Assembly: GCA_021202925.1 (NCBI GenBank)
Contig: JAJQCD010000014.1
Coordinates: 1-64,000, forward strand
Length of the DNA: 64,000 nucleotides
Reading direction: 5' to 3'
From: Clostridiales bacterium
GTDB taxonomy: Bacteria > Bacillota > Clostridia > Lachnospirales > Lachnospiraceae
The position numbers were made by a program, and so were the translations under genes. This document shows positions 1 through 64,000 of this stretch, piece after piece. The notes beneath the pieces are model-generated. The model saw only the letters and a list, made by a program, of their open reading frames with translations, ran no database searches and was not told the origin of the DNA. The stretch's first letter is position 1, and each line of letters begins with the position of its first letter.

Positions 1-59
1 TGTTCAATTTTTCATTTTCAAGGTCCGGTTCGTTGTCTCTTTTCAGCGGCAACTTGTTT

Positions 60-88
60 ACTATATCACATCGTCGCTTCTTTGTCAA
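60..88 (-). promoter_or_regulatory. Strong sigma-A promoter reading out of the window
   Basis: On the minus strand there is a perfect -35 TTGACA (83-88), a 17-base spacer and a -10 TATAGT (60-65). Transcription would start near position 53 and leave the window to the left. The first 50 transcribed bases resemble clostridial rRNA leader or spacer sequence, with a CTTGAAAAT stretch. A stable-RNA operon beyond the edge is likely, but this is inference. Confidence 0.7.
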
Positions 89-130
89 CAACTTTTTTAT
101 TTTTATCAGCTCAAACTGTCTTTGACCTGA

Positions 131-160
131 TAAAAAGCCCACCTCTTCGCGGTGGACTTT
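131..160 (-). terminator. Rho-independent terminator after the CvpA-like gene
   Basis: The arms AAAGTCCACC and GGTGGGCTTT close a seven-base loop, and a T-rich tail (131-137) follows on the minus strand. It lies about 80 bases past the stop of the CvpA-like gene and would insulate that operon from the promoter at 60-88. Confidence 0.85.
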
Positions 161-241
161 CATTATGCCATGTTTTTCTTTATTTGTCAAGAATTTTTCT
201 GGATTTTTTTAATGTTTCGATAAATAGAATTGTATGCACAA

Positions 242-967
242 TTATACGAAACTGCAGAGGATTTTTACGAAAATCCAATTGAATGCATTGTTGCTGTATA
301 AAAATTCCAGCCAAGCGGCAGCGTGAATCTGCAAAAGAATCCCCTGTGTCCACTGCATGCCCGAACAAATTCGAACCACCAGGCCGGCCACCCAGACAAG
401 CAGCAGTCCCTGTACGCCTCCCAGAAGCGCCCCGGCAATCTGATTCAGACCGGACAGAATCGGCAGGCGGGCAATCAGATCCAGCCATCGAACCACCAGA
501 CGCAGCAAAACAAAAGTAAGCAGGAACAGGATCAGCGAACCGATCACATTCAACACCATGTTGGCGAGATAACAGCTCAGATAATCGACAAATGCATCTA
601 CTCCCAGAATCCGATATATTTCACTGTTATTATTCTCCAGAAGAGCATCCTTCATCTGTTCCGGCAGATTCAGATTCTCAATCACTTCCCTTTGCTGAGC
701 GGGCAGTTCAATCTCCATCGGTATTTCATCTGCTCCAATCCTGTCGAACAGCGCTTCTCCTATCACTTCCTGAAGTCCTGTATTGGCTCTTACAAAATCC
801 GTTACCAAAGGAGCCGCAACCTGCATTACGACAAGACTGATAACCAGCGCGCTCATGGTCACTGCCAGGCGGATAAATCCACGATAATGCCCGTAAAGCA
901 CCATTGCCAGCAAAAATACACCGACTGCAAATGCCAGCCAGTGAGCAATTACAAATTCCACATTCAC
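242..967 (-). CDS. CvpA family membrane protein
   Basis: This 241-residue protein has several hydrophobic segments: about residues 5-25, a second pair near 28-50, and two long ones near 130-155 and 175-200. A soluble loop rich in acidic residues separates the first and second halves. That layout fits the CvpA (colicin V production) family of multi-pass inner-membrane proteins, whose biochemical role is poorly defined. I chose the GTG start at 967 because GGAGG at 975-979 sits seven bases upstream. A TTG further upstream would overlap the preceding gene. The gene is the last of a tight minus-strand run after the TPR and HAD genes, one base after the HAD stop codon, so it is probably cotranscribed. 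Confidence 0.8.
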   Translation of the reverse strand: MNVEFVIAHWLAFAVGVFLLAMVLYGHYRGFIRLAVTMSALVISLVVMQVAAPLVTDFVRANTGLQEVIGEALFDRIGADEIPMEIELPAQQREVIENLNLPEQMKDALLENNNSEIYRILGVDAFVDYLSCYLANMVLNVIGSLILFLLTFVLLRLVVRWLDLIARLPILSGLNQIAGALLGGVQGLLLVWVAGLVVRICSGMQWTQGILLQIHAAAWLEFLYSNNAFNWIFVKILCSFV

Positions 968-968
968 A

Positions 969-1811
969 TCAGCGCCTCCGGTCAAAAATCAGCTTTTCAA
1001 TCGCCTGCGCGACGCCGTCTTCGTTGTTCGTAACCGTGATATAGTCCGCCATCTGTCTGACTGTCTCTGCGCCGTTCGCCATGCAGACGCCGATTCCTGC
1101 CATCTTCATCATGGTCCGGTCATTTTCTCCATCGCCAAATCCCATTGTCTGCTCTTTGGGGATCCCAAGATAACCTGCCAACCGGATAATCGCATCGCCT
1201 TTCGTTGCCCCTGCCGCATTGATCTCCAGATTGAAATCATACGAGGAACTGACCTCTACATCCTCTCGCAGCAGCAATGCGTTCCGGGCACAAAGACGTG
1301 CCTCCGGATCGCGAAACATGTAATTGACCTTCTCGCACGGAATTCCCTGGCGCCGGACTTCTTCAATAATGTCCGGCACCGATCTCCTGTTACTCAGAAC
1401 CATTTTTTGAAAAAAAGCCGGCAACCCGCTTGTCTCTATTTGTTCCAGAAAATTCCTCTGTCCGTATCCCTGGCCGCCGATATACACATCATACATGACT
1501 GTCTGAAACTGTTTTGCCATCTCAAGGATATCACACGCCAATGCATTCGACAGTTTCGTTTCCGCAATCACTTTATGATTCCTGACGTCTTCCACTACTG
1601 CGCCATTCGCCGTAATCGCATAATGCACTCCCGGCAACTGCCGGACACAATCCGGCACTCCATTCCAGTTTCTTCCTGTGCATGGAACGATCTCGATCCC
1701 TCTTTCGGCACACGCCTTCAATGCCGCTTCGTTCCGTTGGGAAAGACATTTCTGATCATCCAGAAGCGTTCCATCCAAATCCAACGCAATCATTTTAATT
1801 TCTCTCGTCAT
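969..1811 (-). CDS. Cof-type HAD family hydrolase
   Basis: This 280-residue protein belongs to the haloacid dehalogenase superfamily, Cof/YidA type, which are cytosolic phosphatases acting on sugar phosphates and other small phosphoesters. Motif I is DLDGTLL near residues 11-17, with the nucleophile and acid/base aspartates. Motif IV is GFGDGENDRTMM in the last quarter, which binds magnesium. A C2-type cap domain fills the centre. Length is normal for the family. Its ATG overlaps the stop of the upstream TPR gene in an ATGA arrangement, which indicates translational coupling. Substrate cannot be predicted from sequence alone. Confidence 0.9.
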   Translation of the reverse strand: MTREIKMIALDLDGTLLDDQKCLSQRNEAALKACAERGIEIVPCTGRNWNGVPDCVRQLPGVHYAITANGAVVEDVRNHKVIAETKLSNALACDILEMAKQFQTVMYDVYIGGQGYGQRNFLEQIETSGLPAFFQKMVLSNRRSVPDIIEEVRRQGIPCEKVNYMFRDPEARLCARNALLLREDVEVSSSYDFNLEINAAGATKGDAIIRLAGYLGIPKEQTMGFGDGENDRTMMKMAGIGVCMANGAETVRQMADYITVTNNEDGVAQAIEKLIFDRRR

Positions 1812-3859
1812 GATATAAAATGTTCTTCCTTTAATATCAGCAAACCGTCTTTATCATACTTGGGAGAAAACAGGCTTTTCATGCGCTTGCCAAGAGATGG
1901 GTTTTCTGCCCGGTCAGCCGCTTCCTCAATCACATCCTCCGCCGCGTTTTTCGTCAACGGAATGCCGTCCTCCTCCAGAATCTCAATTCTCTCATACAGC
2001 GCCAGCATGCTCTTACCGGTAATGCTGCAATCAATCTCCGACGCGTACTTACAGCAATACTGCGCAAACGCATCGATATCCATCTCTTCCCCATCCGCCG
2101 GTTCCTGCGCCCCCTGATCTCCATATGCCGGTTCCGGATCCGGTGCGCGCATTGCACCATCCTTAACCGGCACAACCCGGCGAACCGGTCGGTTATCGTC
2201 CACCTGCTCCGTCTTCTGTTCGGCAGCCGCCGCTTCATAAACGGCATTCTTCTTCGCCGAAGCAACCGACGTTGGCTCTGCTGCCGCTGTCGCACCTTTT
2301 CCATTCTGTTTCGCAGCCGTACGGCTCTTTCCCTCCGGTGATACCGTTTTTGCGGTCGGCTCCACCTTCCTGTCCGTTTTCACAGACTCCACGCGTCCAG
2401 TTGCCTCTCCGCTATCCTGCTGTTCACAGACAATCCATTCGAATTTGTCTGCCAAAGAGGGAGTCTGGGTACGCAGCGCCGACACCTGCTTCGGATTATC
2501 AATCAGGACAATTCGCATTCCAGACGTGTCCTGCGCCATCAACCTTTCCAGCTCTCTCAGCATCTCCTGTGTGAGATCACCCGCTTCCTCGATGATCAGA
2601 TCCCGGCCTGACAGCTTATCGATACTCGCCAGAATCCCCCGCCGATTCATGCGAGAGCCGGTAATCTTCACCACCGCATTGCGAACCCCCGTCTCTCTCT
2701 GAATCTGCTTCAGCATACGAACGGCCATATCCAGCCCCCGCTCCGGTGTGCGCGCTTCAATCAGCAAATGCTTTGCGATCGCTGAATGGCTTACCGATTT
2801 CTCTTCCGTATCGGCAGCTTCCTCCACGACCAGTTCCGCTTTCTCCGTTACCGGCTTTGCTTTCTCACCATGCGCCTCCTGCACCCGCTTTGCCGGCGCC
2901 TGGCTTTTCGCCCTCTTAAGTTCATTCATAATGCGGGTCTTGCCAAGTTCGGAATCCTCCTGTGCCGGGACATCTCCCAGCCGTGATACTTCCTTCGCCA
3001 GATTTTCTTCCGTCTCTGCCTGTTTCACGACAGCTTCCAGATACCCGTTTTCGTAGGAAACGGCAGGCATAGCCTCCTCCTGAGAAACGGCGTCTTCTGC
3101 CTGCTGCTCCCCGGAAGCGGCTTCTTCCTCTTCCGCATCATACTTCTCAGATTCCTCTTCCGCACGACCGGCAAACGTTCCATCATCCACCGGTTCCGTC
3201 GGATCCTCTTCCGAAGACTGTTCCACCGCACGGAGCTTCTCCTCGTATTTCTCACGGTTCTCCGCCAGATCCTGCTGATATTTATTCAATGGCGCATATT
3301 GCACCTTTAACTCCATAGCCCGATCCACATACTTTCCAAGGCCAAACATCAGCATAATCTTGTCGCAGGTATTGATGCACTTTCTCTCGTCGCCGACTTT
3401 CTGATAGAGCTCTGCCAGTTCATACAGCCATTTTTCGTCCAGCTCTTCCGTCGTATAGCGTTCCAACGCATGAATCTGCTGTTCCATGGGTGCGTCCATG
3501 CTCCGCAGGAGCTTATAGCGCAGCAAATACTGCCGGGAATCATCTCCTGCCAGTTCACAAAATTCACGGTAATACGCGTCTGCCTCCTCGATGTTCCCTT
3601 CCTTTAGCGCCAGATCCGTCAGTTTATAGAGCAGCCGCTTGCTGATCGGCGCACGTTCAAAGGCAAGCAGCAGGATATCTTTTGCATCCTGATACTCGCC
3701 GTTCTTTTCATATATTGATGCAACCATAGAGAGAAGATTGGCATTCCGAACCTTCTTCCAGTCTATGGTGTCCGCAATCTTCATCGCAGTCTCATAATCG
3801 CTCCTGTTTGCCAGTTTCCGCATCTGTTCGACCTTGATGTTAAACTCGTATTTATCCAT
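1808..3859 (-). CDS. TPR protein with degenerate AAA-like domain
   Basis: This 683-residue protein has three parts. Residues 1 to about 200 are helical repeats of TPR character. Residues about 200-350 are an acidic, low-complexity linker. From about 361 to 478 there is a segment that reads like the AAA core of SpoVK/CbbX-type ATPases (LIIEEAGDL in the Walker B position, then a strand and an SLADKFEW stretch in the place of the usual arginine-containing box), but no Walker A loop is visible. After a second disordered linker, the last 85 residues resemble the helical lid of the same family. An ATG at 3859 with GAGGAG eight bases upstream is preferred to a GTG at 3868. The call of a decayed AAA domain is inference from motif order. 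Confidence 0.6.
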   Translation of the reverse strand: MDKYEFNIKVEQMRKLANRSDYETAMKIADTIDWKKVRNANLLSMVASIYEKNGEYQDAKDILLLAFERAPISKRLLYKLTDLALKEGNIEEADAYYREFCELAGDDSRQYLLRYKLLRSMDAPMEQQIHALERYTTEELDEKWLYELAELYQKVGDERKCINTCDKIMLMFGLGKYVDRAMELKVQYAPLNKYQQDLAENREKYEEKLRAVEQSSEEDPTEPVDDGTFAGRAEEESEKYDAEEEEAASGEQQAEDAVSQEEAMPAVSYENGYLEAVVKQAETEENLAKEVSRLGDVPAQEDSELGKTRIMNELKRAKSQAPAKRVQEAHGEKAKPVTEKAELVVEEAADTEEKSVSHSAIAKHLLIEARTPERGLDMAVRMLKQIQRETGVRNAVVKITGSRMNRRGILASIDKLSGRDLIIEEAGDLTQEMLRELERLMAQDTSGMRIVLIDNPKQVSALRTQTPSLADKFEWIVCEQQDSGEATGRVESVKTDRKVEPTAKTVSPEGKSRTAAKQNGKGATAAAEPTSVASAKKNAVYEAAAAEQKTEQVDDNRPVRRVVPVKDGAMRAPDPEPAYGDQGAQEPADGEEMDIDAFAQYCCKYASEIDCSITGKSMLALYERIEILEEDGIPLTKNAAEDVIEEAADRAENPSLGKRMKSLFSPKYDKDGLLILKEEHFIS

Positions 3860-3890
3860 CCTTCGCACTCCTCATCCCCAAGATCTTCTG

Positions 3891-4487
3891 TTACAAAAGA
3901 GTCCTTCCCTCCAGAGCTCTCAGCAGGGTTACTTCATCTATATTCTCCAGGTCACCGCCGACCGGCACACCGCTGGCAATTCGGGTGACTCGTATTCCTG
4001 TCGGTTTGATCAGCTTGCTGATATACATAGCGGTGGTTTCTCCCTCCAGGCTGGAGTTTGTCGCAATGATTACTTCCTTTACATCTCCCTGCAGTCTCTG
4101 CATCAGTTCTTTTAATCGAATATCATTCGGTCCGATACCCAGCATCGGGGATATGGCACCATGCAGCACATGGTACACACCCTCGTATTTTCCGGTTTTT
4201 TCATATGCCGCCAGATCTCTGGTATTCTCCACAACCATAATCGTCTGGTGATCCCGTCGGTCACTGCTGCAGATCGGACATTTCTCCCGATCCGTAAGCG
4301 TAAAGCACTCCTTGCAATAACGCACATTCGCCTTGGCGCTGGCAATCGCTCCGGCCAGACTGTTTACCTGTTCCTGCGGCATATTAATAATATGAAACGC
4401 AAGGCGCTGAGCCGATTTGTTTCCGACACCAGGAAGCTTCGACAACTCTTCAATCAACTTTGTGATCTGACTGCTGTAATAATCCAT
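3891..4487 (-). CDS. recR: Recombination mediator protein RecR
   Basis: The 198-residue protein has the full RecR layout: an N-terminal helix-hairpin-helix around residues 16-27 ([15 protein letters not shown]), a four-cysteine zinc finger (C58, C61, C70, C73), a TOPRIM domain (residues about 80-175) and the C-terminal [10 protein letters not shown] Walker B-like segment. RecR works with RecO (and RecF) to load RecA onto single-stranded DNA in gap repair. It abuts the YbaB/EbfC gene with no spacer and follows dnaX, the classic bacterial dnaX-ybaB-recR order, so all three are almost certainly one transcript. Confidence 0.97.
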
Positions 4488-4841
4488 TTAAAACGAAAAA
4501 CCTCCGCCCAATCCGCCGATACCGCCTGTATATTTCGCCATTGCCGCCTGCGACTCCTCTTCCATCTTCCGAAACGCCTCATTCGTCGCTGCGACGATCA
4601 GATCTTCGAGCATCTCGATATCGTCCGGATCCACTACCTCTTCGGTCAGTTTAACAGAAACAACTTCCTTCTTTCCTGAGACCCTGACCGTCACCGCGCC
4701 GCCTCCCGCAGACGCCTCATATTCCCTTGCTTCCAGTTCCTTACTGGCCTCTTCCATCTGTCGCTGCATTCTCTGCGCCTGTTTCATCAGATTATTCATA
4801 TTCCCGGGCATACCGCCCGAAAAACCGCCACGCTTTGCCAT
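4488..4841 (-). CDS. YbaB/EbfC family nucleoid-associated protein
   Basis: This 117-residue protein has an N-terminal flexible Gly/Met-rich stretch, a central helix with NLMKQAQRMQRQMEE, then the family strand block (GGGAVTVRVSGKKEV) and a C-terminal helix before a Gly-rich tail. YbaB/EbfC proteins are small dimeric DNA-binding proteins associated with the nucleoid. The ATG has GGAGG nine bases upstream. The stop codon touches the recR start codon, and dnaX lies upstream, a strongly conserved neighbourhood. Confidence 0.95.
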   Translation of the reverse strand: MAKRGGFSGGMPGNMNNLMKQAQRMQRQMEEASKELEAREYEASAGGGAVTVRVSGKKEVVSVKLTEEVVDPDDIEMLEDLIVAATNEAFRKMEEESQAAMAKYTGGIGGLGGGFSF

Positions 4842-4962
4842 GGTATCCTTCCTCCTGCATATATTCCTGTATTTATTGTGTCAGATACGGCGAACCAGAA
4901 AATCTCCGACGCCGAGTATCTGCAATTATCAAATTCATCCTTCAACTGTCGCCTGCGGACAG

Positions 4963-6585
4963 TCAATCCTCTATTTCTATTTCCACTCCCTGAATGTTTC
5001 TGCTCAGATCCTCATCGCTGACATAAACCGTATCCATGCGCTCACCATTTCCTGCCAGCCGCGCCTTCAGCGATAGTTCTTTCCCATATTGTTCCTCGAT
5101 ATATCGTTCAATTTCACCCAGACGCTCCGCCGTTCTGCCGATCTGATAATTGCCTTCATCTGCAAAAACGATGCACAGGCAGCTATCCCCCGCCGGTTCC
5201 AGAACCGTATTTCGAAACGCAGGACGAATCGCTCCACCCAACTCCCGCGTAATTTTACCCCAGTCCTGTCGAATCAGGTTCAGATCCTCCAGTTCTGCTT
5301 TTGGAATCGAAATCTGCCTCAGTCCGGCGGATCCGGCATCTGCCACAGTCATTCCAGACTGAACGCCGCCTTCCACACCGCTCCCGATCTGCGCAGCCAA
5401 CTGTCGCAGCATATCCGGAGAAACATCTGCGTTCTTCTCCACTTTTTCTTCCAGTACCGTCAGTCTCTGAAGAATCGAATCCAGATTCTGTTCCATCTGC
5501 GGTCTGGTCAGTCTGATCAGAGCCACCTCGATCAATACCCGTTTCTGAACGGCATAACGCAGCTGCCCGGAAAGCTCCGAAAACACACGAATATACCTCA
5601 TCAGCGTGTTCTCATCAATCATTCCCGCCTCTTCTGCAAGCTGGCTCAGATTTTCCGCCGACATCTCCAGCATATTCTCCACATCATCCGTCGTTTTTAA
5701 CACCAGTAAATTGCGCAGATACCAGATGAAATCATTGACAAACTGCCCAAGCTCCCGTCCCTGGATGACCATATCCTCCAGGATTCTCATGCATTCGGTC
5801 GTCTCATCGCCAATCACCGCCCGCAGCAGACGGCTGAAAACACTCGTGTCCACCGCGCCAAGGACATCGAGTACATTATCATATGTCAGCAACGTTCCGT
5901 AATGAAACGCCACACACTGGTCAAGAAGGCTCAACGCATCACGCATCGCTCCGTCCGCCGCCTTCGCAAGATAACGAAGCGCCTTCTCTTCCACCAAAAT
6001 CCCCTCCGCATCCGACAGTTCACGCAACCGGGCCGCAATGGTATCCACTGTCAGACGTTTAAAATCATAACGCTGGCATCGGGACAATACAGTCACCGGA
6101 ATCTTATTCGCTTCTGTCGTCGCCAGAATAAAAATCACATAAGACGGCGGCTCCTCTAATGTCTTCAGAAGTGCATTGAACGCGCCTGTCGACAGCATAT
6201 GCACCTCATCGATAATGTAAACGCGGTAATGCCCTTCCGTAGGCGGATACTGCACCTGTTCGCGAATCTCGCGAATATTCTCGACACCATTGTTTGAGGC
6301 CGCATCAATCTCCACCACGTTCATCGAACGTCCGGCGAGAATGCCCCTGCACGTTTCGCATTCGTTACAGGGGCTGCCATCCACCGGACGTTCACAGTTC
6401 ACCGCACGGGCAAATATCTTCGCAATCGAAGTCTTGCCCGTCCCGCGTGTCCCACAAAACAGATAGGCATGGGCGATTCTCTGGCTGATCATCTGATTCC
6501 TCAGAGTCTGCACGATTGAATCCTGCCCCTTCACATCGCCAAACTGTATCGGACGCCACTTGCGGTACAATGCGGTATATGACAT
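4963..6585 (-). CDS. dnaX: DNA polymerase III subunit gamma/tau
   Basis: The 540-residue clamp-loader ATPase shows the N-terminal MSYTALYRKWRP signature, Walker A GTRGTGKT (residues about 45-52), a zinc site with C64, C73, C76 and C79, a DEVHML Walker B and an SRC arginine-finger motif. The C-terminal quarter is the variable tau region that contacts the polymerase. DnaX is the motor of the clamp loader in the cytosol. It lies 47 bases after the phosphofructokinase gene without an obvious promoter between them, so read-through from that gene is possible. I see no clear slippery A/T run that would suggest programmed gamma production. Confidence 0.97.
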   Translation of the reverse strand: MSYTALYRKWRPIQFGDVKGQDSIVQTLRNQMISQRIAHAYLFCGTRGTGKTSIAKIFARAVNCERPVDGSPCNECETCRGILAGRSMNVVEIDAASNNGVENIREIREQVQYPPTEGHYRVYIIDEVHMLSTGAFNALLKTLEEPPSYVIFILATTEANKIPVTVLSRCQRYDFKRLTVDTIAARLRELSDAEGILVEEKALRYLAKAADGAMRDALSLLDQCVAFHYGTLLTYDNVLDVLGAVDTSVFSRLLRAVIGDETTECMRILEDMVIQGRELGQFVNDFIWYLRNLLVLKTTDDVENMLEMSAENLSQLAEEAGMIDENTLMRYIRVFSELSGQLRYAVQKRVLIEVALIRLTRPQMEQNLDSILQRLTVLEEKVEKNADVSPDMLRQLAAQIGSGVEGGVQSGMTVADAGSAGLRQISIPKAELEDLNLIRQDWGKITRELGGAIRPAFRNTVLEPAGDSCLCIVFADEGNYQIGRTAERLGEIERYIEEQYGKELSLKARLAGNGERMDTVYVSDEDLSRNIQGVEIEIED

Positions 6586-6632
6586 AACTGCCGATTCCCT
6601 CTCTTCATCCTCTCCGCTGACAGCGGAAACGC

Positions 6633-7712
6633 TTATTTATCACCAAAGCTGATGCCAATCATCCTGGCTTCCTTGATCATCTTGCACGCCGGATCAACCG
6701 TCTTCAGCTTGCCTACAACATCCTTCAGCGGAACTGCCTTTACATCGTCATCCACATAAGCGACCATATAGCCAAACTTCTTATGCGCAATCAGATCTGC
6801 TGCTTCCGCACCCAGACGAGTAGAAAGCACTCTGTCATACGGACACGGCTCTCCGCCTCGCTGCGTATGTCCAGGCACCGTGACACGGACTTCCTGCCCC
6901 GTCGCCTTCGTAATCTGGGCGCCAAGTTCATAAGAAACAGACGGATAGAGCTTCGCTCTCTCCTCCAGCTTCTTCTTATAATCCTTCTTTGACAGCGCTG
7001 CATCTTCCTTGGAAATAGCGCCTTCTGCAACAGCAAGAATCGAGAAACGCTTGCCGGCTTTGTTCCGCGCCTTCAATGCCCTGCAAATCACATCAAGATC
7101 GTACGGGATCTCCGGAAGCAGAATGATATCCGCGCCGGAAGCTACGCCCGCATACAGGGTGAGCCAGCCAACCTTATGTCCCATGACCTCAACGATAAAG
7201 ACACGGCCATGCGAAGATGCCGTTGTATGAATGCAGTCAATCGCATCCGTCGCAATATTGATCGCGCTCTGGAAGCCAAAGGTCACGTCGGTTCCATACA
7301 GGTCGTTGTCAATGGTCTTTGGCAGATGAATCACATTCAGTCCTTCTTCGTACAGAAGATTCGCCGTCTTCTGGCTGCCATTTCCCCCAAGCACAACCAG
7401 GCAGTCCAGTTTCAGCTTCAGATAAGTCTGTTTCATCGCCACAACCTTATCCAATCCGTTCTCGTCCGGATTGCGGATATCCTTAAACGGCGTGCGGGAT
7501 GTGCCGAGAATCGTTCCGCCGACTGTCAGGATTCCGGAGAAATCCTTCGGCTGCATGATCCGGTAATCCATGTAAATGAGCCCCCGGTAGCCGTCCTCGA
7601 ATCCGATAATCTCCACGTCGTCATACAGATTGTACAGCGCCTTCGCCACACCACGCATCGTCGCATTCAACGCCTGACAGTCTCCTCCGCTGGTTAACAT
7701 ACCAACTCTCAT
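6633..7712 (-). CDS. pfkA: 6-phosphofructokinase, group III-like clade
   Basis: This 359-residue protein phosphorylates fructose 6-phosphate to the 1,6-bisphosphate in glycolysis. It carries TSGGD near the N terminus, the GTSRTPF loop, the TIDND catalytic motif and a GHTQRGG segment. The phosphoryl-donor positions are mixed: GGNGS gives glycine at the E. coli 104 position (ATP type) but asparagine at 103, while LPKTIDND gives lysine at 124, as in the PPi-dependent and group III enzymes. ATP is the likelier donor. Start ATG at 7712 follows an AGAGAGGG site; an upstream alternative start lies in the promoter leader. The gene has its own promoter at 7784-7812. Confidence 0.9.
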   Translation of the reverse strand: MRVGMLTSGGDCQALNATMRGVAKALYNLYDDVEIIGFEDGYRGLIYMDYRIMQPKDFSGILTVGGTILGTSRTPFKDIRNPDENGLDKVVAMKQTYLKLKLDCLVVLGGNGSQKTANLLYEEGLNVIHLPKTIDNDLYGTDVTFGFQSAINIATDAIDCIHTTASSHGRVFIVEVMGHKVGWLTLYAGVASGADIILLPEIPYDLDVICRALKARNKAGKRFSILAVAEGAISKEDAALSKKDYKKKLEERAKLYPSVSYELGAQITKATGQEVRVTVPGHTQRGGEPCPYDRVLSTRLGAEAADLIAHKKFGYMVAYVDDDVKAVPLKDVVGKLKTVDPACKMIKEARMIGISFGDK

Positions 7713-7783
7713 AATGGTACCCTCTCTTTCTTTGTTTGGCAGGTTCCTTCCGTTCCCTGTTGACACACTTTACCCATTTTGTT

Positions 7784-7812
7784 ATTATACCCCAACAAAT
7801 GAACATGGGCAA
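7784..7812 (-). promoter_or_regulatory. Promoter of the phosphofructokinase gene
   Basis: The minus strand reads -35 TTGCCC (7807-7812), 17 bases, -10 TATAAT (7784-7789). The -10 is perfect and lies about 70 bases before the chosen start codon. It sits just after the SRP RNA terminator, so the enzyme gene does not depend on read-through. Confidence 0.75.
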
Positions 7813-7835
7813 GGGTAAAATAGCGGAAAGGGGCG

Positions 7836-7864
7836 AAAAAAAGAACCTCTCCCAGGAGAGGTCC
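7836..7864 (-). terminator. Terminator of the SRP RNA
   Basis: The minus strand forms ACCTCTCC paired with GGAGAGGT around a two-base loop, followed at once by a run of seven T residues. It ends the SRP RNA transcript. Confidence 0.9.
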
Positions 7865-7870
7865 CTTTTC

Positions 7871-8157
7871 TATCATAACTTTATCCGGCATCCCGCTTTG
7901 TGCATGGCTCACAATCGTTACCCTGGCAGCCAGCTCGGCCCAGGCTGCCTCACGGCACACAGAATGGCTCACTTAGTGCTGCTGCATTCCTGCCCTGACA
8001 CGGTTCATAAGGTTCTGTTGCGTAAGACCCAGGCGTCAACACCGCTTACCAGGGGCAGCACTGCAAGACCAGACCCGAGGCGGGATATCACCTCTGCTGG
8101 AGCGGATTGCAGATACAGGGCACCGCTATCTCCCCGGCTGCCGGAAGCTTTATGACG
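7871..8157 (-). ncRNA. ffs: Signal recognition particle RNA, large Firmicutes type
   Basis: On the minus strand the domain IV core is unmistakable: CAGG, then GCA-GGAA-TGC (the GNRA tetraloop on its stem), then AGCAG. The two ends pair with one another: CATAA plus TCCGGCA on the 5' side with TGCCGGA plus TTATG on the 3' side. This gives an RNA of about 287 bases, the size of the large form with an Alu domain. It guides Ffh to signal sequences during co-translational export. Exact ends are estimated from the pairing. The position next to tadA and near dnaX is usual for this group. Confidence 0.92.
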
Positions 8158-8203
8158 TTTTGTATATGGCGTCGCGGAAACTGCTTTCTGACGCCGTTTG
8201 TTA

Positions 8204-8232
8204 AGTATACATGAACCGGGCACATTTGTCAA
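8204..8232 (-). promoter_or_regulatory. Promoter of the SRP RNA
   Basis: A near-consensus sigma-A promoter: -35 TTGACA (8227-8232), 17 bases, -10 TATACT (8204-8209) on the minus strand. The predicted start near 8197 leaves a 40-base leader that folds into a hairpin (GGCGTC with GACGCC) before the mature 5' end, probably removed by processing. Confidence 0.9.
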
Positions 8233-8236
8233 GCTG

Positions 8237-8821
8237 TCAAAACCGGTTCCTGGCATGAAGAAAAAAATCGGTCAAAAGCTGCGCGCACTCCTCGCCGAGG
8301 ACTCCGGCCCGGGTTTCCACCTGATGATTGAAACCCTTTTCGTGCAGGATGTCCAGAACCGAACCGGCGCAGCCGGCCTTTGGATTCATCGCCCCGATCA
8401 CAACCGTCGGAATTCTCGCCTGCACAATCGCTCCGGCACACATGGGACACGGTTCCAGCGTCACATACATCACACAATCTTCCAGCCGCCAGTCACCGGT
8501 TTCCCGGCAGGCCTCGCGAAGCGCAAGAATTTCTGCGTGTGAAAGAACGGTCTTATCCGCATTGCGCCGATTATAGCCTTTCGCCAGAATCCTGCCGTCG
8601 CGAACGATCACACATCCGATCGGAACGTCGCCGCAGACAGCCGCTTTCTCCGCCAGACACAACGCTTCCCTCATCCAGCACTCGTCCAGTTCACGCTGCG
8701 CACATTGCCCGGCTTCCTCTGCAAGCTTTGCGCTCTGTTTCCTGGCCTGTCTCATCTCCCAGCGTCTCTGTCTGGTCGCCTCTCCTTTTTCCCTGGCCGC
8801 ACGCTTCTCCTCATCTGTCAT
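8237..8821 (-). CDS. tadA: tRNA adenosine(34) deaminase TadA
   Basis: This enzyme converts A34 to inosine in the anticodon of tRNA-Arg. The zinc and catalytic motifs of the cytidine deaminase fold are present: HAEILAL (proton-shuttle Glu) and EPCPMCAGAI (two Cys ligands). The start was set at the ATG at 8821, with GGAGG ten bases upstream, giving 194 residues; a start further upstream would add about 24. Even so, about 45 charged residues precede the deaminase domain, longer than usual TadA (about 160). The stop lies five bases before the -35 of the SRP RNA promoter. Confidence 0.9.
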   Translation of the reverse strand: MTDEEKRAAREKGEATRQRRWEMRQARKQSAKLAEEAGQCAQRELDECWMREALCLAEKAAVCGDVPIGCVIVRDGRILAKGYNRRNADKTVLSHAEILALREACRETGDWRLEDCVMYVTLEPCPMCAGAIVQARIPTVVIGAMNPKAGCAGSVLDILHEKGFNHQVETRAGVLGEECAQLLTDFFLHARNRF

Positions 8822-8907
8822 GGCCGGCTTTCCTCCCCGTTCTTCCCACACGGAAATCTTCTGTTTCCGTTTCGTTTCTCCCCAGTATACCACACAAACC
8901 GTGGATT

Positions 8908-10155
8908 TTAAAGCCGGATATCCGTATACCAGTATCCGAACCGGCCGTCGTCCTCCGGCTGGTTTTTGGAAAGCACAAAATGAGGGAAACCAAACATGGA
9001 TGCGAGGTGTTTTTCATTGCGAAAATAATGGCCGGGTACCCCCAGCAAATACCTGGATGCGCCTTCTGCGTCTCCCAGCCGGGCCAGAATCAGATGCCGG
9101 TAATTGTAATAGCCGTGAAGCAGAAAACTGTTATTGCCATAAATCCAGGTTTCCCGCGGCAGCAGGCCGATATCCTGAGGTTTGATCGACAGGATTTCGC
9201 TCTCTCCGCCATAATCAAATACGAGCACTTTTGTATACAGACCAGCCAGACGCTTCCAGAGATTTTCCGCCGCCGCGTCCTCATCCTCCAGACGATCCAG
9301 TTCCTGAAGCCGTGCAATATCTTCCGGCCCCGGAACGGAAACCGAATCAGGCAAATCCTGCGGTTCTTCCAGAACGGAAACCGAACCGGGCAAATCCTGC
9401 GATTCTTCCGGAACGGAAACTGAACCGGACAAATCCTGCGATTCTTCCGGAACGGAAACCGAACCGGATAAATCCTGCGGTTCTTCCGGAACGGAAACCG
9501 AACTGGATAAATCCTGCGGTTCTTCCGGGGAACAAACATCCATGGATTCAAGCATCAGCTCCGAATCCCCGCCATCCTCCTGCAACGGCATCGCCGTCTC
9601 CGGATTCCACGGTGGGATCTGCTCCAGGCGCTGCTCTTCTCTGTCCAGTTCTTCCTCAATCTCCGCGCTGACCGGAAGCGGCACAGCTTTTCCTGTTTCC
9701 TGCTGCTCGTCCTTCTGATTCCGTTCCCTGTTATAGCGTTCCATCCGCCTGCGGACATTCTCTGCCGTAACCTCCTCCAGTTCCACCTGCGCGGCCTGAG
9801 CCACCGCATCTTCCCAGATTGTGGTATAACACTGCCAGGCACTCTCCACATCATGGATCGTCAGCCCGTAACATCGATCAATTCCGCAACCGCTTCCTTC
9901 AATATCTTCCGCATTCACCTGACTGCGATACTCTCCCACGCCATTGCGGACAAAAATCCGTCCCAGAAAAATCTCGGCTCCGGGCGTCAGCAGATATACG
10001 CCGATTTCACTGCTTCCCACATAGATTTTCTTCACGTTGACCTGAATCCGGCACTGACCACCACGCACCTCAAGCTTGGCGTAGCCGATATTTTTCCCTT
10101 TCACACCGCCTTCATACGCATATATATATGAAATTAATCTGCGATATTGAGACAT
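8908..10155 (-). CDS. DUF6128-like protein with 13-residue tandem repeats
   Basis: The 415-residue protein has an N-terminal domain of about 130 residues (start MSQYRRLISYIYAYEGG), then a charged helical stretch, five copies of a 13-residue acidic repeat based on SVSVPEEPQDLSG (about residues 210-275), and a conserved C-terminal domain of about 130 residues. I recognise the ends as a Lachnospiraceae-type conserved protein (DUF6128) of unknown function. There is no signal peptide or membrane segment. An AGGGG site lies eight bases before the ATG. The repeat is likely a flexible, variable-length linker between two folded ends. Confidence 0.65.
   Translation of the reverse strand: MSQYRRLISYIYAYEGGVKGKNIGYAKLEVRGGQCRIQVNVKKIYVGSSEIGVYLLTPGAEIFLGRIFVRNGVGEYRSQVNAEDIEGSGCGIDRCYGLTIHDVESAWQCYTTIWEDAVAQAAQVELEEVTAENVRRRMERYNRERNQKDEQQETGKAVPLPVSAEIEEELDREEQRLEQIPPWNPETAMPLQEDGGDSELMLESMDVCSPEEPQDLSSSVSVPEEPQDLSGSVSVPEESQDLSGSVSVPEESQDLPGSVSVLEEPQDLPDSVSVPGPEDIARLQELDRLEDEDAAAENLWKRLAGLYTKVLVFDYGGESEILSIKPQDIGLLPRETWIYGNNSFLLHGYYNYRHLILARLGDAEGASRYLLGVPGHYFRNEKHLASMFGFPHFVLSKNQPEDDGRFGYWYTDIRL
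9333..9527 (-). repeat. Five tandem 39-base repeats inside a coding region
   Basis: Units begin near 9333, 9372, 9411, 9450 and 9489 on the plus strand, each built around GAACGGAAACCGAACCGG. Because 39 is a multiple of three, the frame is kept and copy number could change without a frameshift. The spacing is contiguous with no unique spacers. Confidence 0.95.
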
Positions 10156-10247
10156 GCCATCACCCCTTCACTGGATTTATATGTGATGACGGCCCGTTCT
10201 ATTCCAATTTTTCGGATATCAGATTTTCACCATCATTTCCCTGCAAG

Positions 10248-10277
10248 CAAAAAGGACATGTCCGTTCTGACACGTCC
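10248..10277 (-). terminator. Terminator of rsmA
   Basis: The minus strand pairs GGACGTGTC with GACATGTCC over a six-base loop, then has five T residues. It lies 18 bases after the rsmA stop. Confidence 0.85.
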
Positions 10278-10294
10278 CTTCACTTGAAATCCAC

Positions 10295-11173
10295 TTATTT
10301 CGCACAATCCGCCGCATGAAAATAATCTGCAAGCGCAGCAAACTGTGACAGTGTAAGCGTCTCCCCGCGTACATTTCCGGCAAGCCCGACCGCAGCGATT
10401 GCCGCAGCGATCTGTTCCCTGGTATAGTGCAAATCGTCCGCATTGTTCAGACCATTCTGCAGAGTCTTGCGTCTCTGATTAAACGAGGCCCGAATCAACC
10501 GGAACATCAGATCCGGATCCGCCGTCTCCACCGACGGCTTCGCATACCGGGTCAGCCGGATGACCGCCGAGCCTACCGCAGGGCGGGGGATAAAGCAATT
10601 TGGCGGAACATTTGCCACCAGATATGGCTCTGCATAATACTGCACCGCCAGGGAAAGTGCGCCATAATTTTTCGTTCCCGGCCCCTCCCTCATCCGCTCC
10701 GCCACTTCCTTCTGCACCATGACTGTAATCGTATCAACCGGGACTCCACTTTCAAACAGCCCCATAATAATCGGAGTCGTAATATAATAAGGCAGATTCG
10801 CGACCACCTTGATCGGACGGCCATCATTATACTTCCGTGCCAGTTCATGGATATCCACCTTCAGAATATCACCATGTATCACCGTGACATTATCATATTC
10901 TCCCAGCGTCTCTCTGAGAATCGGGATCAGATTGGAATCAATCTCCACAGCAACAACCCGACCGGCCGCCTCTGCCAGCGCCTGTGTCATCGTTCCAATT
11001 CCCGGCCCGATCTCCAGCACCATATCATCCTTCGTGACGCCCGCCGCACCGATAATCTTGTCGAGAACATGTGTGTCAATCAGAAAATTCTGTCCAAATT
11101 TCTTCTGGAAAACAAATTGATACTTTTTCAGGATTTCAATTGTGTTCCCTGGGATTCCCAGCTTCGATTCCAT
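10295..11173 (-). CDS. rsmA: 16S rRNA dimethyladenosine transferase RsmA/KsgA
   Basis: The 292-residue methyltransferase dimethylates the two adjacent adenosines (A1518, A1519) near the 3' end of 16S rRNA during small-subunit maturation. The SAM site VLEIGPGIGTMTQAL and the NLPYYIT catalytic motif (N-L-P-Y) are present, as is the QNFL segment near residue 30 that is typical of the family. I set the start at the ATG at 11173, with GGAG eight bases upstream; the upstream in-frame codon is too close to the ribosome site. A structured leader of over 200 bases precedes it. Confidence 0.96.
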   Translation of the reverse strand: MESKLGIPGNTIEILKKYQFVFQKKFGQNFLIDTHVLDKIIGAAGVTKDDMVLEIGPGIGTMTQALAEAAGRVVAVEIDSNLIPILRETLGEYDNVTVIHGDILKVDIHELARKYNDGRPIKVVANLPYYITTPIIMGLFESGVPVDTITVMVQKEVAERMREGPGTKNYGALSLAVQYYAEPYLVANVPPNCFIPRPAVGSAVIRLTRYAKPSVETADPDLMFRLIRASFNQRRKTLQNGLNNADDLHYTREQIAAAIAAVGLAGNVRGETLTLSQFAALADYFHAADCAK

Positions 11174-11179
11174 GCACAT

Positions 11180-11400
11180 CGCTCCTTCCGTCTCACGGAC
11201 TTTCCCTGTAAACGACTATGCTAAGCTCAGTCCGCGCATGAAAGCCGATGACTCCGCTCTGCGAGCTCTCGTCATCGCCGCCAGTATTCGCAATCCGGGC
11301 TATCGCCCTACTTGCTCATACCGGCTTGGTTGCCAAATGTCTGTACGTCCTTGCGTGCAAGCACGCAGTCCGCACAGCCGCTTGGCAACACTTTCACAGT
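11180..11400 (-). other. Structured leader region upstream of rsmA
   Basis: This otherwise empty stretch is rich in inverted repeats. Near 11238-11270 a stem of CGATGAC and GTCATCG holds an inner GCTC/GAGC stem. Near 11297-11310 GGGC pairs with GCCC around TATC. Near 11328-11393 GTTGCCAA pairs with TTGGCAAC around an inner GCGTGC/GCACGC stem. If the promoter at 11403-11431 is used, all three hairpins lie in the 5' untranslated region of rsmA. No riboswitch class was recognised. Confidence 0.5.
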
Positions 11401-11402
11401 AA

Positions 11403-11431
11403 ACTATAACAGAACAAACCGACATGCGCAA
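11403..11431 (-). promoter_or_regulatory. Possible rsmA promoter
   Basis: The minus strand reads -35 TTGCGC (11426-11431), 17 bases, -10 TATAGT (11403-11408). The -35 is weak. The leader to the rsmA start would be about 220 bases. Confidence 0.5.
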
Positions 11432-11507
11432 GTAATTTGACGTCTCCCGCATAAAATCAACACGCGCGCCATAACATAGTGCAAAGAACCCCGGCGAGCG
11501 AAATTTT

Positions 11508-12080
11508 ATGCTGAATAACCTGTGGAGTTTCATGCTTCTGGCCGGGATAGCCTGGGGCGTTGCGAGCGGATCTCTCGACCATACGATTCAAGGGCTCATT
11601 GATTCTGCCTCGGAGGCAGTCTCTGTCAGCATCTCCATGCTCGGAATCCTCTCTTTCTGGTCCGGGATTCTGGAAACCGGAACCCGCGCAGGGCTGATCG
11701 ACTGGCTCGCCAGGCGACTGAGCGGCATCCTTGATTTTCTGTTTCCGGATCTTCCCGCCGATCATCCCGCAAGAGAACCAATTGCAGTCAATATGGTTGC
11801 CAATCTCCTTGGACTGGGTGCGGCCGCGACGCCCGCCGGCCTGGAAGCCATGCGGCGCATGGACGATGGAACCGGCGTCGCCTCCGATTCCATGTGTACG
11901 TTTCTGATCCTGAACATCTCTTCTCTGCAATTGATTCCTGTCAGCATGATCGCATACCGCAGCCAGTACGGTTCCTCCAATCCCTCCGCCGTACTGGGAC
12001 CGGCGCTCGTTGCCACAGCCTGCTCCACCCTGGCAGCCATCCTCTTCTGCAAAGTGCGAAACCGGAGGTGTCGGCCGTGA
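11508..12080 (+). CDS. spmA: Spore maturation protein A
   Basis: The 190-residue membrane protein of the nucleoside-recognition (Gate) family has several hydrophobic segments and the conserved central stretch VNMVANLLGLGAAATPAGL. In B. subtilis, SpmA and SpmB are needed for full core dehydration and heat resistance of the spore; the transported species is not known. It is immediately followed by spmB in a coupled GTGA overlap. The ribosome site before the ATG is weak, so the start is less certain. The gene identifies the host as a spore former. Confidence 0.9.
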   Translation: MLNNLWSFMLLAGIAWGVASGSLDHTIQGLIDSASEAVSVSISMLGILSFWSGILETGTRAGLIDWLARRLSGILDFLFPDLPADHPAREPIAVNMVANLLGLGAAATPAGLEAMRRMDDGTGVASDSMCTFLILNISSLQLIPVSMIAYRSQYGSSNPSAVLGPALVATACSTLAAILFCKVRNRRCRP

Positions 12081-12589
12081 TTCCCTGGCTTTCCCAGATG
12101 CTTCTCCCCCTCGTGATCTGCTATATCCTGGCTTTCGCCATTCTGGCAAAGCGCCCTGTTTTTGATGATTTCCTGGATGGAGCCAGAAAAGGCATGCGGA
12201 CCTGTGTCGATCTTCTGCCGACTCTGATCGGCCTGATGACAGCAGTCGGAACCATGCGGGCATCCGGCCTGCTTGAAGCGCTTGGGAATCTTCTCACCGT
12301 ACCGGCCGCCCTCATTCATTTTCCTCCGCAACTCGTATCTCTGACCCTCGTACGCCTGATATCCAATTCCGCCGCAACCGGCCTGCTTCTCGACATTTTT
12401 CAAACGGATGGGCCGGATTCTGCCATCGGCATGGCAGCTTCCATTCTCATGAGCAGCACCGAAACTGTCTTCTACTGCATCAGCGTTTATTTCGGTTCCA
12501 TCGGAATCCGGAAAACCCGCCATACGCTGCCGGGCGCCCTGCTCGCGACAGCTGCCGGAATCGCCGCCAGCATATGGCTGACCATGTAA
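12077..12589 (+). CDS. spmB: Spore maturation protein B
   Basis: The 170-residue partner of SpmA has the same Gate-type fold with the conserved RLISNSAATGLLLDIF stretch and ends with a TM segment. The GTG start at 12077 has GGAGG eight bases upstream and overlaps the spmA stop (GTGA), showing translational coupling. It acts in the forespore membrane during spore maturation. No terminator with a clear T run was seen before the next promoter. Confidence 0.9.
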   Translation: MIPWLSQMLLPLVICYILAFAILAKRPVFDDFLDGARKGMRTCVDLLPTLIGLMTAVGTMRASGLLEALGNLLTVPAALIHFPPQLVSLTLVRLISNSAATGLLLDIFQTDGPDSAIGMAASILMSSTETVFYCISVYFGSIGIRKTRHTLPGALLATAAGIAASIWLTM

Positions 12590-12669
12590 AGAAACGTCTC
12601 TGCCATTTCTCCCCCGGAGCTTTCACAGAAAAAACATACACTCGTAAGGATTTCCTAATAAAAAGCAGG

Positions 12670-12698
12670 TTGTGTTAAGGAAAAAAATCATGTATAAT
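12670..12698 (+). promoter_or_regulatory. Promoter of the MarR-lipoprotein operon
   Basis: A -35 TTGTGT (12670-12675), 17 bases and a perfect -10 TATAAT (12693-12698), about 40 bases before the GTG start of the MarR-family gene. Confidence 0.8.
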
Positions 12699-12741
12699 CA
12701 GTGAGAAGCGCTTTTATCTTCATGTGCAGTGAGGGAAAAAG

Positions 12742-13182
12742 GTGGATATTTACGAAACGTTAAACGACGCCCTGGTCAATCTTTTCCGGGATGTGATGAA
12801 CCTGGAGGAGAAGATGCTCGTCACGGAGGACTATCAGGACATTACGAATAACGATATACATGTCATTCATGCCATCGGCCTGGGCAAGCCAAAGAACATG
12901 TCTACCATAGCCAGAGAGCTTTCGGTGACCGTCGGCTCCCTGACGATTGCCATGAACAGTCTTGTAAAGAAAGGCTACGTGAATCGGGCCAGAGGTGATA
13001 AGGACCGACGGGTAGTCTATATTTCTTTGTCCGAAAAGGGCAGAGGTGTATATCACCATCAGGAGGCATTCCACCGTCGCATGATCGACGCTGTTTTGAA
13101 TGAGCTCAGCAATGAAGAGACGGAGAGCTTAGTGAAAGCGCTGGCGAAGCTGAATCAATGGTTGCAAAGCCAGGAGGATTAA
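12742..13182 (+). CDS. MarR family transcriptional regulator, FabT-like
   Basis: The 146-residue winged-helix protein has the recognition-helix segment TVGSLTIAMNSLVKKGYV and the wing motif RGDKDRRVVYISLSEKG. Its N terminus resembles the FabT-type MarR repressors that control fatty acid synthesis in Firmicutes, but no fab gene lies in this window. The start is a GTG with GAGGG six bases upstream. It is followed after 16 bases by a small lipoprotein gene and probably shares its transcript. Confidence 0.85.
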   Translation: MDIYETLNDALVNLFRDVMNLEEKMLVTEDYQDITNNDIHVIHAIGLGKPKNMSTIARELSVTVGSLTIAMNSLVKKGYVNRARGDKDRRVVYISLSEKGRGVYHHQEAFHRRMIDAVLNELSNEETESLVKALAKLNQWLQSQED

Positions 13183-13198
13183 AGGAGGATTCGACACA

Positions 13199-13789
13199 AT
13201 GAAAAAAGCAATCAGGACCATTCTCTGCCTGATTGGGGCAATGATGGTTTTATCATTGGCGGCATGTACGCCAACCACTGACAGGAATCAGGCAGGCAGC
13301 ATCTCCGGTACGGCGGCTGCCGGCGGCGGGCAGGGTACCGTCCCCGAAAGAGGATATGACCGGGAGGATGCGAAGAACCAGCTCATTTCCCTCTATTCGG
13401 TCAGTGCGGACGGCGCGAAGCTGGAAGGCACCATGGAAACTATTCCGGAAATGACCGAACAGGCCATCGTGGACAAGCTGATCGAATACGGGGTACTGGA
13501 TGAGGGCACCACAGTGGTCAGCTTCTCCAGAGAAGGAACGCCGGCAAGCAAAGATGTCGGACCCGGCATCATCACCGAGACCATACCTGGTATGCCGGAG
13601 ACGGAAAGTCCGACGAAAGAATACGGCGTACTGGAGCTGAACCAGTTCCCGGACGACGCATTCCAGGAGAAGAAACTGCAGGCGGTAGCGGACACCTTCA
13701 TTGAAAATTTTGACGTATTATACATGACCATTCAGGTTGATGGAGAAATTCTGGCGGAGAACCTTTCTTTTGTCGAAGCCGGAAAATAG
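13199..13789 (+). CDS. Putative lipoprotein of unknown function
   Basis: The 196-residue protein has a lipoprotein signal peptide (MKKAIRT, hydrophobic core, lipobox LAAC with C near residue 23). A Gly/Ala-rich linker follows, then a domain of about 150 residues I do not recognise, rich in Glu/Asp and containing AIVDKLIEYGVLDEGT. It would be anchored on the outer face of the membrane. AAAGGAGG lies just upstream of the ATG. It is the second gene after the MarR regulator, and no transport genes accompany it. Confidence 0.75.
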   Translation: MKKAIRTILCLIGAMMVLSLAACTPTTDRNQAGSISGTAAAGGGQGTVPERGYDREDAKNQLISLYSVSADGAKLEGTMETIPEMTEQAIVDKLIEYGVLDEGTTVVSFSREGTPASKDVGPGIITETIPGMPETESPTKEYGVLELNQFPDDAFQEKKLQAVADTFIENFDVLYMTIQVDGEILAENLSFVEAGK

Positions 13790-13817
13790 CCCACCTGATA
13801 TGATACGGGCAGACATG

Positions 13818-13867
13818 CGGCGGTCAGATTCGTTCCCGGAACATATTCCGGCAGAATCTGACCGCCG
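13818..13867. terminator. Possible terminator between convergent genes
   Basis: A 13-base inverted repeat (GGCGGTCAGATTC with GAATCTGACCGCC) encloses a second hairpin, CCGGAA with TTCCGG. It lies between two convergent genes. The T tract is poor on both strands, so termination efficiency is uncertain. Confidence 0.55.
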
Positions 13868-13927
13868 TATATTTATCTGCCTTCATAGCGCCCGCCATAC
13901 CGGACGCATCTTTCCCCGTCGCAATCA

Positions 13928-15766
13928 TTACAGCAGCTTACTTTCTGCCAGCCAGACCCGGAAATAAGACCGGATTACGTCAAACGGAGCGTTTCCGACA
14001 TCCAGCAGGAACTGATGAAATTCCAACGCGGAAAAACGGCTGCCCAATTCCGTCTCCGCCTCCCTTCTCATCTCCATAAACTCCATGCATCCCACGAAAT
14101 AAGACAGATAATTTGCCGGATTCTCCACCATGGCTTCATAGATCGCATCCACAACAGATTCCGGATCTGCATAATAATCAGACAAATATGCAATGACATC
14201 TTCCCTGCTCCAGCCAAGATAGTTGATTGAAATATCCAGTATCGCATGGAGCCCCAGAGACGCCAGGGAATTCGCCGCCAGAAGCTTTGCCTGATCCGCA
14301 TCCAGGCTATCATCCCATCCATATGACAGATGTTCGACATAAGTCGCCCAACCTTCCGTATAGCCAGGGAAAGAAAGAAGCTTCCGCAGTCCGGATTTTC
14401 CACTGGAATGGAAATACACCGTCTGGTACAGATGTCCCGGATACCCTTCATGAGCAAGCGTATAACTCAGGGGCTGGGATGCGTATTGTTCGCTCCGATT
14501 AATATAAATGACGTTCCTGGACGGGTCATCAATCGGCGACGTCAGATAAAAGGCCGGACTCAAAAAAGGTTCCAGTGCTTCGGGAACATCCTTAAGCGTA
14601 TAACTGCAGGCCGGCAGCGCCGGGAAATCCTTTCTGGCCTGCTTCTTCCATTTCTCCATGATGACCGTCGGCTCATCCTGTTCATAACGACCGCTTCCGG
14701 ACTGTTCTGACAGTTCCGGATGTGCGCTCAGCACAACAGCCATTTCTTCCAGTGCAGACTCAATGGTCTGATTGATCCGATCCACAACCTCCTCCATCGA
14801 TCCGCAGGAGGTACCCGTATTGGCGTAGACGAGATATTCATAATATTCCTTCCCCCGCGGATACCCGCATTGGCCACCCGCATTGACGCCGGAACCCTTC
14901 AGTGCCGTCATCCCGTCGATCAAGAGCTGATAGGCCGGAACAAACGCGCTCTCCAGCAATTCATTATTTCTGGCGCAATATGCCTCCTTCTCCTCTTCTG
15001 TCAGTTCTGTCAGCGATTCCAGGCGTTCCGCAAACGTATTGATCATAAAATTGTCATCGGGAACCAGAAGATAACTTTCACACGACTCGATCACATGATC
15101 AATCGACGAATCGCTCATCATCAGCCCTGCGTCGGCTTTTTGTTGTTCAAACGTAAGAATTTCCGTGAAATAATCGTCGAGTCCATCCAGAAGAAGCAGA
15201 TAATTTTCCACATCCTGTCTGTTGTCAAACCGGTATTCTGACAGAAGAATGGGAAGCTGTGCCTGAATACCGATGGTAGACGCGAGCGGCTGATAATAGA
15301 GTTCCAGTCCTTCGCCGCGCTGCTCCGTGGCTAGCAGGCTTTCCAGAATGCGATATGTCATTTTCTGATCATCGGACAGACTGGCAAAATCAAAGCGTTC
15401 CAGAGTTTCTCCCAGTTCCCGGCGCTCAGTCGCGCTCTCTTCCATAAAATCCATGTTGACGGGAGTATACAGATATTGTGCCGATGAAATTCCGAAGGAA
15501 GAAGGATCATTCAGAAGATAATGCAGGTCCAGCTGTGCAATCGATGCCTCCTGTTGAAAAAGCGAATCTTCCAGCTCCTCGAATGCCCGCCGTTCATTGA
15601 TCTGTTCCTCGCTGAACTGTTCATATGCCTGCGTCGTCTCCTCCTGTGCTGCGGGATTCGTCGGATTCTTCACGTCTGCGCGGGGCGTACAACCCGCAAA
15701 AAGCAACAGAGAAAGAAGGAAAGTGACCAGCGCCAGGCCGGAGAATTGCATCCGTTTCCTATCCAT
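13928..15766 (-). CDS. DUF885 family lipoprotein, putative metallopeptidase
   Basis: The 612-residue protein has a lipoprotein signal (lipobox FAGC, C near residue 26) and the DUF885 signature HEGYPGHLYQ, in which HExxxH-like residues and a downstream Glu-containing stretch (GYTEGWATYVE) make a zinc site. Members of this family are thought to be exported peptidases, but I know of no well-defined substrate. The ATG has GGAGGAGG nine bases upstream. It is monocistronic, facing the MarR operon. Confidence 0.85.
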   Translation of the reverse strand: MDRKRMQFSGLALVTFLLSLLLFAGCTPRADVKNPTNPAAQEETTQAYEQFSEEQINERRAFEELEDSLFQQEASIAQLDLHYLLNDPSSFGISSAQYLYTPVNMDFMEESATERRELGETLERFDFASLSDDQKMTYRILESLLATEQRGEGLELYYQPLASTIGIQAQLPILLSEYRFDNRQDVENYLLLLDGLDDYFTEILTFEQQKADAGLMMSDSSIDHVIESCESYLLVPDDNFMINTFAERLESLTELTEEEKEAYCARNNELLESAFVPAYQLLIDGMTALKGSGVNAGGQCGYPRGKEYYEYLVYANTGTSCGSMEEVVDRINQTIESALEEMAVVLSAHPELSEQSGSGRYEQDEPTVIMEKWKKQARKDFPALPACSYTLKDVPEALEPFLSPAFYLTSPIDDPSRNVIYINRSEQYASQPLSYTLAHEGYPGHLYQTVYFHSSGKSGLRKLLSFPGYTEGWATYVEHLSYGWDDSLDADQAKLLAANSLASLGLHAILDISINYLGWSREDVIAYLSDYYADPESVVDAIYEAMVENPANYLSYFVGCMEFMEMRREAETELGSRFSALEFHQFLLDVGNAPFDVIRSYFRVWLAESKLL

Positions 15767-15807
15767 TAATTATAACCTCCTCCAATGATCGATCCCGAAT
15801 CATGATA

Positions 15808-15850
15808 AACGACTATGCGCCGCCCTCGCGGCGCTCCATCACGCATGAAA
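15808..15850 (-). repeat. Recurrent intergenic hairpin element, copy upstream of DUF885
   Basis: On the minus strand the element reads CTTTCATGCG, then a GGCGCCGC-type hairpin (GCGCCGC with GCGGCGC), then GCATAGTCGTTTA. The two outer blocks recur upstream of rsmA (11211-11241), and the hairpin with its flank TCCATCACG recurs at 58815-58841. It lies in the untranslated leader 40-80 bases before the DUF885 start codon. Between it and 16050 I see no gene. Confidence 0.6.
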
Positions 15851-16051
15851 GGCAGCGCACCGTCTGAAATGCTATGTAGTAATGTGTATGAATCAACCCA
15901 AAGCTATATGAATGTTCCCGACTTATTATACGAAAAAGTGGGAGAAAAAGCAAGAATAGAATGGATTCCACCGTCAAAAGTGGGGGATTTCACCTTCTAT
16001 TTGCCCATATTATGTGAGTTCCTTCCTGTTCGGCTGTCATTCCGAACGGGC

Positions 16052-16080
16052 AGTTGAGTTTTTTTTCAGATTGTGCTATA
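16052..16080 (+). promoter_or_regulatory. Promoter of metG
   Basis: A -35 TTGAGT (16052-16057), 17 bases, and -10 TATAGT (16075-16080). The leader is only about 40 bases, too short for a T-box. A hairpin (CTGTTCGG with CCGAACGG) lies just upstream at 16025-16048. Confidence 0.75.
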
Positions 16081-16126
16081 GTGTCATTAAAAGTTTTAAG
16101 AGGAAAGAGAGATGGAGGCAGCATAC

Positions 16127-18127
16127 ATGAATCCAAAGAAAATCTTTTATATGACGACGGCAATTGCCTATACATCGGGCAAGCCGCACATTGGCAACAC
16201 TTACGAGATTGTCCTGGCGGACAGCATTGCCCGTTTTAAACGGGCACAGGGCTACGACGTGCGGTTCCAGACCGGCACAGACGAACATGGCCAGAAAATT
16301 CAGCTCAAAGCAGAAGCGCTGGGTCAGACACCGAAAGAATTCGTTGACGGCGTCGCCGGTCAGATCCGGGATATCTGGGATCTGATGAACACCTCCTATG
16401 ACAAATTCATCCGTACCACCGACGATTATCACGAAAAACAGGTACAGAAGATTTTCAAAAAGCTTTACGATCAGGGCGATATTTATAAAGGATATTACGA
16501 AGGCCTTTACTGCACGCCATGCGAATCTTTCTGGACACCGTCTCAGCTTGTGGATGGCAAATGCCCGGACTGCGGCCGTGACGTTCAGCCCGCAAAAGAA
16601 GAGGCTTACTTCTTCCGTATGAGCAAGTATGCCGATCGTCTGATTGAGCACATTAATACTCATCCGGAATTTATACAGCCGGTTTCCCGCAAGAACGAAA
16701 TGATGAACAATTTCCTTCTGCCGGGCCTGCAGGATCTCTGCGTATCCCGCACCTCATTTACATGGGGGATCCCGGTCGACTTCGATCCGAAACACGTTGT
16801 CTATGTCTGGCTGGATGCGCTGACCAACTACATCACCGGTCTTGGTTATGACTGCGACGGCAATCACGGCGAACTGTTCCAAAAATACTGGCCGGCCGAC
16901 CTTCATCTGATCGGTAAGGATATCATCCGCTTCCATACCATTTACTGGCCCATTTTCCTGATGGCGCTCGACGTTCCGCTTCCGAAGCAGGTGTTCGGTC
17001 ATCCGTGGCTTCTGCAGGGCGACGGCAAGATGAGCAAATCCCGGGGCAATGTCCTCTATGCCGACACGCTGGTCGACTTCTTCGGCGTGGATGCGGTGCG
17101 TTATTTTGTGCTGCATGAGATGCCTTTCGACAATGACGGCGTCATTTCCTGGGAACTGATGGTGGAACGCCTGAACTCTGACCTAGCAAATATCCTGGGC
17201 AACCTGGTCAACCGCACCATCTCCATGTCGAACAAATATTTCGGCGGCGTCGTGCGGGATGGCGGCATGTCCGAACCGGTGGACGATGATCTGAAGGCCG
17301 TTGTCCTGGATTCCGTAAAGAAAGCAGACGCGAAAATGGACGAACTTCGTGTAGCTGACGCATTGACGGAAATCTTCAACATTTTCCGGCGTTGCAACAA
17401 GTATATTGATGAAACCATGCCCTGGTCGCTCGCGAAGGATGAGGCAAAGAAAGAATGCCTGGCTACCGTACTTTATAACCTGGTCGAAGCCATCACCATT
17501 GGCGGTTCGCTGATCGAAGCGTTTATGCCGGAAACCTCAGAAAAGATTCTGCGACAGTTGAATACGGAGAAGCGCGATCTGGCCGATATGAATCAGTTTG
17601 GATTGTATCCGTCCGGGAACTCCGTCACAGACAAACCGGAAATCCTTTTTGCCCGTATGGATATCAAAGAAGTCCTCGCAAAGGTTGACGCCATGCACGC
17701 GGCAGAAGAAGCCGCTTCCTCCCCGGCCAAAGCACCAGAATCCGACGAATCAGACGCCGGACAGACGGCGGAAGCGAAAGACATCGACCTGGAATACAAA
17801 CCGGAAATCACCTACGATGATTTTGCAAAACTGCAGTTTGCCGTGGGCGAGATTATCGCCTGCGAAGCGGTGCCAAAATCCAAAAAACTGCTTTGCTCCC
17901 AGGTAAAGATCGGCAACCAGGTACGCCAGATTCTGAGCGGCATCAAAGCCTGGTATACGCCGGAGGAAATGGTCGGTAAAAAGGTGATGGTGGTCGTAAA
18001 CCTGAAGCCGGCAAAGCTGGCAGGTATGATGTCCGAGGGTATGCTCCTCTGTGCCGAAAGTCCGGATGGCAGTCTGGCCCTGATGACACCGGAGAAGGAC
18101 ATGCCCGCCGGAGCGGAGATCTGCTGA
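16127..18127 (+). CDS. metG: Methionine-tRNA ligase
   Basis: The 666-residue class I synthetase charges tRNA-Met. Visible features are the HIGH-type motif (KPHIGN near residue 20), a zinc site (CTPC and CPDC near residues 125-150), KMSKSRGN (residues about 300-307), the anticodon-binding helical domain, and a C-terminal EMAP/Trbp111-type tRNA-binding domain from about residue 565, after an acidic linker. Two ATGs are possible; the second (16127) is chosen because GGAGG lies eight bases upstream, giving MNPKKIFYMTTAIAY. Its stop overlaps the next gene by one base. Confidence 0.97.
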   Translation: MNPKKIFYMTTAIAYTSGKPHIGNTYEIVLADSIARFKRAQGYDVRFQTGTDEHGQKIQLKAEALGQTPKEFVDGVAGQIRDIWDLMNTSYDKFIRTTDDYHEKQVQKIFKKLYDQGDIYKGYYEGLYCTPCESFWTPSQLVDGKCPDCGRDVQPAKEEAYFFRMSKYADRLIEHINTHPEFIQPVSRKNEMMNNFLLPGLQDLCVSRTSFTWGIPVDFDPKHVVYVWLDALTNYITGLGYDCDGNHGELFQKYWPADLHLIGKDIIRFHTIYWPIFLMALDVPLPKQVFGHPWLLQGDGKMSKSRGNVLYADTLVDFFGVDAVRYFVLHEMPFDNDGVISWELMVERLNSDLANILGNLVNRTISMSNKYFGGVVRDGGMSEPVDDDLKAVVLDSVKKADAKMDELRVADALTEIFNIFRRCNKYIDETMPWSLAKDEAKKECLATVLYNLVEAITIGGSLIEAFMPETSEKILRQLNTEKRDLADMNQFGLYPSGNSVTDKPEILFARMDIKEVLAKVDAMHAAEEAASSPAKAPESDESDAGQTAEAKDIDLEYKPEITYDDFAKLQFAVGEIIACEAVPKSKKLLCSQVKIGNQVRQILSGIKAWYTPEEMVGKKVMVVVNLKPAKLAGMMSEGMLLCAESPDGSLALMTPEKDMPAGAEIC

Positions 18128-18960
18128 TGGTCGGCCGCTCAGACGCCCCGAAAACCGGGGCGTCTGCCTTATCTAAAGCTGCGCCATCCGCATCCCCCCG
18201 TTCCCGGCAGAGGGGACCTGCAAATCCACGTTACCAGGGCATCACCGGACTCCCTCTGATCAATGGCAATGTTCTGAAAATCATCGCCATTCTGACCATG
18301 CTGATTGACCATACAGCCGTGGTAGTCGTTGGAACGCTGCTGTTCGGGCATTCTTACAACGCTGGCTTTGATCAGCTTCTGATGTCGGTAGAATCTTCCG
18401 ATTTGCTGGTCACCTATGCTCTGATGCGGATGATCGGACGGCTCTCCTTTCCCATTTATGCGTTTTTGCTGGTGGAGGGCTTTGTCCATACCCACAGTGT
18501 GAAAGATTATGCCATGCGGCTTCTGCTCTTTGGCTGTATCTCCGAAATTCCGTTCGATCTGGCGGTTTTCGGCACTCCCTTCTACTGGGACTATCAGAAT
18601 GTGTATTTCACACTCGCCCTCGGCCTGGCCGCCATGTGCTGTATCCGCAGATTCCGCGAGAGCCAGCTAAGAACCATCGTTTCCGTGGGGGCCTGCTGCG
18701 CAGCCGCATGGCTGCTCGGGACGGACTATGGAGCATTTGGCGTATTCTTTATTGCCCTTCTCTATTTTACACGCCGCAGCGTACGATGGCAAACCATTCT
18801 GGGCGCCGCAGCACTTCTCTGGGAGACGACCGCTCCGCTTGCTTTCCTTCCCATCCGCATGTACGATGGAACCAGAGGGACACAGGTTCCAAAGTACCTG
18901 TTTTATGCCTTCTATCCGCTTCACCTCCTGGTTCTGTGGGCCATCTCATGCGTTCTTTAG
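18127..18960 (+). CDS. TraX family membrane protein
   Basis: The 277-residue protein has a polar N-terminal 35 residues followed by about eight hydrophobic segments. It carries the family hallmarks NVLKIIAILTMLIDH near residue 50, RMIGRLSFPIYAFLLVEGF and the C-terminal KYLFYAFYPLHL. The F-plasmid TraX N-acetylates pilin, but chromosomal Firmicutes homologues have no tested role and belong to the wider acyltransferase fold. The ATG overlaps the metG stop (TGATG), implying coupling. The first ATG may be too early; a start closer to the first TM segment is possible. Confidence 0.8.
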   Translation: MVGRSDAPKTGASALSKAAPSASPRSRQRGPANPRYQGITGLPLINGNVLKIIAILTMLIDHTAVVVVGTLLFGHSYNAGFDQLLMSVESSDLLVTYALMRMIGRLSFPIYAFLLVEGFVHTHSVKDYAMRLLLFGCISEIPFDLAVFGTPFYWDYQNVYFTLALGLAAMCCIRRFRESQLRTIVSVGACCAAAWLLGTDYGAFGVFFIALLYFTRRSVRWQTILGAAALLWETTAPLAFLPIRMYDGTRGTQVPKYLFYAFYPLHLLVLWAISCVL

Positions 18961-19012
18961 ACTGCCCCAAAGGACCAGACATTCCCATTTCGTTTTTCAA
19001 GGGAGTAACACC

Positions 19013-19783
19013 ATGATTTTTGATACGCACACTCATTATGATGACTCCGTCTTCGACCCGGACCGGGATGAGCTGATTCGCAGCCTTCCCGGCAGCGGCA
19101 TCGGAACCATCGTCAATGTCGGCGCGGACATTCGCAGTTCACAGAACACGCTCGATCTGGTCCGGCGCTACCCCTTCGTCTATGGTTCCGTAGGCGTTCA
19201 CCCCAAAGGAACCGCAGAGCTTGACGAAACCGGGATCGCCTGGCTGCGCCGCGCCGCCGGAGAAGAAAAAATTGTTGCCATCGGCGAAATCGGCCTCGAT
19301 TACCACTGGAACGAGCCGGAAGCAGCCGTTCAGAAGCACTGGTTTCTTCGCCAGCTCTCCCTGGCGCGTGACTGCTCGCTCCCGGTCATTGTCCACAGCC
19401 GCGATGCGGCAAAGGACACCCTGGATATCATGAAAGCAGAACGCGCCGGTGACATGGGCGGCGTCATTCACTGCTTCTCGTATTCCGTCGAAATCGCCAG
19501 AGAATACCTGAAAATGGGATTTTATCTGGGAATCGGCGGTGTTCTCACCTACGGAAATGCCCGCAAACTAAAAGAGGTCGTCGCATATATGCCAATCGAC
19601 CGCATTGTACTGGAAACCGACTGCCCATATCTGACGCCGGCACCACACCGCGGCGAGCGCAACTCTTCGCTGAATCTCCCTCTTGTCATACACGCGATCA
19701 GCGCAATCAAAGGGATCTCTGAGGATCAGGTGATTGCTGTCACCGAACAGAACGCCAGACGCCTTTACCGATTCCAGACCTGA
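19013..19783 (+). CDS. tatD: TatD family metal-dependent DNase
   Basis: The 256-residue TIM-barrel hydrolase has all metal ligands: THTHYDD at the N terminus, GEIGLDY, VHSRDA, IHCFS and LETDCPYL. Family members are exonucleases or deoxyribonucleases that act in DNA repair and RNA quality control. The ATG at 19013 follows GGGAG by seven bases. The order metG-(traX)-tatD is a widespread Firmicutes arrangement and suggests one transcript that ends at 19793-19841. Confidence 0.93.
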   Translation: MIFDTHTHYDDSVFDPDRDELIRSLPGSGIGTIVNVGADIRSSQNTLDLVRRYPFVYGSVGVHPKGTAELDETGIAWLRRAAGEEKIVAIGEIGLDYHWNEPEAAVQKHWFLRQLSLARDCSLPVIVHSRDAAKDTLDIMKAERAGDMGGVIHCFSYSVEIAREYLKMGFYLGIGGVLTYGNARKLKEVVAYMPIDRIVLETDCPYLTPAPHRGERNSSLNLPLVIHAISAIKGISEDQVIAVTEQNARRLYRFQT

Positions 19784-19792
19784 TCTCCATTA

Positions 19793-19841
19793 TATGAGAA
19801 AGGGAGCACACCGTTCTCGCGGTGCGCTCCCTTTCTCATAT
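19793..19841. terminator. Bidirectional terminator between tatD and etfA
   Basis: A perfect 15-base stem (TATGAGAAAGGGAGC with its complement) with a second inner stem (CACCG/CGGTG) serves both converging transcripts. A-rich and T-rich flanks are present on both sides. Confidence 0.85.
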
Positions 19842-19859
19842 TCTCTTAATCTGCTATCA

Positions 19860-20906
19860 TCAGGCCTTTGCTTCTTTTGCAGCCCGGATCTGCTTGGTCA
19901 GTTCCGGAACAATCTTGTTCAGATCACCGACAATGCCCATATCCGCTACATCAAAGATCGGTGCAGTCTCATCCTTATTGATCGCAATGATCAGTTCGGA
20001 CTCCTCCATACCGGCTACATGCTGAATCGCTCCGGAAATACCGATTGCAAAGTATACGTTCGGACGAACGGTCTTACCAGTCTGTCCAACCTGCAGCTCC
20101 TTCGGCTTCCAGCCCGCATCCACAACGGCACGGGAGCAGCTCACGGTTCCGCCAATCGCGTCCGCCAGATCTTCCAGAATCTGGAAGTTCTCCGGACTTC
20201 CAAGGCCACGTCCACCAGACACCAGAATCTTCGCATCCTGAATATCAACTGTCTCACCGACAGCCTTGACAATATCAAGGATCTCGACATACTTGTTGTT
20301 CGGCTCGAATCCAGGATTGAACTCGATCACATTTGCCACTGCACCGGCAATCTTCGCGATCGGCTGCATTACGCCCGGGCGAACCGTTGCCATCTGCGGA
20401 CGATGATCCGGGCAGGCAATGGTTGCAATCGTATTACCACCGAATGCCGGACGGGTCATCAGCAGCTGATTGTGCTTCTGCTCCTTGCCAGGGGCAGCAA
20501 CCAGCGGGAAATCACCGATATCCAGCTTCGTGCAGTCCGCGGTCAGACCGGTATGCACTCTCGCGGAGACTCTCGGTCCCAAATCTCTTCCGATTGCGGT
20601 CGCACCCACCAGAAGGATCTCCGGCTTGAACTCTTTGATTACCGAAGTCAATGCATGCGCATATGGCTCAGTACGGTAGTCCTTCAGTTCCGGATCGTCG
20701 ACAACGATAACCTTATCCGCGCCATATGCGGCCAGTTCATCTGCCAATCCCTTCACATCAGAACCAATCAGAACAGCGGCCACTTCCGTATTCAGATCCG
20801 CTGCCAGCTCTCTGGCTTTTCCAAGCAGTTCGAAAGCAATATTGCTTAACTTGTTATCCACCTGCTGCGCATAGATATATACGCCCTTATATTCTTCTGA
20901 TCCCAT
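19860..20906 (-). CDS. etfA: Electron transfer flavoprotein subunit alpha
   Basis: The 348-residue subunit has the C-terminal FAD domain with VSGGRGLGSPENF, VGQTGKTVRPNVYFAIGISGAIQH and the final NKDETAPIFDVADMGIVGD stretch. With EtfB it forms the flavoprotein that, together with butyryl-CoA dehydrogenase, couples crotonyl-CoA reduction by NADH to ferredoxin reduction (electron bifurcation) in butyrate-forming clostridia. It is the last gene of the thl-hbd-bcd-etfB-etfA operon, 26 bases after etfB. Confidence 0.97.
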   Translation of the reverse strand: MGSEEYKGVYIYAQQVDNKLSNIAFELLGKARELAADLNTEVAAVLIGSDVKGLADELAAYGADKVIVVDDPELKDYRTEPYAHALTSVIKEFKPEILLVGATAIGRDLGPRVSARVHTGLTADCTKLDIGDFPLVAAPGKEQKHNQLLMTRPAFGGNTIATIACPDHRPQMATVRPGVMQPIAKIAGAVANVIEFNPGFEPNNKYVEILDIVKAVGETVDIQDAKILVSGGRGLGSPENFQILEDLADAIGGTVSCSRAVVDAGWKPKELQVGQTGKTVRPNVYFAIGISGAIQHVAGMEESELIIAINKDETAPIFDVADMGIVGDLNKIVPELTKQIRAAKEAKA

Positions 20907-20932
20907 TTAGATTCACCACTTTTCCTTTGATA

Positions 20933-21718
20933 TTAAACGATATGTTTCTCGGTCAGCTTGCCCATGATGTAAGCAACTGCTTCATCAGAATCCAGACCCG
21001 TCTTCAGTTCGCCAGCGCCCTTTCTCACCTTATCGGAAGCCTTGGCGATCTTGGTCGGAGAACCGGCCAGGCCGATGTTCTCATCGGACAGAGTCGGCAG
21101 ATCCGCACGGCCCCATACCGTCACTTCCTTATCAAACGCATCGAAAATTCCGCCCGGAGTCATATAACGCGGCTCATTTAATTCAGAAAGAGCAGTAATC
21201 AGGCACGGCATCTTCGCTTTCAGCACATGATAACGATCCTCATACTGACGCTGTACGATGACATAGTCGCCATCAATCTTGATATCCTGTGCATACGAAA
21301 TCACCGGAATATCCAGATGCTCGGAAATCTGCGGTCCAACCTGTGCCGTATCGCCATCGATTGCCTGACGACCGGTAATGATCAGATCATACTCCAGATT
21401 GCGGACAGCCGCCGCCACGGTAGAGGAAGTCGCCCAGGTATCCGCGCCGCCCAGTACCCGGTCGGTAACCAGGATGCACTTGTCCGCGCCCATCGCGTAA
21501 GCTTCTCTCAGAATCGCGTCTGCCTTCGGAAGGCCCATGGTAACCACCGTAACTTCCGCGCCATACTGATCCTTTAATCTCAATGCTGCCTCCAGACCGG
21601 CCTTATCATCCGGGTTCATGATCGCAAGCATCGCGCCGCGATCCAACGTGCCGTCCGGTTTGAATTTTACGCCGCCCTTGGTATCCGGCACCTGCTTCAC
21701 ACAAACAACAATCTTCAC
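20933..21718 (-). CDS. etfB: Electron transfer flavoprotein subunit beta
   Basis: The 261-residue subunit begins MKIVVCVKQVPDTKG and carries the family segment LIITGRQAIDGDTAQVGPQ. It is the NADH-side subunit of the bifurcating Bcd-Etf complex. It follows bcd by 16 bases and precedes etfA, so the three complex subunits are translated together. Confidence 0.97.
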   Translation of the reverse strand: MKIVVCVKQVPDTKGGVKFKPDGTLDRGAMLAIMNPDDKAGLEAALRLKDQYGAEVTVVTMGLPKADAILREAYAMGADKCILVTDRVLGGADTWATSSTVAAAVRNLEYDLIITGRQAIDGDTAQVGPQISEHLDIPVISYAQDIKIDGDYVIVQRQYEDRYHVLKAKMPCLITALSELNEPRYMTPGGIFDAFDKEVTVWGRADLPTLSDENIGLAGSPTKIAKASDKVRKGAGELKTGLDSDEAVAYIMGKLTEKHIV

Positions 21719-21734
21719 GACAAGTCCTCCTTAA

Positions 21735-22889
21735 TCAATCTTTCAACAAATTTCCGGAAATGACCATACGCTGGACCTCAGAAGTTCCCTCGTAGATCTC
21801 CGTGATCTTGGCATCTCTCATCATACGCTCTACTTCGTATTCTCTGATGTAGCCATATCCGCCGTGCAACTGGACCGCCTTCGTGGTCACTGCCATCGCC
21901 GTCTCTGCCGCATACAGCTTCGCGGTAGCCGCCTCTACGCTGTATACCTTCTGGGTCTGCTTTGCCATCGCAGCCTTGTAGACCAGAAGCTTCGCGGCCT
22001 GAACCTTCGCATACATATCTGCCAGCTGGAACTGCGTGTTCTGGAACTGTGCAATGCTGCGACCAAACTGCTTTCTCTCTTTTACATACTTAACCGTTGC
22101 ATCCAGAGCGCCTTCCGCAATACCCAGTGCCTGCGCAGCGATTCCGATACGGCCGCCATCCAGCGTATGCATCGCAATGCCAAAGCCCTTGCCCTGCTGT
22201 CCCAGGATATTCTCCTTCGGGATGCGGCAATCTGTAAAGATCAGCTCATAGGTGGAAGAACCGCGAATACCCATCTTCTTCTCCTTCGTACCGAAGGTGA
22301 AGCCCGGCGTACCCTTCTCAACGATGAATGCGGAGATCTCTTTCTGCTTTCTGCCGCGCTTCTCAATGGTTCCGGTTACCGCAATGATGATATAAACATC
22401 CGCTTCCTTACCATTTGTAATGAAGCACTTGGAACCGTTCAGCACCCACTCGTCACCATCCAGAACCGCCTTGGTCTGCTGGCCCTGCGCGTCAGTACCT
22501 GCACCCGGCTCGGTCAGACCGAACGCGCCGATCTTGCGTCCGCTCGCCAGATCCGGAACATATTTCTGCTTCTGCTCCTCTGTACCATAGGTCAGGATCG
22601 GGTCGATGCAGAGAGACGTATGTGCAGAAACAATAACCGACGTGGTCGCGCACACCTTCGCCATCTCCTCAACGCACATCGCATAAGTCAGCACGTCACA
22701 GCCCTGTCCGCCATACTCCTTCGGAACCGGAATTCCAAGGAAGCCTGCCTTCGCCATCTTCTCAACGACTTCGCGCGGGAAGATCTCGGTCTCATCCGTG
22801 TCATAAGCGGTCGGCTTCACTTCCTTCTCAGCGAAAGCCTGGAACACGGACTGAGCCATAAGGTGTTTTTGATCTAAAGTGAAATCCAT
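21735..22889 (-). CDS. bcd: Butyryl-CoA dehydrogenase
   Basis: The 384-residue acyl-CoA dehydrogenase reduces crotonyl-CoA to butyryl-CoA. It shows the FAD site FGLTEPGAGTDAQGQ, the segment QLHGGYGYIREYEVER and the catalytic glutamate in ITEIYEGTSEVQR. I chose the ATG at 22889 (MDFTLDQKH), which has GGAGG eight bases upstream; an upstream ATG overlaps that ribosome site. It is third in the operon and adjacent to its electron-donating Etf subunits. Confidence 0.97.
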   Translation of the reverse strand: MDFTLDQKHLMAQSVFQAFAEKEVKPTAYDTDETEIFPREVVEKMAKAGFLGIPVPKEYGGQGCDVLTYAMCVEEMAKVCATTSVIVSAHTSLCIDPILTYGTEEQKQKYVPDLASGRKIGAFGLTEPGAGTDAQGQQTKAVLDGDEWVLNGSKCFITNGKEADVYIIIAVTGTIEKRGRKQKEISAFIVEKGTPGFTFGTKEKKMGIRGSSTYELIFTDCRIPKENILGQQGKGFGIAMHTLDGGRIGIAAQALGIAEGALDATVKYVKERKQFGRSIAQFQNTQFQLADMYAKVQAAKLLVYKAAMAKQTQKVYSVEAATAKLYAAETAMAVTTKAVQLHGGYGYIREYEVERMMRDAKITEIYEGTSEVQRMVISGNLLKD

Positions 22890-22969
22890 TTTTGACTCCT
22901 CCATTTTTCATTTATATATCTTATATTCCGCCTCACAGAAATGAAGCGGAATATATACTCCATTTCGAA

Positions 22970-23809
22970 TTACTTGGAATAATCATAGAAGCCCTTGCCG
23001 GTCTTCATGCCAAGCTTGCCGCCTCTGACCATCTTTCTCAGCAGCGGATGCGGACGATACTTCGGATCGCCGGTCTCGGAATACAGCACTTCCATAATCG
23101 CCAGGCAGACATCCAGACCGACCAGATCACCAAGAGCCAGCGGTCCCATCGGATGATTCGCGCCCAGCTTCATCGCGGTATCGATGCCCTCTACGGAAGC
23201 AACGCCATCTGCATAGATGCCGACTGCCTCATTGATCATCGGGATCAGGATACGGTTCACAACAAAACCAGCTGCTTCCTCTACCTGCACCGGCGTCTTG
23301 CCAAGCTCTTCCGCAATCGCCTTGATCTTGTCCACCAGCTCAACCGGCGTATTCAGACCGGCAATGACCTCAATCAGCTTCATAACCGGAGCCGGATTGA
23401 AGAAATGCATGCCGATCACCGGACGATCCAGACCTGCGCCGATCTCCGTGATAGAAAGGGAAGAAGTATTGGTTGCAAAGATGCAGTCTGCCTTGCAGAT
23501 ATCCTGCAGCTCCTTGAAGGTCTGCTTCTTGATCTGCATGTTCTCAATCGCCGCCTCAACGATCAGATCCGCGTCCGTGCAGATATCCTTCACACCGGTA
23601 GTGATCTTGTTCAGGATCGCGTCAGCCGCCTCCTGCGTCATCTTGCCTCTGGCAATTCTCTTCTCGAAACCCTTGGCAATCTTCTTCTTACCGTTTGCCG
23701 CGAACTCATCGTTGATATCGCAGAGATAAACCTCATACCCCTCGGTCTGAGCGAATGCCTGAGCAATACCGGATCCCATGGTTCCCGCACCGATAATTCC
23801 AACTTTCAT
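22970..23809 (-). CDS. hbd: 3-hydroxybutyryl-CoA dehydrogenase
   Basis: The 279-residue NAD(P)H enzyme reduces acetoacetyl-CoA to 3-hydroxybutyryl-CoA. It has the Rossmann motif [13 protein letters not shown] at residues 7-19, the catalytic histidine in [15 protein letters not shown] and a helical C-terminal domain with [15 protein letters not shown]. The ATG at 23809 has GGAGG eight bases upstream. It directly follows thiolase; in most butyrate operons crotonase sits here, but no crotonase gene is present. Confidence 0.97.
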
Positions 23810-23903
23810 GGTCTTGTCCTCCATTTTTGTTTATTTTTTAACAATTCTTTATGCGCATATGAGAGGAGCGGTTACACTCCTCTCACACATTCACTTTATA
23901 CTC

Positions 23904-25085
23904 TTACTCTCTCTCCACGATGGTCGCGCAGCCCATGCCGCCGCCGATGCACAGGGTAGCCAGACCCTTCTTTGCATCTCTCTTCTCCATCTCATGCAGC
24001 AGCGTTACCAGGATACGGCAGCCGGAAGCCCCGACCGGATGTCCAAGAGCAATCGCGCCGCCATTGACATTGACCTTGTCCATGTCAAACTCCAGATCAC
24101 GGGCAACCGCCAGAGACTGAGCCGCAAACGCCTCGTTCGCCTCAATCAGATCCATATCCGCAACGCTCAGGCCTGTCTTCGCCATTACCTTCTTCGTCGC
24201 TGCAACCGGACCAACGCCCATGATCGACGGATCTACGCCGCCCAGCGCACCCGCAACCCAGGTCGCCATCGGCTTCACGCCCAGCTCTTTCGCCTTCTCT
24301 TCGCTCATCACAACGATCGCCGCCGCGCCGTCGTTGATACCGGAAGCGTTACCTGCAGTCACGATGCCGTCCTTCTTGAATGCCGGCCGAAGATTCGCCA
24401 GACTCTCTGCTGTGGTGCCCGGACGCGGACCCTCATCGGTATCAAATACGATCGTCTTCTTTTTCTGCTTGATCTCAACCGGAACAATCTCATCCTTGAA
24501 GCGGCCGCTTTCCATCGCCGCGCATGCCTTCTGCTGGCTGGAAGCGGAGAACGCGTCAAGCTCTTCTCTGGTAAGTCCCCACTGCTCTGCTACGTTCTCA
24601 GCAGTGATGCCCATATGATAATTATTAAATGCATCCCACAGCGCATCGTTAACCATGGTGTCAACCATCGGAGCATTGCCCATGCGGTAACCGTAACGGC
24701 CATTCATCAGTGCATAAGGAGCCATCGACATATTCTCCATGCCGCCCGCCACAACGATATCCGCATCGCCGGACTGTACCATCTGGGCCGCCAGATTCAC
24801 GCAGTTCAGACCGGAACCACAGACAACGTTGACCGTCACCGCAGTCGCTTCAACCGGAATACCCGCCTTGATGGATGCCTGACGTGCCACGTTCTGCCCA
24901 AGTCCGGCCTGAATGACACATCCCATATACACATGCTCGACCTGCTCTGGCTTCACGCCCGCTCTCTCCAGAGCATTCTTAATCACCAGTGCGCCCAGCT
25001 CAGTCGCCGGGGTCGTGCTCAGCGCGCCGCCCATCTTTCCAATTGCGGTACGGCATGCGCCTGCTAATACTACTTTCCTTGCCAT
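23904..25085 (-). CDS. thlA: Acetyl-CoA C-acetyltransferase (thiolase)
   Basis: The 393-residue thiolase condenses two acetyl-CoA to acetoacetyl-CoA, the first step of butyrate formation. The nucleophilic cysteine lies in [13 protein letters not shown] (near residue 89), the histidine in [14 protein letters not shown] and the second cysteine in [11 protein letters not shown]. It is the first gene of the operon, with its own strong promoter at 25166-25194 and an AAAGGAGG site before the ATG. Confidence 0.97.
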
Positions 25086-25165
25086 TGGTAAATCCTCCTT
25101 TACGTTTTCACTGTAAAATGTGATTCCTGCAGTCCAGGGGCATTGTCTCTCCCCAACTGTTTTTT

Positions 25166-25194
25166 ACTATACTACAACATCCCCGTTTTGTCAA
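25166..25194 (-). promoter_or_regulatory. Promoter of the thl-hbd-bcd-etfBA operon
   Basis: A near-consensus promoter on the minus strand: -35 TTGACA (25189-25194), 17 bases, -10 TATAGT (25166-25171). The leader is about 75 bases. Confidence 0.88.
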
Positions 25195-25226
25195 ATAATT
25201 GTCAATCTTCAAATTATTAATTTTTT

Positions 25227-25255
25227 ATGAACTTTTTAACTCAAAGTTTGTTCAT
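25227..25255. promoter_or_regulatory. Inverted repeat between the two butyrate promoters
   Basis: ATGAAC (25227-25232) and GTTCAT (25250-25255) are inverted copies, with a nested AACTTT/AAAGTT pair, centred on 25241. The dyad lies upstream of both divergent promoters, a typical place for a shared activator site. The cognate regulator is not known. Confidence 0.4.
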
Positions 25256-25261
25256 TTTTTG

Positions 25262-25290
25262 TTGACCCTGTTTTCATTTGGTGCTAGACT
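25262..25290 (+). promoter_or_regulatory. Promoter of the CoA-transferase gene
   Basis: A -35 TTGACC (25262-25267), 17 bases, and -10 TAGACT (25285-25290), about 50 bases before the start codon. Confidence 0.8.
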
Positions 25291-25344
25291 GAAAACACAA
25301 ATCATCTTATTATCAAAATTTTAACAAACAAGGAGGGAATCCTC

Positions 25345-26688
25345 ATGTCCGATTATGTACAGATGTATCAGGATAAACTGGTCTCCGCAGCCGACGCAGC
25401 GAAGATCATCAAAGACGGAGACTGGGTCGATTACGGCTGGTGCACCGGAACTCCGATCGCAGTCGACCGCGAAATCGCCAGACGCATGCCCGAACTGACG
25501 AACATCAATTTCCGCGGCGGCATTCTTATGTGGACACCGGCGATCTTTCAGATCGACCACCCGGAGGAACATCTCACCTGGAATTCCTGGCACTTAAGCG
25601 GCATCGAACGAAAAGCGATCGCCCAGGGCTTCAGCTTCTACGCACCGATCCGCTATTCCGAACTGCCCAGATATTATGCCGACTCCACGGATCCGCTGGA
25701 TGTGGCAATTTTCCAGGTCGCTCCCATGGATTCGCACGGTTTCTTCAACTTCGGGCCGAATGCCTCTCATATGTCTGAAGTCTGTAAGAAAGCCCGGACC
25801 ATCATCGTCGAAGTAAATGAGAATATGCCGGTCTGCTTCGGCGGATTCGGAGAAGGCATTCATATTTCAAAGGTCGACCTGATCGTCGAAGGGGACAACC
25901 CGTCGATTGCTGAGATGGGGTCCGCCGCTCCCACTGACGTCGACCAGACCGTCGCCGAACTCATTGTCAAAGAAATCCCCGACGGCGCTTGCCTGCAGCT
26001 TGGCATTGGCGGTATGCCGAACGCGGTCGGCATGATGATCGCACAGTCTGACTTAAAGGATCTGGGCGTTCACACGGAAATGTATGTTGACGCCTTCGTT
26101 GACATCGCCAAAGCCGGCAAGATCACCGGCGCACGTAAAAATATCGATCCGGGCCGTCAGGTCTACGCATTCGGCGCAGGCACGAAGAAACTATATGACT
26201 ACATCAATGGCAACCCGGAATGTATGTCCGCCCCGGTCAGCTATACGAATGATATCCGCTCGATCTCCGCGCTGGACAACTTCATTTCCATTAATAATAC
26301 CGTCGATGTCGACCTCTACGGACAGGTCAGCGCAGAATCATCCGGCATCCGGCAAATCAGCGGCGCCGGCGGACAGCAGGATTTCGTGCTCGGCGCGTAT
26401 CTTTCCAAAGGCGGCAAGAGCATCATCTGCTGCTCCTCTACCTTCCGCACCAAAAGCGGCGAACTGAAATCCCGCATTCGCCCAACCCTGGAACCGGGAT
26501 CTGTCGTCACGGACACCCGAGCCAACACACACTACCTGGCTACCGAATATGGCATCGTCAATCTCAAGGGCAAAACCACCTGGCAGAAGGCGGAAGCCAT
26601 CATCTCCATCGCGCATCCCCAGTTCCGCGACGAACTGATCGCCGAGGCAGAGAAGATGCATATCTGGAGAAAGAGTAACCGGAGATAG
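25345..26688 (+). CDS. but: Butyryl-CoA:acetate CoA-transferase
   Basis: The 447-residue family I CoA-transferase exchanges CoA between butyryl-CoA and acetate, releasing butyrate. The sequence closely follows the Roseburia/Eubacterium type: [13 protein letters not shown] near the N terminus, [14 protein letters not shown], the [18 protein letters not shown] segment with the catalytic glutamate, and the C-terminal [13 protein letters not shown]. The related 4-hydroxybutyrate CoA-transferase is the main alternative, but the [15 protein letters not shown] stretch and its position next to thl-bcd favour But. AAGGAGG lies ten bases upstream of the ATG. Confidence 0.92.
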
Positions 26689-26719
26689 TACATCCCCTCA
26701 TTGCGTAAAGGAGGTTCAT

Positions 26720-27262
26720 ATGCGCATTTTATCAGAAGATACGATCGCCATCGCGGTCGATTACCAGACAAAAATCCTTCCGGCCATGCACGACATCGAG
26801 CCGTTGCTCAGCCGCTCCGTCACCCTTCTCAAAGGGCTGCAGCTCCTGAACGTACCGGTCATTCTGACCAGACAGTATCCGAAGGGGCTGGGTGATACCG
26901 TCCCGGAGATTCAGGCAGTGACCGACAGTTGTCAGGTACTCGATAAGACTACCTTCAGCTGCTATGATGCGCCCTCTGTCCGGGAAGCGCTCGAAGTCTC
27001 CGGCCGTAAAACGGTTCTCGTCTTCGGCATCGAGGCACACGTCTGTGTCCTGCAGACCGTGATCGACCTGATTGATAACGGCTATCAGGCTGTTCTCGTC
27101 GAGGACTGCATCTCCTCCAGAAAGCCGTCCGATATGGCCGCCGCGCAAATTCGCGCGCAGCAGGAAGGCGCCCGGATTTCGACCTGCGAAGCCATTCTGT
27201 TCGAGCTGACGCGGGTATCCGGCACACCGGTCTTCAAGGAAATTTCAAAGCTGGTAAAGTAA
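26720..27262 (+). CDS. Isochorismatase family hydrolase
   Basis: The 180-residue cysteine hydrolase has the family triad: Asp14 in IAVDYQ, a lysine in LDKTTFSC and the cysteine in GIEAHVCVLQT near residue 113. These cytosolic enzymes hydrolyse amides such as nicotinamide or ring compounds such as isochorismate; the substrate here is not predictable. AAAGGAGG precedes the ATG, and it lies 31 bases after the CoA-transferase, so it is probably cotranscribed with it. Confidence 0.88.
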   Translation: MRILSEDTIAIAVDYQTKILPAMHDIEPLLSRSVTLLKGLQLLNVPVILTRQYPKGLGDTVPEIQAVTDSCQVLDKTTFSCYDAPSVREALEVSGRKTVLVFGIEAHVCVLQTVIDLIDNGYQAVLVEDCISSRKPSDMAAAQIRAQQEGARISTCEAILFELTRVSGTPVFKEISKLVK

Positions 27263-27321
27263 CAAAGCCTCATGCTTCTTCGCATGCGGCACAAATCTCA
27301 GAATCTTCTGTTATACAAAAA

Positions 27322-27358
27322 GACGGCCGGATTTCTGTTCTGTTCAGAAATCCGGCTG
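27322..27358. terminator. Bidirectional terminator
   Basis: GCCGGATTTCTG pairs with CAGAAATCCGGC around a seven-base loop. The minus strand has a T-run (CTTTTTG) after the stem, and the plus strand has GTTTC. It separates the hydrolase from the convergent FtsL-like gene. Confidence 0.85.
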
Positions 27359-27361
27359 TTT

Positions 27362-27787
27362 CTACGGAAGATTATCACTCTGGTACACATAATCCCGATA
27401 GCTGCGCTGATAAAAGATCACCTGTTCTTCCCCGGCGGGAACCATTCCCAGTTCATCCGTCGCAATTTCATAAACATCATCCAGGCTCGGTGTCAGCGAA
27501 AGCTGCCGTTCCGTCAGCGTATTGCCGTTCTTCATTCGCTCGATGGACTGCTCCAGAACTTCAATCCGATGAATCCGATGCTCGATGTCTGTACGTACAC
27601 CAATATACCCGAAACAGGATACCAGCGCAAACAATGCCACCGCGACAAAGGCCGCGGCAAACGGCAATTCCCGGATGTACCACGGATATTGCCGTTTTAA
27701 ATAGACCGCCCCCGTCTTTTTATTCACGCACATGGCATAAGGCCTGGGTTTGATCCGTTCTTTTCTCCACTGATTCAACATACTCAT
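27362..27787 (-). CDS. FtsL/DivIC-like septum protein
   Basis: The 141-residue protein has a basic cytoplasmic N terminus (residues 1-40), one TM helix (about 42-64), a short coiled coil (65-92) and an extracytoplasmic tail with ELGMVPAGEEQVIFYQ. That topology and the ELGM motif are typical of FtsL or DivIC, which bridge FtsQ and the septal synthase FtsW/FtsI. FtsL is normally encoded beside mraW and ftsI; here the gene lies three bases after a LysR regulator gene, and no other division gene is near. AAGGA precedes the ATG. It may be a second, specialised paralogue. Confidence 0.65.
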   Translation of the reverse strand: MSMLNQWRKERIKPRPYAMCVNKKTGAVYLKRQYPWYIRELPFAAAFVAVALFALVSCFGYIGVRTDIEHRIHRIEVLEQSIERMKNGNTLTERQLSLTPSLDDVYEIATDELGMVPAGEEQVIFYQRSYRDYVYQSDNLP

Positions 27788-27790
27788 TTC

Positions 27791-28717
27791 TCATCCTTCG
27801 TCCTGTTTCACAGAATCGTCTCTCAATTCCCTGTCTTTTGTATCCTTCTCCATTGTAATCCATCCCTCCATGGCTCCGGTCAGCCACTTGTTGCGATGAT
27901 ACAGCGTCTGTCTCCATACTGTCATCGGAGGAAACGGATCCGCAAGCCGAAGAAGGTCGCCATTCTGCACCTGTTTCCAAACCGCCGCCTCCGGCATATA
28001 CAAAACTGCCTGCGGTCCGGCCATTTCAACAGCCAGATCCCGGCTTCGTACCCGCACCTTCCGGCACAGCTCCGCGCCCGGCTGCCCGGTCAATCCTCTC
28101 TCCCAGGGCACCCTCTCATCCTGACAGATCAGAGGGTATCCGGATATCGCCTTCCAGACCGCCCTTTCGTCCGACCCTTCCGCCAGAGGGTGCTCCCGCG
28201 CCACATAAAAATGCATGGTTTCGGAACTGTCCCCGCCTGCATGTATGAGATCTGCATCCGATACGAGATCACTCAGAATAATTGCCAGATCGATCTCATT
28301 GTGCCGAAGCAGTTCAAGCAGTGTGTCCTTCTCATACTCCACGCGCACCTGCAACTCCACCTCCGGGAATTGATCCATGTAAGAAGACACCATCTCTGCC
28401 ATTTTCGTTCCCGCAAGGATATCCATGATACCAACCCGCAGGCTGCCCCCGGTCTTAAGCGCCCCGGCTTTTCCCGCCTCCAGCGCTTCTTCCGACATCC
28501 GCACGATCTGCACGGCATAATTTAAGAACGCCTGCCCCGCCGCCGTAATCCGGATCTTCTTGCCAACCCGTTCGTAGAGCGGGCAGCCGAGTTCCTGCTC
28601 CAGCTGCTTCATCTGTGCCGTCACCGAGGATTGGGCGTAGCCCAGGCTTCGCGCCGCCCCCGTCAGGCTCCCCGCTTCCGCCACTTTGACAAACGTGATT
28701 AAATTTCTGATTTCCAT
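27791..28717 (-). CDS. LysR family transcriptional regulator
   Basis: The 308-residue regulator has the N-terminal winged helix (MEIRNLITFVKVAEAGSLT, then AARSLGYAQSSVTAQMKQLE) and a periplasmic-binding-protein-like effector domain from about residue 90. Many LysR proteins regulate a divergent gene and themselves, but nothing divergent is adjacent here. The only downstream gene is the FtsL-like protein, three bases after the stop. The ATG has a weak GGA site. Confidence 0.9.
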   Translation of the reverse strand: MEIRNLITFVKVAEAGSLTGAARSLGYAQSSVTAQMKQLEQELGCPLYERVGKKIRITAAGQAFLNYAVQIVRMSEEALEAGKAGALKTGGSLRVGIMDILAGTKMAEMVSSYMDQFPEVELQVRVEYEKDTLLELLRHNEIDLAIILSDLVSDADLIHAGGDSSETMHFYVAREHPLAEGSDERAVWKAISGYPLICQDERVPWERGLTGQPGAELCRKVRVRSRDLAVEMAGPQAVLYMPEAAVWKQVQNGDLLRLADPFPPMTVWRQTLYHRNKWLTGAMEGWITMEKDTKDRELRDDSVKQDEG

Positions 28718-28845
28718 GCGGCATGTAATCCATCATTTATTTCGATGAATTTTAAATATCATTCAAAAATATCGATGTTTCTATTCTACCTCAGGTTTTT
28801 TGAGAATGCAACCGGAAATGTTGCCGTTTGTGCATATTTTGACAC

Positions 28846-28883
28846 GCAAATAAGCGACAGTGATTCGTTCACTGCCGCTTATT
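28846..28883 (-). terminator. Hairpin after the sugar isomerase gene
   Basis: AATAAGCG and CAGTG pair with CACTG and CGCTTATT, with one mismatch, about 65 bases after the stop of the minus-strand isomerase gene. The T tract after the stem is weak, so it may stabilise the message as much as terminate it. Confidence 0.5.
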
Positions 28884-28948
28884 CTGCGAAAAATCAATGG
28901 TCAGCTTATGAGATTTTCTGACAGGATATCTTCCTGTTCGCGGTATCG

Positions 28949-29746
28949 CTAAAAAGAATTTGCAGATTGTCTGTCCAATTCGCGAAGGTAGACCAGGGAA
29001 GAACCCGCTTCTTCAGAAAAGTCCCTGTAGGAAGTCGCCTCGATGGTTAAAATTCCCTCATATCCCGCCTTGCGAAGCATCTGAAAATACGGGAGATAAT
29101 CGTAATCATCCTTTTCCTGAGGAAACAGCCGTTCTGTTCCATGGGGATAATCAATATGAGCATGCCGGATATAGCGGATATATTCCGGAATATGGGCAAA
29201 GGACTCTGACAGCTTATGCATATGACGCATGTCGCACATCGTAAGGCAGTTCGAGCGGTCGACCGTCTCAATAAATTCGACCGCTTCCGGTATGGTATTA
29301 ATATAGTTGGAATTGGCAGGTCCCAACGGTTCCACCACCAGAGTAATCCCATACTTCCCCACAATATCAGAAATTCTTCTGACAAGATGGCATACATATG
29401 CCTGTGCCTGATCTCTGTCCGGGCAGTCTTCCGGAATGCTGCGGCATTTCCCGGCTCCCAGCGGAATCATAACCGCGCCCAACTGGGCGGCACGTCCGGC
29501 CGCCTTATCGATGTATTCCATCCAGTAATCCTCATCGAAATCCGGTGCATGAAAACGAACGCTTAACGGCAGCAAACCGGAAAATACATCAAATCCAAGC
29601 TTACTTGCCTGAACGCGCCGCGATAACGACTGGAATTCTTCCTCTGACATGGATACAATCTCGCCCAGATCCAGTTCAATCTGGTCATACCCCAGTGATT
29701 CCACCGTTTCAATCTGATGTGAAAAAGCAAAACATCCAAATTGCAT
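28949..29746 (-). CDS. Sugar phosphate isomerase/epimerase family protein
   Basis: The 265-residue xylose-isomerase-type TIM barrel has the expected acidic metal ligands on successive strands: EPLGPANSN, CDMRHM, HAHIDYPHG and TIEATSY. Family members isomerise or epimerise sugars, or act as inositol-pathway enzymes; the substrate is unknown. GGAGGAGG lies seven bases before the ATG. The gene follows a LacI-type repressor gene by 24 bases in the same direction, so it is probably cotranscribed with that repressor and faces the TRAP operon. Confidence 0.82.
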   Translation of the reverse strand: MQFGCFAFSHQIETVESLGYDQIELDLGEIVSMSEEEFQSLSRRVQASKLGFDVFSGLLPLSVRFHAPDFDEDYWMEYIDKAAGRAAQLGAVMIPLGAGKCRSIPEDCPDRDQAQAYVCHLVRRISDIVGKYGITLVVEPLGPANSNYINTIPEAVEFIETVDRSNCLTMCDMRHMHKLSESFAHIPEYIRYIRHAHIDYPHGTERLFPQEKDDYDYLPYFQMLRKAGYEGILTIEATSYRDFSEEAGSSLVYLRELDRQSANSF

Positions 29747-29770
29747 GACAATACCTCCTCCTGTTATCCA

Positions 29771-30790
29771 CTATTTGTCTGGGTTAAACAGACGATATCC
29801 ACAACTCTCCCGAATCACCAGTTCAAACGGAAGAACGCTTTGTGTATGCAGCAAAGGCTCCTTCCGCATCAACTTCAGGAGTTTGAGGAAAGATTGCGTA
29901 CCAATCTGATACTTGGGCTGCCGGATCGTTGTCAGTGTCGGCTCCCATATCGATGACAGTTCGATGTCGTCAAATCCGACCACCGCACAGTCTTCCGGCA
30001 CTCTCCGCCCTGAACTCTTCAATGCTTTGATTGCGCCAATCGCCATCGTGTCACCGGCAGCAAATACTGCCGAAACCGATGGTTCCAGAGCAAGCAAAGA
30101 TTCCATCCCATCATATCCTCCCATAATAGAAGGCTCTGTATCGGCAATCAGGTGCGGATTAACGGGAAGGTTCCTGCTTTTCAAGGCAGAAAGATAACCC
30201 TGATATCGATCCTGATACAGCAGGGAGTCCATGGGGCCACCCAGAAAAGCGATGTTGCGATGTCCCATGTTTAACAGGTGGTCAACTGCCGTTTTCGCAG
30301 CTGCCACGTTATCAATCGTGATGTTGGGGACAGAACTGTCCTTCAGGTACTGGCACGCAACAATAATCGGCGACTCCTCGGCGACCTGTTCAATCAGCTC
30401 ATACGCAATATTCGATGAAAGGGAAATAATCCCATCCACCTGCCGCTGCTGAATGGCATGGAAGTAATGCTTTTCAATGGTTGGTTCGTTGTGCATATCC
30501 GCAATCAGGACCTGGTATCCATTCTTTGTTGCTTCTGTTTCAATACCAAACAGGATCTCATGAAAAAAAGCATTTTTTATATCCGGGACAATAACAATAA
30601 CAATCTTCGTCTCCTGTGTCCTCAACTGTCTGGCCAGAGCATTTGGAGTATAATTGAGGTCATCAATCGCGCGAAGCACCTTCTCTCTGGTGTCTCTCCG
30701 AACGCAATCCTGCCCTCTGACCACACGGGAAACCGTGGCCAGCGAAACACCGGCCGCTTTCGCTACATCGTTAATATTCGCAGCACTCAT
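29771..30790 (-). CDS. LacI family transcriptional regulator
   Basis: The 339-residue repressor has the N-terminal helix-turn-helix NINDVAKAAGVSLATVSRVVRG and a periplasmic-binding-like sugar domain from about residue 60. It is divergent from the TRAP catabolic operon, and operator-like palindromes lie in both promoter regions. AAAGGA lies seven bases before the ATG. The ligand is probably the substrate or an intermediate of that operon. Confidence 0.92.
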   Translation of the reverse strand: MSAANINDVAKAAGVSLATVSRVVRGQDCVRRDTREKVLRAIDDLNYTPNALARQLRTQETKIVIVIVPDIKNAFFHEILFGIETEATKNGYQVLIADMHNEPTIEKHYFHAIQQRQVDGIISLSSNIAYELIEQVAEESPIIVACQYLKDSSVPNITIDNVAAAKTAVDHLLNMGHRNIAFLGGPMDSLLYQDRYQGYLSALKSRNLPVNPHLIADTEPSIMGGYDGMESLLALEPSVSAVFAAGDTMAIGAIKALKSSGRRVPEDCAVVGFDDIELSSIWEPTLTTIRQPKYQIGTQSFLKLLKLMRKEPLLHTQSVLPFELVIRESCGYRLFNPDK

Positions 30791-30882
30791 CAGACTATCC
30801 TTTCCGGTTGCATTTGTAAACGATCTGGCAGTGAATCATCGAATCCTTTTCCTGTTTTTAAAGCCAGGTGCTCTTACAGAAA

Positions 30883-30898
30883 AAGTAAACGTTTTCAT
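30883..30898. promoter_or_regulatory. LacI/cre-like operator in the repressor leader
   Basis: The sequence AAGTAAACGTTTTCAT contains the same AAACGTT core as the two sites in front of the TRAP operon. It lies just after the predicted transcription start of the repressor gene, which would give autoregulation. Confidence 0.5.
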
Positions 30899-30913
30899 AA
30901 TCGCCATGTATTT

Positions 30914-30942
30914 TTTATAACGCAGAGCCGAATATTTGTCAA
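30914..30942 (-). promoter_or_regulatory. Promoter of the LacI gene
   Basis: Minus-strand -35 TTGACA (30937-30942), 17 bases, -10 TATAAA (30914-30919). The operator-like site at 30883-30898 follows the start. Confidence 0.85.
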
Positions 30943-31015
30943 GAGAAAAAAATCAGGAAAGTTTATTTGTGCAATATTCACAATTTTTGTTGGTCTTTTT
31001 AGTGTTTTCTGCATA

Positions 31016-31044
31016 TTGCATTTGATGAAGTCTCGTGCTATTAT
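31016..31044 (+). promoter_or_regulatory. Promoter of the TRAP operon
   Basis: A -35 TTGCAT (31016-31021), 17 bases and -10 TATTAT (31039-31044), with the operator at 31054-31073 overlapping the predicted start and a second operator at 31152-31169. The stretch 30791-31186 otherwise holds no gene. Confidence 0.78.
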
Positions 31045-31053
31045 GATTACATC

Positions 31054-31073
31054 AAATGTAAACGTTAACATTT
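31054..31073. promoter_or_regulatory. Operator at the TRAP operon start
   Basis: AAATGTAAACGTTAACATTT is nearly a perfect palindrome and matches the cre consensus of CcpA as well as LacI-family operators in general. It covers the first transcribed bases, a position that blocks transcription. Confidence 0.7.
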
Positions 31074-31151
31074 TTCAAGCGTTCAAAAATTGCCTGATTT
31101 AAATGGTTTTTGAGCCGTGTCTCATCTCTGTTTTTTATTTTTTGAGCGCAA

Positions 31152-31169
31152 AAATGTAAACGTTGTCAA
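31152..31169. promoter_or_regulatory. Second operator before dctQ
   Basis: AAATGTAAACGTTGTCAA repeats the first operator with the right arm changed. It lies just before the ribosome site of dctQ. Confidence 0.6.
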
Positions 31170-31186
31170 AAGGAAGGAGAGGTTTT

Positions 31187-31678
31187 ATGAAAGGGATGTT
31201 TCAAAAATGCGACAATGTCATTCAACATGTAGAGAATCTTTTCTGCGGCGTCACACTGGCTGTCATCGTCTGCATTTCTACCGCACAGGTAATCCTGAGA
31301 TATTTGTTCGGTAGCGGTTTACTATGGGGTGATGAAGTAAACCAGGCATTGATCGTGGCGATGGGAATGTTCGGCTGTGCCAAGGCCATTCGATCAAACG
31401 GACACACGGAACTGACTTTACTGACTCAGAAACCCAAAAAGGCAGAAACACGCATTGCCATCCGGGCTCTGATCAACGTCATTTCGCTGGCCGTTCTGAT
31501 TGTACTGTTCTATGCCGCACTCATATACACGCTCAGCGGAACCGCCAAAAGCACAGTACTCAGGGTTCCCAGAATGTACTATTACATGTCCATGCCCATC
31601 GGACTTGGTTTCTCGATTTATGAATTCGTAAGAATTATAAAAACCAGAATTATGACAGATCCGGAAGAAGAATATTAA
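31187..31678 (+). CDS. TRAP transporter small permease DctQ-like
   Basis: The 163-residue protein has four hydrophobic segments (about residues 22-42, 52-68, 92-115 and 132-150) separated by short loops, matching the DctQ subunit of tripartite ATP-independent periplasmic transporters. The segment CISTAQVILRYLFGSGLLWGDEV is typical. It pairs with the large permease DctM encoded next. The ATG at 31187 follows AAGGAGAGG. The operon is controlled by the operators upstream. Confidence 0.9.
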   Translation: MKGMFQKCDNVIQHVENLFCGVTLAVIVCISTAQVILRYLFGSGLLWGDEVNQALIVAMGMFGCAKAIRSNGHTELTLLTQKPKKAETRIAIRALINVISLAVLIVLFYAALIYTLSGTAKSTVLRVPRMYYYMSMPIGLGFSIYEFVRIIKTRIMTDPEEEY

Positions 31679-31696
31679 CGAGAGGGGGAAACAACG

Positions 31697-33019
31697 GTGA
31701 TGTCCAATTCATTTTCCATCATTTTTCTGATTATATTGATCTTTGTTCTGATCCTGAGCGGCATACCGGTCTATCTGAGCATGGCTCTGACCGGAATCGT
31801 CAGCCTGCTTGTCCTGTCCGCCACCAGCGGGACTCCGTTCGCGATCCTTGTGCTGCCGCAATCGATTTTTAACGGCATGGGAAGCATCTCTCTTCTGGCC
31901 ATTCCTTTTTATGTACTCGCCGGAGAAATTATGAACCGCGGCGGAATCACGAAAAAGCTGATCAAATTTGCGCTGCTGCTGATTGGGCGTATGCCGGCCA
32001 GCCTGGCTCAGGCCAACATCGTATCCAGCATGTTCTTTGGAGGAATTACAGGCTCGGCGCAGGCGGATACCTCCTGTATCGGCGGAATTCTGATTCCGGC
32101 CATGATCGATGAAGGCTACACGCCGGAGGAAGCAGTCGGTGTAACCGCATCCTCCTCCACCTGCGGCCCTATCATTCCGCCAAGTATCACAATGGTTCTT
32201 TTTGCAACCTCGGTCGGCTGTTCCATCGGCGCCATGTTTATGGGAGGAATTATCCCAGGCATACTGATCGGACTCGGATTGATGGCAACAGTTGCCATCC
32301 GCGATCGCAAGTACCATTTTCCCCGTCAGACCGAGCCGCTTCCCAAAGATGAATTTCGAAGGACGCTGATTGACGGCATTGTCCCTCTTGGATTGCCAAT
32401 TATTATTGTCGGCGGAATCATGTCAGGTATCTGTACGGCCACGGAAGCCGGCGTGGTTGCGGTAATCTACAGCCTGATCGCCAGCATCTTTGTGACAAGA
32501 ACCATCCGCGTCCGGGATATCTGGCCGATGCTCTTATCCACTGCGACGATGTCCGGTTCCATCCTGATGATCATCGCCTGTGCCAAAATTTTCAGCTACG
32601 GGCTGAGCGCATTGCAGTTATCCACCATTGTTACCAACCTGATTCTCTCCATCACCACGAACAAGTATGTGTTCCTGTTGTTAGTGAACATCGTCCTTCT
32701 GATTATGGGTATGTTCATGGACGGAGGCGCTGCCTGCCTGATTTTAGGGCCGATTTTCACCCCGGTTGCAGTCAGCATGGGAATCAGTACCATCCATTTT
32801 GGTGTGGTAATGGTTTTGAATCTGATCATCGGCTGTGGAACACCGCCAATGGGCGTATGTATGTTCATTGCCTCTAAGATTGCAAATATTCCGGCTGAGC
32901 GGGGCGCAAAAGGAATTATGCCATATGTATGCGCCGAGATCATCGTATTGCTGTTGGTTACCTATATACCGTTCTTTTCCACGTTTCTGCCCACAGTCCT
33001 GGGGTACAACGTGCTCTGA
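31697..33019 (+). CDS. TRAP transporter large permease DctM-like
   Basis: The 440-residue protein has about 12 TM segments and family signatures such as LLAIPFYVLAGEIMNRGGI, GGITGSAQADTS, STCGPIIPPS and MFMDGGAACLILGPIF. It forms the sodium-driven channel part of the TRAP transporter. A GTG at 31697 or the adjacent ATG at 31700 may be the start; the first has GGGGG eight bases upstream. The binding-protein gene is not adjacent but lies two genes further, after an oxidoreductase and an isomerase. Confidence 0.93.
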   Translation: MMSNSFSIIFLIILIFVLILSGIPVYLSMALTGIVSLLVLSATSGTPFAILVLPQSIFNGMGSISLLAIPFYVLAGEIMNRGGITKKLIKFALLLIGRMPASLAQANIVSSMFFGGITGSAQADTSCIGGILIPAMIDEGYTPEEAVGVTASSSTCGPIIPPSITMVLFATSVGCSIGAMFMGGIIPGILIGLGLMATVAIRDRKYHFPRQTEPLPKDEFRRTLIDGIVPLGLPIIIVGGIMSGICTATEAGVVAVIYSLIASIFVTRTIRVRDIWPMLLSTATMSGSILMIIACAKIFSYGLSALQLSTIVTNLILSITTNKYVFLLLVNIVLLIMGMFMDGGAACLILGPIFTPVAVSMGISTIHFGVVMVLNLIIGCGTPPMGVCMFIASKIANIPAERGAKGIMPYVCAEIIVLLLVTYIPFFSTFLPTVLGYNVL

Positions 33020-33064
33020 TCAGGCGGTAATTTAAAAAAGACAAGAAAACAAGGAGGAAGAAAA

Positions 33065-34009
33065 ATGAAGAAATTCAGAGTAGGTGTGATTGGAACCGGA
33101 GCCATTGCCAAAATCTCACATCTGCCGATCCTGGCAGAAAGAGAGGACGTGGATCTGATCGGTGTAACAGCAAAGCACCTGGCCAGTGCGCAGGCCGCAC
33201 AGAGAAGATATGGATTCGCCAACGCGGTAGAAACCGTGGATGATCTCATCCGTCTGAACCTGGACTGCGCCTTTGTATTATCACCAAAGCCATGTCACCC
33301 GGAACAGGTTATGAAGCTCCTGAATGCAGGCGTACATGTCTTCTGCGAGAAACCACTGGCAATGACCCTGCGGGAAGCGGATGAAATGGCTGAACTGGCC
33401 GAAAAAACCGGCAAAACACTGATGGTCGGCTTTAACCGCCGCTATGCACCGGTTTACAGAAAAGCCAAAGAAGCCTATGGTGATCGGACTCCCGACGTGA
33501 TTATTGCACAGAAGAACCGTCCGGCATCCGAATATCGCGCAACGCTGGAGAACGCCATCCATATGGTCGATCTGATGCGCTATCTCAGCGGCGAGTGCAT
33601 TCAGGTGGAAGCACATTCCAAATTTACGGATCCATATTATGAAACGCTCACAACCGCGCAGCTGCAGTTTGAAAACGGAACCGTAGGCATGCTTGTCGCA
33701 GACCGGGCGTCCGGCCAGTGGGTTGAGACCATGGAAATTCATGGCCACAACCAGAGCGTCTATGTCAACGCACCGGACAGCATTACAATCGTAGACAGCG
33801 AACAGCATCACAAAACGACGATGACACCTCTGGCAATGGGCTGGGCGCGGGTCGAGGATAAACTTGGCTTCACCGCTGAGGATGAGCACTTCTTCCACTG
33901 CCTTAAAACAGGGGAGAAACCATTGACCGATGCGGCCGATGCCTTTAAAACACACGAACTCATGCACCGCATTCTGAAGTGCGCGGGGTTACCAGATTTA
34001 AGCGAGTAA
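33065..34009 (+). CDS. Gfo/Idh/MocA family oxidoreductase
   Basis: The 314-residue NAD(P)-dependent dehydrogenase has the Rossmann motif GVIGTGAIAKISH near the N terminus, CEKPLAMT, and the catalytic histidine in NAIHMVDLMRYL. Family members oxidise a sugar or polyol hydroxyl such as in inositol or sugar acids. AAGGAGG precedes the ATG. The gene sits between the TRAP permease and a TIM-barrel isomerase. Confidence 0.9.
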   Translation: MKKFRVGVIGTGAIAKISHLPILAEREDVDLIGVTAKHLASAQAAQRRYGFANAVETVDDLIRLNLDCAFVLSPKPCHPEQVMKLLNAGVHVFCEKPLAMTLREADEMAELAEKTGKTLMVGFNRRYAPVYRKAKEAYGDRTPDVIIAQKNRPASEYRATLENAIHMVDLMRYLSGECIQVEAHSKFTDPYYETLTTAQLQFENGTVGMLVADRASGQWVETMEIHGHNQSVYVNAPDSITIVDSEQHHKTTMTPLAMGWARVEDKLGFTAEDEHFFHCLKTGEKPLTDAADAFKTHELMHRILKCAGLPDLSE

Positions 34010-34021
34010 AGGAGTAAAAAC

Positions 34022-34903
34022 ATGTATCAGATTGCAGGACATACCATGGGCACACCGGAATATACGGTTCTGGAAGCGCTTCAGCTTTTTCACGACATCG
34101 GCCTGAACGGCGCGGAAATCGTCGTACAGGATGACTATCGAAGCGGAATCCCGACACAGTGCTCAAAAGAACAACTGGACGAAATCAAAGACAAGGCCGA
34201 GCAGTTAAATCTCCGCATCATTGCACTGACTCCGTATAACTCCAGATTCAACGACTTGGACGAAACGGTACGCAGGAAAGAAGAAGAGGAGCTTTCCCGA
34301 TGCATCGAATATGCGTCGTATCTGAGGGCGGAATACATCCGCATCTATGGAGGGAATTTTGCGGCCGGAGATACCGATCCCGATGGCAAAAAGTGGAAGA
34401 ACCTGGTTGCAAGCATGCGCAAGCTGGGAGACGAAGCGCAGAAGCACAACGTAAAGCTGGTGATTGAAAATCACTTCAACACCATGACGGTATCCGCCAA
34501 AGACAGCATCGCCCTGTCCAGAAAGATTCATCACCCGGCAGTTGGTATCCTCTATGATCAGGCCAATCTGACTTTCACCGGCCAGGAGGATTATCAGACA
34601 GCCATCCGTCTTCAGATGGAAAAGGTCTACTACATGCATGTAAAGGACCTGCGCTTTAAAGAAAACAACACAGGATTTGTCTCCTCAGATGTCTCCCATC
34701 CAAAAGAGGAGGAGCGCAATGTGGTCACCAGAATCGTCGGCGAAGGCGAACTGGACTGGCCGGGGATTTTAAACATGGTCAGAGAAAACGGTTATGATGG
34801 GTGGCTGTCTCTGGAATACGAAAGACGGTGGCATCCCAATGACATTCCGGACGCATCAATCGGAATGAAACAAAGTGCAGAGTATCTGCGTTCCATCTGG
34901 TAA
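34022..34903 (+). CDS. Sugar phosphate isomerase/epimerase family protein
   Basis: The 293-residue TIM barrel carries the metal-binding acidic residues in VIENHFNTM, ILYDQANL, YMHVKDLRF and LSLEYERRWHP. It resembles xylose-isomerase-like epimerases and the inosose dehydratase/isomerase branch. It lies 12 bases after the oxidoreductase gene, with GTAAAGGAG before the ATG, indicating a single transcript. Confidence 0.87.
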   Translation: MYQIAGHTMGTPEYTVLEALQLFHDIGLNGAEIVVQDDYRSGIPTQCSKEQLDEIKDKAEQLNLRIIALTPYNSRFNDLDETVRRKEEEELSRCIEYASYLRAEYIRIYGGNFAAGDTDPDGKKWKNLVASMRKLGDEAQKHNVKLVIENHFNTMTVSAKDSIALSRKIHHPAVGILYDQANLTFTGQEDYQTAIRLQMEKVYYMHVKDLRFKENNTGFVSSDVSHPKEEERNVVTRIVGEGELDWPGILNMVRENGYDGWLSLEYERRWHPNDIPDASIGMKQSAEYLRSIW

Positions 34904-34944
34904 AGTTGTGTAACCATCAAAAATTAAAAATGGAGGATAAAAAA

Positions 34945-36018
34945 ATGAAGAAAAGAACCGCATTACTGGCACTGTTCGGCGCAGCTCTGACCCTTACCGC
35001 AACCGCATGCGGCAATTCATCCACCGGGTCAACCGCAACGACAACCGCTGCCGCAGCATCTGCAACCGAAGCAGCAGCTGCCGATTCCAAAGCAACCAAG
35101 ATCAAGTATTCGACCGTATTTGCCGCGACCGGCGTCCAGGCAGATGGCGCAACACGGCTCGGCGAAATTATCGCTGAACAGTCCGAGGGACGACTGGCCA
35201 TGGAGTTATATGCCGGCTCCACGCTCGGCGACAAGGTTGCTTCCATGGAGGGACTGCAGGTAGGAACCATCGAAATGACCGAGTGTGCGGCAACCGACCT
35301 GTCCACCTACAGCTCCATCTGGTCCGTATTCAGCCTGCCTTATCTGTGGGAAAGCGGAACTCAGGCCGTCAATACGATCCAGGATCCTGAAGTGAAGGCA
35401 GTATTAGACGCAGACATGGAGAATAACGGTTTTATCATCATCGCCTGGACAGATATGGGAAGCCGCAGCATCCTCAACAAAAACAAGGCGGTCAACGCGC
35501 CGACTGATCTGTCCGGGATGAAGGTTCGCTGTATGGAAGATACGGTTCTGGCCGGAGCCATCAACGCCATGGGCGCCATTGCCACCCCTCTCGCCTGGAG
35601 CGACTGCTACACGGCGCTGCAGCAGGGAACGATCGACGGTGTGGAAAATTCCCCGGCAGTCATCCTGTCAAGTGGAATGACCGAAGTCGCAAAATATTTC
35701 TCCCTTACCGAACAGTTCACCATCCCGGATCCGGTGTTTGTCAGCAAAACGTGGTTTGACAGTCTTTCCGAGGAAGACCAGGCAGCGCTTCTGGCGGCCG
35801 GTGAGCAGTTCACTGCCGAATGGAATGAGTCAATCTGGCCGGAAGCATCCGAAAGCGCCATCGCTGACCTGCAGGAAGATGGCGTTGAGGTCAACGAAGT
35901 AGATAAAGCTGCTTTTACGGAAGCCGTACAGCCGGTCATCGATGATTTCCTGGCACAGGCTGACGCGGATCAGGTCGCTCTCTACGAACTGCTGACTACG
36001 GTCCGGGAAAAATATTAA
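34945..36018 (+). CDS. TRAP transporter substrate-binding protein DctP-like
   Basis: The 357-residue protein starts MKKRTALLALFGAALTL and has a lipobox-like TATAC with cysteine near residue 22, followed by a Thr/Ala-rich linker and the DctP fold. The arginine of the carboxylate-binding motif is likely in LSGMKVRCME (near residue 195). DctP family proteins bind organic acids, including sugar acids. The start was set at the ATG at 34945 because GGAGG lies eight bases upstream. A hairpin follows the stop. Confidence 0.92.
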   Translation: MKKRTALLALFGAALTLTATACGNSSTGSTATTTAAAASATEAAAADSKATKIKYSTVFAATGVQADGATRLGEIIAEQSEGRLAMELYAGSTLGDKVASMEGLQVGTIEMTECAATDLSTYSSIWSVFSLPYLWESGTQAVNTIQDPEVKAVLDADMENNGFIIIAWTDMGSRSILNKNKAVNAPTDLSGMKVRCMEDTVLAGAINAMGAIATPLAWSDCYTALQQGTIDGVENSPAVILSSGMTEVAKYFSLTEQFTIPDPVFVSKTWFDSLSEEDQAALLAAGEQFTAEWNESIWPEASESAIADLQEDGVEVNEVDKAAFTEAVQPVIDDFLAQADADQVALYELLTTVREKY

Positions 36019-36032
36019 GTGTAAAAAGCAAC

Positions 36033-36067
36033 CCCTGAAAGGACAACGGTTCGTTGTTCTTTCAGGA
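36033..36067 (+). other. Intercistronic hairpin after dctP
   Basis: CCTGAAAGGACAACG pairs with CGTTGTTCTTTCAGG around a three-base loop. No T run follows, so it is unlikely to be a full terminator. It may protect the 3' end of the binding-protein message and raise its level relative to downstream genes. Confidence 0.65.
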
Positions 36068-36090
36068 ATCTATCTAAGGGAGAATGTCTC

Positions 36091-37065
36091 ATGAAAACCA
36101 TACAGGAACTGAAATTAGCCTTTATCGGCGTCAGCCACTGGCATGTCCCGTTATACTATCAGGCGGTACGCCGCGAAGGATTAACGGTCGTGGCGGTCAG
36201 TGACCATAACGAAGAACTGGCCAAAAGGGATGCGAAAGCCTTCGGATGCACCGCATACACGGATGCCACACAGCTTTTAAATCAGGAACATCCGGATTTT
36301 GTATTTGCGTTCGCACCGCATTACGAGATGCCGGAACTGGCTCTCTCGCTGATTGCACGCAGGATACCGTTTGCAATCGAAAAGCCGCTGGGCATAAATG
36401 CTGATGACGTGGAAACGGTCATGCACGCCGCAGAGGAAGCAAATGTGTTTTGTGCCATTCCTTTTGTGTGGCGCTACAGCAGTCTGGTACAGGATTTCAA
36501 GAACAGAGTTCGGCCGGATGAAATTGTACATATGGCATTTAAGTTTGTTGCCGGCCCGCCGTCCAGATATCTTGCCACTTCTCCATGGATGCTGAAAACA
36601 GAGCTCGCCGGAGGCGGATGCATGACCAATCTCGGTGTTCACTTCCTCGATCTGGCCATGTATCTGACCGAATGCACCGATGCGCAGGTATTATCCGGCT
36701 GCTATCAGCGGCAAACCGAATATGATATTGAATGCTACGCAACATCACTGCTCAGGCTGGGCACTGGTGCATCACTGGTTCTGGAAACCGGATACGCATA
36801 TCCGATGGAAGTCACGCAACGGGACAATCGCTGGAATATTGTCACCAAAACCGGTTATTACACATTGGAGCAGGATTATTTTGAAGAACGGGTCTATGGA
36901 GAAAAGACAATCCGCCGGGTCATGAGTACAGACAGTGATGTGTATTATCCCATTTTTGTCAGGGAAACGCTGCGGCAATACCTGAATGGAGAAAAACCAA
37001 AGGCAGGCCTGAAGGATATGCTTGCCGTTCGCAGGGTATTGGATGAAATGAATCAGAAAGGATAA
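36091..37065 (+). CDS. Gfo/Idh/MocA family oxidoreductase
   Basis: The 324-residue dehydrogenase has an unusual nucleotide loop IGVSHWH in place of GxGxxA, the motif IEKPLG and the catalytic NLGVHFLDLAMYL. It is diverged from the first such gene in this operon, so the two probably act on different intermediates. The ATG has AAGGGAG 11 bases upstream. Confidence 0.87.
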   Translation: MKTIQELKLAFIGVSHWHVPLYYQAVRREGLTVVAVSDHNEELAKRDAKAFGCTAYTDATQLLNQEHPDFVFAFAPHYEMPELALSLIARRIPFAIEKPLGINADDVETVMHAAEEANVFCAIPFVWRYSSLVQDFKNRVRPDEIVHMAFKFVAGPPSRYLATSPWMLKTELAGGGCMTNLGVHFLDLAMYLTECTDAQVLSGCYQRQTEYDIECYATSLLRLGTGASLVLETGYAYPMEVTQRDNRWNIVTKTGYYTLEQDYFEERVYGEKTIRRVMSTDSDVYYPIFVRETLRQYLNGEKPKAGLKDMLAVRRVLDEMNQKG

Positions 37066-37079
37066 GGTCAGAGAATACG

Positions 37080-37967
37080 ATGAAAAAGATGTATGGTGTC
37101 ATCACGGCTATGACAACGCCGTTCACAAAAGACGGGAATGTAGATACCAACGCAATCAAAGAACATATTGAATTTCTTATTGAGAAGGGAATCGACTGCA
37201 TTTACCCCTGCGGAACCACCGGAGAAATGCTGAATATGAGCCTGGAAGAAAGGGAACTGGTCGCTGAGACTGTTGTCAAAGCGGTTGCCGGGCGCGTGGT
37301 TGTATACATTCATGCCGGAGCGCAGACTACGGCACAGACAATCCGGCTGGCACAGCATGCCAGAAAAATCGGCGCCGACGGAATCGGGGTCGTCACGCCT
37401 CCGTTCTTTGGATTGAGCGACAAAGCCATCGTTCAGTATTATAAGGACGTTGCGGCAAGCGTTCCCGCTAATTTCCCCATTTATGTCTATGTCATTCCGC
37501 AGTGTGCCGCCAATGATATCACGGCTCCGGTTATGGAAGAAATCGCAGACGCCTGCCCGAATGTAATTGGCGTCAAATACAGCTGGGCTGATTGCATTCG
37601 CCTGAAGGACTATCTGAACGTCCGCAACGGCAACTTCTCTGTGCTGTTCGGACCGGACCGTCTGTTCCTTCCGGCGCTGGCGATGGGCTGCGACGGCACG
37701 GTATCCGGCTGCTCCGGGCCAATGCCAGAACATTTTGTCCGCATCTACGATGCCTGGAAGAAAGGGGATCTGGAAGAAGCACGCAAGGAGCAGAAAATCG
37801 CCAATGAAATCTGCGAAATTATGAAGTCTGGCGCGGACATGGGCATTTTCAAAGCAGTTCTGGATTTCCGCGGTCTGACAGGCGGATACATGCGCAAACC
37901 CCTCCTGGATTTGAACGAAAAGGAAAGAGAAGCGCTGAAAAACGAAATTATGCCGTATTTGCCGTAA
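37080..37967 (+). CDS. DapA/NanA family aldolase
   Basis: The 295-residue TIM-barrel class I aldolase has the GTTGEM substrate loop (near residue 45), a catalytic tyrosine in IYVYVIPQ and the Schiff-base lysine in GVKYSW. The family includes dihydrodipicolinate synthase, sialate lyase and 2-keto-3-deoxy sugar acid aldolases. Given the operon, cleavage of a keto-deoxy sugar acid is most likely. It lies 14 bases after the second oxidoreductase. Confidence 0.9.
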   Translation: MKKMYGVITAMTTPFTKDGNVDTNAIKEHIEFLIEKGIDCIYPCGTTGEMLNMSLEERELVAETVVKAVAGRVVVYIHAGAQTTAQTIRLAQHARKIGADGIGVVTPPFFGLSDKAIVQYYKDVAASVPANFPIYVYVIPQCAANDITAPVMEEIADACPNVIGVKYSWADCIRLKDYLNVRNGNFSVLFGPDRLFLPALAMGCDGTVSGCSGPMPEHFVRIYDAWKKGDLEEARKEQKIANEICEIMKSGADMGIFKAVLDFRGLTGGYMRKPLLDLNEKEREALKNEIMPYLP

Positions 37968-37983
37968 ACGATCGGAGGAATCT

Positions 37984-38883
37984 ATGAGGATTTTAAATTT
38001 CGGCTCCGTCAATATCGATTATGTTTACCGAGTCGAACACTTTGTCCGTCCGGGAGAAACGTTATCCGCCCGCTCTGTAACAAAAAATGCAGGCGGGAAG
38101 GGGTTTAATCAGTCCGTCGCCCTGGCGAAGGCAGGCTGCCAGGTGTACCATGCCGGACACATTGGAAATGACGGCACATTTCTCCTCGACCTGTGTCATG
38201 AATACGGAATCCACACGGATTATCTGACAGAGGTTGACGCCCCCACCGGAAGCACAGTCATCCAGGTGGACGACAACGGTGACAATTGTATTTTACTCTC
38301 GGGTGGAGCAAACCTGCTGATGGATCAGGACTTTATCGGCCAGGTGCTGAACGACTTCCAGAATGGCGATCTGATTGTCCTTCAAAATGAAATCAACTGC
38401 ATGAATGACCTGTTATATCTGGCCCATGAAAAGGGATTGAAGATTGCAATCAATCCGGCGCCCATGAACAACACCATTTCCAGGGATGCCCTGAAACTGG
38501 CCGACTGGATCATTTTAAATGAGACAGAGGCGCAGGAGCTGACGGGTGCCGTGGATTCCATTGCCCAGCTGGAGCGTCTGACAGAAGAATTTCCGCATTC
38601 GGCCTTTCTCCTGACGCTCGGAAGCAAAGGGGCGATCTGTCAGATCGGATCATACCGCTGTCATACAGGAGCATGTCAGGTTGAGGCTGTCGATACCACT
38701 GCCGCCGGAGATACCTTTACGGGATTTTTCCTGTCCGCGATACTCAGCAATCAGGAGCCTGCCGCAGCTCTTTTGACCGCCACCCGGGCCTCAGCCCTGG
38801 CGGTTATGAAAAAAGGCGCCGCAAAATCGATCCCGACACTGGCAGAGGTTCAGGAATGCCCGTTGATTCCGGAAGTTTTTTAA
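37984..38883 (+). CDS. PfkB family carbohydrate kinase
   Basis: The 299-residue ribokinase-type kinase has the sugar-binding NAGGKGFNQSVA motif near residue 40 and the ATP-binding DTTAAGDTFTGF motif near residue 240 with the catalytic aspartate. It phosphorylates a sugar or a keto-deoxy acid. GGAGG lies eight bases upstream. Combined with the aldolase it suggests a phosphorylate-then-cleave route, but the order of steps is inference. Confidence 0.9.
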   Translation: MRILNFGSVNIDYVYRVEHFVRPGETLSARSVTKNAGGKGFNQSVALAKAGCQVYHAGHIGNDGTFLLDLCHEYGIHTDYLTEVDAPTGSTVIQVDDNGDNCILLSGGANLLMDQDFIGQVLNDFQNGDLIVLQNEINCMNDLLYLAHEKGLKIAINPAPMNNTISRDALKLADWIILNETEAQELTGAVDSIAQLERLTEEFPHSAFLLTLGSKGAICQIGSYRCHTGACQVEAVDTTAAGDTFTGFFLSAILSNQEPAAALLTATRASALAVMKKGAAKSIPTLAEVQECPLIPEVF

Positions 38884-38907
38884 GAAATATTGAGGAAGGT
38901 GACCCTT

Positions 38908-39942
38908 ATGAAAAAAATAGTTCTGAAAGCGCCAGGGGAATTAATCCTGCGGGAATCGGATGAGAAAATCAAGGTGTACGGCGGAACCGTCAAAGTCGAT
39001 GTAAGCGCCTGCGCCATTTGCGGAAGTGATCTGGCACTCCTCTCCGGGAAGCGGGATCTCAGCAGGGAAAAGTATTTTGGGCATGAATTCTCCGGTGTCG
39101 TAACGGAAGTATCTGACAGCGCCTGCGGTTTTCAGCCGGGAATGCGTGTCGCCAGTGAGCTGTCACGCACCTGCGGTCAGTGCTGGTACTGCCTCAATGG
39201 GCTGGCCAACTACTGCAGAAGCATGAACGATGCTCTCGATCCAGGCGGATTTACAGAAGAAACACTTGTGCGAAGCGAAGCGGATTACAGTTTTCTGAGT
39301 GCCGTACCATCGTCCGTTGACGACATCATCGCTTCCCTTCTCGAACCCACCAACTGCGCGTATCAGATTGCCAGAAAAGCGCAGATGAAACCAGGCGATA
39401 ACGTCGTGGTGTTTGGCGTAGGGGCGATGGGGTTGATTGCCGGCATTATATTAAAAAGTCTCGGCGCCGGCCATGTAATTGCTGTCGGCCGCAGACCGGC
39501 AAGAATGGAACAGGTCCGCAAAACCGGCATTTTTGATGCAGTCGTGGGAAACGATGCGAAAGGCATGGATGACATTCGCGAAATATGCGGAACCCACGGC
39601 GCCGATATCGCCATCGAAGCAACCGGTACCGCATCCGTATTAACCGATGCCATCGGAATCGTCCGCTATGGCGGAAGAGTTGTCGTTGGCAGCGTGTACA
39701 GCAGCCCGATCAGGGAATTTGACCCGCTTCCAATCTTCCGCAAGGAAATCAGCATTGCCGGAGCGAAGGGACCAATCCCGGCCAGAAAAACCGACGGCAG
39801 CTCCGTGGTCGTCGACCTGGTGAACCGCATTCAGGATGATCTGAGGAAAATCATCCGGGTATATGATTATAAGGATGCGCTGAAGGCCTTTGAAGACGCC
39901 AGATCGGGAGAAGCAATCAAGGCCGTTATCCGATTCAAATAG
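38908..39942 (+). CDS. Zinc-dependent alcohol dehydrogenase family protein
   Basis: The 344-residue medium-chain dehydrogenase has the catalytic zinc ligands in ICGSD and GHEF and the structural zinc cysteines CGQCWYC...C near residues 91-102, followed by the Rossmann motif VFGVGAMGLIAG. It resembles sorbitol or threonine dehydrogenases. The ATG at 38908 has GGAAGG seven bases upstream; an earlier in-frame start would be in the intercistronic gap. It is the last gene of the TRAP operon. Confidence 0.9.
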   Translation: MKKIVLKAPGELILRESDEKIKVYGGTVKVDVSACAICGSDLALLSGKRDLSREKYFGHEFSGVVTEVSDSACGFQPGMRVASELSRTCGQCWYCLNGLANYCRSMNDALDPGGFTEETLVRSEADYSFLSAVPSSVDDIIASLLEPTNCAYQIARKAQMKPGDNVVVFGVGAMGLIAGIILKSLGAGHVIAVGRRPARMEQVRKTGIFDAVVGNDAKGMDDIREICGTHGADIAIEATGTASVLTDAIGIVRYGGRVVVGSVYSSPIREFDPLPIFRKEISIAGAKGPIPARKTDGSSVVVDLVNRIQDDLRKIIRVYDYKDALKAFEDARSGEAIKAVIRFK

Positions 39943-39980
39943 TGACAGACACAGACTTCTCATATGAAACACAGAATTAC

Positions 39981-40028
39981 TCCGGATGAGAAGGTACATC
40001 CCTTACATGGTGTATCTTCTCATCCGGT
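39981..40028 (+). terminator. Terminator of the TRAP operon
   Basis: CCGGATGAGAAG pairs with CTTCTCATCCGG, with an additional TACA/TGTA pair inside. The tail is TTCATCTTAATT, a moderate T tract. Confidence 0.75.
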
Positions 40029-40123
40029 TCATCTTAATTACAGCAACTTTATCCCAACTTGAATTCAATTTCACAAACTCTGTTGTCAAAAATCAAGTAT
40101 AGTTTTCAAAAAAGTTTCCGTAA

Positions 40124-40188
40124 CTGACAAGCGCAGGAATAAAATCGCGCATTGCTTTCCCCGGCAATATCTGTTAAACTGACATGGA
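40124..40188 (+). repeat. 65-base promoter repeat, copy 1
   Basis: This block begins CTGACAAGCGCAGGAAT and ends TAAACTGACATGGAT. It is repeated at 44590-44654 with about five differences, and its core recurs at 40989-41017. Within it is a promoter with -35 TTGCTT (40152-40157), 17 bases and -10 TAAACT (40175-40180), which would drive the small gene starting at 40225. Confidence 0.85.
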
Positions 40189-40224
40189 TGATACGGGAAC
40201 AGGACACCGAAGGAGGCGCAGTTC

Positions 40225-40647
40225 ATGAATCCGAATATTCTTGAAAACAACTGGATTGATCCGGAAACAGTCAAACGGTTCCGGGCGAACCCGTTTCTGG
40301 TGATGCGCATGATATTTATGCACCGGGACAGAGTATGTACCATCATCGATGTCGATTTTAAAAACAGACAGATTTTTATTCAGAATCAGACGGATGATCT
40401 TCTTCACCGTGCGTTTGGTGTTATCGAGCATCCGACCTGGGAAGATTTTGAGGAATTTCTGGAAAGCCGTTGCTTTCCCCGGACACGCGCCAATCTGAAA
40501 CTGGTTTTACGGGATGTCGGCGTGTCCTCCTATGACCCGCTTCAGATCATTGAAAAGACGCAGGGACGAATGGCGGAAGACCATCAATGGATACGTATTC
40601 TGCATCGTGAGGAGGTGCTGAGAGAAGATGGAACGCATCAATTTTGA
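40225..40647 (+). CDS. Conserved protein paired with a HipA/CtkA-like kinase
   Basis: The 140-residue protein begins MNPNILENNWIDPETVKRF and has the stretch AFGVIEHPTWEDFEEFLESRCFP. It shows no signal peptide or membrane segment. I recognise the sequence only as the small gene that precedes HipA-like kinases in some Lachnospiraceae; no function is known. It overlaps the next gene by 20 bases and has AAGGAGG ten bases before the ATG. It is driven by promoter repeat copy 1. Confidence 0.55.
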   Translation: MNPNILENNWIDPETVKRFRANPFLVMRMIFMHRDRVCTIIDVDFKNRQIFIQNQTDDLLHRAFGVIEHPTWEDFEEFLESRCFPRTRANLKLVLRDVGVSSYDPLQIIEKTQGRMAEDHQWIRILHREEVLREDGTHQF

Positions 40648-41014
40648 CCATACCACGCGAATAGAAACTGCCAGCCATTCCTCCAAAGGGAATCAACTGA
40701 AATGGATGATTCATGACAACTGGTATAAAGCAGACTACATGGGATATGAGAGTCTTTCCGAAGTGATCGTTTCCAGTCTTTTGCGGTATTCCGATATCCC
40801 GACCGAACGGCTGATCGAATACTGACCAGTCTGGATTCAATATGACGAAAAGGAAATCTCTCAGTCAATCACACCGTTCCAGGGAATATATGACCCTCGC
40901 ATCCTGCTTCGGGTCGAAGAGATTTTGCGGCAGCAACGACGCAAATATCAATATCTCTTTATCAAACCGGCACAAAGGATTTCATCCGTTGATTTCCCCG
41001 GCAATATCTGTTAA
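40628..41014 (+). pseudogene. Truncated HipA/CtkA-like kinase gene
   Basis: The open part (65 residues) contains SSKGNQLKWMIHDNWYKADYMGYESLSEV, matching the N terminus of HipA/CtkA-like kinases whose real length is about 300 residues or more. A TGA follows EY at 40823-40825. The same frame then continues with PVWIQYDEKEIS for about 62 codons to a TAA at 41012-41014, which lies inside a copy of the repeated promoter element. The continuation suggests a nonsense change plus a large internal deletion. Loss of the kinase core is clear; the exact break is inferred. Confidence 0.65.
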
Positions 41015-41017
41015 ACC
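40989..41017 (+). repeat. Promoter repeat core, partial copy
   Basis: TTGATTTCCCCGGCAATATC and the following TGTTAAAC match the core of the two complete copies, including the -35 and spacer. The -10 is altered to TAAACC. It ends the broken kinase frame, as if a deletion joined this element to the kinase gene. Confidence 0.8.
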
Positions 41018-41043
41018 CCAAATTTACCACTTGAAGACATTGA

Positions 41044-41070
41044 AAGAGGAGCCGAATATGACTCCTCTTC
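41044..41070 (-). terminator. Weak terminator after the TOPRIM-like gene
   Basis: AAGAGGAG pairs with CTCCTCTT around a ten-base loop, about 95 bases past the stop of the minus-strand gene. It has only a short T run. Confidence 0.4.
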
Positions 41071-41163
41071 CATACAAATGCACGGTTTCCCCTATATTTG
41101 TTGGTTCGGAAATTCTGCTCAAATGCAACTTCCAAACTGCCGTTAGTAGCTTTATTAACATGA

Positions 41164-41919
41164 CTATTCTAACTCACCAATATGCGTAGCGGCAAGCCTT
41201 ATAATGTCAGACTCAAAGCATGCCGCGCTTGTACATAATTTCTTTACCTCTTCCCAGTTGTTGCAAACAGCCGCTGACATTTCCCGATAAGTCGAAGTTT
41301 GCTTCTTTTTTCCGTGGATGCGCAGTCCATGGTAATACTTTCCCTTAGAAATCAAAGTTTCCCATGGATTCTCAATCCGCTCAATATGATTCATTTTATC
41401 ATACGCTGCAACAACCCAGGCATCCGTGCTGTCGCATGGGATCACGACGCAGGTGTTTTCCAAATCTTTCAGCAAACCTGTTATTAACAACTTTAAATGT
41501 TTCTGATAGCCTTCGACAGATCGTTCATGATCTGCACAAGGCAACGTCAATGGGCAATCCTGCCTTGCATTTGTCCCCATTGAGTCACAATCCAGGGGAT
41601 TTCTGTTCCTCTTGAACTCACATGTATTAGAATCACACCAACAATGAGAAATCCGCTCCTTACGGGATACATCCCCATCCATCTGAACAATCAGGAAGTC
41701 CAATCTGGGCTCAATTTCTTTCATAATCTGTTCTTTTATCAGCGCGTTATCTGCGCACCACTTCCAGACTCCCTTCCAGCCATTGCCATATTCGCCCATC
41801 AGGTTTGGCTCCGGCTGAAGTAACTTGTAGTTGTTATTATCTTCTAAGACATGGTCCGTCACAGATTGTAAAAGGATATAATCAGTAGGGCCTTCGCAAA
41901 CAATTCCAATGCTTTTCAT
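41164..41919 (-). CDS. TOPRIM-like protein partnered with an OLD/RecF-like ATPase
   Basis: The 251-residue protein starts MKSIGIVCEGPTDYILLQ, with a TOPRIM-type acidic residue (E9 in EGPTD), and carries DGD at 81-83 in LIVQMDGDV, the second acidic motif. A run with six cysteines (C93, C95, C100, C111, C122, C128) and H92 looks like a metal-binding insertion. Its ATG overlaps the stop of the ATPase gene (ATGA), so the two are translationally coupled. Pairs of this kind (AAA15-type ATPase plus TOPRIM or DUF4276/RloB-like protein) occur in AbiL- and PARIS-like defence units. Nuclease activity is not shown by the sequence. Confidence 0.6.
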   Translation of the reverse strand: MKSIGIVCEGPTDYILLQSVTDHVLEDNNNYKLLQPEPNLMGEYGNGWKGVWKWCADNALIKEQIMKEIEPRLDFLIVQMDGDVSRKERISHCWCDSNTCEFKRNRNPLDCDSMGTNARQDCPLTLPCADHERSVEGYQKHLKLLITGLLKDLENTCVVIPCDSTDAWVVAAYDKMNHIERIENPWETLISKGKYYHGLRIHGKKKQTSTYREMSAAVCNNWEEVKKLCTSAACFESDIIRLAATHIGELE

Positions 41920-43100
41920 AAGAGTTCCGGAACACCTCCCAGCCGCCCGCTGATCCAAAGTCTGGAAAGCGGAAACCCTGTATCAATCAAATCCTGTGAT
42001 ACTTTAATCCGCTGTATCTGTGCAAAGCCATCCTTGTCCCGGTCCAACGCAAACAGGCGAATGTCATCATTTGCCAGATTTAGTCCGTCAAGAACCAGCG
42101 GATTATGAGTAGTCAAAAAAACATGCTTCCCATTTCTGATGATTTGCTCACAGAATACTTCTATCATCTTTTTTGCCAGCCGTGGATTTAGTGCATGATC
42201 AAAACTGTCAACCGCGAATATAGACGGGCTCTGTGGATGCATCGCCAGACAAAGCATAAATAAGACATACAGCGCGCCCTCGCTTGCGTCATATCCTGTA
42301 AATTTCGATGTGTTTTTCATAAACCGATCGCTGAATTCGATCACTTGTCGTGTCGTTGGCACGTTCGGATGAATACTTTTTTTCTTTGGAGCATCTATCG
42401 AAATATCCGATGCCCAATCAATCATCTCCAACACGTCTTCCATATAAAGAGCCCCCAGCATCAGATCCTCCTCCCGTTCCTCTATCAGATCCTGCAGGGC
42501 TTCCGCCAGACGCCCACCATTCAAACCGACCGGTGCCATCTGATTCGTGTCAGGTATAATTCCGCGCAGTACAGCTGTTCCGGGTTGGAAAATGCCATAC
42601 TTTGAAAAGTCAGATGCAATGCTTCGCGCCTCCATAAGCTCCGGCTTATCATCAATCAGAAAAAAGCCAATATAATTATTCATGGATTGGACGGAAGCAT
42701 TACTCCGTCCCCATTTCTTCTCGCCATTTTGATACAATGCCTCTGAATGATACTTCCAGTACTCGGACTCCTTCGGTGTTGTCAAATGAACATCATATCG
42801 AAAACAGCTTCCTGTTTCCGTATCTTCCCACTCTAAAGACAGATCAACAGTAGATTTTTTACGCTTTATGCTTTTGAAAGCAGATTTGTACAAATCAGAA
42901 GTACTCAAGCGTATTCCTTTTCGCTGCAGGCTTCCTGCATCCACCCGGTCGGTCAGTGCCGCACTTAATAATCCGATTGCTTCCAGTATCGTAGATTTAC
43001 CGGAACCATTGGCACCAATAAATACATTCACTCTTCCCGGCTCAAAAGCAGTATTGTATAAAGATTTGAAATTACCAAAGCTAATAGTCTTCAACTTCAC
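41916..43100 (-). CDS. AAA ATPase of OLD/RecF type (defence-like)
   Basis: The 394-residue ATPase starts VKLKTISFGNFKSLYN and has Walker A GANGSGKST (residues 29-37), a signature-like YDASEGALYVLFMLCLAM, a Walker B region SIFAVDSFDHALNPR in which the usual DE is replaced by DS, and an H-loop VFLTTHNPLVL. It lacks an obvious coiled-coil arm. The GTG start at 43100 has GGAGG nine bases upstream; an earlier frame start is less likely. The gene is more AT-rich than its neighbours, a hint of transfer. It is coupled to the TOPRIM-like gene downstream. Confidence 0.75.
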   Translation of the reverse strand: MKLKTISFGNFKSLYNTAFEPGRVNVFIGANGSGKSTILEAIGLLSAALTDRVDAGSLQRKGIRLSTSDLYKSAFKSIKRKKSTVDLSLEWEDTETGSCFRYDVHLTTPKESEYWKYHSEALYQNGEKKWGRSNASVQSMNNYIGFFLIDDKPELMEARSIASDFSKYGIFQPGTAVLRGIIPDTNQMAPVGLNGGRLAEALQDLIEEREEDLMLGALYMEDVLEMIDWASDISIDAPKKKSIHPNVPTTRQVIEFSDRFMKNTSKFTGYDASEGALYVLFMLCLAMHPQSPSIFAVDSFDHALNPRLAKKMIEVFCEQIIRNGKHVFLTTHNPLVLDGLNLANDDIRLFALDRDKDGFAQIQRIKVSQDLIDTGFPLSRLWISGRLGGVPELL

Positions 43101-43199
43101 GTTCCGGCACCTCCATTCATAGATGCAGTATAACATACTCTGTTAATTAAATATAGTCTGTTTTTCGATTATTATCACATCTAATTTACCAGTAATTCT

Positions 43200-44525
43200 T
43201 CATTCTATATTCTTTTCATCAGTACATACCCCACTGACAGCCGCCCCACAGGCCGCTTCCTCCTCATAAGCCGCCAGAGAAAGCTCTGCGCCAAACATTC
43301 TCCGGCAAATCTCCTGTAAGATCGGGTTTCTCCGGAATCCATTGCCGGACGCCACCAGATGCGCTGCCTCGATATTCGTTCCGGCGCACATCAGGCGATA
43401 CATATCGTACAATTCCCGGGCCATCCCTTCCAGGACACCATAGGTCAGGCCCTCCGGCGTGAAATTATCTTCACTCAGATTGGTGATGCTCCCGCGTTGT
43501 TCCGGATTCACCCGTGTTCCGTTGAACAGAGTGCAGACCTGCATCGGATCGCTCATCTTCATTCCCTCTTCTGCGAGCCCGGCCATCATGCCATACTGGG
43601 ATGAATCCGGCAGACCCGCGGCTCTCGCATAGCTTCGGAAAAAATGCTCCAGCACAGCATAGGCCCGGCCGCCGCACAGAGAAGCACCGACTAACAGGTA
43701 TGTTCCCTTTACAAATGGCCTTGCTTCAATACCCGGCGCTTCATAATACTGATCCGAGAGCGCTGATATCTGGCCTCCCGTTCCCATATTCAGCAAAAGT
43801 GTATTCCTGCACATACCGACAGAGCCCAGGAAACTGGCCTGGTTATCGCCGATTGCCACGGTGACCGGAATCTTCCGATAAGTTCCCAGGGAAACGAAGT
43901 CCTCTGTAAATTCCGGCAGAATTGCTGTCTCAATCCCCATCTCCCGCATGGCATCCACATGGAACCTGTTTTCTCTGCTGTCAAAAAACCCCAGGCTTGC
44001 CGCATTGCCGGCATGAATCAAAGGGCGTTTTCGCCCGGTCAGCGCCATGCCGAGATAATCCCCGATGGTGCACAGGAAAACCGCTCCCCGGGGCACCAGC
44101 CCGTTTCTCTGATTATACAGATGCGTCAGCAGCCCATAGCCCGCGGCCACCGACAATCCGGTCTTTTCTGAAACCAGTTCTCTCCATGACTGTTGACCGT
44201 CTTTCACCGGAAGATTTCCACGCCCATCCTGCCAGGTATAGAGTGGACTAATGTGCCTGCCGTCCCCATCCACATATACAATCCCGTGCATCTGACCGGT
44301 CAGACCGATCGCTTCTGCCTCCGGACAACAGTCCAGCAGCGCATCTGTCAGTTCCGCTGCCTTGCGGAGAATGACATCCACGTCCTGTATGCGTTCCCAT
44401 TCCTGTTCTGTCTTTATAAAGCTGCCATTCTCCATCGTCCTGGCTTCGAGCACGTTTCCCCCGTCTACATCCAGAACAACCCCGCTGATGGTTGTCGTTC
44501 CAATATCAATTCCGATTGCTTTCAT
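43200..44525 (-). CDS. FGGY family carbohydrate kinase, sedoheptulokinase-like
   Basis: The 441-residue kinase has the phosphate-binding GIDIGTTTISG motif at the N terminus, TGQMHGIVYVDGDG near residue 75, and the second-domain LLNMGTGGQISAL stretch. At 441 residues it is shorter than xylulokinase or glycerol kinase (about 490-500), which favours the sedoheptulokinase branch. It transfers phosphate to a ketose. No transport or isomerase gene is adjacent. It has its own promoter at 44568-44596 and is divergent from the MATE gene. Confidence 0.82.
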   Translation of the reverse strand: MKAIGIDIGTTTISGVVLDVDGGNVLEARTMENGSFIKTEQEWERIQDVDVILRKAAELTDALLDCCPEAEAIGLTGQMHGIVYVDGDGRHISPLYTWQDGRGNLPVKDGQQSWRELVSEKTGLSVAAGYGLLTHLYNQRNGLVPRGAVFLCTIGDYLGMALTGRKRPLIHAGNAASLGFFDSRENRFHVDAMREMGIETAILPEFTEDFVSLGTYRKIPVTVAIGDNQASFLGSVGMCRNTLLLNMGTGGQISALSDQYYEAPGIEARPFVKGTYLLVGASLCGGRAYAVLEHFFRSYARAAGLPDSSQYGMMAGLAEEGMKMSDPMQVCTLFNGTRVNPEQRGSITNLSEDNFTPEGLTYGVLEGMARELYDMYRLMCAGTNIEAAHLVASGNGFRRNPILQEICRRMFGAELSLAAYEEEAACGAAVSGVCTDEKNIE

Positions 44526-44539
44526 TTCTGTTCCTCATT

Positions 44540-44555
44540 GTTTCAAACGTTTCCT
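44540..44555. promoter_or_regulatory. AAACGTTT palindrome in the FGGY kinase leader
   Basis: GTTTCAAACGTTTCCT carries the LacI/cre-type AAACGTTT core just downstream of the predicted transcription start of the kinase gene. It may link the gene to carbon control. Confidence 0.4.
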
Positions 44556-44567
44556 GCCTGCAAGTCT

Positions 44568-44596
44568 ATTATAAAAAATACCGTGTATTCTGACAA
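44568..44596 (-). promoter_or_regulatory. Promoter of the FGGY kinase gene
   Basis: Minus-strand -35 TTGTCA (44591-44596), 17 bases, -10 TATAAT (44568-44573). The -35 falls inside the left end of promoter repeat copy 2, so the repeat contributes to two divergent promoters. Confidence 0.75.
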
Positions 44597-44654
44597 GCAC
44601 AGGAATGAAATCACGCATTGATTTCCCCGGCAATATCTGTTAAACTGACATGGA
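44590..44654 (+). repeat. 65-base promoter repeat, copy 2
   Basis: This copy has -35 TTGATT (44618-44623), 17 bases and -10 TAAACT (44641-44646) and drives the MATE gene starting at 44685. The 65 bases match copy 1 at about 60 positions, much closer than expected for unrelated promoters. Confidence 0.85.
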
Positions 44655-44684
44655 TAAAAGGCAAGTGAGAGGTTTTACGATACG

Positions 44685-46052
44685 ATGAACTCCAATACGA
44701 AAAAAACAACGACCGTCGATATGACGGTCGGTTCCATCTCCAAACTGCTGATTGCCTATGCGATCCCCCTGCTGCTGGGCAATCTTTTTCAGCTTCTTTA
44801 TAATACGGTTGACGTACTGGTGGTAGGCAACTTTGTTGGCACACAGGCACTGGCCGCAGTCGGCTCGACGACACCCATCATCAATATTCTAGTGTCGTTT
44901 TTTAACGGTTTCTCGGTCGGCGCAGGCGTCGTCATCAGCCGCTATTACGGTGCGCACAATGAAAAACAGATGCACACCGCCATTGAGACGACGATGGCGT
45001 GTACCTTTGTTTTCGGCGTATTGTTCACCATCATTGGCGTATCCGGCGTCCCCTTCATGCTGCGGCTGATGTCGACTCCGGACGATGTGGTCGCCTCCGC
45101 CACGACTTATCTGCGCATTTATTTCTCCGGAATCACCGGGTTACTGGTTTATAACATGGGAAGCGGTATCCTGCGCGCAGTTGGCGATACCCGCCGCCCC
45201 CTGATGTTCCTGTGTTTCACCAGTGTCCTCAACATCTTCCTTGACCTGCTCTTTGTGCTTGCCTTCCGTCTGGGAATCGCCGGAGTCGCTTACGCAACCA
45301 TTCTCTCGCAGTTCCTGTCCGCGATTCTGATCCTGATCCTTCTCTCACGGACATCGGACATGTATCGGCTTGTCTGGCGCGAACTGGCGATTGATCTCCA
45401 TATTCTGCAGCAGATCACGTCGATCGCACTGCCGACCGCCATCCAGTCGACCGTCACCTGCTTTTCCAACGTGATTGTCCAATCCTATATCAACAGCTTC
45501 GGCTCCAGCTGCATGGCGGGCTGGAGTACCTACATAAAGGTCGATCAGTACATGTTCCTGCCGATTCAGAGCATGGGACAGGCTGTCACCACTTTTGTGA
45601 GTCAGAACATCGGCGCCAGGAATGTGGAACGCGCCAAACAGGGAACCATACAGGCCTTTCGCATGATTCTCTCGCTCTCGGTCGTAGTCTCCCTGATTAT
45701 CTGGATCGGCGCAGCTCCCATCACCCGCGCTTTCAGCAATGATGCGGAGGTGCTGGCCTACAGCCGCCTGTTTGTCCGCATGAATATTCTGTTCCTGAAT
45801 CTTGGCTGTATCCACCAGATTCTGGCCGGCGCTCTGCGGGGAACCGGAGACGCCAGGGCGCCAATGATCATTATGATCTCGTCCTTTGTTGTCTTCCGGC
45901 AGATTTATCTCTATGTGGGAAGCCGAATCCTGCATGATATCCATGTGGTCGGGTTCGGGTATCCGATTGGATGGATTCTCTGCTCGATTCTGATGGTCAG
46001 CTATTACCGGTTCAGCCACTGGGAGGAAAAAGCACTCGCACAGACCAGATAA
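44685..46052 (+). CDS. MATE family efflux transporter
   Basis: The 455-residue membrane protein has 12 hydrophobic segments in two halves and the family stretches IPLLLGNLFQLLYNTVD and GVAYATILSQF. MATE transporters export drugs and other organic cations using sodium or proton gradients. The ATG has GAGAGG about 12 bases upstream. It is followed by a terminator. Confidence 0.93.
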   Translation: MNSNTKKTTTVDMTVGSISKLLIAYAIPLLLGNLFQLLYNTVDVLVVGNFVGTQALAAVGSTTPIINILVSFFNGFSVGAGVVISRYYGAHNEKQMHTAIETTMACTFVFGVLFTIIGVSGVPFMLRLMSTPDDVVASATTYLRIYFSGITGLLVYNMGSGILRAVGDTRRPLMFLCFTSVLNIFLDLLFVLAFRLGIAGVAYATILSQFLSAILILILLSRTSDMYRLVWRELAIDLHILQQITSIALPTAIQSTVTCFSNVIVQSYINSFGSSCMAGWSTYIKVDQYMFLPIQSMGQAVTTFVSQNIGARNVERAKQGTIQAFRMILSLSVVVSLIIWIGAAPITRAFSNDAEVLAYSRLFVRMNILFLNLGCIHQILAGALRGTGDARAPMIIMISSFVVFRQIYLYVGSRILHDIHVVGFGYPIGWILCSILMVSYYRFSHWEEKALAQTR

Positions 46053-46069
46053 CAGAACAGAAAAAGGCC

Positions 46070-46104
46070 TCGAAAACCGTTTGCAATGGTTCTCGAGGCT
46101 TTTT
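46070..46104. terminator. Bidirectional terminator after the MATE gene
   Basis: AAAAAGGCCTCGAAAACC pairs with the downstream complement GGTTCTCGAGGCTTTTT, giving a T run on each strand. It serves the convergent MATE and DeoR genes. Confidence 0.88.
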
Positions 46105-46119
46105 CCTTTTTCGCTTCTT

Positions 46120-46860
46120 TTACTTTGGCACAATATAATTCCCGCTCGCAATCAGCATGTCGGTCTCTTTCTCGCAGATAATCGGCACCTCACCGAGTTC
46201 GAAGACCTTGCATAACGTATTCTTGCCGCTCTTGCTGCTGTCAGCCAGAACATAAGATGCTTCCGAATTGCGGCATACAATCTGCTTCTTCTCCGCTTCC
46301 CGGATATCCGGCGTACTGACGCCGGCCCGCTCCGAGAAGCCGTTGCATCCGATAAATGCCTTGTCAAAATACATCTCTGATAATTCACTGTTGGTCCGGG
46401 TTCCCAGGATCGAAGCGGTCTTCACGTTCAGCTCACCGCCGACGGTGAAGCACTTGAAACGGGCATCCTGCAGATCCTGAAAAATTCCGGCATTTGTTGT
46501 CACAATCGTGATATCTTTGTTCAGCAGATGCTGAACCATGCGCAGAAGCGTACTCCCGGAATCCAGATAAATGGATTCCCCGTCATTGACCAGGCCGGCC
46601 GCATATTTCGCGATCATTTCCTTCTCATTGACATTTTTGATCGCTTTTGAATTGATCGGGACCTCATAAGAGCCCTGCTTCAGACAGGCACCGCCGCCCC
46701 GAAGCATGATAATCTGCCCTTCCGCCTCCAGCGTCTTCAGATCCCGGCGGATGGTCGATTCGGATACGCCGTCCAGCTCCTCCAGGAAATCATTCAGTGA
46801 AACGACTTCTTTTTTCCCCAATAATTGCAGCATTTGTAATCTTCTCTGATAAGGTATCAT
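46120..46860 (-). CDS. DeoR/GlpR family transcriptional regulator
   Basis: The 246-residue regulator has the N-terminal winged helix with ESTIRRDLKTLEAEG and RGGGACL, and the C-terminal sugar-phosphate sensing domain with LDSGSTLLRMV and FIGCNGF. It lies downstream of ribokinase on the same strand, after a gap of about 75 bases, so it is probably the last gene of the ribose-like operon and senses a phosphorylated sugar. Confidence 0.92.
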   Translation of the reverse strand: MIPYQRRLQMLQLLGKKEVVSLNDFLEELDGVSESTIRRDLKTLEAEGQIIMLRGGGACLKQGSYEVPINSKAIKNVNEKEMIAKYAAGLVNDGESIYLDSGSTLLRMVQHLLNKDITIVTTNAGIFQDLQDARFKCFTVGGELNVKTASILGTRTNSELSEMYFDKAFIGCNGFSERAGVSTPDIREAEKKQIVCRNSEASYVLADSSKSGKNTLCKVFELGEVPIICEKETDMLIASGNYIVPK

Positions 46861-46937
46861 ACGTTACCCCTTCCCTACTGTCAAAATACCGTCATCGTTC
46901 TGATAAAATTTTACCGCAATTTTCAAAAAAAGTCAAA

Positions 46938-47837
46938 TCATCCCACTTCATCCAGGGTCGGCATCGATGCCTGCGCACCCAGTCTGCAGACGGTGACCGC
47001 GCTGCACCGGGTAGCAAATTCGCAGGCGTCCGTCAGGTTTTCCCCGCGGATCAACGCAGAACCTACGCCACCGATGAAGCTGTCTCCCGCTCCGGTTGTC
47101 TCAATCGCTTCCACCTTCTTTGAGGGAAGGAAGGTCACGGCTCCACGCTCACACACTACGGATCCCAGGCTTCCCAGTGTGATGATGATATCCGCGCCGT
47201 ATTTCTCAGCCAGGAGACGCGCTCCCTTTTCTGCCTGTTCCCTGGTGTCAATCTTCTCTTTCAGATAGAACGCAGCTTCCACTTCGTTTACCACAAGAAT
47301 GTCACATTTTTCCAGATATGCTTCTGGTATCTCGGCTGCCGGAGCCGCGTTTAACAGCACCTGGCATCCGCAGGCCTTCGCCTTGTCAATGGCGTATTCG
47401 TTGATCTCCTGCGGAATTTCCATCTGCAGGATGACCAGTCTGGCCTCCTTCAGTATCGGTTCCGCTGCATCCACATCTTCTCTGGTCACTGCAAAATTCG
47501 CACCGCGCACAATACAGGCGAAAACGCTGCCGTCTTCCACCGCGTTGACAACGCCCATTCCGGTTGCCTCTGTGCATCTGCGGATATAATCCGTATGCAC
47601 GCCATACTTCCACGCGCTCTCCAGGAGATAATCCCCCTGCGCGTCTTCTCCCACGCAGCCTACCATATAAGTTTCCACGCCCAGCTTCGCTGCCTGCACG
47701 GCCTGATTCGCACCTTTTCCGCCCGCACTGAACGTCGCAGTGTCCGCCGGCAGGGTCTCTCCGCATTCCGGGAGACGGGGGATCTTCAGAATCACATCAT
47801 AATTCAGACTCCCGATCACCACAATTTTATCACGCAT
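46938..47837 (-). CDS. rbsK: Ribokinase
   Basis: The 299-residue PfkB-family kinase has GGKGANQAVQAAKLG near residue 40 and the catalytic ETTGAGDSFIGG motif near residue 245. It phosphorylates ribose or a related sugar at C5 or C1 after uptake by the ABC transporter encoded upstream. The ATG at 47837 follows GGAGG by five bases. A hairpin lies between it and the permease gene. Confidence 0.88.
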   Translation of the reverse strand: MRDKIVVIGSLNYDVILKIPRLPECGETLPADTATFSAGGKGANQAVQAAKLGVETYMVGCVGEDAQGDYLLESAWKYGVHTDYIRRCTEATGMGVVNAVEDGSVFACIVRGANFAVTREDVDAAEPILKEARLVILQMEIPQEINEYAIDKAKACGCQVLLNAAPAAEIPEAYLEKCDILVVNEVEAAFYLKEKIDTREQAEKGARLLAEKYGADIIITLGSLGSVVCERGAVTFLPSKKVEAIETTGAGDSFIGGVGSALIRGENLTDACEFATRCSAVTVCRLGAQASMPTLDEVG

Positions 47838-47861
47838 GTCTTCCTCCTTCGGTTTATGACA

Positions 47862-47895
47862 ACCGGGAAGGATCACTGCCGCAATCCTTCCCGGT
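47862..47895 (-). other. Intercistronic hairpin between permease and ribokinase
   Basis: ACCGGGAAGGAT pairs with ATCCTTCCCGGT around a ten-base loop. No T run follows, so it is more likely an mRNA-stabilising or partial terminator. Confidence 0.6.
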
Positions 47896-47912
47896 ACAAA
47901 CAGATTTCATTC

Positions 47913-48884
47913 TCAGTCTTTCTTATGGCGAGCCATGAATGCTGCGATATCGCCCTTCACAAACTCAAAGTAAGAAGCGACAATGATGATGAGACCGGTT
48001 ACGACATACTGCCAGAACGAATCTACGTTAATAACGACCATACCAACCTTCAGAACCGCCAGGAGAAGTGCTCCCACAAAAGTACCAAGAGCCGTACCAC
48101 GGCCTCCTGCCATGGACGTGCCGCCGATTGCCGCCGCTGCAATGGCATTCGTCTCGTAGCTGATACCGGCAGTTGGCTCGGCAGAACCAAGACTTGCCAA
48201 CATAACCAGGCCCGCTACTGCCGTGCAGACACCGCTTGCAATATACGCAATGTATTTGGTCTTCTTTACATTAACACCGGAAAGCTTGGCCGCTTCCTCA
48301 TTACCGCCGACCGCGTAGAGATAATCGCCGGTCTTTGTCTTGGAGAGAATGATGTGCGCAATGATAAACACAACGATCATCACAAGGACATAATAACGGA
48401 TACCGGTGGTTCCTATCTGACCATTGAAGATATTCCGGAAGGAATCCGGGACATTGGTCACCGGAGCGCCGCCTGTCACGACATATGCAACGCCTCGATA
48501 CAGGCTCATGGTGCCCAGGGTAGCGATGAACGGCTGCAGCTTCAGGTTCGCTACCAGGATTCCGTTGAACAGACCCAGCACTGCGCCCACCAGCAGGCCA
48601 ATGATAATCGCCAGGAACGGATTCATTCCGCCCACACACGAAGACGCCACGGCGATGCCGACAATTGCAAAGGTACAACCGATCGAAAGGTCAATGCCGC
48701 CGGTCAGGATGGCAAACATGATACCAACCGCAAGCAGGCTGTTCAGCACCATCTGCTGGAACACCGTCAGCATGTTTCTCCAGGTCATGAACTGCGAATT
48801 GATCGTGGTAAAGACCACACACATAATAACAGTCGCAATCAGCACGAGAATTTCGCGCTTATATTTCGCATAAAAATTTTTCAT
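47913..48884 (-). CDS. Ribose-type ABC transporter permease
   Basis: The 323-residue permease has about ten TM segments and the family stretch GGIDLSIGCTFAIVGI plus the C-terminal AIGGTSMAGGRGTALGTFVGALLLAV. It is the RbsC subunit type. Its ATG overlaps the stop of the ATPase gene (ATGA), giving coupled translation. Confidence 0.92.
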   Translation of the reverse strand: MKNFYAKYKREILVLIATVIMCVVFTTINSQFMTWRNMLTVFQQMVLNSLLAVGIMFAILTGGIDLSIGCTFAIVGIAVASSCVGGMNPFLAIIIGLLVGAVLGLFNGILVANLKLQPFIATLGTMSLYRGVAYVVTGGAPVTNVPDSFRNIFNGQIGTTGIRYYVLVMIVVFIIAHIILSKTKTGDYLYAVGGNEEAAKLSGVNVKKTKYIAYIASGVCTAVAGLVMLASLGSAEPTAGISYETNAIAAAAIGGTSMAGGRGTALGTFVGALLLAVLKVGMVVINVDSFWQYVVTGLIIIVASYFEFVKGDIAAFMARHKKD

Positions 48885-50386
48885 GACTCGTTTCCTCCAA
48901 TCGCATAGTTTAATATCGTATCTGAGTCAAACGCTTCCCTGTCCGTGAACTCTCCCGTGATCTTACCCTCGCTCATGACGATCAGGCGATCACTGATTCC
49001 CATTGCCTCCGGAAGTTCGGACGACACCACGATCAGGCTCTTCCCGGAAGCAACCAGCTCCTCCATCAGACGGTAGATCTCAGCCTTCGCCGCTACATCG
49101 ACACCCTTGGTCGGCTCGTCAAAAATAATGATATCGACGTTCGTGGACATCCATTTCGCCAGAATCACCTTCTGCTGATTTCCGCCGGACATATTCACAG
49201 TCAGATACTCCGGAGAACGCGGATGAATATCCAGTTCCTCAAAGTAATGCTTCGCATTTTCCAGCTTCTTTGCATCGCTGACAAATACGCCGGACATATA
49301 TTTCTCAAGGCTCGAAATTGCGATATTATCGCAGTTGGACGCCAGCTTGTTGAAGCCCTGCGTCTTCCGGTCCTCCGGAAGCATTCCGATTCCCATCCGC
49401 AGTGCTTTCGTCGAATTCCAGTTGCCGGATATCTCACTGCCCTTGAAGGAAATCTTTCCGCCGATCTTGCGGTCCGCGCCGGTGATCACTCTCATAATCT
49501 CCGTACGTCCTGCTCCTACCAGGCCATAAAATCCGAGGATCTCACCCTTATGCAGTTCGAAGCTGATATCATGAAACTTCTTCCCGTCAGAGAGATGATC
49601 CACCTTGAGGACGACTTCCTCCTTCGCCTGGCATGGCTTCTGCCTCGTCGCCACTGCAGATACGCTTCTTCCGACCATGGCGTGAATCAACTCCTCCTGC
49701 GTCGTCTCCCTGATGTTCATGGTCTGTATGTACTCTCCGTCACGCATGATGGACGCCCGGTCACAGATCTGAAAGATTTCTTCCAGGTGATGACTCACAT
49801 ACAGAATGGTGATGCCTTCCTTTTTCAGCTTCTCGATAACCGCAAACAACGCCTCGGTTTCCTTTGACGTCAGAGACGCCGTCGGCTCATCCAGTGAAAT
49901 GATATTCGAATGATGATAAATCGCCTTTGCAATCGCCAGCATCTGCTTTTCCCCGGCTGTCAGGGTACTCACGATATCTCTGGAGTGGAAACGGCAGTTG
50001 AGTTCCGTCAGAATCGCGTCCACGTCCTTGTGCATCTTCGTGAAATCAATGAACGGTCCCTTTTTCGGCTGATATCCAAGCGTAACATTCTGACCGACGG
50101 TCAGCTGTTCGACGACCATGGTCTCCTGGTGCACCTTGGAAATATTTCCGTTCAGAATCGCATCGTTCGGGTTCTTAAAGTTCACCTTTTTTCCATGAAG
50201 ATAAACTTCGCCATCATATTCATTGTACACACCATGAAGGATATTCAGCAGCGTGGATTTTCCCGCGCCGTTTTCTCCCAGAAGGGCATGCACCTCTCCC
50301 TCTTCCACAGAAAAGGAGATATCTTTCAACACATGCACCCCTGGAAAATATTTGTTAATCTTAACAAATTCCACTGCTTTTCCCAT
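48881..50386 (-). CDS. Ribose-type ABC transporter ATP-binding protein
   Basis: The 501-residue protein has two ABC domains in one chain. The first has Walker A GENGAGKST and LTAGEKQML; the second has the degenerate GLVGAGRTE and the signature MSGGNQQKV. This is the RbsA/MglA arrangement for pentose or hexose uptake. It follows the binding-protein gene after a hairpin and overlaps the permease gene. Confidence 0.93.
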   Translation of the reverse strand: MGKAVEFVKINKYFPGVHVLKDISFSVEEGEVHALLGENGAGKSTLLNILHGVYNEYDGEVYLHGKKVNFKNPNDAILNGNISKVHQETMVVEQLTVGQNVTLGYQPKKGPFIDFTKMHKDVDAILTELNCRFHSRDIVSTLTAGEKQMLAIAKAIYHHSNIISLDEPTASLTSKETEALFAVIEKLKKEGITILYVSHHLEEIFQICDRASIMRDGEYIQTMNIRETTQEELIHAMVGRSVSAVATRQKPCQAKEEVVLKVDHLSDGKKFHDISFELHKGEILGFYGLVGAGRTEIMRVITGADRKIGGKISFKGSEISGNWNSTKALRMGIGMLPEDRKTQGFNKLASNCDNIAISSLEKYMSGVFVSDAKKLENAKHYFEELDIHPRSPEYLTVNMSGGNQQKVILAKWMSTNVDIIIFDEPTKGVDVAAKAEIYRLMEELVASGKSLIVVSSELPEAMGISDRLIVMSEGKITGEFTDREAFDSDTILNYAIGGNES

Positions 50387-50410
50387 TAATTCCGTCCTCC
50401 TCCTATGGAA

Positions 50411-50433
50411 GGCGGCAGCTTCAGACTGCCGCC
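50411..50433 (-). other. Intercistronic hairpin after the binding-protein gene
   Basis: GGCGGCAG pairs with CTGCCGCC around a seven-base loop, between the binding-protein and ATPase genes. A similar hairpin follows dctP, suggesting a common way to give more binding protein than permease. Confidence 0.65.
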
Positions 50434-50482
50434 ATTCACCGTCTGCCCCGGCCAGGTAACGGCCAAGGCGGATCTCGCTCGC

Positions 50483-51616
50483 TTACTCTGCCACATACAC
50501 CGGCGCAACCCAGTTGATCAGTTCTGCCGGATCCGCGTCGATATTATCCGCGCTGATCAGAGCCTGCGGCGTATGAACCACACTCGGAACCTCCTCGCCG
50601 GCCAGCACACGCAGCGTGCACTCGGTCGCAACCTGAGCCATGTAATACGGGAAGGAATCCACCGTCGCATCCAGCTTGCCGGCACGGATGGAATCATACG
50701 CCTCACCGATTCCGTCAACGCCCACAACCAGAATATCCGCATTCTCTTCCTGGACTGCCTCAACAACACCCAGCGCCATATCATCATTGTTGCAGAAGAT
50801 TGCCTTCAGATCCGGATACTGCTGAATCCATGTCGACGCCAGCTCTTTGGACTTCTGACGATCCCAGTCTGCGTTCTGCTCCGCGACAATCTCCATGCCG
50901 GAATTGTTGTCCGCGATCCAGTCCTTGAAACCGGCCGTACGCTGACGGGCTGCAAATGCCTTCGCCATACCAACGACGATCGCTACCTGTCCTTCATCGC
51001 CCAGCTGCTCGGAAATCCAGGCCGCAGCCAGCTGGCCGTTCTGATAGGCTTCCGGTCCCACATAGTAATCTGCTTCCGCGATCAGACCATCATTGACATT
51101 CACGGTTACGATATCCGCATTGTTTGCATTCTCGACCGCTGCCGTCAGGTTGGAATCGGAGATCGGGCTCATCATCAGTGCGTCCACGCCCTGATTGACC
51201 AGCGTCTCGGTCATGGTCTGCTGACCCGTCTCATCGCCTTCATCCGTGGTGGCTTTGACGATGATTTCCACGCCACAATCCTCTGCCGCCTTCTCATAGC
51301 CTTCTTCCAGTGTTCTCCAGAACTCATTGGAAAGTGACTTCTCGACAACACCCAGCGTCAGACCGGAAGCAACCTTTACCTCTGTGCCATTTGCCGCACG
51401 CAGATCCTCAATCGTCATCGCATCCTCTGCTTCATCCGGATTGAATCCCTCATCCTTTGTTTCTTCCTCAGCCGCCGCTTCTGCGCCGCTGTCTGCGCTT
51501 GCCTCAGCGCCGCCTGCCGCCGTCGTGCTGCTGTCCGACGAAGAAGAACCGCCACAGGCCGCAAGCCCTGCTGTCATGGACGCCACCATAAGAACCGCCA
51601 GAAATCTCTTTTTCAT
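50483..51616 (-). CDS. Ribose-type ABC transporter substrate-binding lipoprotein
   Basis: The 377-residue protein has a lipoprotein signal (lipobox LAAC, C near residue 21), a Ser/Asp/Glu-rich linker and the periplasmic-binding fold of RbsB (GEAYDSIRAGKLDATVDSFPYY near residue 310). It captures a sugar outside the membrane. It follows the sugar isomerase gene by about 36 bases. Confidence 0.92.
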   Translation of the reverse strand: MKKRFLAVLMVASMTAGLAACGGSSSSDSSTTAAGGAEASADSGAEAAAEEETKDEGFNPDEAEDAMTIEDLRAANGTEVKVASGLTLGVVEKSLSNEFWRTLEEGYEKAAEDCGVEIIVKATTDEGDETGQQTMTETLVNQGVDALMMSPISDSNLTAAVENANNADIVTVNVNDGLIAEADYYVGPEAYQNGQLAAAWISEQLGDEGQVAIVVGMAKAFAARQRTAGFKDWIADNNSGMEIVAEQNADWDRQKSKELASTWIQQYPDLKAIFCNNDDMALGVVEAVQEENADILVVGVDGIGEAYDSIRAGKLDATVDSFPYYMAQVATECTLRVLAGEEVPSVVHTPQALISADNIDADPAELINWVAPVYVAE

Positions 51617-51652
51617 TTTTAACTCCTCCTGTTTTTTTATTTATTTGCTTTT

Positions 51653-52573
51653 TTATCTCAACATATCCAGTATCAGCTTCTGCGCGCTGATCCCGCTATG
51701 TTCGGATACAATTTTCTGAATTTTCTCTACGCCAATCTTTTCCACCTTGGACTTGATCAGCTCAAACGCATCGATATTTGCCTGGCACTCTGCCTTTGAC
51801 TCTTCCCGGATCGGGAATGTGTCAAAGAATACCACCCCGTCATACCCACACGCTTCCAGATAGTAGATAAACTCCGCGGACTGCGCAAAGCTGACCGAAC
51901 CAAAGATCAGGCCGCTGTCCTTCCGGCCGTAGCCGTCATTCATATGTAAACCGAAGAGTTTATTCTTCTGAGCCGCAAGCGCCAGGCCATAAGACGGATT
52001 GTCATGCTTCATCAGCATGTGGCAGAAATCAAGGGTACATCCCACGTTCTCACGGTCCACCTCGCTGATCAGATACATGGTCATGCCCGTACTGTCGATC
52101 ATTGCGAAATCCCGCTCCTCAAAGGGCTTGTACTCGATGCTGATGCGGATATCCGGTGCGTAATCCGCAATCTCCCGAACTGCCTCTACTACCTGGTTCC
52201 AGCATTTAGCATAATCCATCTGGAACGGATAATCAAACCCATCATTTTCCAGCCACAGCGTTACAACCGTTCCGCCCAGTTCCCGGCAGACGTCCGTTGC
52301 GTCCTTCGCCATCTGGATTGCCCTGGTGCGAAGCCCTTCATCCGGATTGGTCAGATCGCCATCCAGGAAATCTTTTCTCCAGCGCACCGCCAGGCCATTG
52401 ACCCGAAGCGGCTTCATGGCCTCCTTCAGCTCCTGCAGGTCATAGCCCGCAATGTGCTCCGGATAATTGAATTCCAGATGCGTAATACCCTTCATCTTTT
52501 TGTACGCCTCAATGGCGTCAAAGACATTCTGTCCTTTGAAGATAAAGGAATTGAATCTGCCTGCGTAATTCAT
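51653..52573 (-). CDS. Sugar isomerase/epimerase TIM-barrel protein
   Basis: The 306-residue barrel has metal ligands in SIEYKPFEER, TLDFCHMLM and LHMNDGYG and a late FFDTFPIRE stretch. The last position is Asp rather than the usual Glu, as in some D-tagatose/psicose or rhamnose isomerase-like enzymes. It is the first gene of the ribose-type operon, suggesting that the imported sugar is isomerised before phosphorylation. A weak GAGAGG precedes the ATG. Confidence 0.82.
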   Translation of the reverse strand: MNYAGRFNSFIFKGQNVFDAIEAYKKMKGITHLEFNYPEHIAGYDLQELKEAMKPLRVNGLAVRWRKDFLDGDLTNPDEGLRTRAIQMAKDATDVCRELGGTVVTLWLENDGFDYPFQMDYAKCWNQVVEAVREIADYAPDIRISIEYKPFEERDFAMIDSTGMTMYLISEVDRENVGCTLDFCHMLMKHDNPSYGLALAAQKNKLFGLHMNDGYGRKDSGLIFGSVSFAQSAEFIYYLEACGYDGVVFFDTFPIREESKAECQANIDAFELIKSKVEKIGVEKIQKIVSEHSGISAQKLILDMLR

Positions 52574-52629
52574 TTTCCGTCATTTCCTCTCTTTCATTAT
52601 ATTTCATTTCGTTTCAAGTTTGTGACATT

Positions 52630-52658
52630 ATAATAACTCGAATTTCAAATAATGTCAA
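52630..52658 (-). promoter_or_regulatory. Promoter of the ribose-type operon
   Basis: Minus-strand -35 TTGACA (52653-52658), 17 bases, -10 TATTAT (52630-52635). GACATTAT (52624-52631) and ATAATGTC (52649-52656) form an inverted repeat across the promoter. The remaining stretch to 52930 is AT-rich and holds no gene I recognise. Confidence 0.78.
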
Positions 52659-52930
52659 CCATCTTGGTAAAATTCGTCAATCTTTCCATTTTTCCTTCAT
52701 TTGTTTGTGCGCATTATACAAAATTTTTCATTATTTTTCACTTTTTGTCATTTTCATCCGCTTATTCTTCACCGTATCTTTCATTTGAGAGTTCGCAGGC
52801 AACCCACGGTTCTCCATTCTGTCGGCGCATCCAAATAATTCTTCAGTGACAATCCCCCCGCCGCCCCGGAATACATTCGTCGCACACAATTCAAAAACTC
52901 ACTATAAGGCAAGACTTATGCCGTTATCGA

Positions 52931-52960
52931 TTGCATTTTCCTCCATCCCTGTGGTATGAT
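52931..52960 (+). promoter_or_regulatory. Promoter of the LacI regulator gene
   Basis: A -35 TTGCAT (52931-52936), 18 bases, -10 TATGAT (52955-52960). The -35 overlaps a CGATTGCA half-site like those downstream of the gene. A start codon inside this promoter is therefore unlikely. Confidence 0.7.
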
Positions 52961-53000
52961 AAGAAAAGAATCACAGATGACAGCCCACGGAGGAATGATT

Positions 53001-53993
53001 TTGACTATTTACGATATTGCCGCGGAAGCCGGTGTCTCAGCCAGCACGGTATCCCGCGTGGTAAACAATAAACCCGGTGTAAATCCCGAAATGAGAAAAA
53101 AAATCGAAACCCTGCTTCAAAAGTATCATTATGTTCCCAATGCCGCGGCGCGCGGACTGGTGACCAGCAGCAGTCGGCTCGTCGGCATCCTGATCGCGGA
53201 TATCCGCGCACAGCACCACATCGAGGGAGCCTATTACATCGCCAGTGAACTGGCGCGGCTGAACTATTGCTGCCTGATCCTGAATACAGGTGACAGTGAA
53301 AAAGACCGCACAGCAGGGATCCAGACACTCGAACAGCACAAAGTAGAGGCAGCCGTACTGATGGGTTCTATCTTCCAGACCAAAGAAGTCGCGACAGCCA
53401 TCCGGCAGCATTTGTCCGACATCCCTGTATTCATGCTGAATGGTTTCCTCGATCTTCCAAATGTGTACAGTGTCTTGTCAGACGACCGTTCCGGCGTCCA
53501 GGACTGCGTTCGTCTCCTGGGGCGGAAAGGGAAACGAAACATTGTCTTTATGGTAGACGCCCCCACTCCCAGCAGTCTCCTGAAAACGCAGGGTTTCCTG
53601 GATGGCATGGCTGAACTGGGCGTTCGCGCGGCTGACGCCTGGCTCTATCGAAACGTAGACGGTTCCCTGGACGGCGGCTACCAGACCATGTCTCTCGCCC
53701 TGCAGGAGCATCCGAAGCTGGACGGGGTGATCTGCAGTCTGGACATTCTGGCATGCGGTGCGCTCCACGCGCTGCGCGACCATCAGATTGAAGTCCCGGG
53801 CCAGGTAGGCGTCATTGGTATCGATAATTCTGTATACGCCGAAATCTCTACCCCCCAGCTGACCAGCCTGGATAACATGCTGTTTGACTCCAGTGTCACC
53901 ATCGCTCACAAGCTCGCCGATCGTCTGCGCGGATTTTCCACCAACCAGCGCACCCTGCTGTACAATACCATCGTCGAACGAGCCTCCACCTGA
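53001..53993 (+). CDS. LacI family transcriptional regulator
   Basis: The 330-residue repressor begins (M)TIYDIAAEAGVSASTVSRVVNN, the helix-turn-helix, followed by the hinge and sugar-binding domain. The start is a TTG at 53001, chosen because GGAGG lies seven bases upstream; the ATG at 52995 is one base from it, and the earlier ATG lies in the promoter. Palindromic sites around the next operon (54102-54300) are probable operators. Confidence 0.88.
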   Translation: MTIYDIAAEAGVSASTVSRVVNNKPGVNPEMRKKIETLLQKYHYVPNAAARGLVTSSSRLVGILIADIRAQHHIEGAYYIASELARLNYCCLILNTGDSEKDRTAGIQTLEQHKVEAAVLMGSIFQTKEVATAIRQHLSDIPVFMLNGFLDLPNVYSVLSDDRSGVQDCVRLLGRKGKRNIVFMVDAPTPSSLLKTQGFLDGMAELGVRAADAWLYRNVDGSLDGGYQTMSLALQEHPKLDGVICSLDILACGALHALRDHQIEVPGQVGVIGIDNSVYAEISTPQLTSLDNMLFDSSVTIAHKLADRLRGFSTNQRTLLYNTIVERAST

Positions 53994-54018
53994 TTCTTCG
54001 CGGCAGCTCCGGTTTCCA

Positions 54019-54066
54019 GGCCGGTTTCCTTCCCTTCCATATGTTTATCCGGGAAGGAAACCGGCC
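54019..54066 (+). terminator. Hairpin terminator after the LacI gene
   Basis: A perfect 16-base arm GGCCGGTTTCCTTCCC pairs with GGGAAGGAAACCGGCC. The following T run is delayed (GTTTCTTTCT), so efficiency is uncertain. Confidence 0.7.
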
Positions 54067-54101
54067 GAATCATCCGAACCGTTTCTTTCTCTGTCCTGCG
54101 A

Positions 54102-54117
54102 CTGCAATGGATTGCAG
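54102..54117. promoter_or_regulatory. Operator-like palindrome CTGCAAT-GG-ATTGCAG
   Basis: The two seven-base arms are perfect inverted copies. Related sites occur at 54256-54272 and 54284-54300, and a half-site overlaps the LacI promoter. It is about 120 bases upstream of the promoter, suitable for a looping partner. Confidence 0.6.
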
Positions 54118-54222
54118 CTTTTCGTTTTTCTTTCCGTTTCCTGCTTTTATGCGATTTGCACAATTTTGAAATTGATTTTTCAGTAATATCGCAGATTTTG
54201 TTTCTTTTTCTCAATAAAAAGG

Positions 54223-54251
54223 TTGATTTTTTATTTGTGCTGTGTTATTCT
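54223..54251 (+). promoter_or_regulatory. Promoter of the cyclase gene
   Basis: A -35 TTGATT (54223-54228), 17 bases, -10 TATTCT (54246-54251). The start near 54258 falls inside an operator-like palindrome. Confidence 0.65.
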
Positions 54252-54255
54252 TTGA

Positions 54256-54272
54256 TTGCAGTCGATTGCAGC
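54256..54272. promoter_or_regulatory. Operator-like palindrome at the cyclase promoter start
   Basis: TTGCAGTCGATTGCAGC contains the near-palindrome TGCAGTCGATTGCA and covers the predicted transcription start, a classical repressor position. Confidence 0.65.
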
Positions 54273-54283
54273 TTATGATTCTG

Positions 54284-54300
54284 ATTGCATTGCCTGCAAC
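54284..54300. promoter_or_regulatory. Third operator-like site before the cyclase gene
   Basis: GATTGCATTGCCTGCAA has inverted TTGCA and TGCAA arms. It lies about 30 bases downstream of the start and 100 bases before the coding region. Confidence 0.5.
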
Positions 54301-54399
54301 TGCAGTGATGAAATGCTGTACACGTACCGGGCAGCCCGGCCTTAAGCCACCGTTTCCCGGTTCGGAAATAAAACATTTATTTTTAAGGAGGATTTCATT

Positions 54400-55137
54400 A
54401 TGTCTGACTACAACTGGACTGCCGGATATCCCGGACGTGTTCCCGCAGAATTGCCGCCGAAGAGCTATCAGATGGGCGGACTTCACATCGTGGATCTGAC
54501 TAAGGTTCTGGATCCCAGCACGGAAAGCCGCCGCTGCCATCTGTGGCGTTTCAATACGGGCGGTTCCATCCCGGATTTCCACACCATCATGGATCTGACC
54601 AGCCATCTGGGAACCCACTGCGAATGCCCCTATCATCACAGCGAGGACTGGCCGAGCGTTGCCGAACTGCCGCTGACCAATTTCATGGGCCGTGCGCTGT
54701 ACATCACGCTTGACCTTCCGGAAAATCATCGCATCACCGGCGCAGACCTGGAAGCAGCCATTGGCGATCGCATCCAGGAGGGCGATACCCTGATTCTGGA
54801 CAGCCCGCACAAGATCGCTCCGTTTACCCCGGCGACAAACGGCCCGGATGACCATCGTCTGATCGTAGGCGAGGACTGCGCACTCTGGCTTGCCGCAAAG
54901 AAGGTCAAGAGCGTTGGCTTCGGAGACGGCGTATCCATCGAAGACTGCGAAGAGAGTGTAAAGCCGTTCCATGACATTCTGATGGCTCAGAACGTCACCT
55001 TCCTGGAGGTTCTGCAGAACCTGGATCAGCTGACCACAGACACCTTCTTCATCAGCTTCGCTCCGCTTCCCATCATTGGGCTGGATTCCTGCCCGGTTCG
55101 TGTCTACGCGATCGAGGGACTGGCTGAGTTTAAGTAA
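54400..55137 (+). CDS. Cyclase family protein
   Basis: The 245-residue protein of the kynurenine formamidase/cyclase family has the metal motif SHLGTHCECPYHH (HxGTHxDxPxH type with Glu in place of Asp) and the second conserved block DCALWLAAKKVKSVGFGDGVS. Members are metal-dependent amide or ester hydrolases. AAGGAGG lies eight bases before the ATG. It is under the LacI-type operators and is monocistronic, with a terminator 15 bases after it. Confidence 0.88.
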   Translation: MSDYNWTAGYPGRVPAELPPKSYQMGGLHIVDLTKVLDPSTESRRCHLWRFNTGGSIPDFHTIMDLTSHLGTHCECPYHHSEDWPSVAELPLTNFMGRALYITLDLPENHRITGADLEAAIGDRIQEGDTLILDSPHKIAPFTPATNGPDDHRLIVGEDCALWLAAKKVKSVGFGDGVSIEDCEESVKPFHDILMAQNVTFLEVLQNLDQLTTDTFFISFAPLPIIGLDSCPVRVYAIEGLAEFK

Positions 55138-55153
55138 ATTCGGAACGTAAAAA

Positions 55154-55192
55154 CCCGCCGTCGCAAAGGGAATCTCCCGGAAGCGACGACGG
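55154..55192. terminator. Bidirectional terminator between cyclase and YhcH-like gene
   Basis: CCCGCCGTCGC pairs with GCGACGACGGG around a loop. On the minus strand the stem is followed by a run of T residues. It separates two converging genes. Confidence 0.8.
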
Positions 55193-55211
55193 GAATCGGA
55201 TTTACAGTCGG

Positions 55212-55724
55212 TCATTCGACCGGTTTCAGGCAGGCTGCCATGGGAACCTTGATCACGATCTTGCGGATTGAGGCAGACGTCTCTCCCACCTGGATCGCGG
55301 GGATATGGACATCCCATGGAAAATAGATGGCATAGGTGCCCACGGTCATTTCAATCGTGCCCTCTGCAGCATCCGGATTGTTCCGGTAGAACAGAATGTC
55401 CCGCGGTGTGTCCAGAAGGTCTTCTTCGACGACATTACTGCCATCATCACTGTAATAACCGGCGCGCTCCGGTCCCCCCGCCGCCAGAAACTGCACATCA
55501 ATATTCTTTCGGTGGATTTCCGGCTTCAGCGTCTCTCTGGGAGCGGTAGACAGATCCAGTACCTGAAGGATCACCGGCATACCGTCCAGTTCGATGTCAA
55601 ATTTGCCCGGTTCATGGGCTGCCAGATCGGTTTCCTTCAGGAAACGGATTGCTTTCTGAAGAGCCACCGGCAGCACGGCAATCTGCTGATCAAACATGGC
55701 ATTACTGACATTTCCATAAAACAT
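55212..55724 (-). CDS. YhcH/YjgK/YiaL family protein, copy 1
   Basis: The 170-residue beta-barrel protein has the family segment HRKNIDVQFLAAGGPE and a late VGTYAIYFPWDVHIPAIQ, where histidines near residues 78 and 146 could bind a metal. YhcH and YiaL occur in sialic acid and 2,3-diketogulonate pathways, where they act on a sugar acid or its anomer. It is divergent from a second copy, with a 16-base palindrome between them. Confidence 0.87.
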   Translation of the reverse strand: MFYGNVSNAMFDQQIAVLPVALQKAIRFLKETDLAAHEPGKFDIELDGMPVILQVLDLSTAPRETLKPEIHRKNIDVQFLAAGGPERAGYYSDDGSNVVEEDLLDTPRDILFYRNNPDAAEGTIEMTVGTYAIYFPWDVHIPAIQVGETSASIRKIVIKVPMAACLKPVE

Positions 55725-55757
55725 ATATCATACCTCCTTGCTTATTGATCCGTGGCA

Positions 55758-55773
55758 GCTGTTTTAAAACAGC
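55758..55773. promoter_or_regulatory. 16-base perfect palindrome between two YhcH-family genes
   Basis: GCTGTTTTAAAACAGC is a complete inverted repeat. A minus-strand -10 TATAAT (55783-55788) lies just upstream, so the palindrome covers the start of the copy 1 transcript. It could act on both divergent genes. Confidence 0.6.
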
Positions 55774-55846
55774 CATATCCGGATTATACCATATGGTCAC
55801 ACGGAAAAGGAAGGAGAAATTGCAGACAGATAAGGAGGACTGCCTT

Positions 55847-56299
55847 ATGTTTTTTTCAAACATTTCCATCGCGGAAAAGTATAATTATCTGGAAGAGAAG
55901 TTCTGTGCCGCTTACAAATGGCTGGCAGAGACCGATATCGCGGCGCTGCCTGTCGGTTCCTATCCGATCATGGGCGACACGGTAATCGCGAACGTACAGG
56001 AATACACCACCTTCCCGCCAGAGGAAGGCTCCTTTGAAACGCATGAAAAGTATTTCGATATCCAGTACGTCGTATCCGGCAGAGAGCAGTTTGGCGTCTG
56101 CAAGCGCGACGGCCTGGTGGTAAAAGAACGCCGTCCGGAAAGCGACCTGATCTTCTACGAGGAGCCGGAGTACAGCGGAAGCGTATTCCTGGATGAGGGC
56201 GATCTGATTATCGTAGCCCCGGAAGACGCGCACAAGCCGAGATGTCAGGCAGGCGCACCATGCGCAGTCAAAAAGGTTGTTGTCAAGGTAGCCATCTGA
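55847..56299 (+). CDS. YhcH/YjgK/YiaL family protein, copy 2
   Basis: The 150-residue protein has the family stretch HEKYFDIQYVVSGREQFGV and PEDAHKPRCQ. It is about 20 residues shorter than copy 1 and clearly diverged from it. The ATG at 55847 is chosen because GGAGG lies eight bases upstream; an earlier start would run through the operator region. It lies 20 bases before a PanE-like gene and is probably in the same transcript. Confidence 0.87.
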   Translation: MFFSNISIAEKYNYLEEKFCAAYKWLAETDIAALPVGSYPIMGDTVIANVQEYTTFPPEEGSFETHEKYFDIQYVVSGREQFGVCKRDGLVVKERRPESDLIFYEEPEYSGSVFLDEGDLIIVAPEDAHKPRCQAGAPCAVKKVVVKVAI

Positions 56300-56319
56300 G
56301 TGGAAAGGAAGAGATTGAT

Positions 56320-57234
56320 ATGAGGATAGCAGTAATCGGCGCAGGCGCAATGGGATCCATCTACGGAGGACGCCTGTCTCTGAAGAATGATGTATATCTG
56401 ATTGACACCTCCGTCAAGGTTGTCGAACAGATCGAGAAAGAAGGCCTGGTGCTTCAGGAGAATGGCGAGGACGTCGTCTATCATCCTCACGCGGTTACGA
56501 GCAGTGCGGATATGGAGCCGGTCGATCTGGTGATCCTGTTCGTAAAGGCACTCTTTTCCCGCACGGCTCTGGCAGGCAATCAGGCCATCATTGGCCCGAA
56601 TACCTATGTGATGACGCTGCAGAACGGCTCCGGCCATGAGGACATCATTGGCGAGTTTGTTCCGCTCGACCACATTATCATCGGCACCACCGAAGACAAT
56701 GGCGCCGTTCTCGGTCCTGGACATGTCAGAAGAGGCGGCGTGGGCAATACAAACGTAGGTATGCTGACAGATGATTCCACCGCTTTCCTGCCCCGGCTGA
56801 AGGAGGCATTTGACAGCTGTGGCTTCCGTGTACGGATTCACGAAAATATCCAGCAGCTGATCTGGGACAAGCTGTTCACGAACGTTTCCCTCAGCGCCGT
56901 GACCGGAATCCTCCAGGTCGATATGGGCTATATTGCCGCAAATGAACACGCCTGGTTCCTGACGGACCGGCTGGTTCATGAGGCCGCCGCGGTCGCCAGA
57001 GGGCTTGGACTGCAGGCAAACGATGAGGAAATCCTCGCCAAAGTAAAGAAGACTTCCGAAATGTCACCAAATGGCTGCACCTCAATTCGTGTGGATCTGC
57101 GCGACGGCCGCCGGACAGAAGTCGATACGATCAGCGGTTCCGTTGTCCGTGCTTCAAAAAAATGCGGCGTACCGGCGCCGACCCACGAATTCGTGGTAGA
57201 GATGATCCACGCCATGGAAGGAAGAAATCAGTAG
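56320..57234 (+). CDS. 2-dehydropantoate 2-reductase family protein
   Basis: The 304-residue NADPH-dependent reductase has the Rossmann motif AVIGAGAMGSIYGG at the N terminus, a central lysine and asparagine pair (DKLFTNVSLSAVTGIL), and the C-terminal catalytic Glu/Ser region. PanE makes pantoate, but many relatives act on other keto acids. No pan gene is adjacent, and the pairing with YhcH suggests a sugar-acid function. GGAAGAG lies nine bases before the ATG. Confidence 0.82.
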   Translation: MRIAVIGAGAMGSIYGGRLSLKNDVYLIDTSVKVVEQIEKEGLVLQENGEDVVYHPHAVTSSADMEPVDLVILFVKALFSRTALAGNQAIIGPNTYVMTLQNGSGHEDIIGEFVPLDHIIIGTTEDNGAVLGPGHVRRGGVGNTNVGMLTDDSTAFLPRLKEAFDSCGFRVRIHENIQQLIWDKLFTNVSLSAVTGILQVDMGYIAANEHAWFLTDRLVHEAAAVARGLGLQANDEEILAKVKKTSEMSPNGCTSIRVDLRDGRRTEVDTISGSVVRASKKCGVPAPTHEFVVEMIHAMEGRNQ

Positions 57235-57306
57235 CAGGCTCTGGCATCGACAGTTCCTTTCCGGCTTTCTGACAAAGATTCTGGCAAATACAATCGGTGC
57301 GAACCG

Positions 57307-57347
57307 AAAACAGGCAGGAGACGAACTATCTCCTGCCTGTTTTTTTC
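57307..57347 (+). terminator. Terminator after the PanE-like gene
   Basis: ACAGGCAGGAG pairs with CTCCTGCCTGT around a nine-base loop and is followed by TTTTTT. The reverse orientation also carries AAAAC, so it may serve metY too. Confidence 0.9.
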
Positions 57348-57356
57348 GTTCACCAT

Positions 57357-58634
57357 TTATTCCAGCGCCTGCCGGATATCCTCGATGATGTCCTCCGCAT
57401 CCTCGATTCCTACGCTGAAACGGATCATCGACGGATCCACGCCCGCTTCCACCAGCTGCTCATCCGTCAGCTGTCTGTGGGTATGGCTGGCCGGATGAAG
57501 CACCGCCGTCCGGGAATCGGCCACATGCGTCTCGATGGAGCAAAGCTTCAGCCTGTCCATGAACTCCGCCGCTCCCTTACGGCCGCTCTTTAAGCCAAAG
57601 GAAATCACGCCGCAGGTCCCGTTCGGCATATATTTCTGCGCCAGTTCATAATACCGGTCGCCCGGAAGTCCCGGATAATTTACCCAGGCCACATCATCCC
57701 GGGACTGCAGATACTCCGCCACCTTCTGCGCGTTCTCACAGTGTCTCGGGACACGCAGATGCAGTGTCTCCAGACCCACGTTGATCAGAAATGCATTCTG
57801 CGGAGACTGGATGGATCCCAGATCCCGCATCAGCTGCGAAGTCGCCTTCGTAATATAGGCCAGCTTTCCAAACTTCTGCGTGTAAATGATGCCGTGGTAG
57901 GACTCGTCCGGCTCAGTCAGCCCCGGGAACTTGTCATGATGCGCTTCCCAGTCAAAATTACCGCTGTCAACGATGACGCCGCCCACCGTCATTGCGTGGC
58001 CATCCATATACTTCGTCGTACTGTGAACCACAATGTCCGCGCCCCACTCAATCGGGCGGCAGTTGATCGGGGTGGCAAAGGTATTGTCCACAATCAACGG
58101 CACACCATGGCTGTGCGCCAGCCGCGCAAATTTCTCAAAATCCAGTACCGTCAGCGCCGGGTTCGCGATGGACTCCGCGAAAACCGCCTTCGTATTCGGA
58201 CGGAACGCCTTCGCGAGCTCCTCCTCATCTGCATCCGGATTCACCAGCGTACATTCCACATCCATCTTCGGGAACGTCACCGTGAACAGATTGCTCGTGC
58301 CGCCGTAAATCGTCGAAGAACTGACAATATGATCCCCTGCCTGACAGATATTCAGAATCGAGTAAAATGTCGCCGCCTGGCCGGAAGAGGTAAGCATCGC
58401 TCCCACGCCGCCCTCCAGCTCGCAGATCTTGGCTGCCACCGCATCGTTCGTCGGGTTCGCCAGACGGGTATAGAAATAACCGCTCTCCTCCAGGTCAAAC
58501 AGACGTCCCATCTGTTCGCTCGTCGTGTACCGGAAAGTCGTGCTCTGATAAATCGGAAGCTGGCGCGGCTCGCCGTTCTTCGGCTCCCAGCCTCCCTGAA
58601 TACAAATGGTGTCTAATGAACGTTTCTTTGTCAT
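57357..58634 (-). CDS. metY: O-acetylhomoserine aminocarboxypropyltransferase/sulfhydrylase
   Basis: The 425-residue PLP enzyme of the Cys/Met metabolism family makes homocysteine from O-acetylhomoserine and sulfide. It has the PLP lysine in HSTTKYMDGH, the N-terminal GYFYTRLANPTNDAVAA stretch and the ENPALTVLDF-like SIANPALTVLDF segment. It is monocistronic, with a promoter at 58673-58701. A related cystathionine gamma-synthase is the main alternative, but the length and the LPIYQSTTFRYTT start favour MetY. Confidence 0.92.
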   Translation of the reverse strand: MTKKRSLDTICIQGGWEPKNGEPRQLPIYQSTTFRYTTSEQMGRLFDLEESGYFYTRLANPTNDAVAAKICELEGGVGAMLTSSGQAATFYSILNICQAGDHIVSSSTIYGGTSNLFTVTFPKMDVECTLVNPDADEEELAKAFRPNTKAVFAESIANPALTVLDFEKFARLAHSHGVPLIVDNTFATPINCRPIEWGADIVVHSTTKYMDGHAMTVGGVIVDSGNFDWEAHHDKFPGLTEPDESYHGIIYTQKFGKLAYITKATSQLMRDLGSIQSPQNAFLINVGLETLHLRVPRHCENAQKVAEYLQSRDDVAWVNYPGLPGDRYYELAQKYMPNGTCGVISFGLKSGRKGAAEFMDRLKLCSIETHVADSRTAVLHPASHTHRQLTDEQLVEAGVDPSMIRFSVGIEDAEDIIEDIRQALE

Positions 58635-58672
58635 ACGAATCTCCTCCAGGCAATCATCAATATAATACAGTG

Positions 58673-58701
58673 ATTATACTTCATTTTTCCACAGGATTCA
58701 A
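58673..58701 (-). promoter_or_regulatory. Promoter of metY
   Basis: Minus-strand -35 TTGAAT (58696-58701), 17 bases, -10 TATAAT (58673-58678), about 40 bases before the start. No SAM riboswitch is visible; the leader is too short. Confidence 0.8.
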
Positions 58702-58765
58702 TATCACAAAATAATGTCTTATCCATTCCGGGCCGGAAAGAACCAGCTTACCGGAGCAAAAAATA

Positions 58766-58794
58766 TTGACCTGTCCATCCGATTGCATTATATT
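58766..58794 (+). promoter_or_regulatory. Promoter of azlCD
   Basis: A -35 TTGACC (58766-58771), 17 bases, -10 TATATT (58789-58794). A GCGCCGC hairpin follows in the leader. Confidence 0.8.
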
Positions 58795-58814
58795 AATAGA
58801 TAGTAAATTTACAA

Positions 58815-58841
58815 GCGCCGCTGACGCGGCGCTCCATCACG
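58815..58841 (+). repeat. Recurrent hairpin element, copy in the azlC leader
   Basis: GCGCCGCTGACGCGGCGC is a tight hairpin with a four-base loop, followed by TCCATCACG. The same hairpin arms and flank occur at 15817-15843. Its position in the leader, 12 bases before the azlC start, may hinder translation initiation. Confidence 0.65.
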
Positions 58842-58852
58842 AAGGATATGAT

Positions 58853-59575
58853 ATGATAAAAGATAACTTTGCTCAATTTCGATGCGGCCTCGCCGACGGA
58901 ATCCCCATCGGACTCGGCTACCTGGCCGTATCCTTCACCTTTGGAATCATGGCCTCCGGCGCGGGACTCTCCATCCCACAGTCCGTCATCCTCTCGCTCA
59001 CGAACCTCACCAGCGCGGGACAGTTCGCCGGACTCGGAATCATCCAGGTCGGCGCCTCCTTCCTGGAGATGGCCATGACACAGCTCGTCATCAATCTGCG
59101 CTACTGCCTGATGTCGTGTTCACTCTCCCAGAAGCTGGACAGCCGCATGCCATTCTTTCACCGCCTTTTCATCTCCTACGGCGTAACCGATGAGATCTTC
59201 GGTGTGTCCGTATGCCGTGCCGACATCTTAAGCCCCTTCTACAGCTACGGCCTGATTGCGGTAGCGGTTCCTGGCTGGACGTTCGGCACTCTGCTTGGCG
59301 CCGTCTCGGGCGATCTGCTTCCGGCCAGACTCTTAAGCGCCCTGAACGTGGCTCTGTACGGCATGTTTCTCGCCGTAGTCATTCCCCCGGCTCGCGAGGA
59401 TCATGTCCTGACCGGCGTCATTCTGATCTCCATGGCTGCCAGCCTGGTCTTCTCCCTGCTTCCGGTCTTAAACGGTATCTCGTCCGGTTTCCGGATTATT
59501 ATCCTGACCGTGCTGATTGCGGGGGCGGCCGCCTTTTTATTTCCGCACAGAGAGGAGGAAGCCGATCATGCATGA
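58853..59575 (+). CDS. azlC: AzlC family branched-chain amino acid exporter, large subunit
   Basis: The 240-residue membrane protein has six to seven TM segments, the family start GIPIGLGYLAVSFTFGIMA and the LTNLTSAGQFAGL stretch. With the small AzlD subunit it exports branched-chain amino acids. I chose the ATG at 58853, with GAAGGA six bases upstream, over an upstream open frame that includes the promoter. It overlaps azlD by eight bases. Confidence 0.9.
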   Translation: MIKDNFAQFRCGLADGIPIGLGYLAVSFTFGIMASGAGLSIPQSVILSLTNLTSAGQFAGLGIIQVGASFLEMAMTQLVINLRYCLMSCSLSQKLDSRMPFFHRLFISYGVTDEIFGVSVCRADILSPFYSYGLIAVAVPGWTFGTLLGAVSGDLLPARLLSALNVALYGMFLAVVIPPAREDHVLTGVILISMAASLVFSLLPVLNGISSGFRIIILTVLIAGAAAFLFPHREEEADHA

Positions 59576-59882
59576 TTCTACGCGCGTCTATCTCTACATC
59601 CTGGTCATGGCAGGGGTGACTTATCTCATCCGCATGCTTCCCCTGACCCTGATCCGGCGTGAGATCCGGAATACCTATATCCGGTCTTTTTTATACTATG
59701 TCCCCTATGTCACCCTGTCCGTCATGACATTTCCCGCCATCCTGCACGCCACCTCCACCGTCCGGTCAGGCGCCGCGGCGCTGGTCGTCGCCATCGTACT
59801 CGCATGGCAGAAACGGAGCCTGTTCCAGGTCTCACTTTCCGCCTGCACGGCTGTGTTTTTACTGGAACTGATTCTGACTTAA
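59568..59882 (+). CDS. azlD: AzlD family branched-chain amino acid exporter, small subunit
   Basis: The 104-residue protein has four TM segments, with YLIRMLPLTLIRR near the N terminus and FLYYVPYVTLSVMTFP in the centre. The ATG at 59568 has GGAGG nine bases upstream and overlaps the azlC end, so the two subunits are translated together. Confidence 0.9.
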   Translation: MHDSTRVYLYILVMAGVTYLIRMLPLTLIRREIRNTYIRSFLYYVPYVTLSVMTFPAILHATSTVRSGAAALVVAIVLAWQKRSLFQVSLSACTAVFLLELILT

Positions 59883-59937
59883 CCCCCCGCATCTCTTTTA
59901 TCTTTTTCAACGATTTGGAATTCAGAAAGGAGCGTTT

Positions 59938-60387
59938 ATGGAACTCAAAAAAGCAAGCGATTTGCACGAACATTTAGACGAAGCGCAGTTTCGAACCATG
60001 ATGGAGCGCATCGAAGCCTCCAACGCGGGGCAGGAAAAATACGCGAAAAAGCAATACCGCATGTCGCAGATTACCGCCATCGCCAGCGTCCTGGTTCTGG
60101 CCATCGTCATCTACGTCGCCGCCACCCTGATTCCACAGATCAACAACACGTTCCAGAATCTGGACTTGATCATGAAGGATCTGAACGTTGTCACATCAGA
60201 ACTGGCCGACGCCGATCTGGAGCAGATGTTCTCCGATGTCGATCAGCTCGTTGTCTCCAGCGAGAAAGGGATCCAGGACGCTCTGGAAAAGGTCAACGCC
60301 ATCGACATTGAACACCTGAACGAAGCAATTCAGAACCTCAACGATACCGTGACTCCGCTCGCAGAATTTTTCAATCGTTTCCGATGA
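59938..60387 (+). CDS. Small membrane protein with C-terminal helical region
   Basis: The 149-residue protein has a charged N-terminal helix (residues 1-45), one TM segment (about 48-68) and a long helical C-terminal tail with repeated LNDV/LNEAIQNLN motifs typical of a coiled coil. The tail resembles DUF948-type proteins. No function is known. It starts with AAGGAG before the ATG and follows azlD by 55 bases, so it is probably cotranscribed. Confidence 0.7.
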   Translation: MELKKASDLHEHLDEAQFRTMMERIEASNAGQEKYAKKQYRMSQITAIASVLVLAIVIYVAATLIPQINNTFQNLDLIMKDLNVVTSELADADLEQMFSDVDQLVVSSEKGIQDALEKVNAIDIEHLNEAIQNLNDTVTPLAEFFNRFR

Positions 60388-60416
60388 AAAGAATCGATGC
60401 ACTCTGCTTAAATTTC

Positions 60417-60466
60417 AGGACGCCCCCGGAAGAATCGTCTGATCTGCGATTCTCCGGGGGTGTCCG
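60417..60466. terminator. Hairpin between convergent genes
   Basis: GGACGCCCCCGGA and GAATCG pair with CGATTC and TCCGGGGGTGTCC, an extended stem. It separates the small membrane protein gene from the cytidylate-kinase-like gene; the T run is weak. Confidence 0.65.
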
Positions 60467-60470
60467 GTCT

Positions 60471-61067
60471 TCAATCCCAAAAGGCCTCTTTTACAATTCC
60501 CGACAGAATATGTGCCGTCTGGTCCAGGCTGAAACGGGCGCTGTTGATCATCACATCCCGGTGCGCGAGAACCGAACGGATGCCGCCGCAATAATGCAGA
60601 CGATAGTTGTCTCTCACCCGATCCACCTCCCGGATCATCTGCCTGGCTGTCTTCTCATCCATACCAAGCAGTTCCGTACAATTTTTCAGTCTCGCCTCAT
60701 ACGGCGCGTAAACATAGATATTCAGACAGCGGGGGATATCCCGCAGGACATAATCCGCACAGCGCCCGACAATAATGCACGAACTCTGATTCGCCAGGTC
60801 GCGGATGATATTGGACTGCACATGGAAAATTTCCTCCTGCATACTGATCAGCCCCATCCCCAGCGGATACTTGTGATTGGAAAAGATTGAACCGCCCTGT
60901 TCCTCCCGGCTGCTGATCTCCGGAACCGGCTGTCCCGTCCTCCGCGACGTTTCCTCCACAATGTCCCTGTCGTAATATTCGATCGCCAGCTCTTTTGACA
61001 TTTTCTGTGCGATGACCCGCCCCATACTGGCAAACTGCCGGGAAAGCGTCACTACATATTTCTCCAC
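60471..61067 (-). CDS. Cytidylate kinase-like family protein
   Basis: The 198-residue protein has the family start VVTLSRQFASMGRVIAQKMS and the segments YYDRDIV and SSCIIVGRCADYVLRD. The P-loop that should read FGSGGR is FASMGR, so nucleotide binding may be altered. Family members are related to CMP kinases, but their activity is mostly untested. It lies about 85 bases after the second amino acid permease gene, on the same strand, and may be cotranscribed. Confidence 0.82.
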   Translation of the reverse strand: MEKYVVTLSRQFASMGRVIAQKMSKELAIEYYDRDIVEETSRRTGQPVPEISSREEQGGSIFSNHKYPLGMGLISMQEEIFHVQSNIIRDLANQSSCIIVGRCADYVLRDIPRCLNIYVYAPYEARLKNCTELLGMDEKTARQMIREVDRVRDNYRLHYCGGIRSVLAHRDVMINSARFSLDQTAHILSGIVKEAFWD

Positions 61068-61151
61068 AGACTGCTCCTCCTTACCTGTCTCCTCCCAATC
61101 TCATCACGGTTCTGAACAACATTTCTTTTGCAAGCGTGCGCCCATTCTTCT

Positions 61152-61913
61152 TTAGCGGGCAACCACCGGCACCCTTTTCCTCCGCTTCTGCAGATAGCGA
61201 ACCGTACAGGACAACGCAAAATTGATGATAAAATAAATCAGACATGCGAACCCGAAGAGGACAAACACATCCGAGACATTCACTGTTCCGGTTCCATTGT
61301 ATGAATAGGCGGAACTCAGCAGCTGCTTCGTCCTCGCCATCAGCTCAATCGTCGCCACGTTCGCCAGATAAGAAGAATCCTTGATCGTCGTAATCACCTG
61401 ACTTAAAAGCGTCGGAATGATGTTCCGGTACGCCTGCGGCAGTACAATGTAAATCATGATCTGCACCGTATGGAATCCCTGAGAATGTCCTGCCTCAAAC
61501 TGACCATGTGCAACCGAATTCAGACCGCCCCGGACAATTTCGGCAATCACGGATGACGTGAACAGGATCAGTGCAACTGCCGCCTTGAACAGCAGCTTCA
61601 CCTCAACCGCCGTCAGTCCCAGCATCTTCCGCTCCAGGAATTTCGGAGCCGGACAAAATACCAGACAGATAAAAATCCACAGAAGCAACGGCGTATTTCG
61701 GAAAATCTCAATGTACGCAATCGAAAGCCATTTGAAGATCCTTGTCTTCCTGCTGGTGCAGTAATTCCGCGTCAGCGCCAGCACCGATCCGATCGCCAGT
61801 CCGGCCAGGACGGCAACCACGGAAACGGCCAGAGTGAAGGCGACTCCCTTAAAAAGATATGCAAGAAGCGCCGGATTTTTCAGCATGCCCAGACTGGCTT
61901 CCCAAGTGCTCAT
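61152..61913 (-). CDS. Polar amino acid ABC transporter permease
   Basis: The 253-residue HisM/GlnP-type permease has five TM segments and the ATPase-contact loop SVIAEIVRGGLNSVAHGQFEA. It pairs with the permease encoded upstream, with which it overlaps by four bases (ATGA). It is the last transporter gene of the operon. Confidence 0.93.
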   Translation of the reverse strand: MSTWEASLGMLKNPALLAYLFKGVAFTLAVSVVAVLAGLAIGSVLALTRNYCTSRKTRIFKWLSIAYIEIFRNTPLLLWIFICLVFCPAPKFLERKMLGLTAVEVKLLFKAAVALILFTSSVIAEIVRGGLNSVAHGQFEAGHSQGFHTVQIMIYIVLPQAYRNIIPTLLSQVITTIKDSSYLANVATIELMARTKQLLSSAYSYNGTGTVNVSDVFVLFGFACLIYFIINFALSCTVRYLQKRRKRVPVVAR

Positions 61914-62644
61914 GCTCCCACCTCACTTTCCGCATTCCGCGCAGCCGTATTCATCACTCGTTCCCGTTTTTTCAATGAAGTCTCCCACGCACTTGCGAGC
62001 GTTGACAACGGGAAACACACAATGAAGAACAACAAACCACTGACAATATAGGCCGGGGCATACGCACCGCCGGTCGTTGCTCCGGTTACGAAGCTGTAGG
62101 TCAGCGAAATCAGGTCCGCCCCACCTACAATATAAAGACAGGAGGTATTTTTAATCAGATTGACGACCTGATTGACCATCGGCGGCAGGATAATCTTGAT
62201 ACTCTGCGGCAGGATAATGTGATACATCATTCCTCCATAAGCAAAGCCCTGCGACTGTGCCGCCTCAAACTGTCCTTTGGGAATGGATTCAATTCCAGCC
62301 CGGATAACCTCAGACATATAGGCGCCGTGATAGATCCCAAGCGAAAGGGTTCCTGTAATCTGGATTCCCATACTTTTTCCCGCAAACGCAAGTGCATAAT
62401 ACAGGAAACACAGCTGCAGCAAGAGAGGGGTATTCTGTATTAGTTCGACATAAACCCGGCTCACCGCCTTCAAAGGCTTCTTTCCACTGGTTGCCATCAG
62501 GCCAAAGATGGTTCCCAGGACAAATGCCAGAACCAGCCCGAAGATGGCTGTCTTTGCCGTATTGGCCAGCCCCAGAAGAAATGTTCCCCGGAACGTCCAT
62601 ACCTTCCCCCATGCGTCTGCGCTAAACAATCCGGACATATCCAT
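61910..62644 (-). CDS. Polar amino acid ABC transporter permease
   Basis: The 244-residue permease has five TM segments and the coupling loop EVIRAGIESIPKGQFEAAQSQ. It forms a heterodimer with the neighbouring permease. The ATG lies after GGAGG, and the gene follows the binding-protein gene by 155 bases with no clear promoter between them. Confidence 0.93.
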   Translation of the reverse strand: MDMSGLFSADAWGKVWTFRGTFLLGLANTAKTAIFGLVLAFVLGTIFGLMATSGKKPLKAVSRVYVELIQNTPLLLQLCFLYYALAFAGKSMGIQITGTLSLGIYHGAYMSEVIRAGIESIPKGQFEAAQSQGFAYGGMMYHIILPQSIKIILPPMVNQVVNLIKNTSCLYIVGGADLISLTYSFVTGATTGGAYAPAYIVSGLLFFIVCFPLSTLASAWETSLKKRERVMNTAARNAESEVGA

Positions 62645-62799
62645 CCTCCTTCTGCTTCATCCGGCCGGTTTCCATATCAGCAGGTGGCTCCGTATCCGTA
62701 TTACGCGAAGCCGCCTGCCAGCCGCCAGAGTATTCCTTCCGTTTACCGGTCATCTTCCATGGCTGAGATAACCGGAATCCGGTGTGATGCAACCCGCAC

Positions 62800-63744
62800 T
62801 TAATTCAGGCTGTATTCTTCAATCAGGCCATCAATCGTGCCGTCCTCCAGCCATCCGGTGATCAGTTCCTCACACAGTTCGGAAACGCCGGAACCCTTGG
62901 TCGTCGCGATTCCATACTGCTGCGGAGCAAACTGCTCATCAATGTAGGTACGGGAATCCGTGTTGTAAACAGCGAGGATGGACTTATCCACACAGAACGC
63001 GTCAACCTCTCCTGCACTCAGCGCCGTCGAAATGGTCGGATAATCGTCATACTGCTGGAACGAAATTCCTTCCGTCCAGGTCGCTGGATCAAACGTCTCC
63101 GCATCATAATCATCCGCACTGAGGAATCCACCCTCGATCATGGCTTCCACCAAGGACTTTGCGGAAGTAGAACCAGAAGAAACACCAACCTTTGCGTCCT
63201 TCAGTCCCTCCAGGGAAGTAATCCCTGAAGACTGCTCCACCAGAACCGTTACATAATCCGTATAATATGGCGTGGTGAAATCCCAGGTCTGCTTTCTCTC
63301 ATCGGTGATCGTAAAGGTTGCAAGCACGCAGTCGATGTCCCCGGAATCCAGCAGCTCGCCGCGCGTCGCTGCGGTCACAGCCGTGTACTCAACGTCCACG
63401 CCGAGATAATCGGCGATCTTCTGCGCCAGGTCAATCTCCATGCCGGAATATTCGCCGGTCAGCGTATCCTGATAGCCAAACCCGATGACCGCATTCTTTA
63501 CACCGACACGCAGAACGCCGCGATCCACGATTGCCTGCACATCCTCTGCGAGCTCTCCTTCCGCAGCTGCTTCTGTCTCAGCCGCCTCTGCCTCAGCCGT
63601 CTCTTCCGTCGCCTCGGTCGCGGCCGCTGTCGTCTCCGCTGGTGCTGCCGTCGTCTCCGTCGTGCTGCTCCCACATCCGGCAAGCATCATCGCCGACATC
63701 CCGGCTGCCATCGCCATCGAAATCACTCTCTTCCAATCCTTCAT
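62800..63744 (-). CDS. Amino acid ABC transporter substrate-binding lipoprotein
   Basis: The 314-residue protein has a lipoprotein signal (lipobox LAGC, C near residue 23), a long Thr/Ala/Glu-rich linker and the bacterial solute-binding family 3 fold (VGVKNAVIGFGYQD, YSGMEIDLAQKIADYLG). It likely binds a polar amino acid such as glutamine or glutamate. The ATG at 63744 has GGAGG eight bases upstream and is preferred to an earlier in-frame start. Confidence 0.93.
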   Translation of the reverse strand: MKDWKRVISMAMAAGMSAMMLAGCGSSTTETTAAPAETTAAATEATEETAEAEAAETEAAAEGELAEDVQAIVDRGVLRVGVKNAVIGFGYQDTLTGEYSGMEIDLAQKIADYLGVDVEYTAVTAATRGELLDSGDIDCVLATFTITDERKQTWDFTTPYYTDYVTVLVEQSSGITSLEGLKDAKVGVSSGSTSAKSLVEAMIEGGFLSADDYDAETFDPATWTEGISFQQYDDYPTISTALSAGEVDAFCVDKSILAVYNTDSRTYIDEQFAPQQYGIATTKGSGVSELCEELITGWLEDGTIDGLIEEYSLN

Positions 63745-63896
63745 AATGTTCTCCTCCTTGCTTCCTCTTGCTGATAACGATTCCGGAAGATGGATTCCCA
63801 TCTGTCCGCAAACGTTACATGATTTGATACTATCTGAGAAGGCCCGGCTTCACAAAAACCCTGCCATATCTCCATCCATGCATCCATTAGCGGATA

Positions 63897-64000
63897 ATCT
63901 TTCCCAGGAACTGCCTGACCCGTTCGTTTTCCGGATTCTCAAAGAAATGTTCCGGTGTTCCTTCCTCAATGATCTGGCCGTCCGCCATAAAGACGACCCG
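63897..64000 (-). CDS. Amino acid ABC transporter ATP-binding protein (partial)
   Basis: Only the last 34 residues lie in the window, reading RVVFMADGQIIEEGTPEHFF and ending RQFLGKIIR. This is the conserved C terminus of GlnQ/HisP-type ATPases. The gene runs off the right edge on the minus strand, and its 5' part and start are outside the window. It precedes the binding-protein gene by about 150 bases, so the operon order is ATPase, binding protein, permease, permease. Confidence 0.88.

Follow-up and report, generated by a model that had tools for sequence, protein, structure and literature searches.

The two overlapping genes at positions 41,164–43,100 of the 64,000-nucleotide stretch analyzed here (the window) probably form a split OLD-type anti-phage module of the family PDC-M31, in which an ABC-type ATPase and a TOPRIM-type protein are encoded separately in a PARIS-like arrangement on a compact 2-kb cassette that occurs at unrelated chromosomal sites. 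Judged by sequence, the pair is a member of this catalogued, uncharacterized defense-candidate family, 'PDC' standing for phage defense candidate in the available part of PMC11514479. Among the PADLOC models, PDC-M31 was the top family of both proteins over nearly full-length profiles, with the gene order found in the relatives. The ATPase (PDC-M31A, hereafter A) matched at an E value of 3.2e-159 (residues 3–392 on profile positions 2–394 of 395) and the adjacent partner (PDC-M31B, hereafter B) at 2.8e-103 (residues 1–241 on positions 1–238 of 241), while the only other PADLOC matches of B at E values up to 1 were weak ones to PDC-M38B and HEC-01B. In the literature searched, neither the name PDC-M31 nor a functional description of the family, including anti-phage activity, was found. 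The sequence-only reading had proposed a coupled ATPase and TOPRIM pair as a possible defense system, which gains from the PADLOC candidate match and from one distant relative near a CBASS operon, with the TOPRIM part remaining of modest strength. Its further suggestion of a distinct family agrees with PDC-M31 models that scored far ahead of those for AriA (PARIS), AbiLi and GajA (Gabija) for A and B, but the family had already been catalogued as a candidate.

AriB of PARIS is a DUF4435 protein, and AriA carries the Walker-B glutamate. Window B yielded neither a DUF4435 match nor an AriB-named PADLOC match at E values up to 1, DUF4435 being likewise absent from all 21 members searched at this threshold, and window A, unlike AriA, lacks the Walker-B glutamate. 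As in AbiL, which is counted among ATPase–TOPRIM systems in the available text of PMC12409363, the ATPase gene adjoins a gene for a TOPRIM-type partner, and A matches the PADLOC model of AbiLi at 2.6e-24; B gave no AbiLii-named match (E up to 1, judged by model name alone). In contrast to OLD and to GajA of Gabija, ATPase and TOPRIM reside on separate genes and are not fused, and the neighboring genes encode an FGGY kinase, a MATE transporter and small ORFs instead of a GajB-type helicase. Furthermore, the OLD metal-site residue E508 is without a certain counterpart in window B. PARIS, AbiL and Gabija were rejected as assignments since their defining partner genes or profiles did not appear, and retrons and Septu were set aside only by the absence of such neighbors or domains.

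A is a putative OLD/SMC-type ATPase of 394 amino acids (41,919–43,100; this and all other features of the pair and its promoter lie on the minus strand), which starts with GTG at 43,100, 9 bp downstream of a GGAGG ribosome-binding site (43,110–43,114), and terminates at a stop codon at 41,916–41,918. Its end overlaps the start of the gene for B (251 amino acids, 41,167–41,919, stop codon 41,164–41,166) by an ATGA at 41,916–41,919, exactly as first read from the sequence. The Walker A motif GANGSGKS (residues 29–36; 42,993–43,016) and the H-loop His332 (42,105–42,107), both recognized earlier, are in place, with H332 invariant in 19 aligned copies, as is an ABC signature-like DASEG within YDASEG (residues 271–275; 42,276–42,290). 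The alignment also bears out the unusual DS-type Walker B (AVD298-S299; 42,204–42,209), in which D298 is invariant and the position of the usual catalytic glutamate of OLD ATPases is occupied by serine in 18 copies and by asparagine in one. This glutamate is missing from all 21 copies of A examined, which suggests ATP binding without fast turnover. The Pfam match of A was AAA_21, and among the best 25 of 71 NCBIfam matches nothing came near the cut-offs for the pair. Both genes are under purifying selection, with dN/dS values against the closest full-length relative (L002; loci are designated by L numbers) of 0.035 for A (range 0.03–0.05, seven of nine pairs measurable) and 0.14 for B (range 0.05–0.14, six of nine pairs measurable).

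Copies were identified at 31 loci of the genome collection, with A and B together wherever the contig reaches. Within the bacterial family, 12 of 150 genomes contained matches, six of them at full length including the window's own and the rest as remnants or weak matches, and a search of 398 genomes of the phylum with PDLC04571 (E 0.001) returned only the window's own genome. At an E value of 0.01, relatives were present in one of 72,556 plasmid records and one of 50,697 phage records, and viral contigs held three loci with relatives. Among copies that are similar at the DNA level, the shared sequence is mostly limited to the promoter and the two genes. Across window positions 36,001–50,000, blastn matches to the relatives were confined to 41,181–43,209, and comparisons of the relatives with one another (matches of more than 300 bp and 80% identity) revealed blocks of approximately 1.9–2.3 kb, consisting of promoter, both genes and sometimes the sequence just after, that are common to L002/L026 (91%), L004/L009, L004/L012, L006/L011, L008/L010 and L019/L021. 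Counter-examples are L004 and L008, with an additional 916 bp in common (87%) that lie upstream at differing distances, and the longer shared stretches in L004/L005/L007, L015/L016/L032, L006/L029 and the viral contigs L050–L052. The pairwise identities of A and B are correlated (r 0.91 over 18 loci, reached in 0 of 2000 permutations), with A more conserved than B in 153 of 153 pairs.

Two further observations concern individual loci. The cassettes of L023 and L024, both from metagenome genomes, are 99.2% identical over 873 bp with downstream flanks that diverge just past the B stop codon, which suggests very recent cassette movement. L004, L005 and L007, named as different genera, are 99.7–99.99% identical over 13.7–16.5 kb around the cassette, reflecting either a recent large transfer or cross-contamination.

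Upstream of A, the cassette carries an operator-like inverted repeat, AATTAGATGT-N22-ATATTTAATT (43,145–43,186), which agrees at 19 of 20 positions with the half-site consensus and whose score was reached by 0 of 100 shuffles, together with an extended -10 element TGTTATACT (43,127–43,135). Such a repeat with 31–33 bp spacing was present in 21 of 28 promoters examined. In a close group of 17 copies, defined by an ATPase at least 68% identical to that of the window and additionally including L028, the first half-site AATTAGATAT is matched at 8–10 of 10 positions, the second, [A/G]TATTTAATT, follows 32 or 33 bp beyond the first, and an extended -10 near TGCTATACT lies 19 bp from where this second half-site begins. 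With rows anchored on half-site 2, whose own identity of 0.95 is high by construction, identity to the majority was 0.92 in the -10 element, 0.60 in the spacer, 0.55 after the -10 and 0.42 over the 24 bp preceding the site. The repeat scores were reached by 0 of 100 shuffles for 16 copies of the close group and by 1 of 100 for L015, as well as by 0 of 100 in the deeper relatives L020, L025, L037 and L050, in which the half-sites are 31–32 bp apart and the -10 is shifted so that it lies on half-site 2; since these shuffles preserve base composition only and the half-site consensus was derived from the same sequences, they are no independent test. In L021, L022, L024, L038, L048 and L049, the repeat was either missing or scored at best marginally higher than the shuffles, one more of the 28 copies being impossible to judge. 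All sites with at least 17 of 20 positions in 822 kb of sequence (including overlapping and duplicate records) lie upstream of a cassette copy or remnant, and the repeat is unique in the window's 3.17-Mb genome (up to three mismatches, same spacing). A spacing close to three helical turns, together with the overlap with the promoter, suggests that the repeat is an operator. As no regulator gene accompanies the cassette, either A/B or a widespread host protein may bind it.

Two genes in a compact cassette that has an operator-like repeat but lacks a separate regulator could also be expected of a toxin–antitoxin-like addiction pair, or of a pair that stabilizes plasmids or integrative conjugative elements and is not primarily anti-phage, with B as toxin, A as antitoxin and the repeat as autoregulatory operator. 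The pattern of decay would fit this explanation: among the nine damaged loci of 31, B only is affected in four (L019, L027, L029, L032), A only in one (L006) and both in four (L026, L028, L030, L031), whereby many loci are metagenome assemblies in which frameshifts may be errors and two more contigs end within or before A. One copy furthermore resides on a conjugative plasmid. However, that copy lies near CBASS genes, and antitoxins are not typically ATPases of the ABC type. Moreover, the ATPase–TOPRIM relatives of tested function are anti-phage systems in the available parts of the PARIS (PMC12409363) and OLD review (PMC10568477) texts, and we regard an addiction pair as unlikely.

The survey of gene neighborhoods agrees with the earlier statement that the pair is not embedded among housekeeping genes: no neighbor family (blastp E 1e-10, 60% of length) was common to more than five of 29 sets (28 loci and the window), which argues against a conserved housekeeping context. 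The plasmid relative is located on pE5_001, a conjugative plasmid from Enterobacter hormaechei, approximately 1.2 kb upstream of a CBASS operon encoding a SAVED-PDDEXK effector, a CD-NTase and an E1-E2 protein (PADLOC), with an annotated Mov34/JAB gene and an integrase in a record whose gene table is incomplete. In a faecal phage record (L049), a 1257-amino-acid HD-CE/HATPase protein (483–4253), which had no PADLOC match at 1e-5, is encoded directly upstream of the pair. A scan of 139 of 142 neighboring ORFs (three long ones omitted) from 27 of 49 loci and the window returned, among the best 25 of 31 families, only the three pE5_001 CBASS proteins and one AbiD as unambiguous defense matches at 1e-20, besides ambiguous ones to mad3 (four ORFs) and to DndA, SspA and subtilase (one each). 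None of the 139 neighbors was similar to P0002 (phmmer) or to the A2 profile (hmmsearch), also at an E value of 10. In Clostridia, the cassette usually lies amid genes outside known defense genes, and the few defense neighbors in the scan argue against a general defense-island habit.

Weak matches of A to RecF and Rad50, and an archaeal ATPase of the OLD class for which the available part of PMC12796447 reports a role in the cell cycle, would be compatible with a non-immune host enzyme for DNA or RNA maintenance that combines a RecF/Rad50-like ATPase with a TOPRIM domain as in RecR or RNase M5. Such a core function is a poor fit to the patchy distribution and frequent decay of the genes, to their lack of a conserved neighbor and to homology limited to the cassette, making this explanation quite improbable.

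B was assigned as a TOPRIM-like nuclease candidate on the basis of its PADLOC match (PDLC04573), its motifs and its predicted model, and the acidic motifs noted initially recur throughout the alignment. Motif 1 (E9-G-P-T-D13; 41,881–41,895) and motif 2 (D81-G-D83; 41,671–41,679) were located by alignment and profile comparison; E9 is glutamate in 20 of 21 aligned copies and lysine in one, and D13, D81 and D83 are present in 21 of 21. The predicted model places E9 after a strand at residues 3–7 and the DxD after a strand at residues 75–79, corresponding to the TOPRIM arrangement of Glu after beta-1 and DxD after beta-3. Lys205-Lys206 (41,302–41,307), kept in 20–21 of 21 copies, is a candidate counterpart, by inferred correspondence and not from an alignment, of the catalytic Lys562 of class 2 OLD, for which residue roles are given in the available part of PMC6755086. 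B had no Pfam match and no relevant sequence relative in the PDB. Several lines agree, at modest strength, that B is likely a TOPRIM protein, confidence being lowered by a low hhalign probability and by an unrelated Pfam match that scored better. DUF4276 was rejected as a parent family (E 0.075, C-terminal part only), and a viral fold library returned weak best matches, with an RloB-like protein third at an E value of 0.12.

Directly after the DxD, B contains a Cys/His insert (H92, C93, C95, C100, C111, C122, C128 and H131; 41,527–41,646) that is invariant in 21 of 21 aligned copies and is a probable zinc site. The insert residues are kept in the phage-record copy (40% identity) and, except for C128, absent from the Enterobacter plasmid copy (27% identity), which retains E9, D13, D81, D83 and K206; the insert therefore appears specific to one branch that comprises the Clostridial and phage-record copies. 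Correspondingly, the window copy fits PDLC04573, and the plasmid copy fits PDLC04571/04572 better. In the simplest view, the residues would coordinate zinc at one or two sites adjacent to the catalytic center. That B is instead a Cys/His-rich Rossmann-like protein with acidic motifs for another phosphotransfer, or a mere binding scaffold, would accord with other Rossmann-like folds that match nearly as well as OLD, with the low model confidence in the insert region and with inactive TOPRIM folds such as C. difficile CWB2 (available part of PMC6755086), but is very improbable given the retention of E9, D13, D81, D83 and K205/206 in 20–21 of 21 copies and of all but K205 in the plasmid relative.

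For the preferred anti-phage module, PARIS offers the closest mechanistic analogy, in which the ATPase sequesters a TOPRIM tRNase that phage proteins release (available text of PMC12409363). By this analogy, A would most likely assemble into an ATP-bound multimer that binds and restrains B, and B would be freed once A receives a signal that is encoded by the phage or induced by infection. The freed B could then cleave host tRNA (as AriB) or DNA (as OLD and GajA), both targets having about equal odds, by two-metal catalysis involving E9, D13, D81, D83, a further acidic residue (D163, D166 or E180) and K205/206, and cleavage would halt phage growth at the cell's expense. A more specific scenario for Clostridial PDC-M31, offered tentatively and doubtful as a whole, is that A acts as a non-hydrolyzing ATP clamp holding a TOPRIM nuclease gated or aimed by the eight-ligand zinc insert, that the repeat with 32-bp spacing in the operon's own promoter is bound by A, alone or together with B, and that a phage trigger, on capturing A, releases the nuclease and at the same time relieves repression of the operon. 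If true, PDC-M31 would be a self-contained, self-regulated module with a toxin–antitoxin-style feedback loop, which to our knowledge has no described counterpart among PARIS or OLD systems. The class of bacterial immune systems built from split ABC-ATPase/TOPRIM pairs is growing, and a trigger or target is known for few of its members. New here are the altered Walker B of A, the zinc-like insert of B and the control site specific to the cassette; the Glu-less ATPase, the metal-ligand insert, the cassette-borne control site and the bare two-gene unit at unrelated sites make specific hypotheses testable and provide a hitherto anonymous catalogue entry with a set of defined residues.

The pair is, as previously remarked, more AT-rich than its surroundings, with a G+C content of 44.2% compared with 51.6% for the window, a value as low being found in 1.0% of same-size segments. 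Upstream of the operon are genes for an FGGY carbohydrate kinase, which is encoded on the same strand, and for a MATE transporter; on the downstream side come an ORF of 140 amino acids and smaller frames, none with a Pfam match, and then metabolic genes. A comparison of 41 genomes (own included) yielded no empty site, as other matches to the kinase reached at most 50% identity and those to the dehydrogenase on the opposite flank at most 30%. The region 40,225–41,016, with the 140-aa ORF and short frames, appears decayed and lies between two copies of a 28-nt direct repeat (40,152–40,179, 40,989–41,016 and 44,618–44,645; 66-bp version at 40,124–40,189 and 44,590–44,655). This repeat flanks the segment holding B, A and the FGGY kinase, and the three genome-wide copies of its 23-nt core (up to two mismatches) are all at this locus; the original is possibly the copy that precedes the MATE gene, and the repeat may mark the rearrangement that carried the cassette in. 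Rfam gave no match near the pair and two elsewhere in the window, a bacterial large SRP RNA (7884–8145) and a Clostridiales-1 sRNA (11,239–11,396), both on the minus strand.
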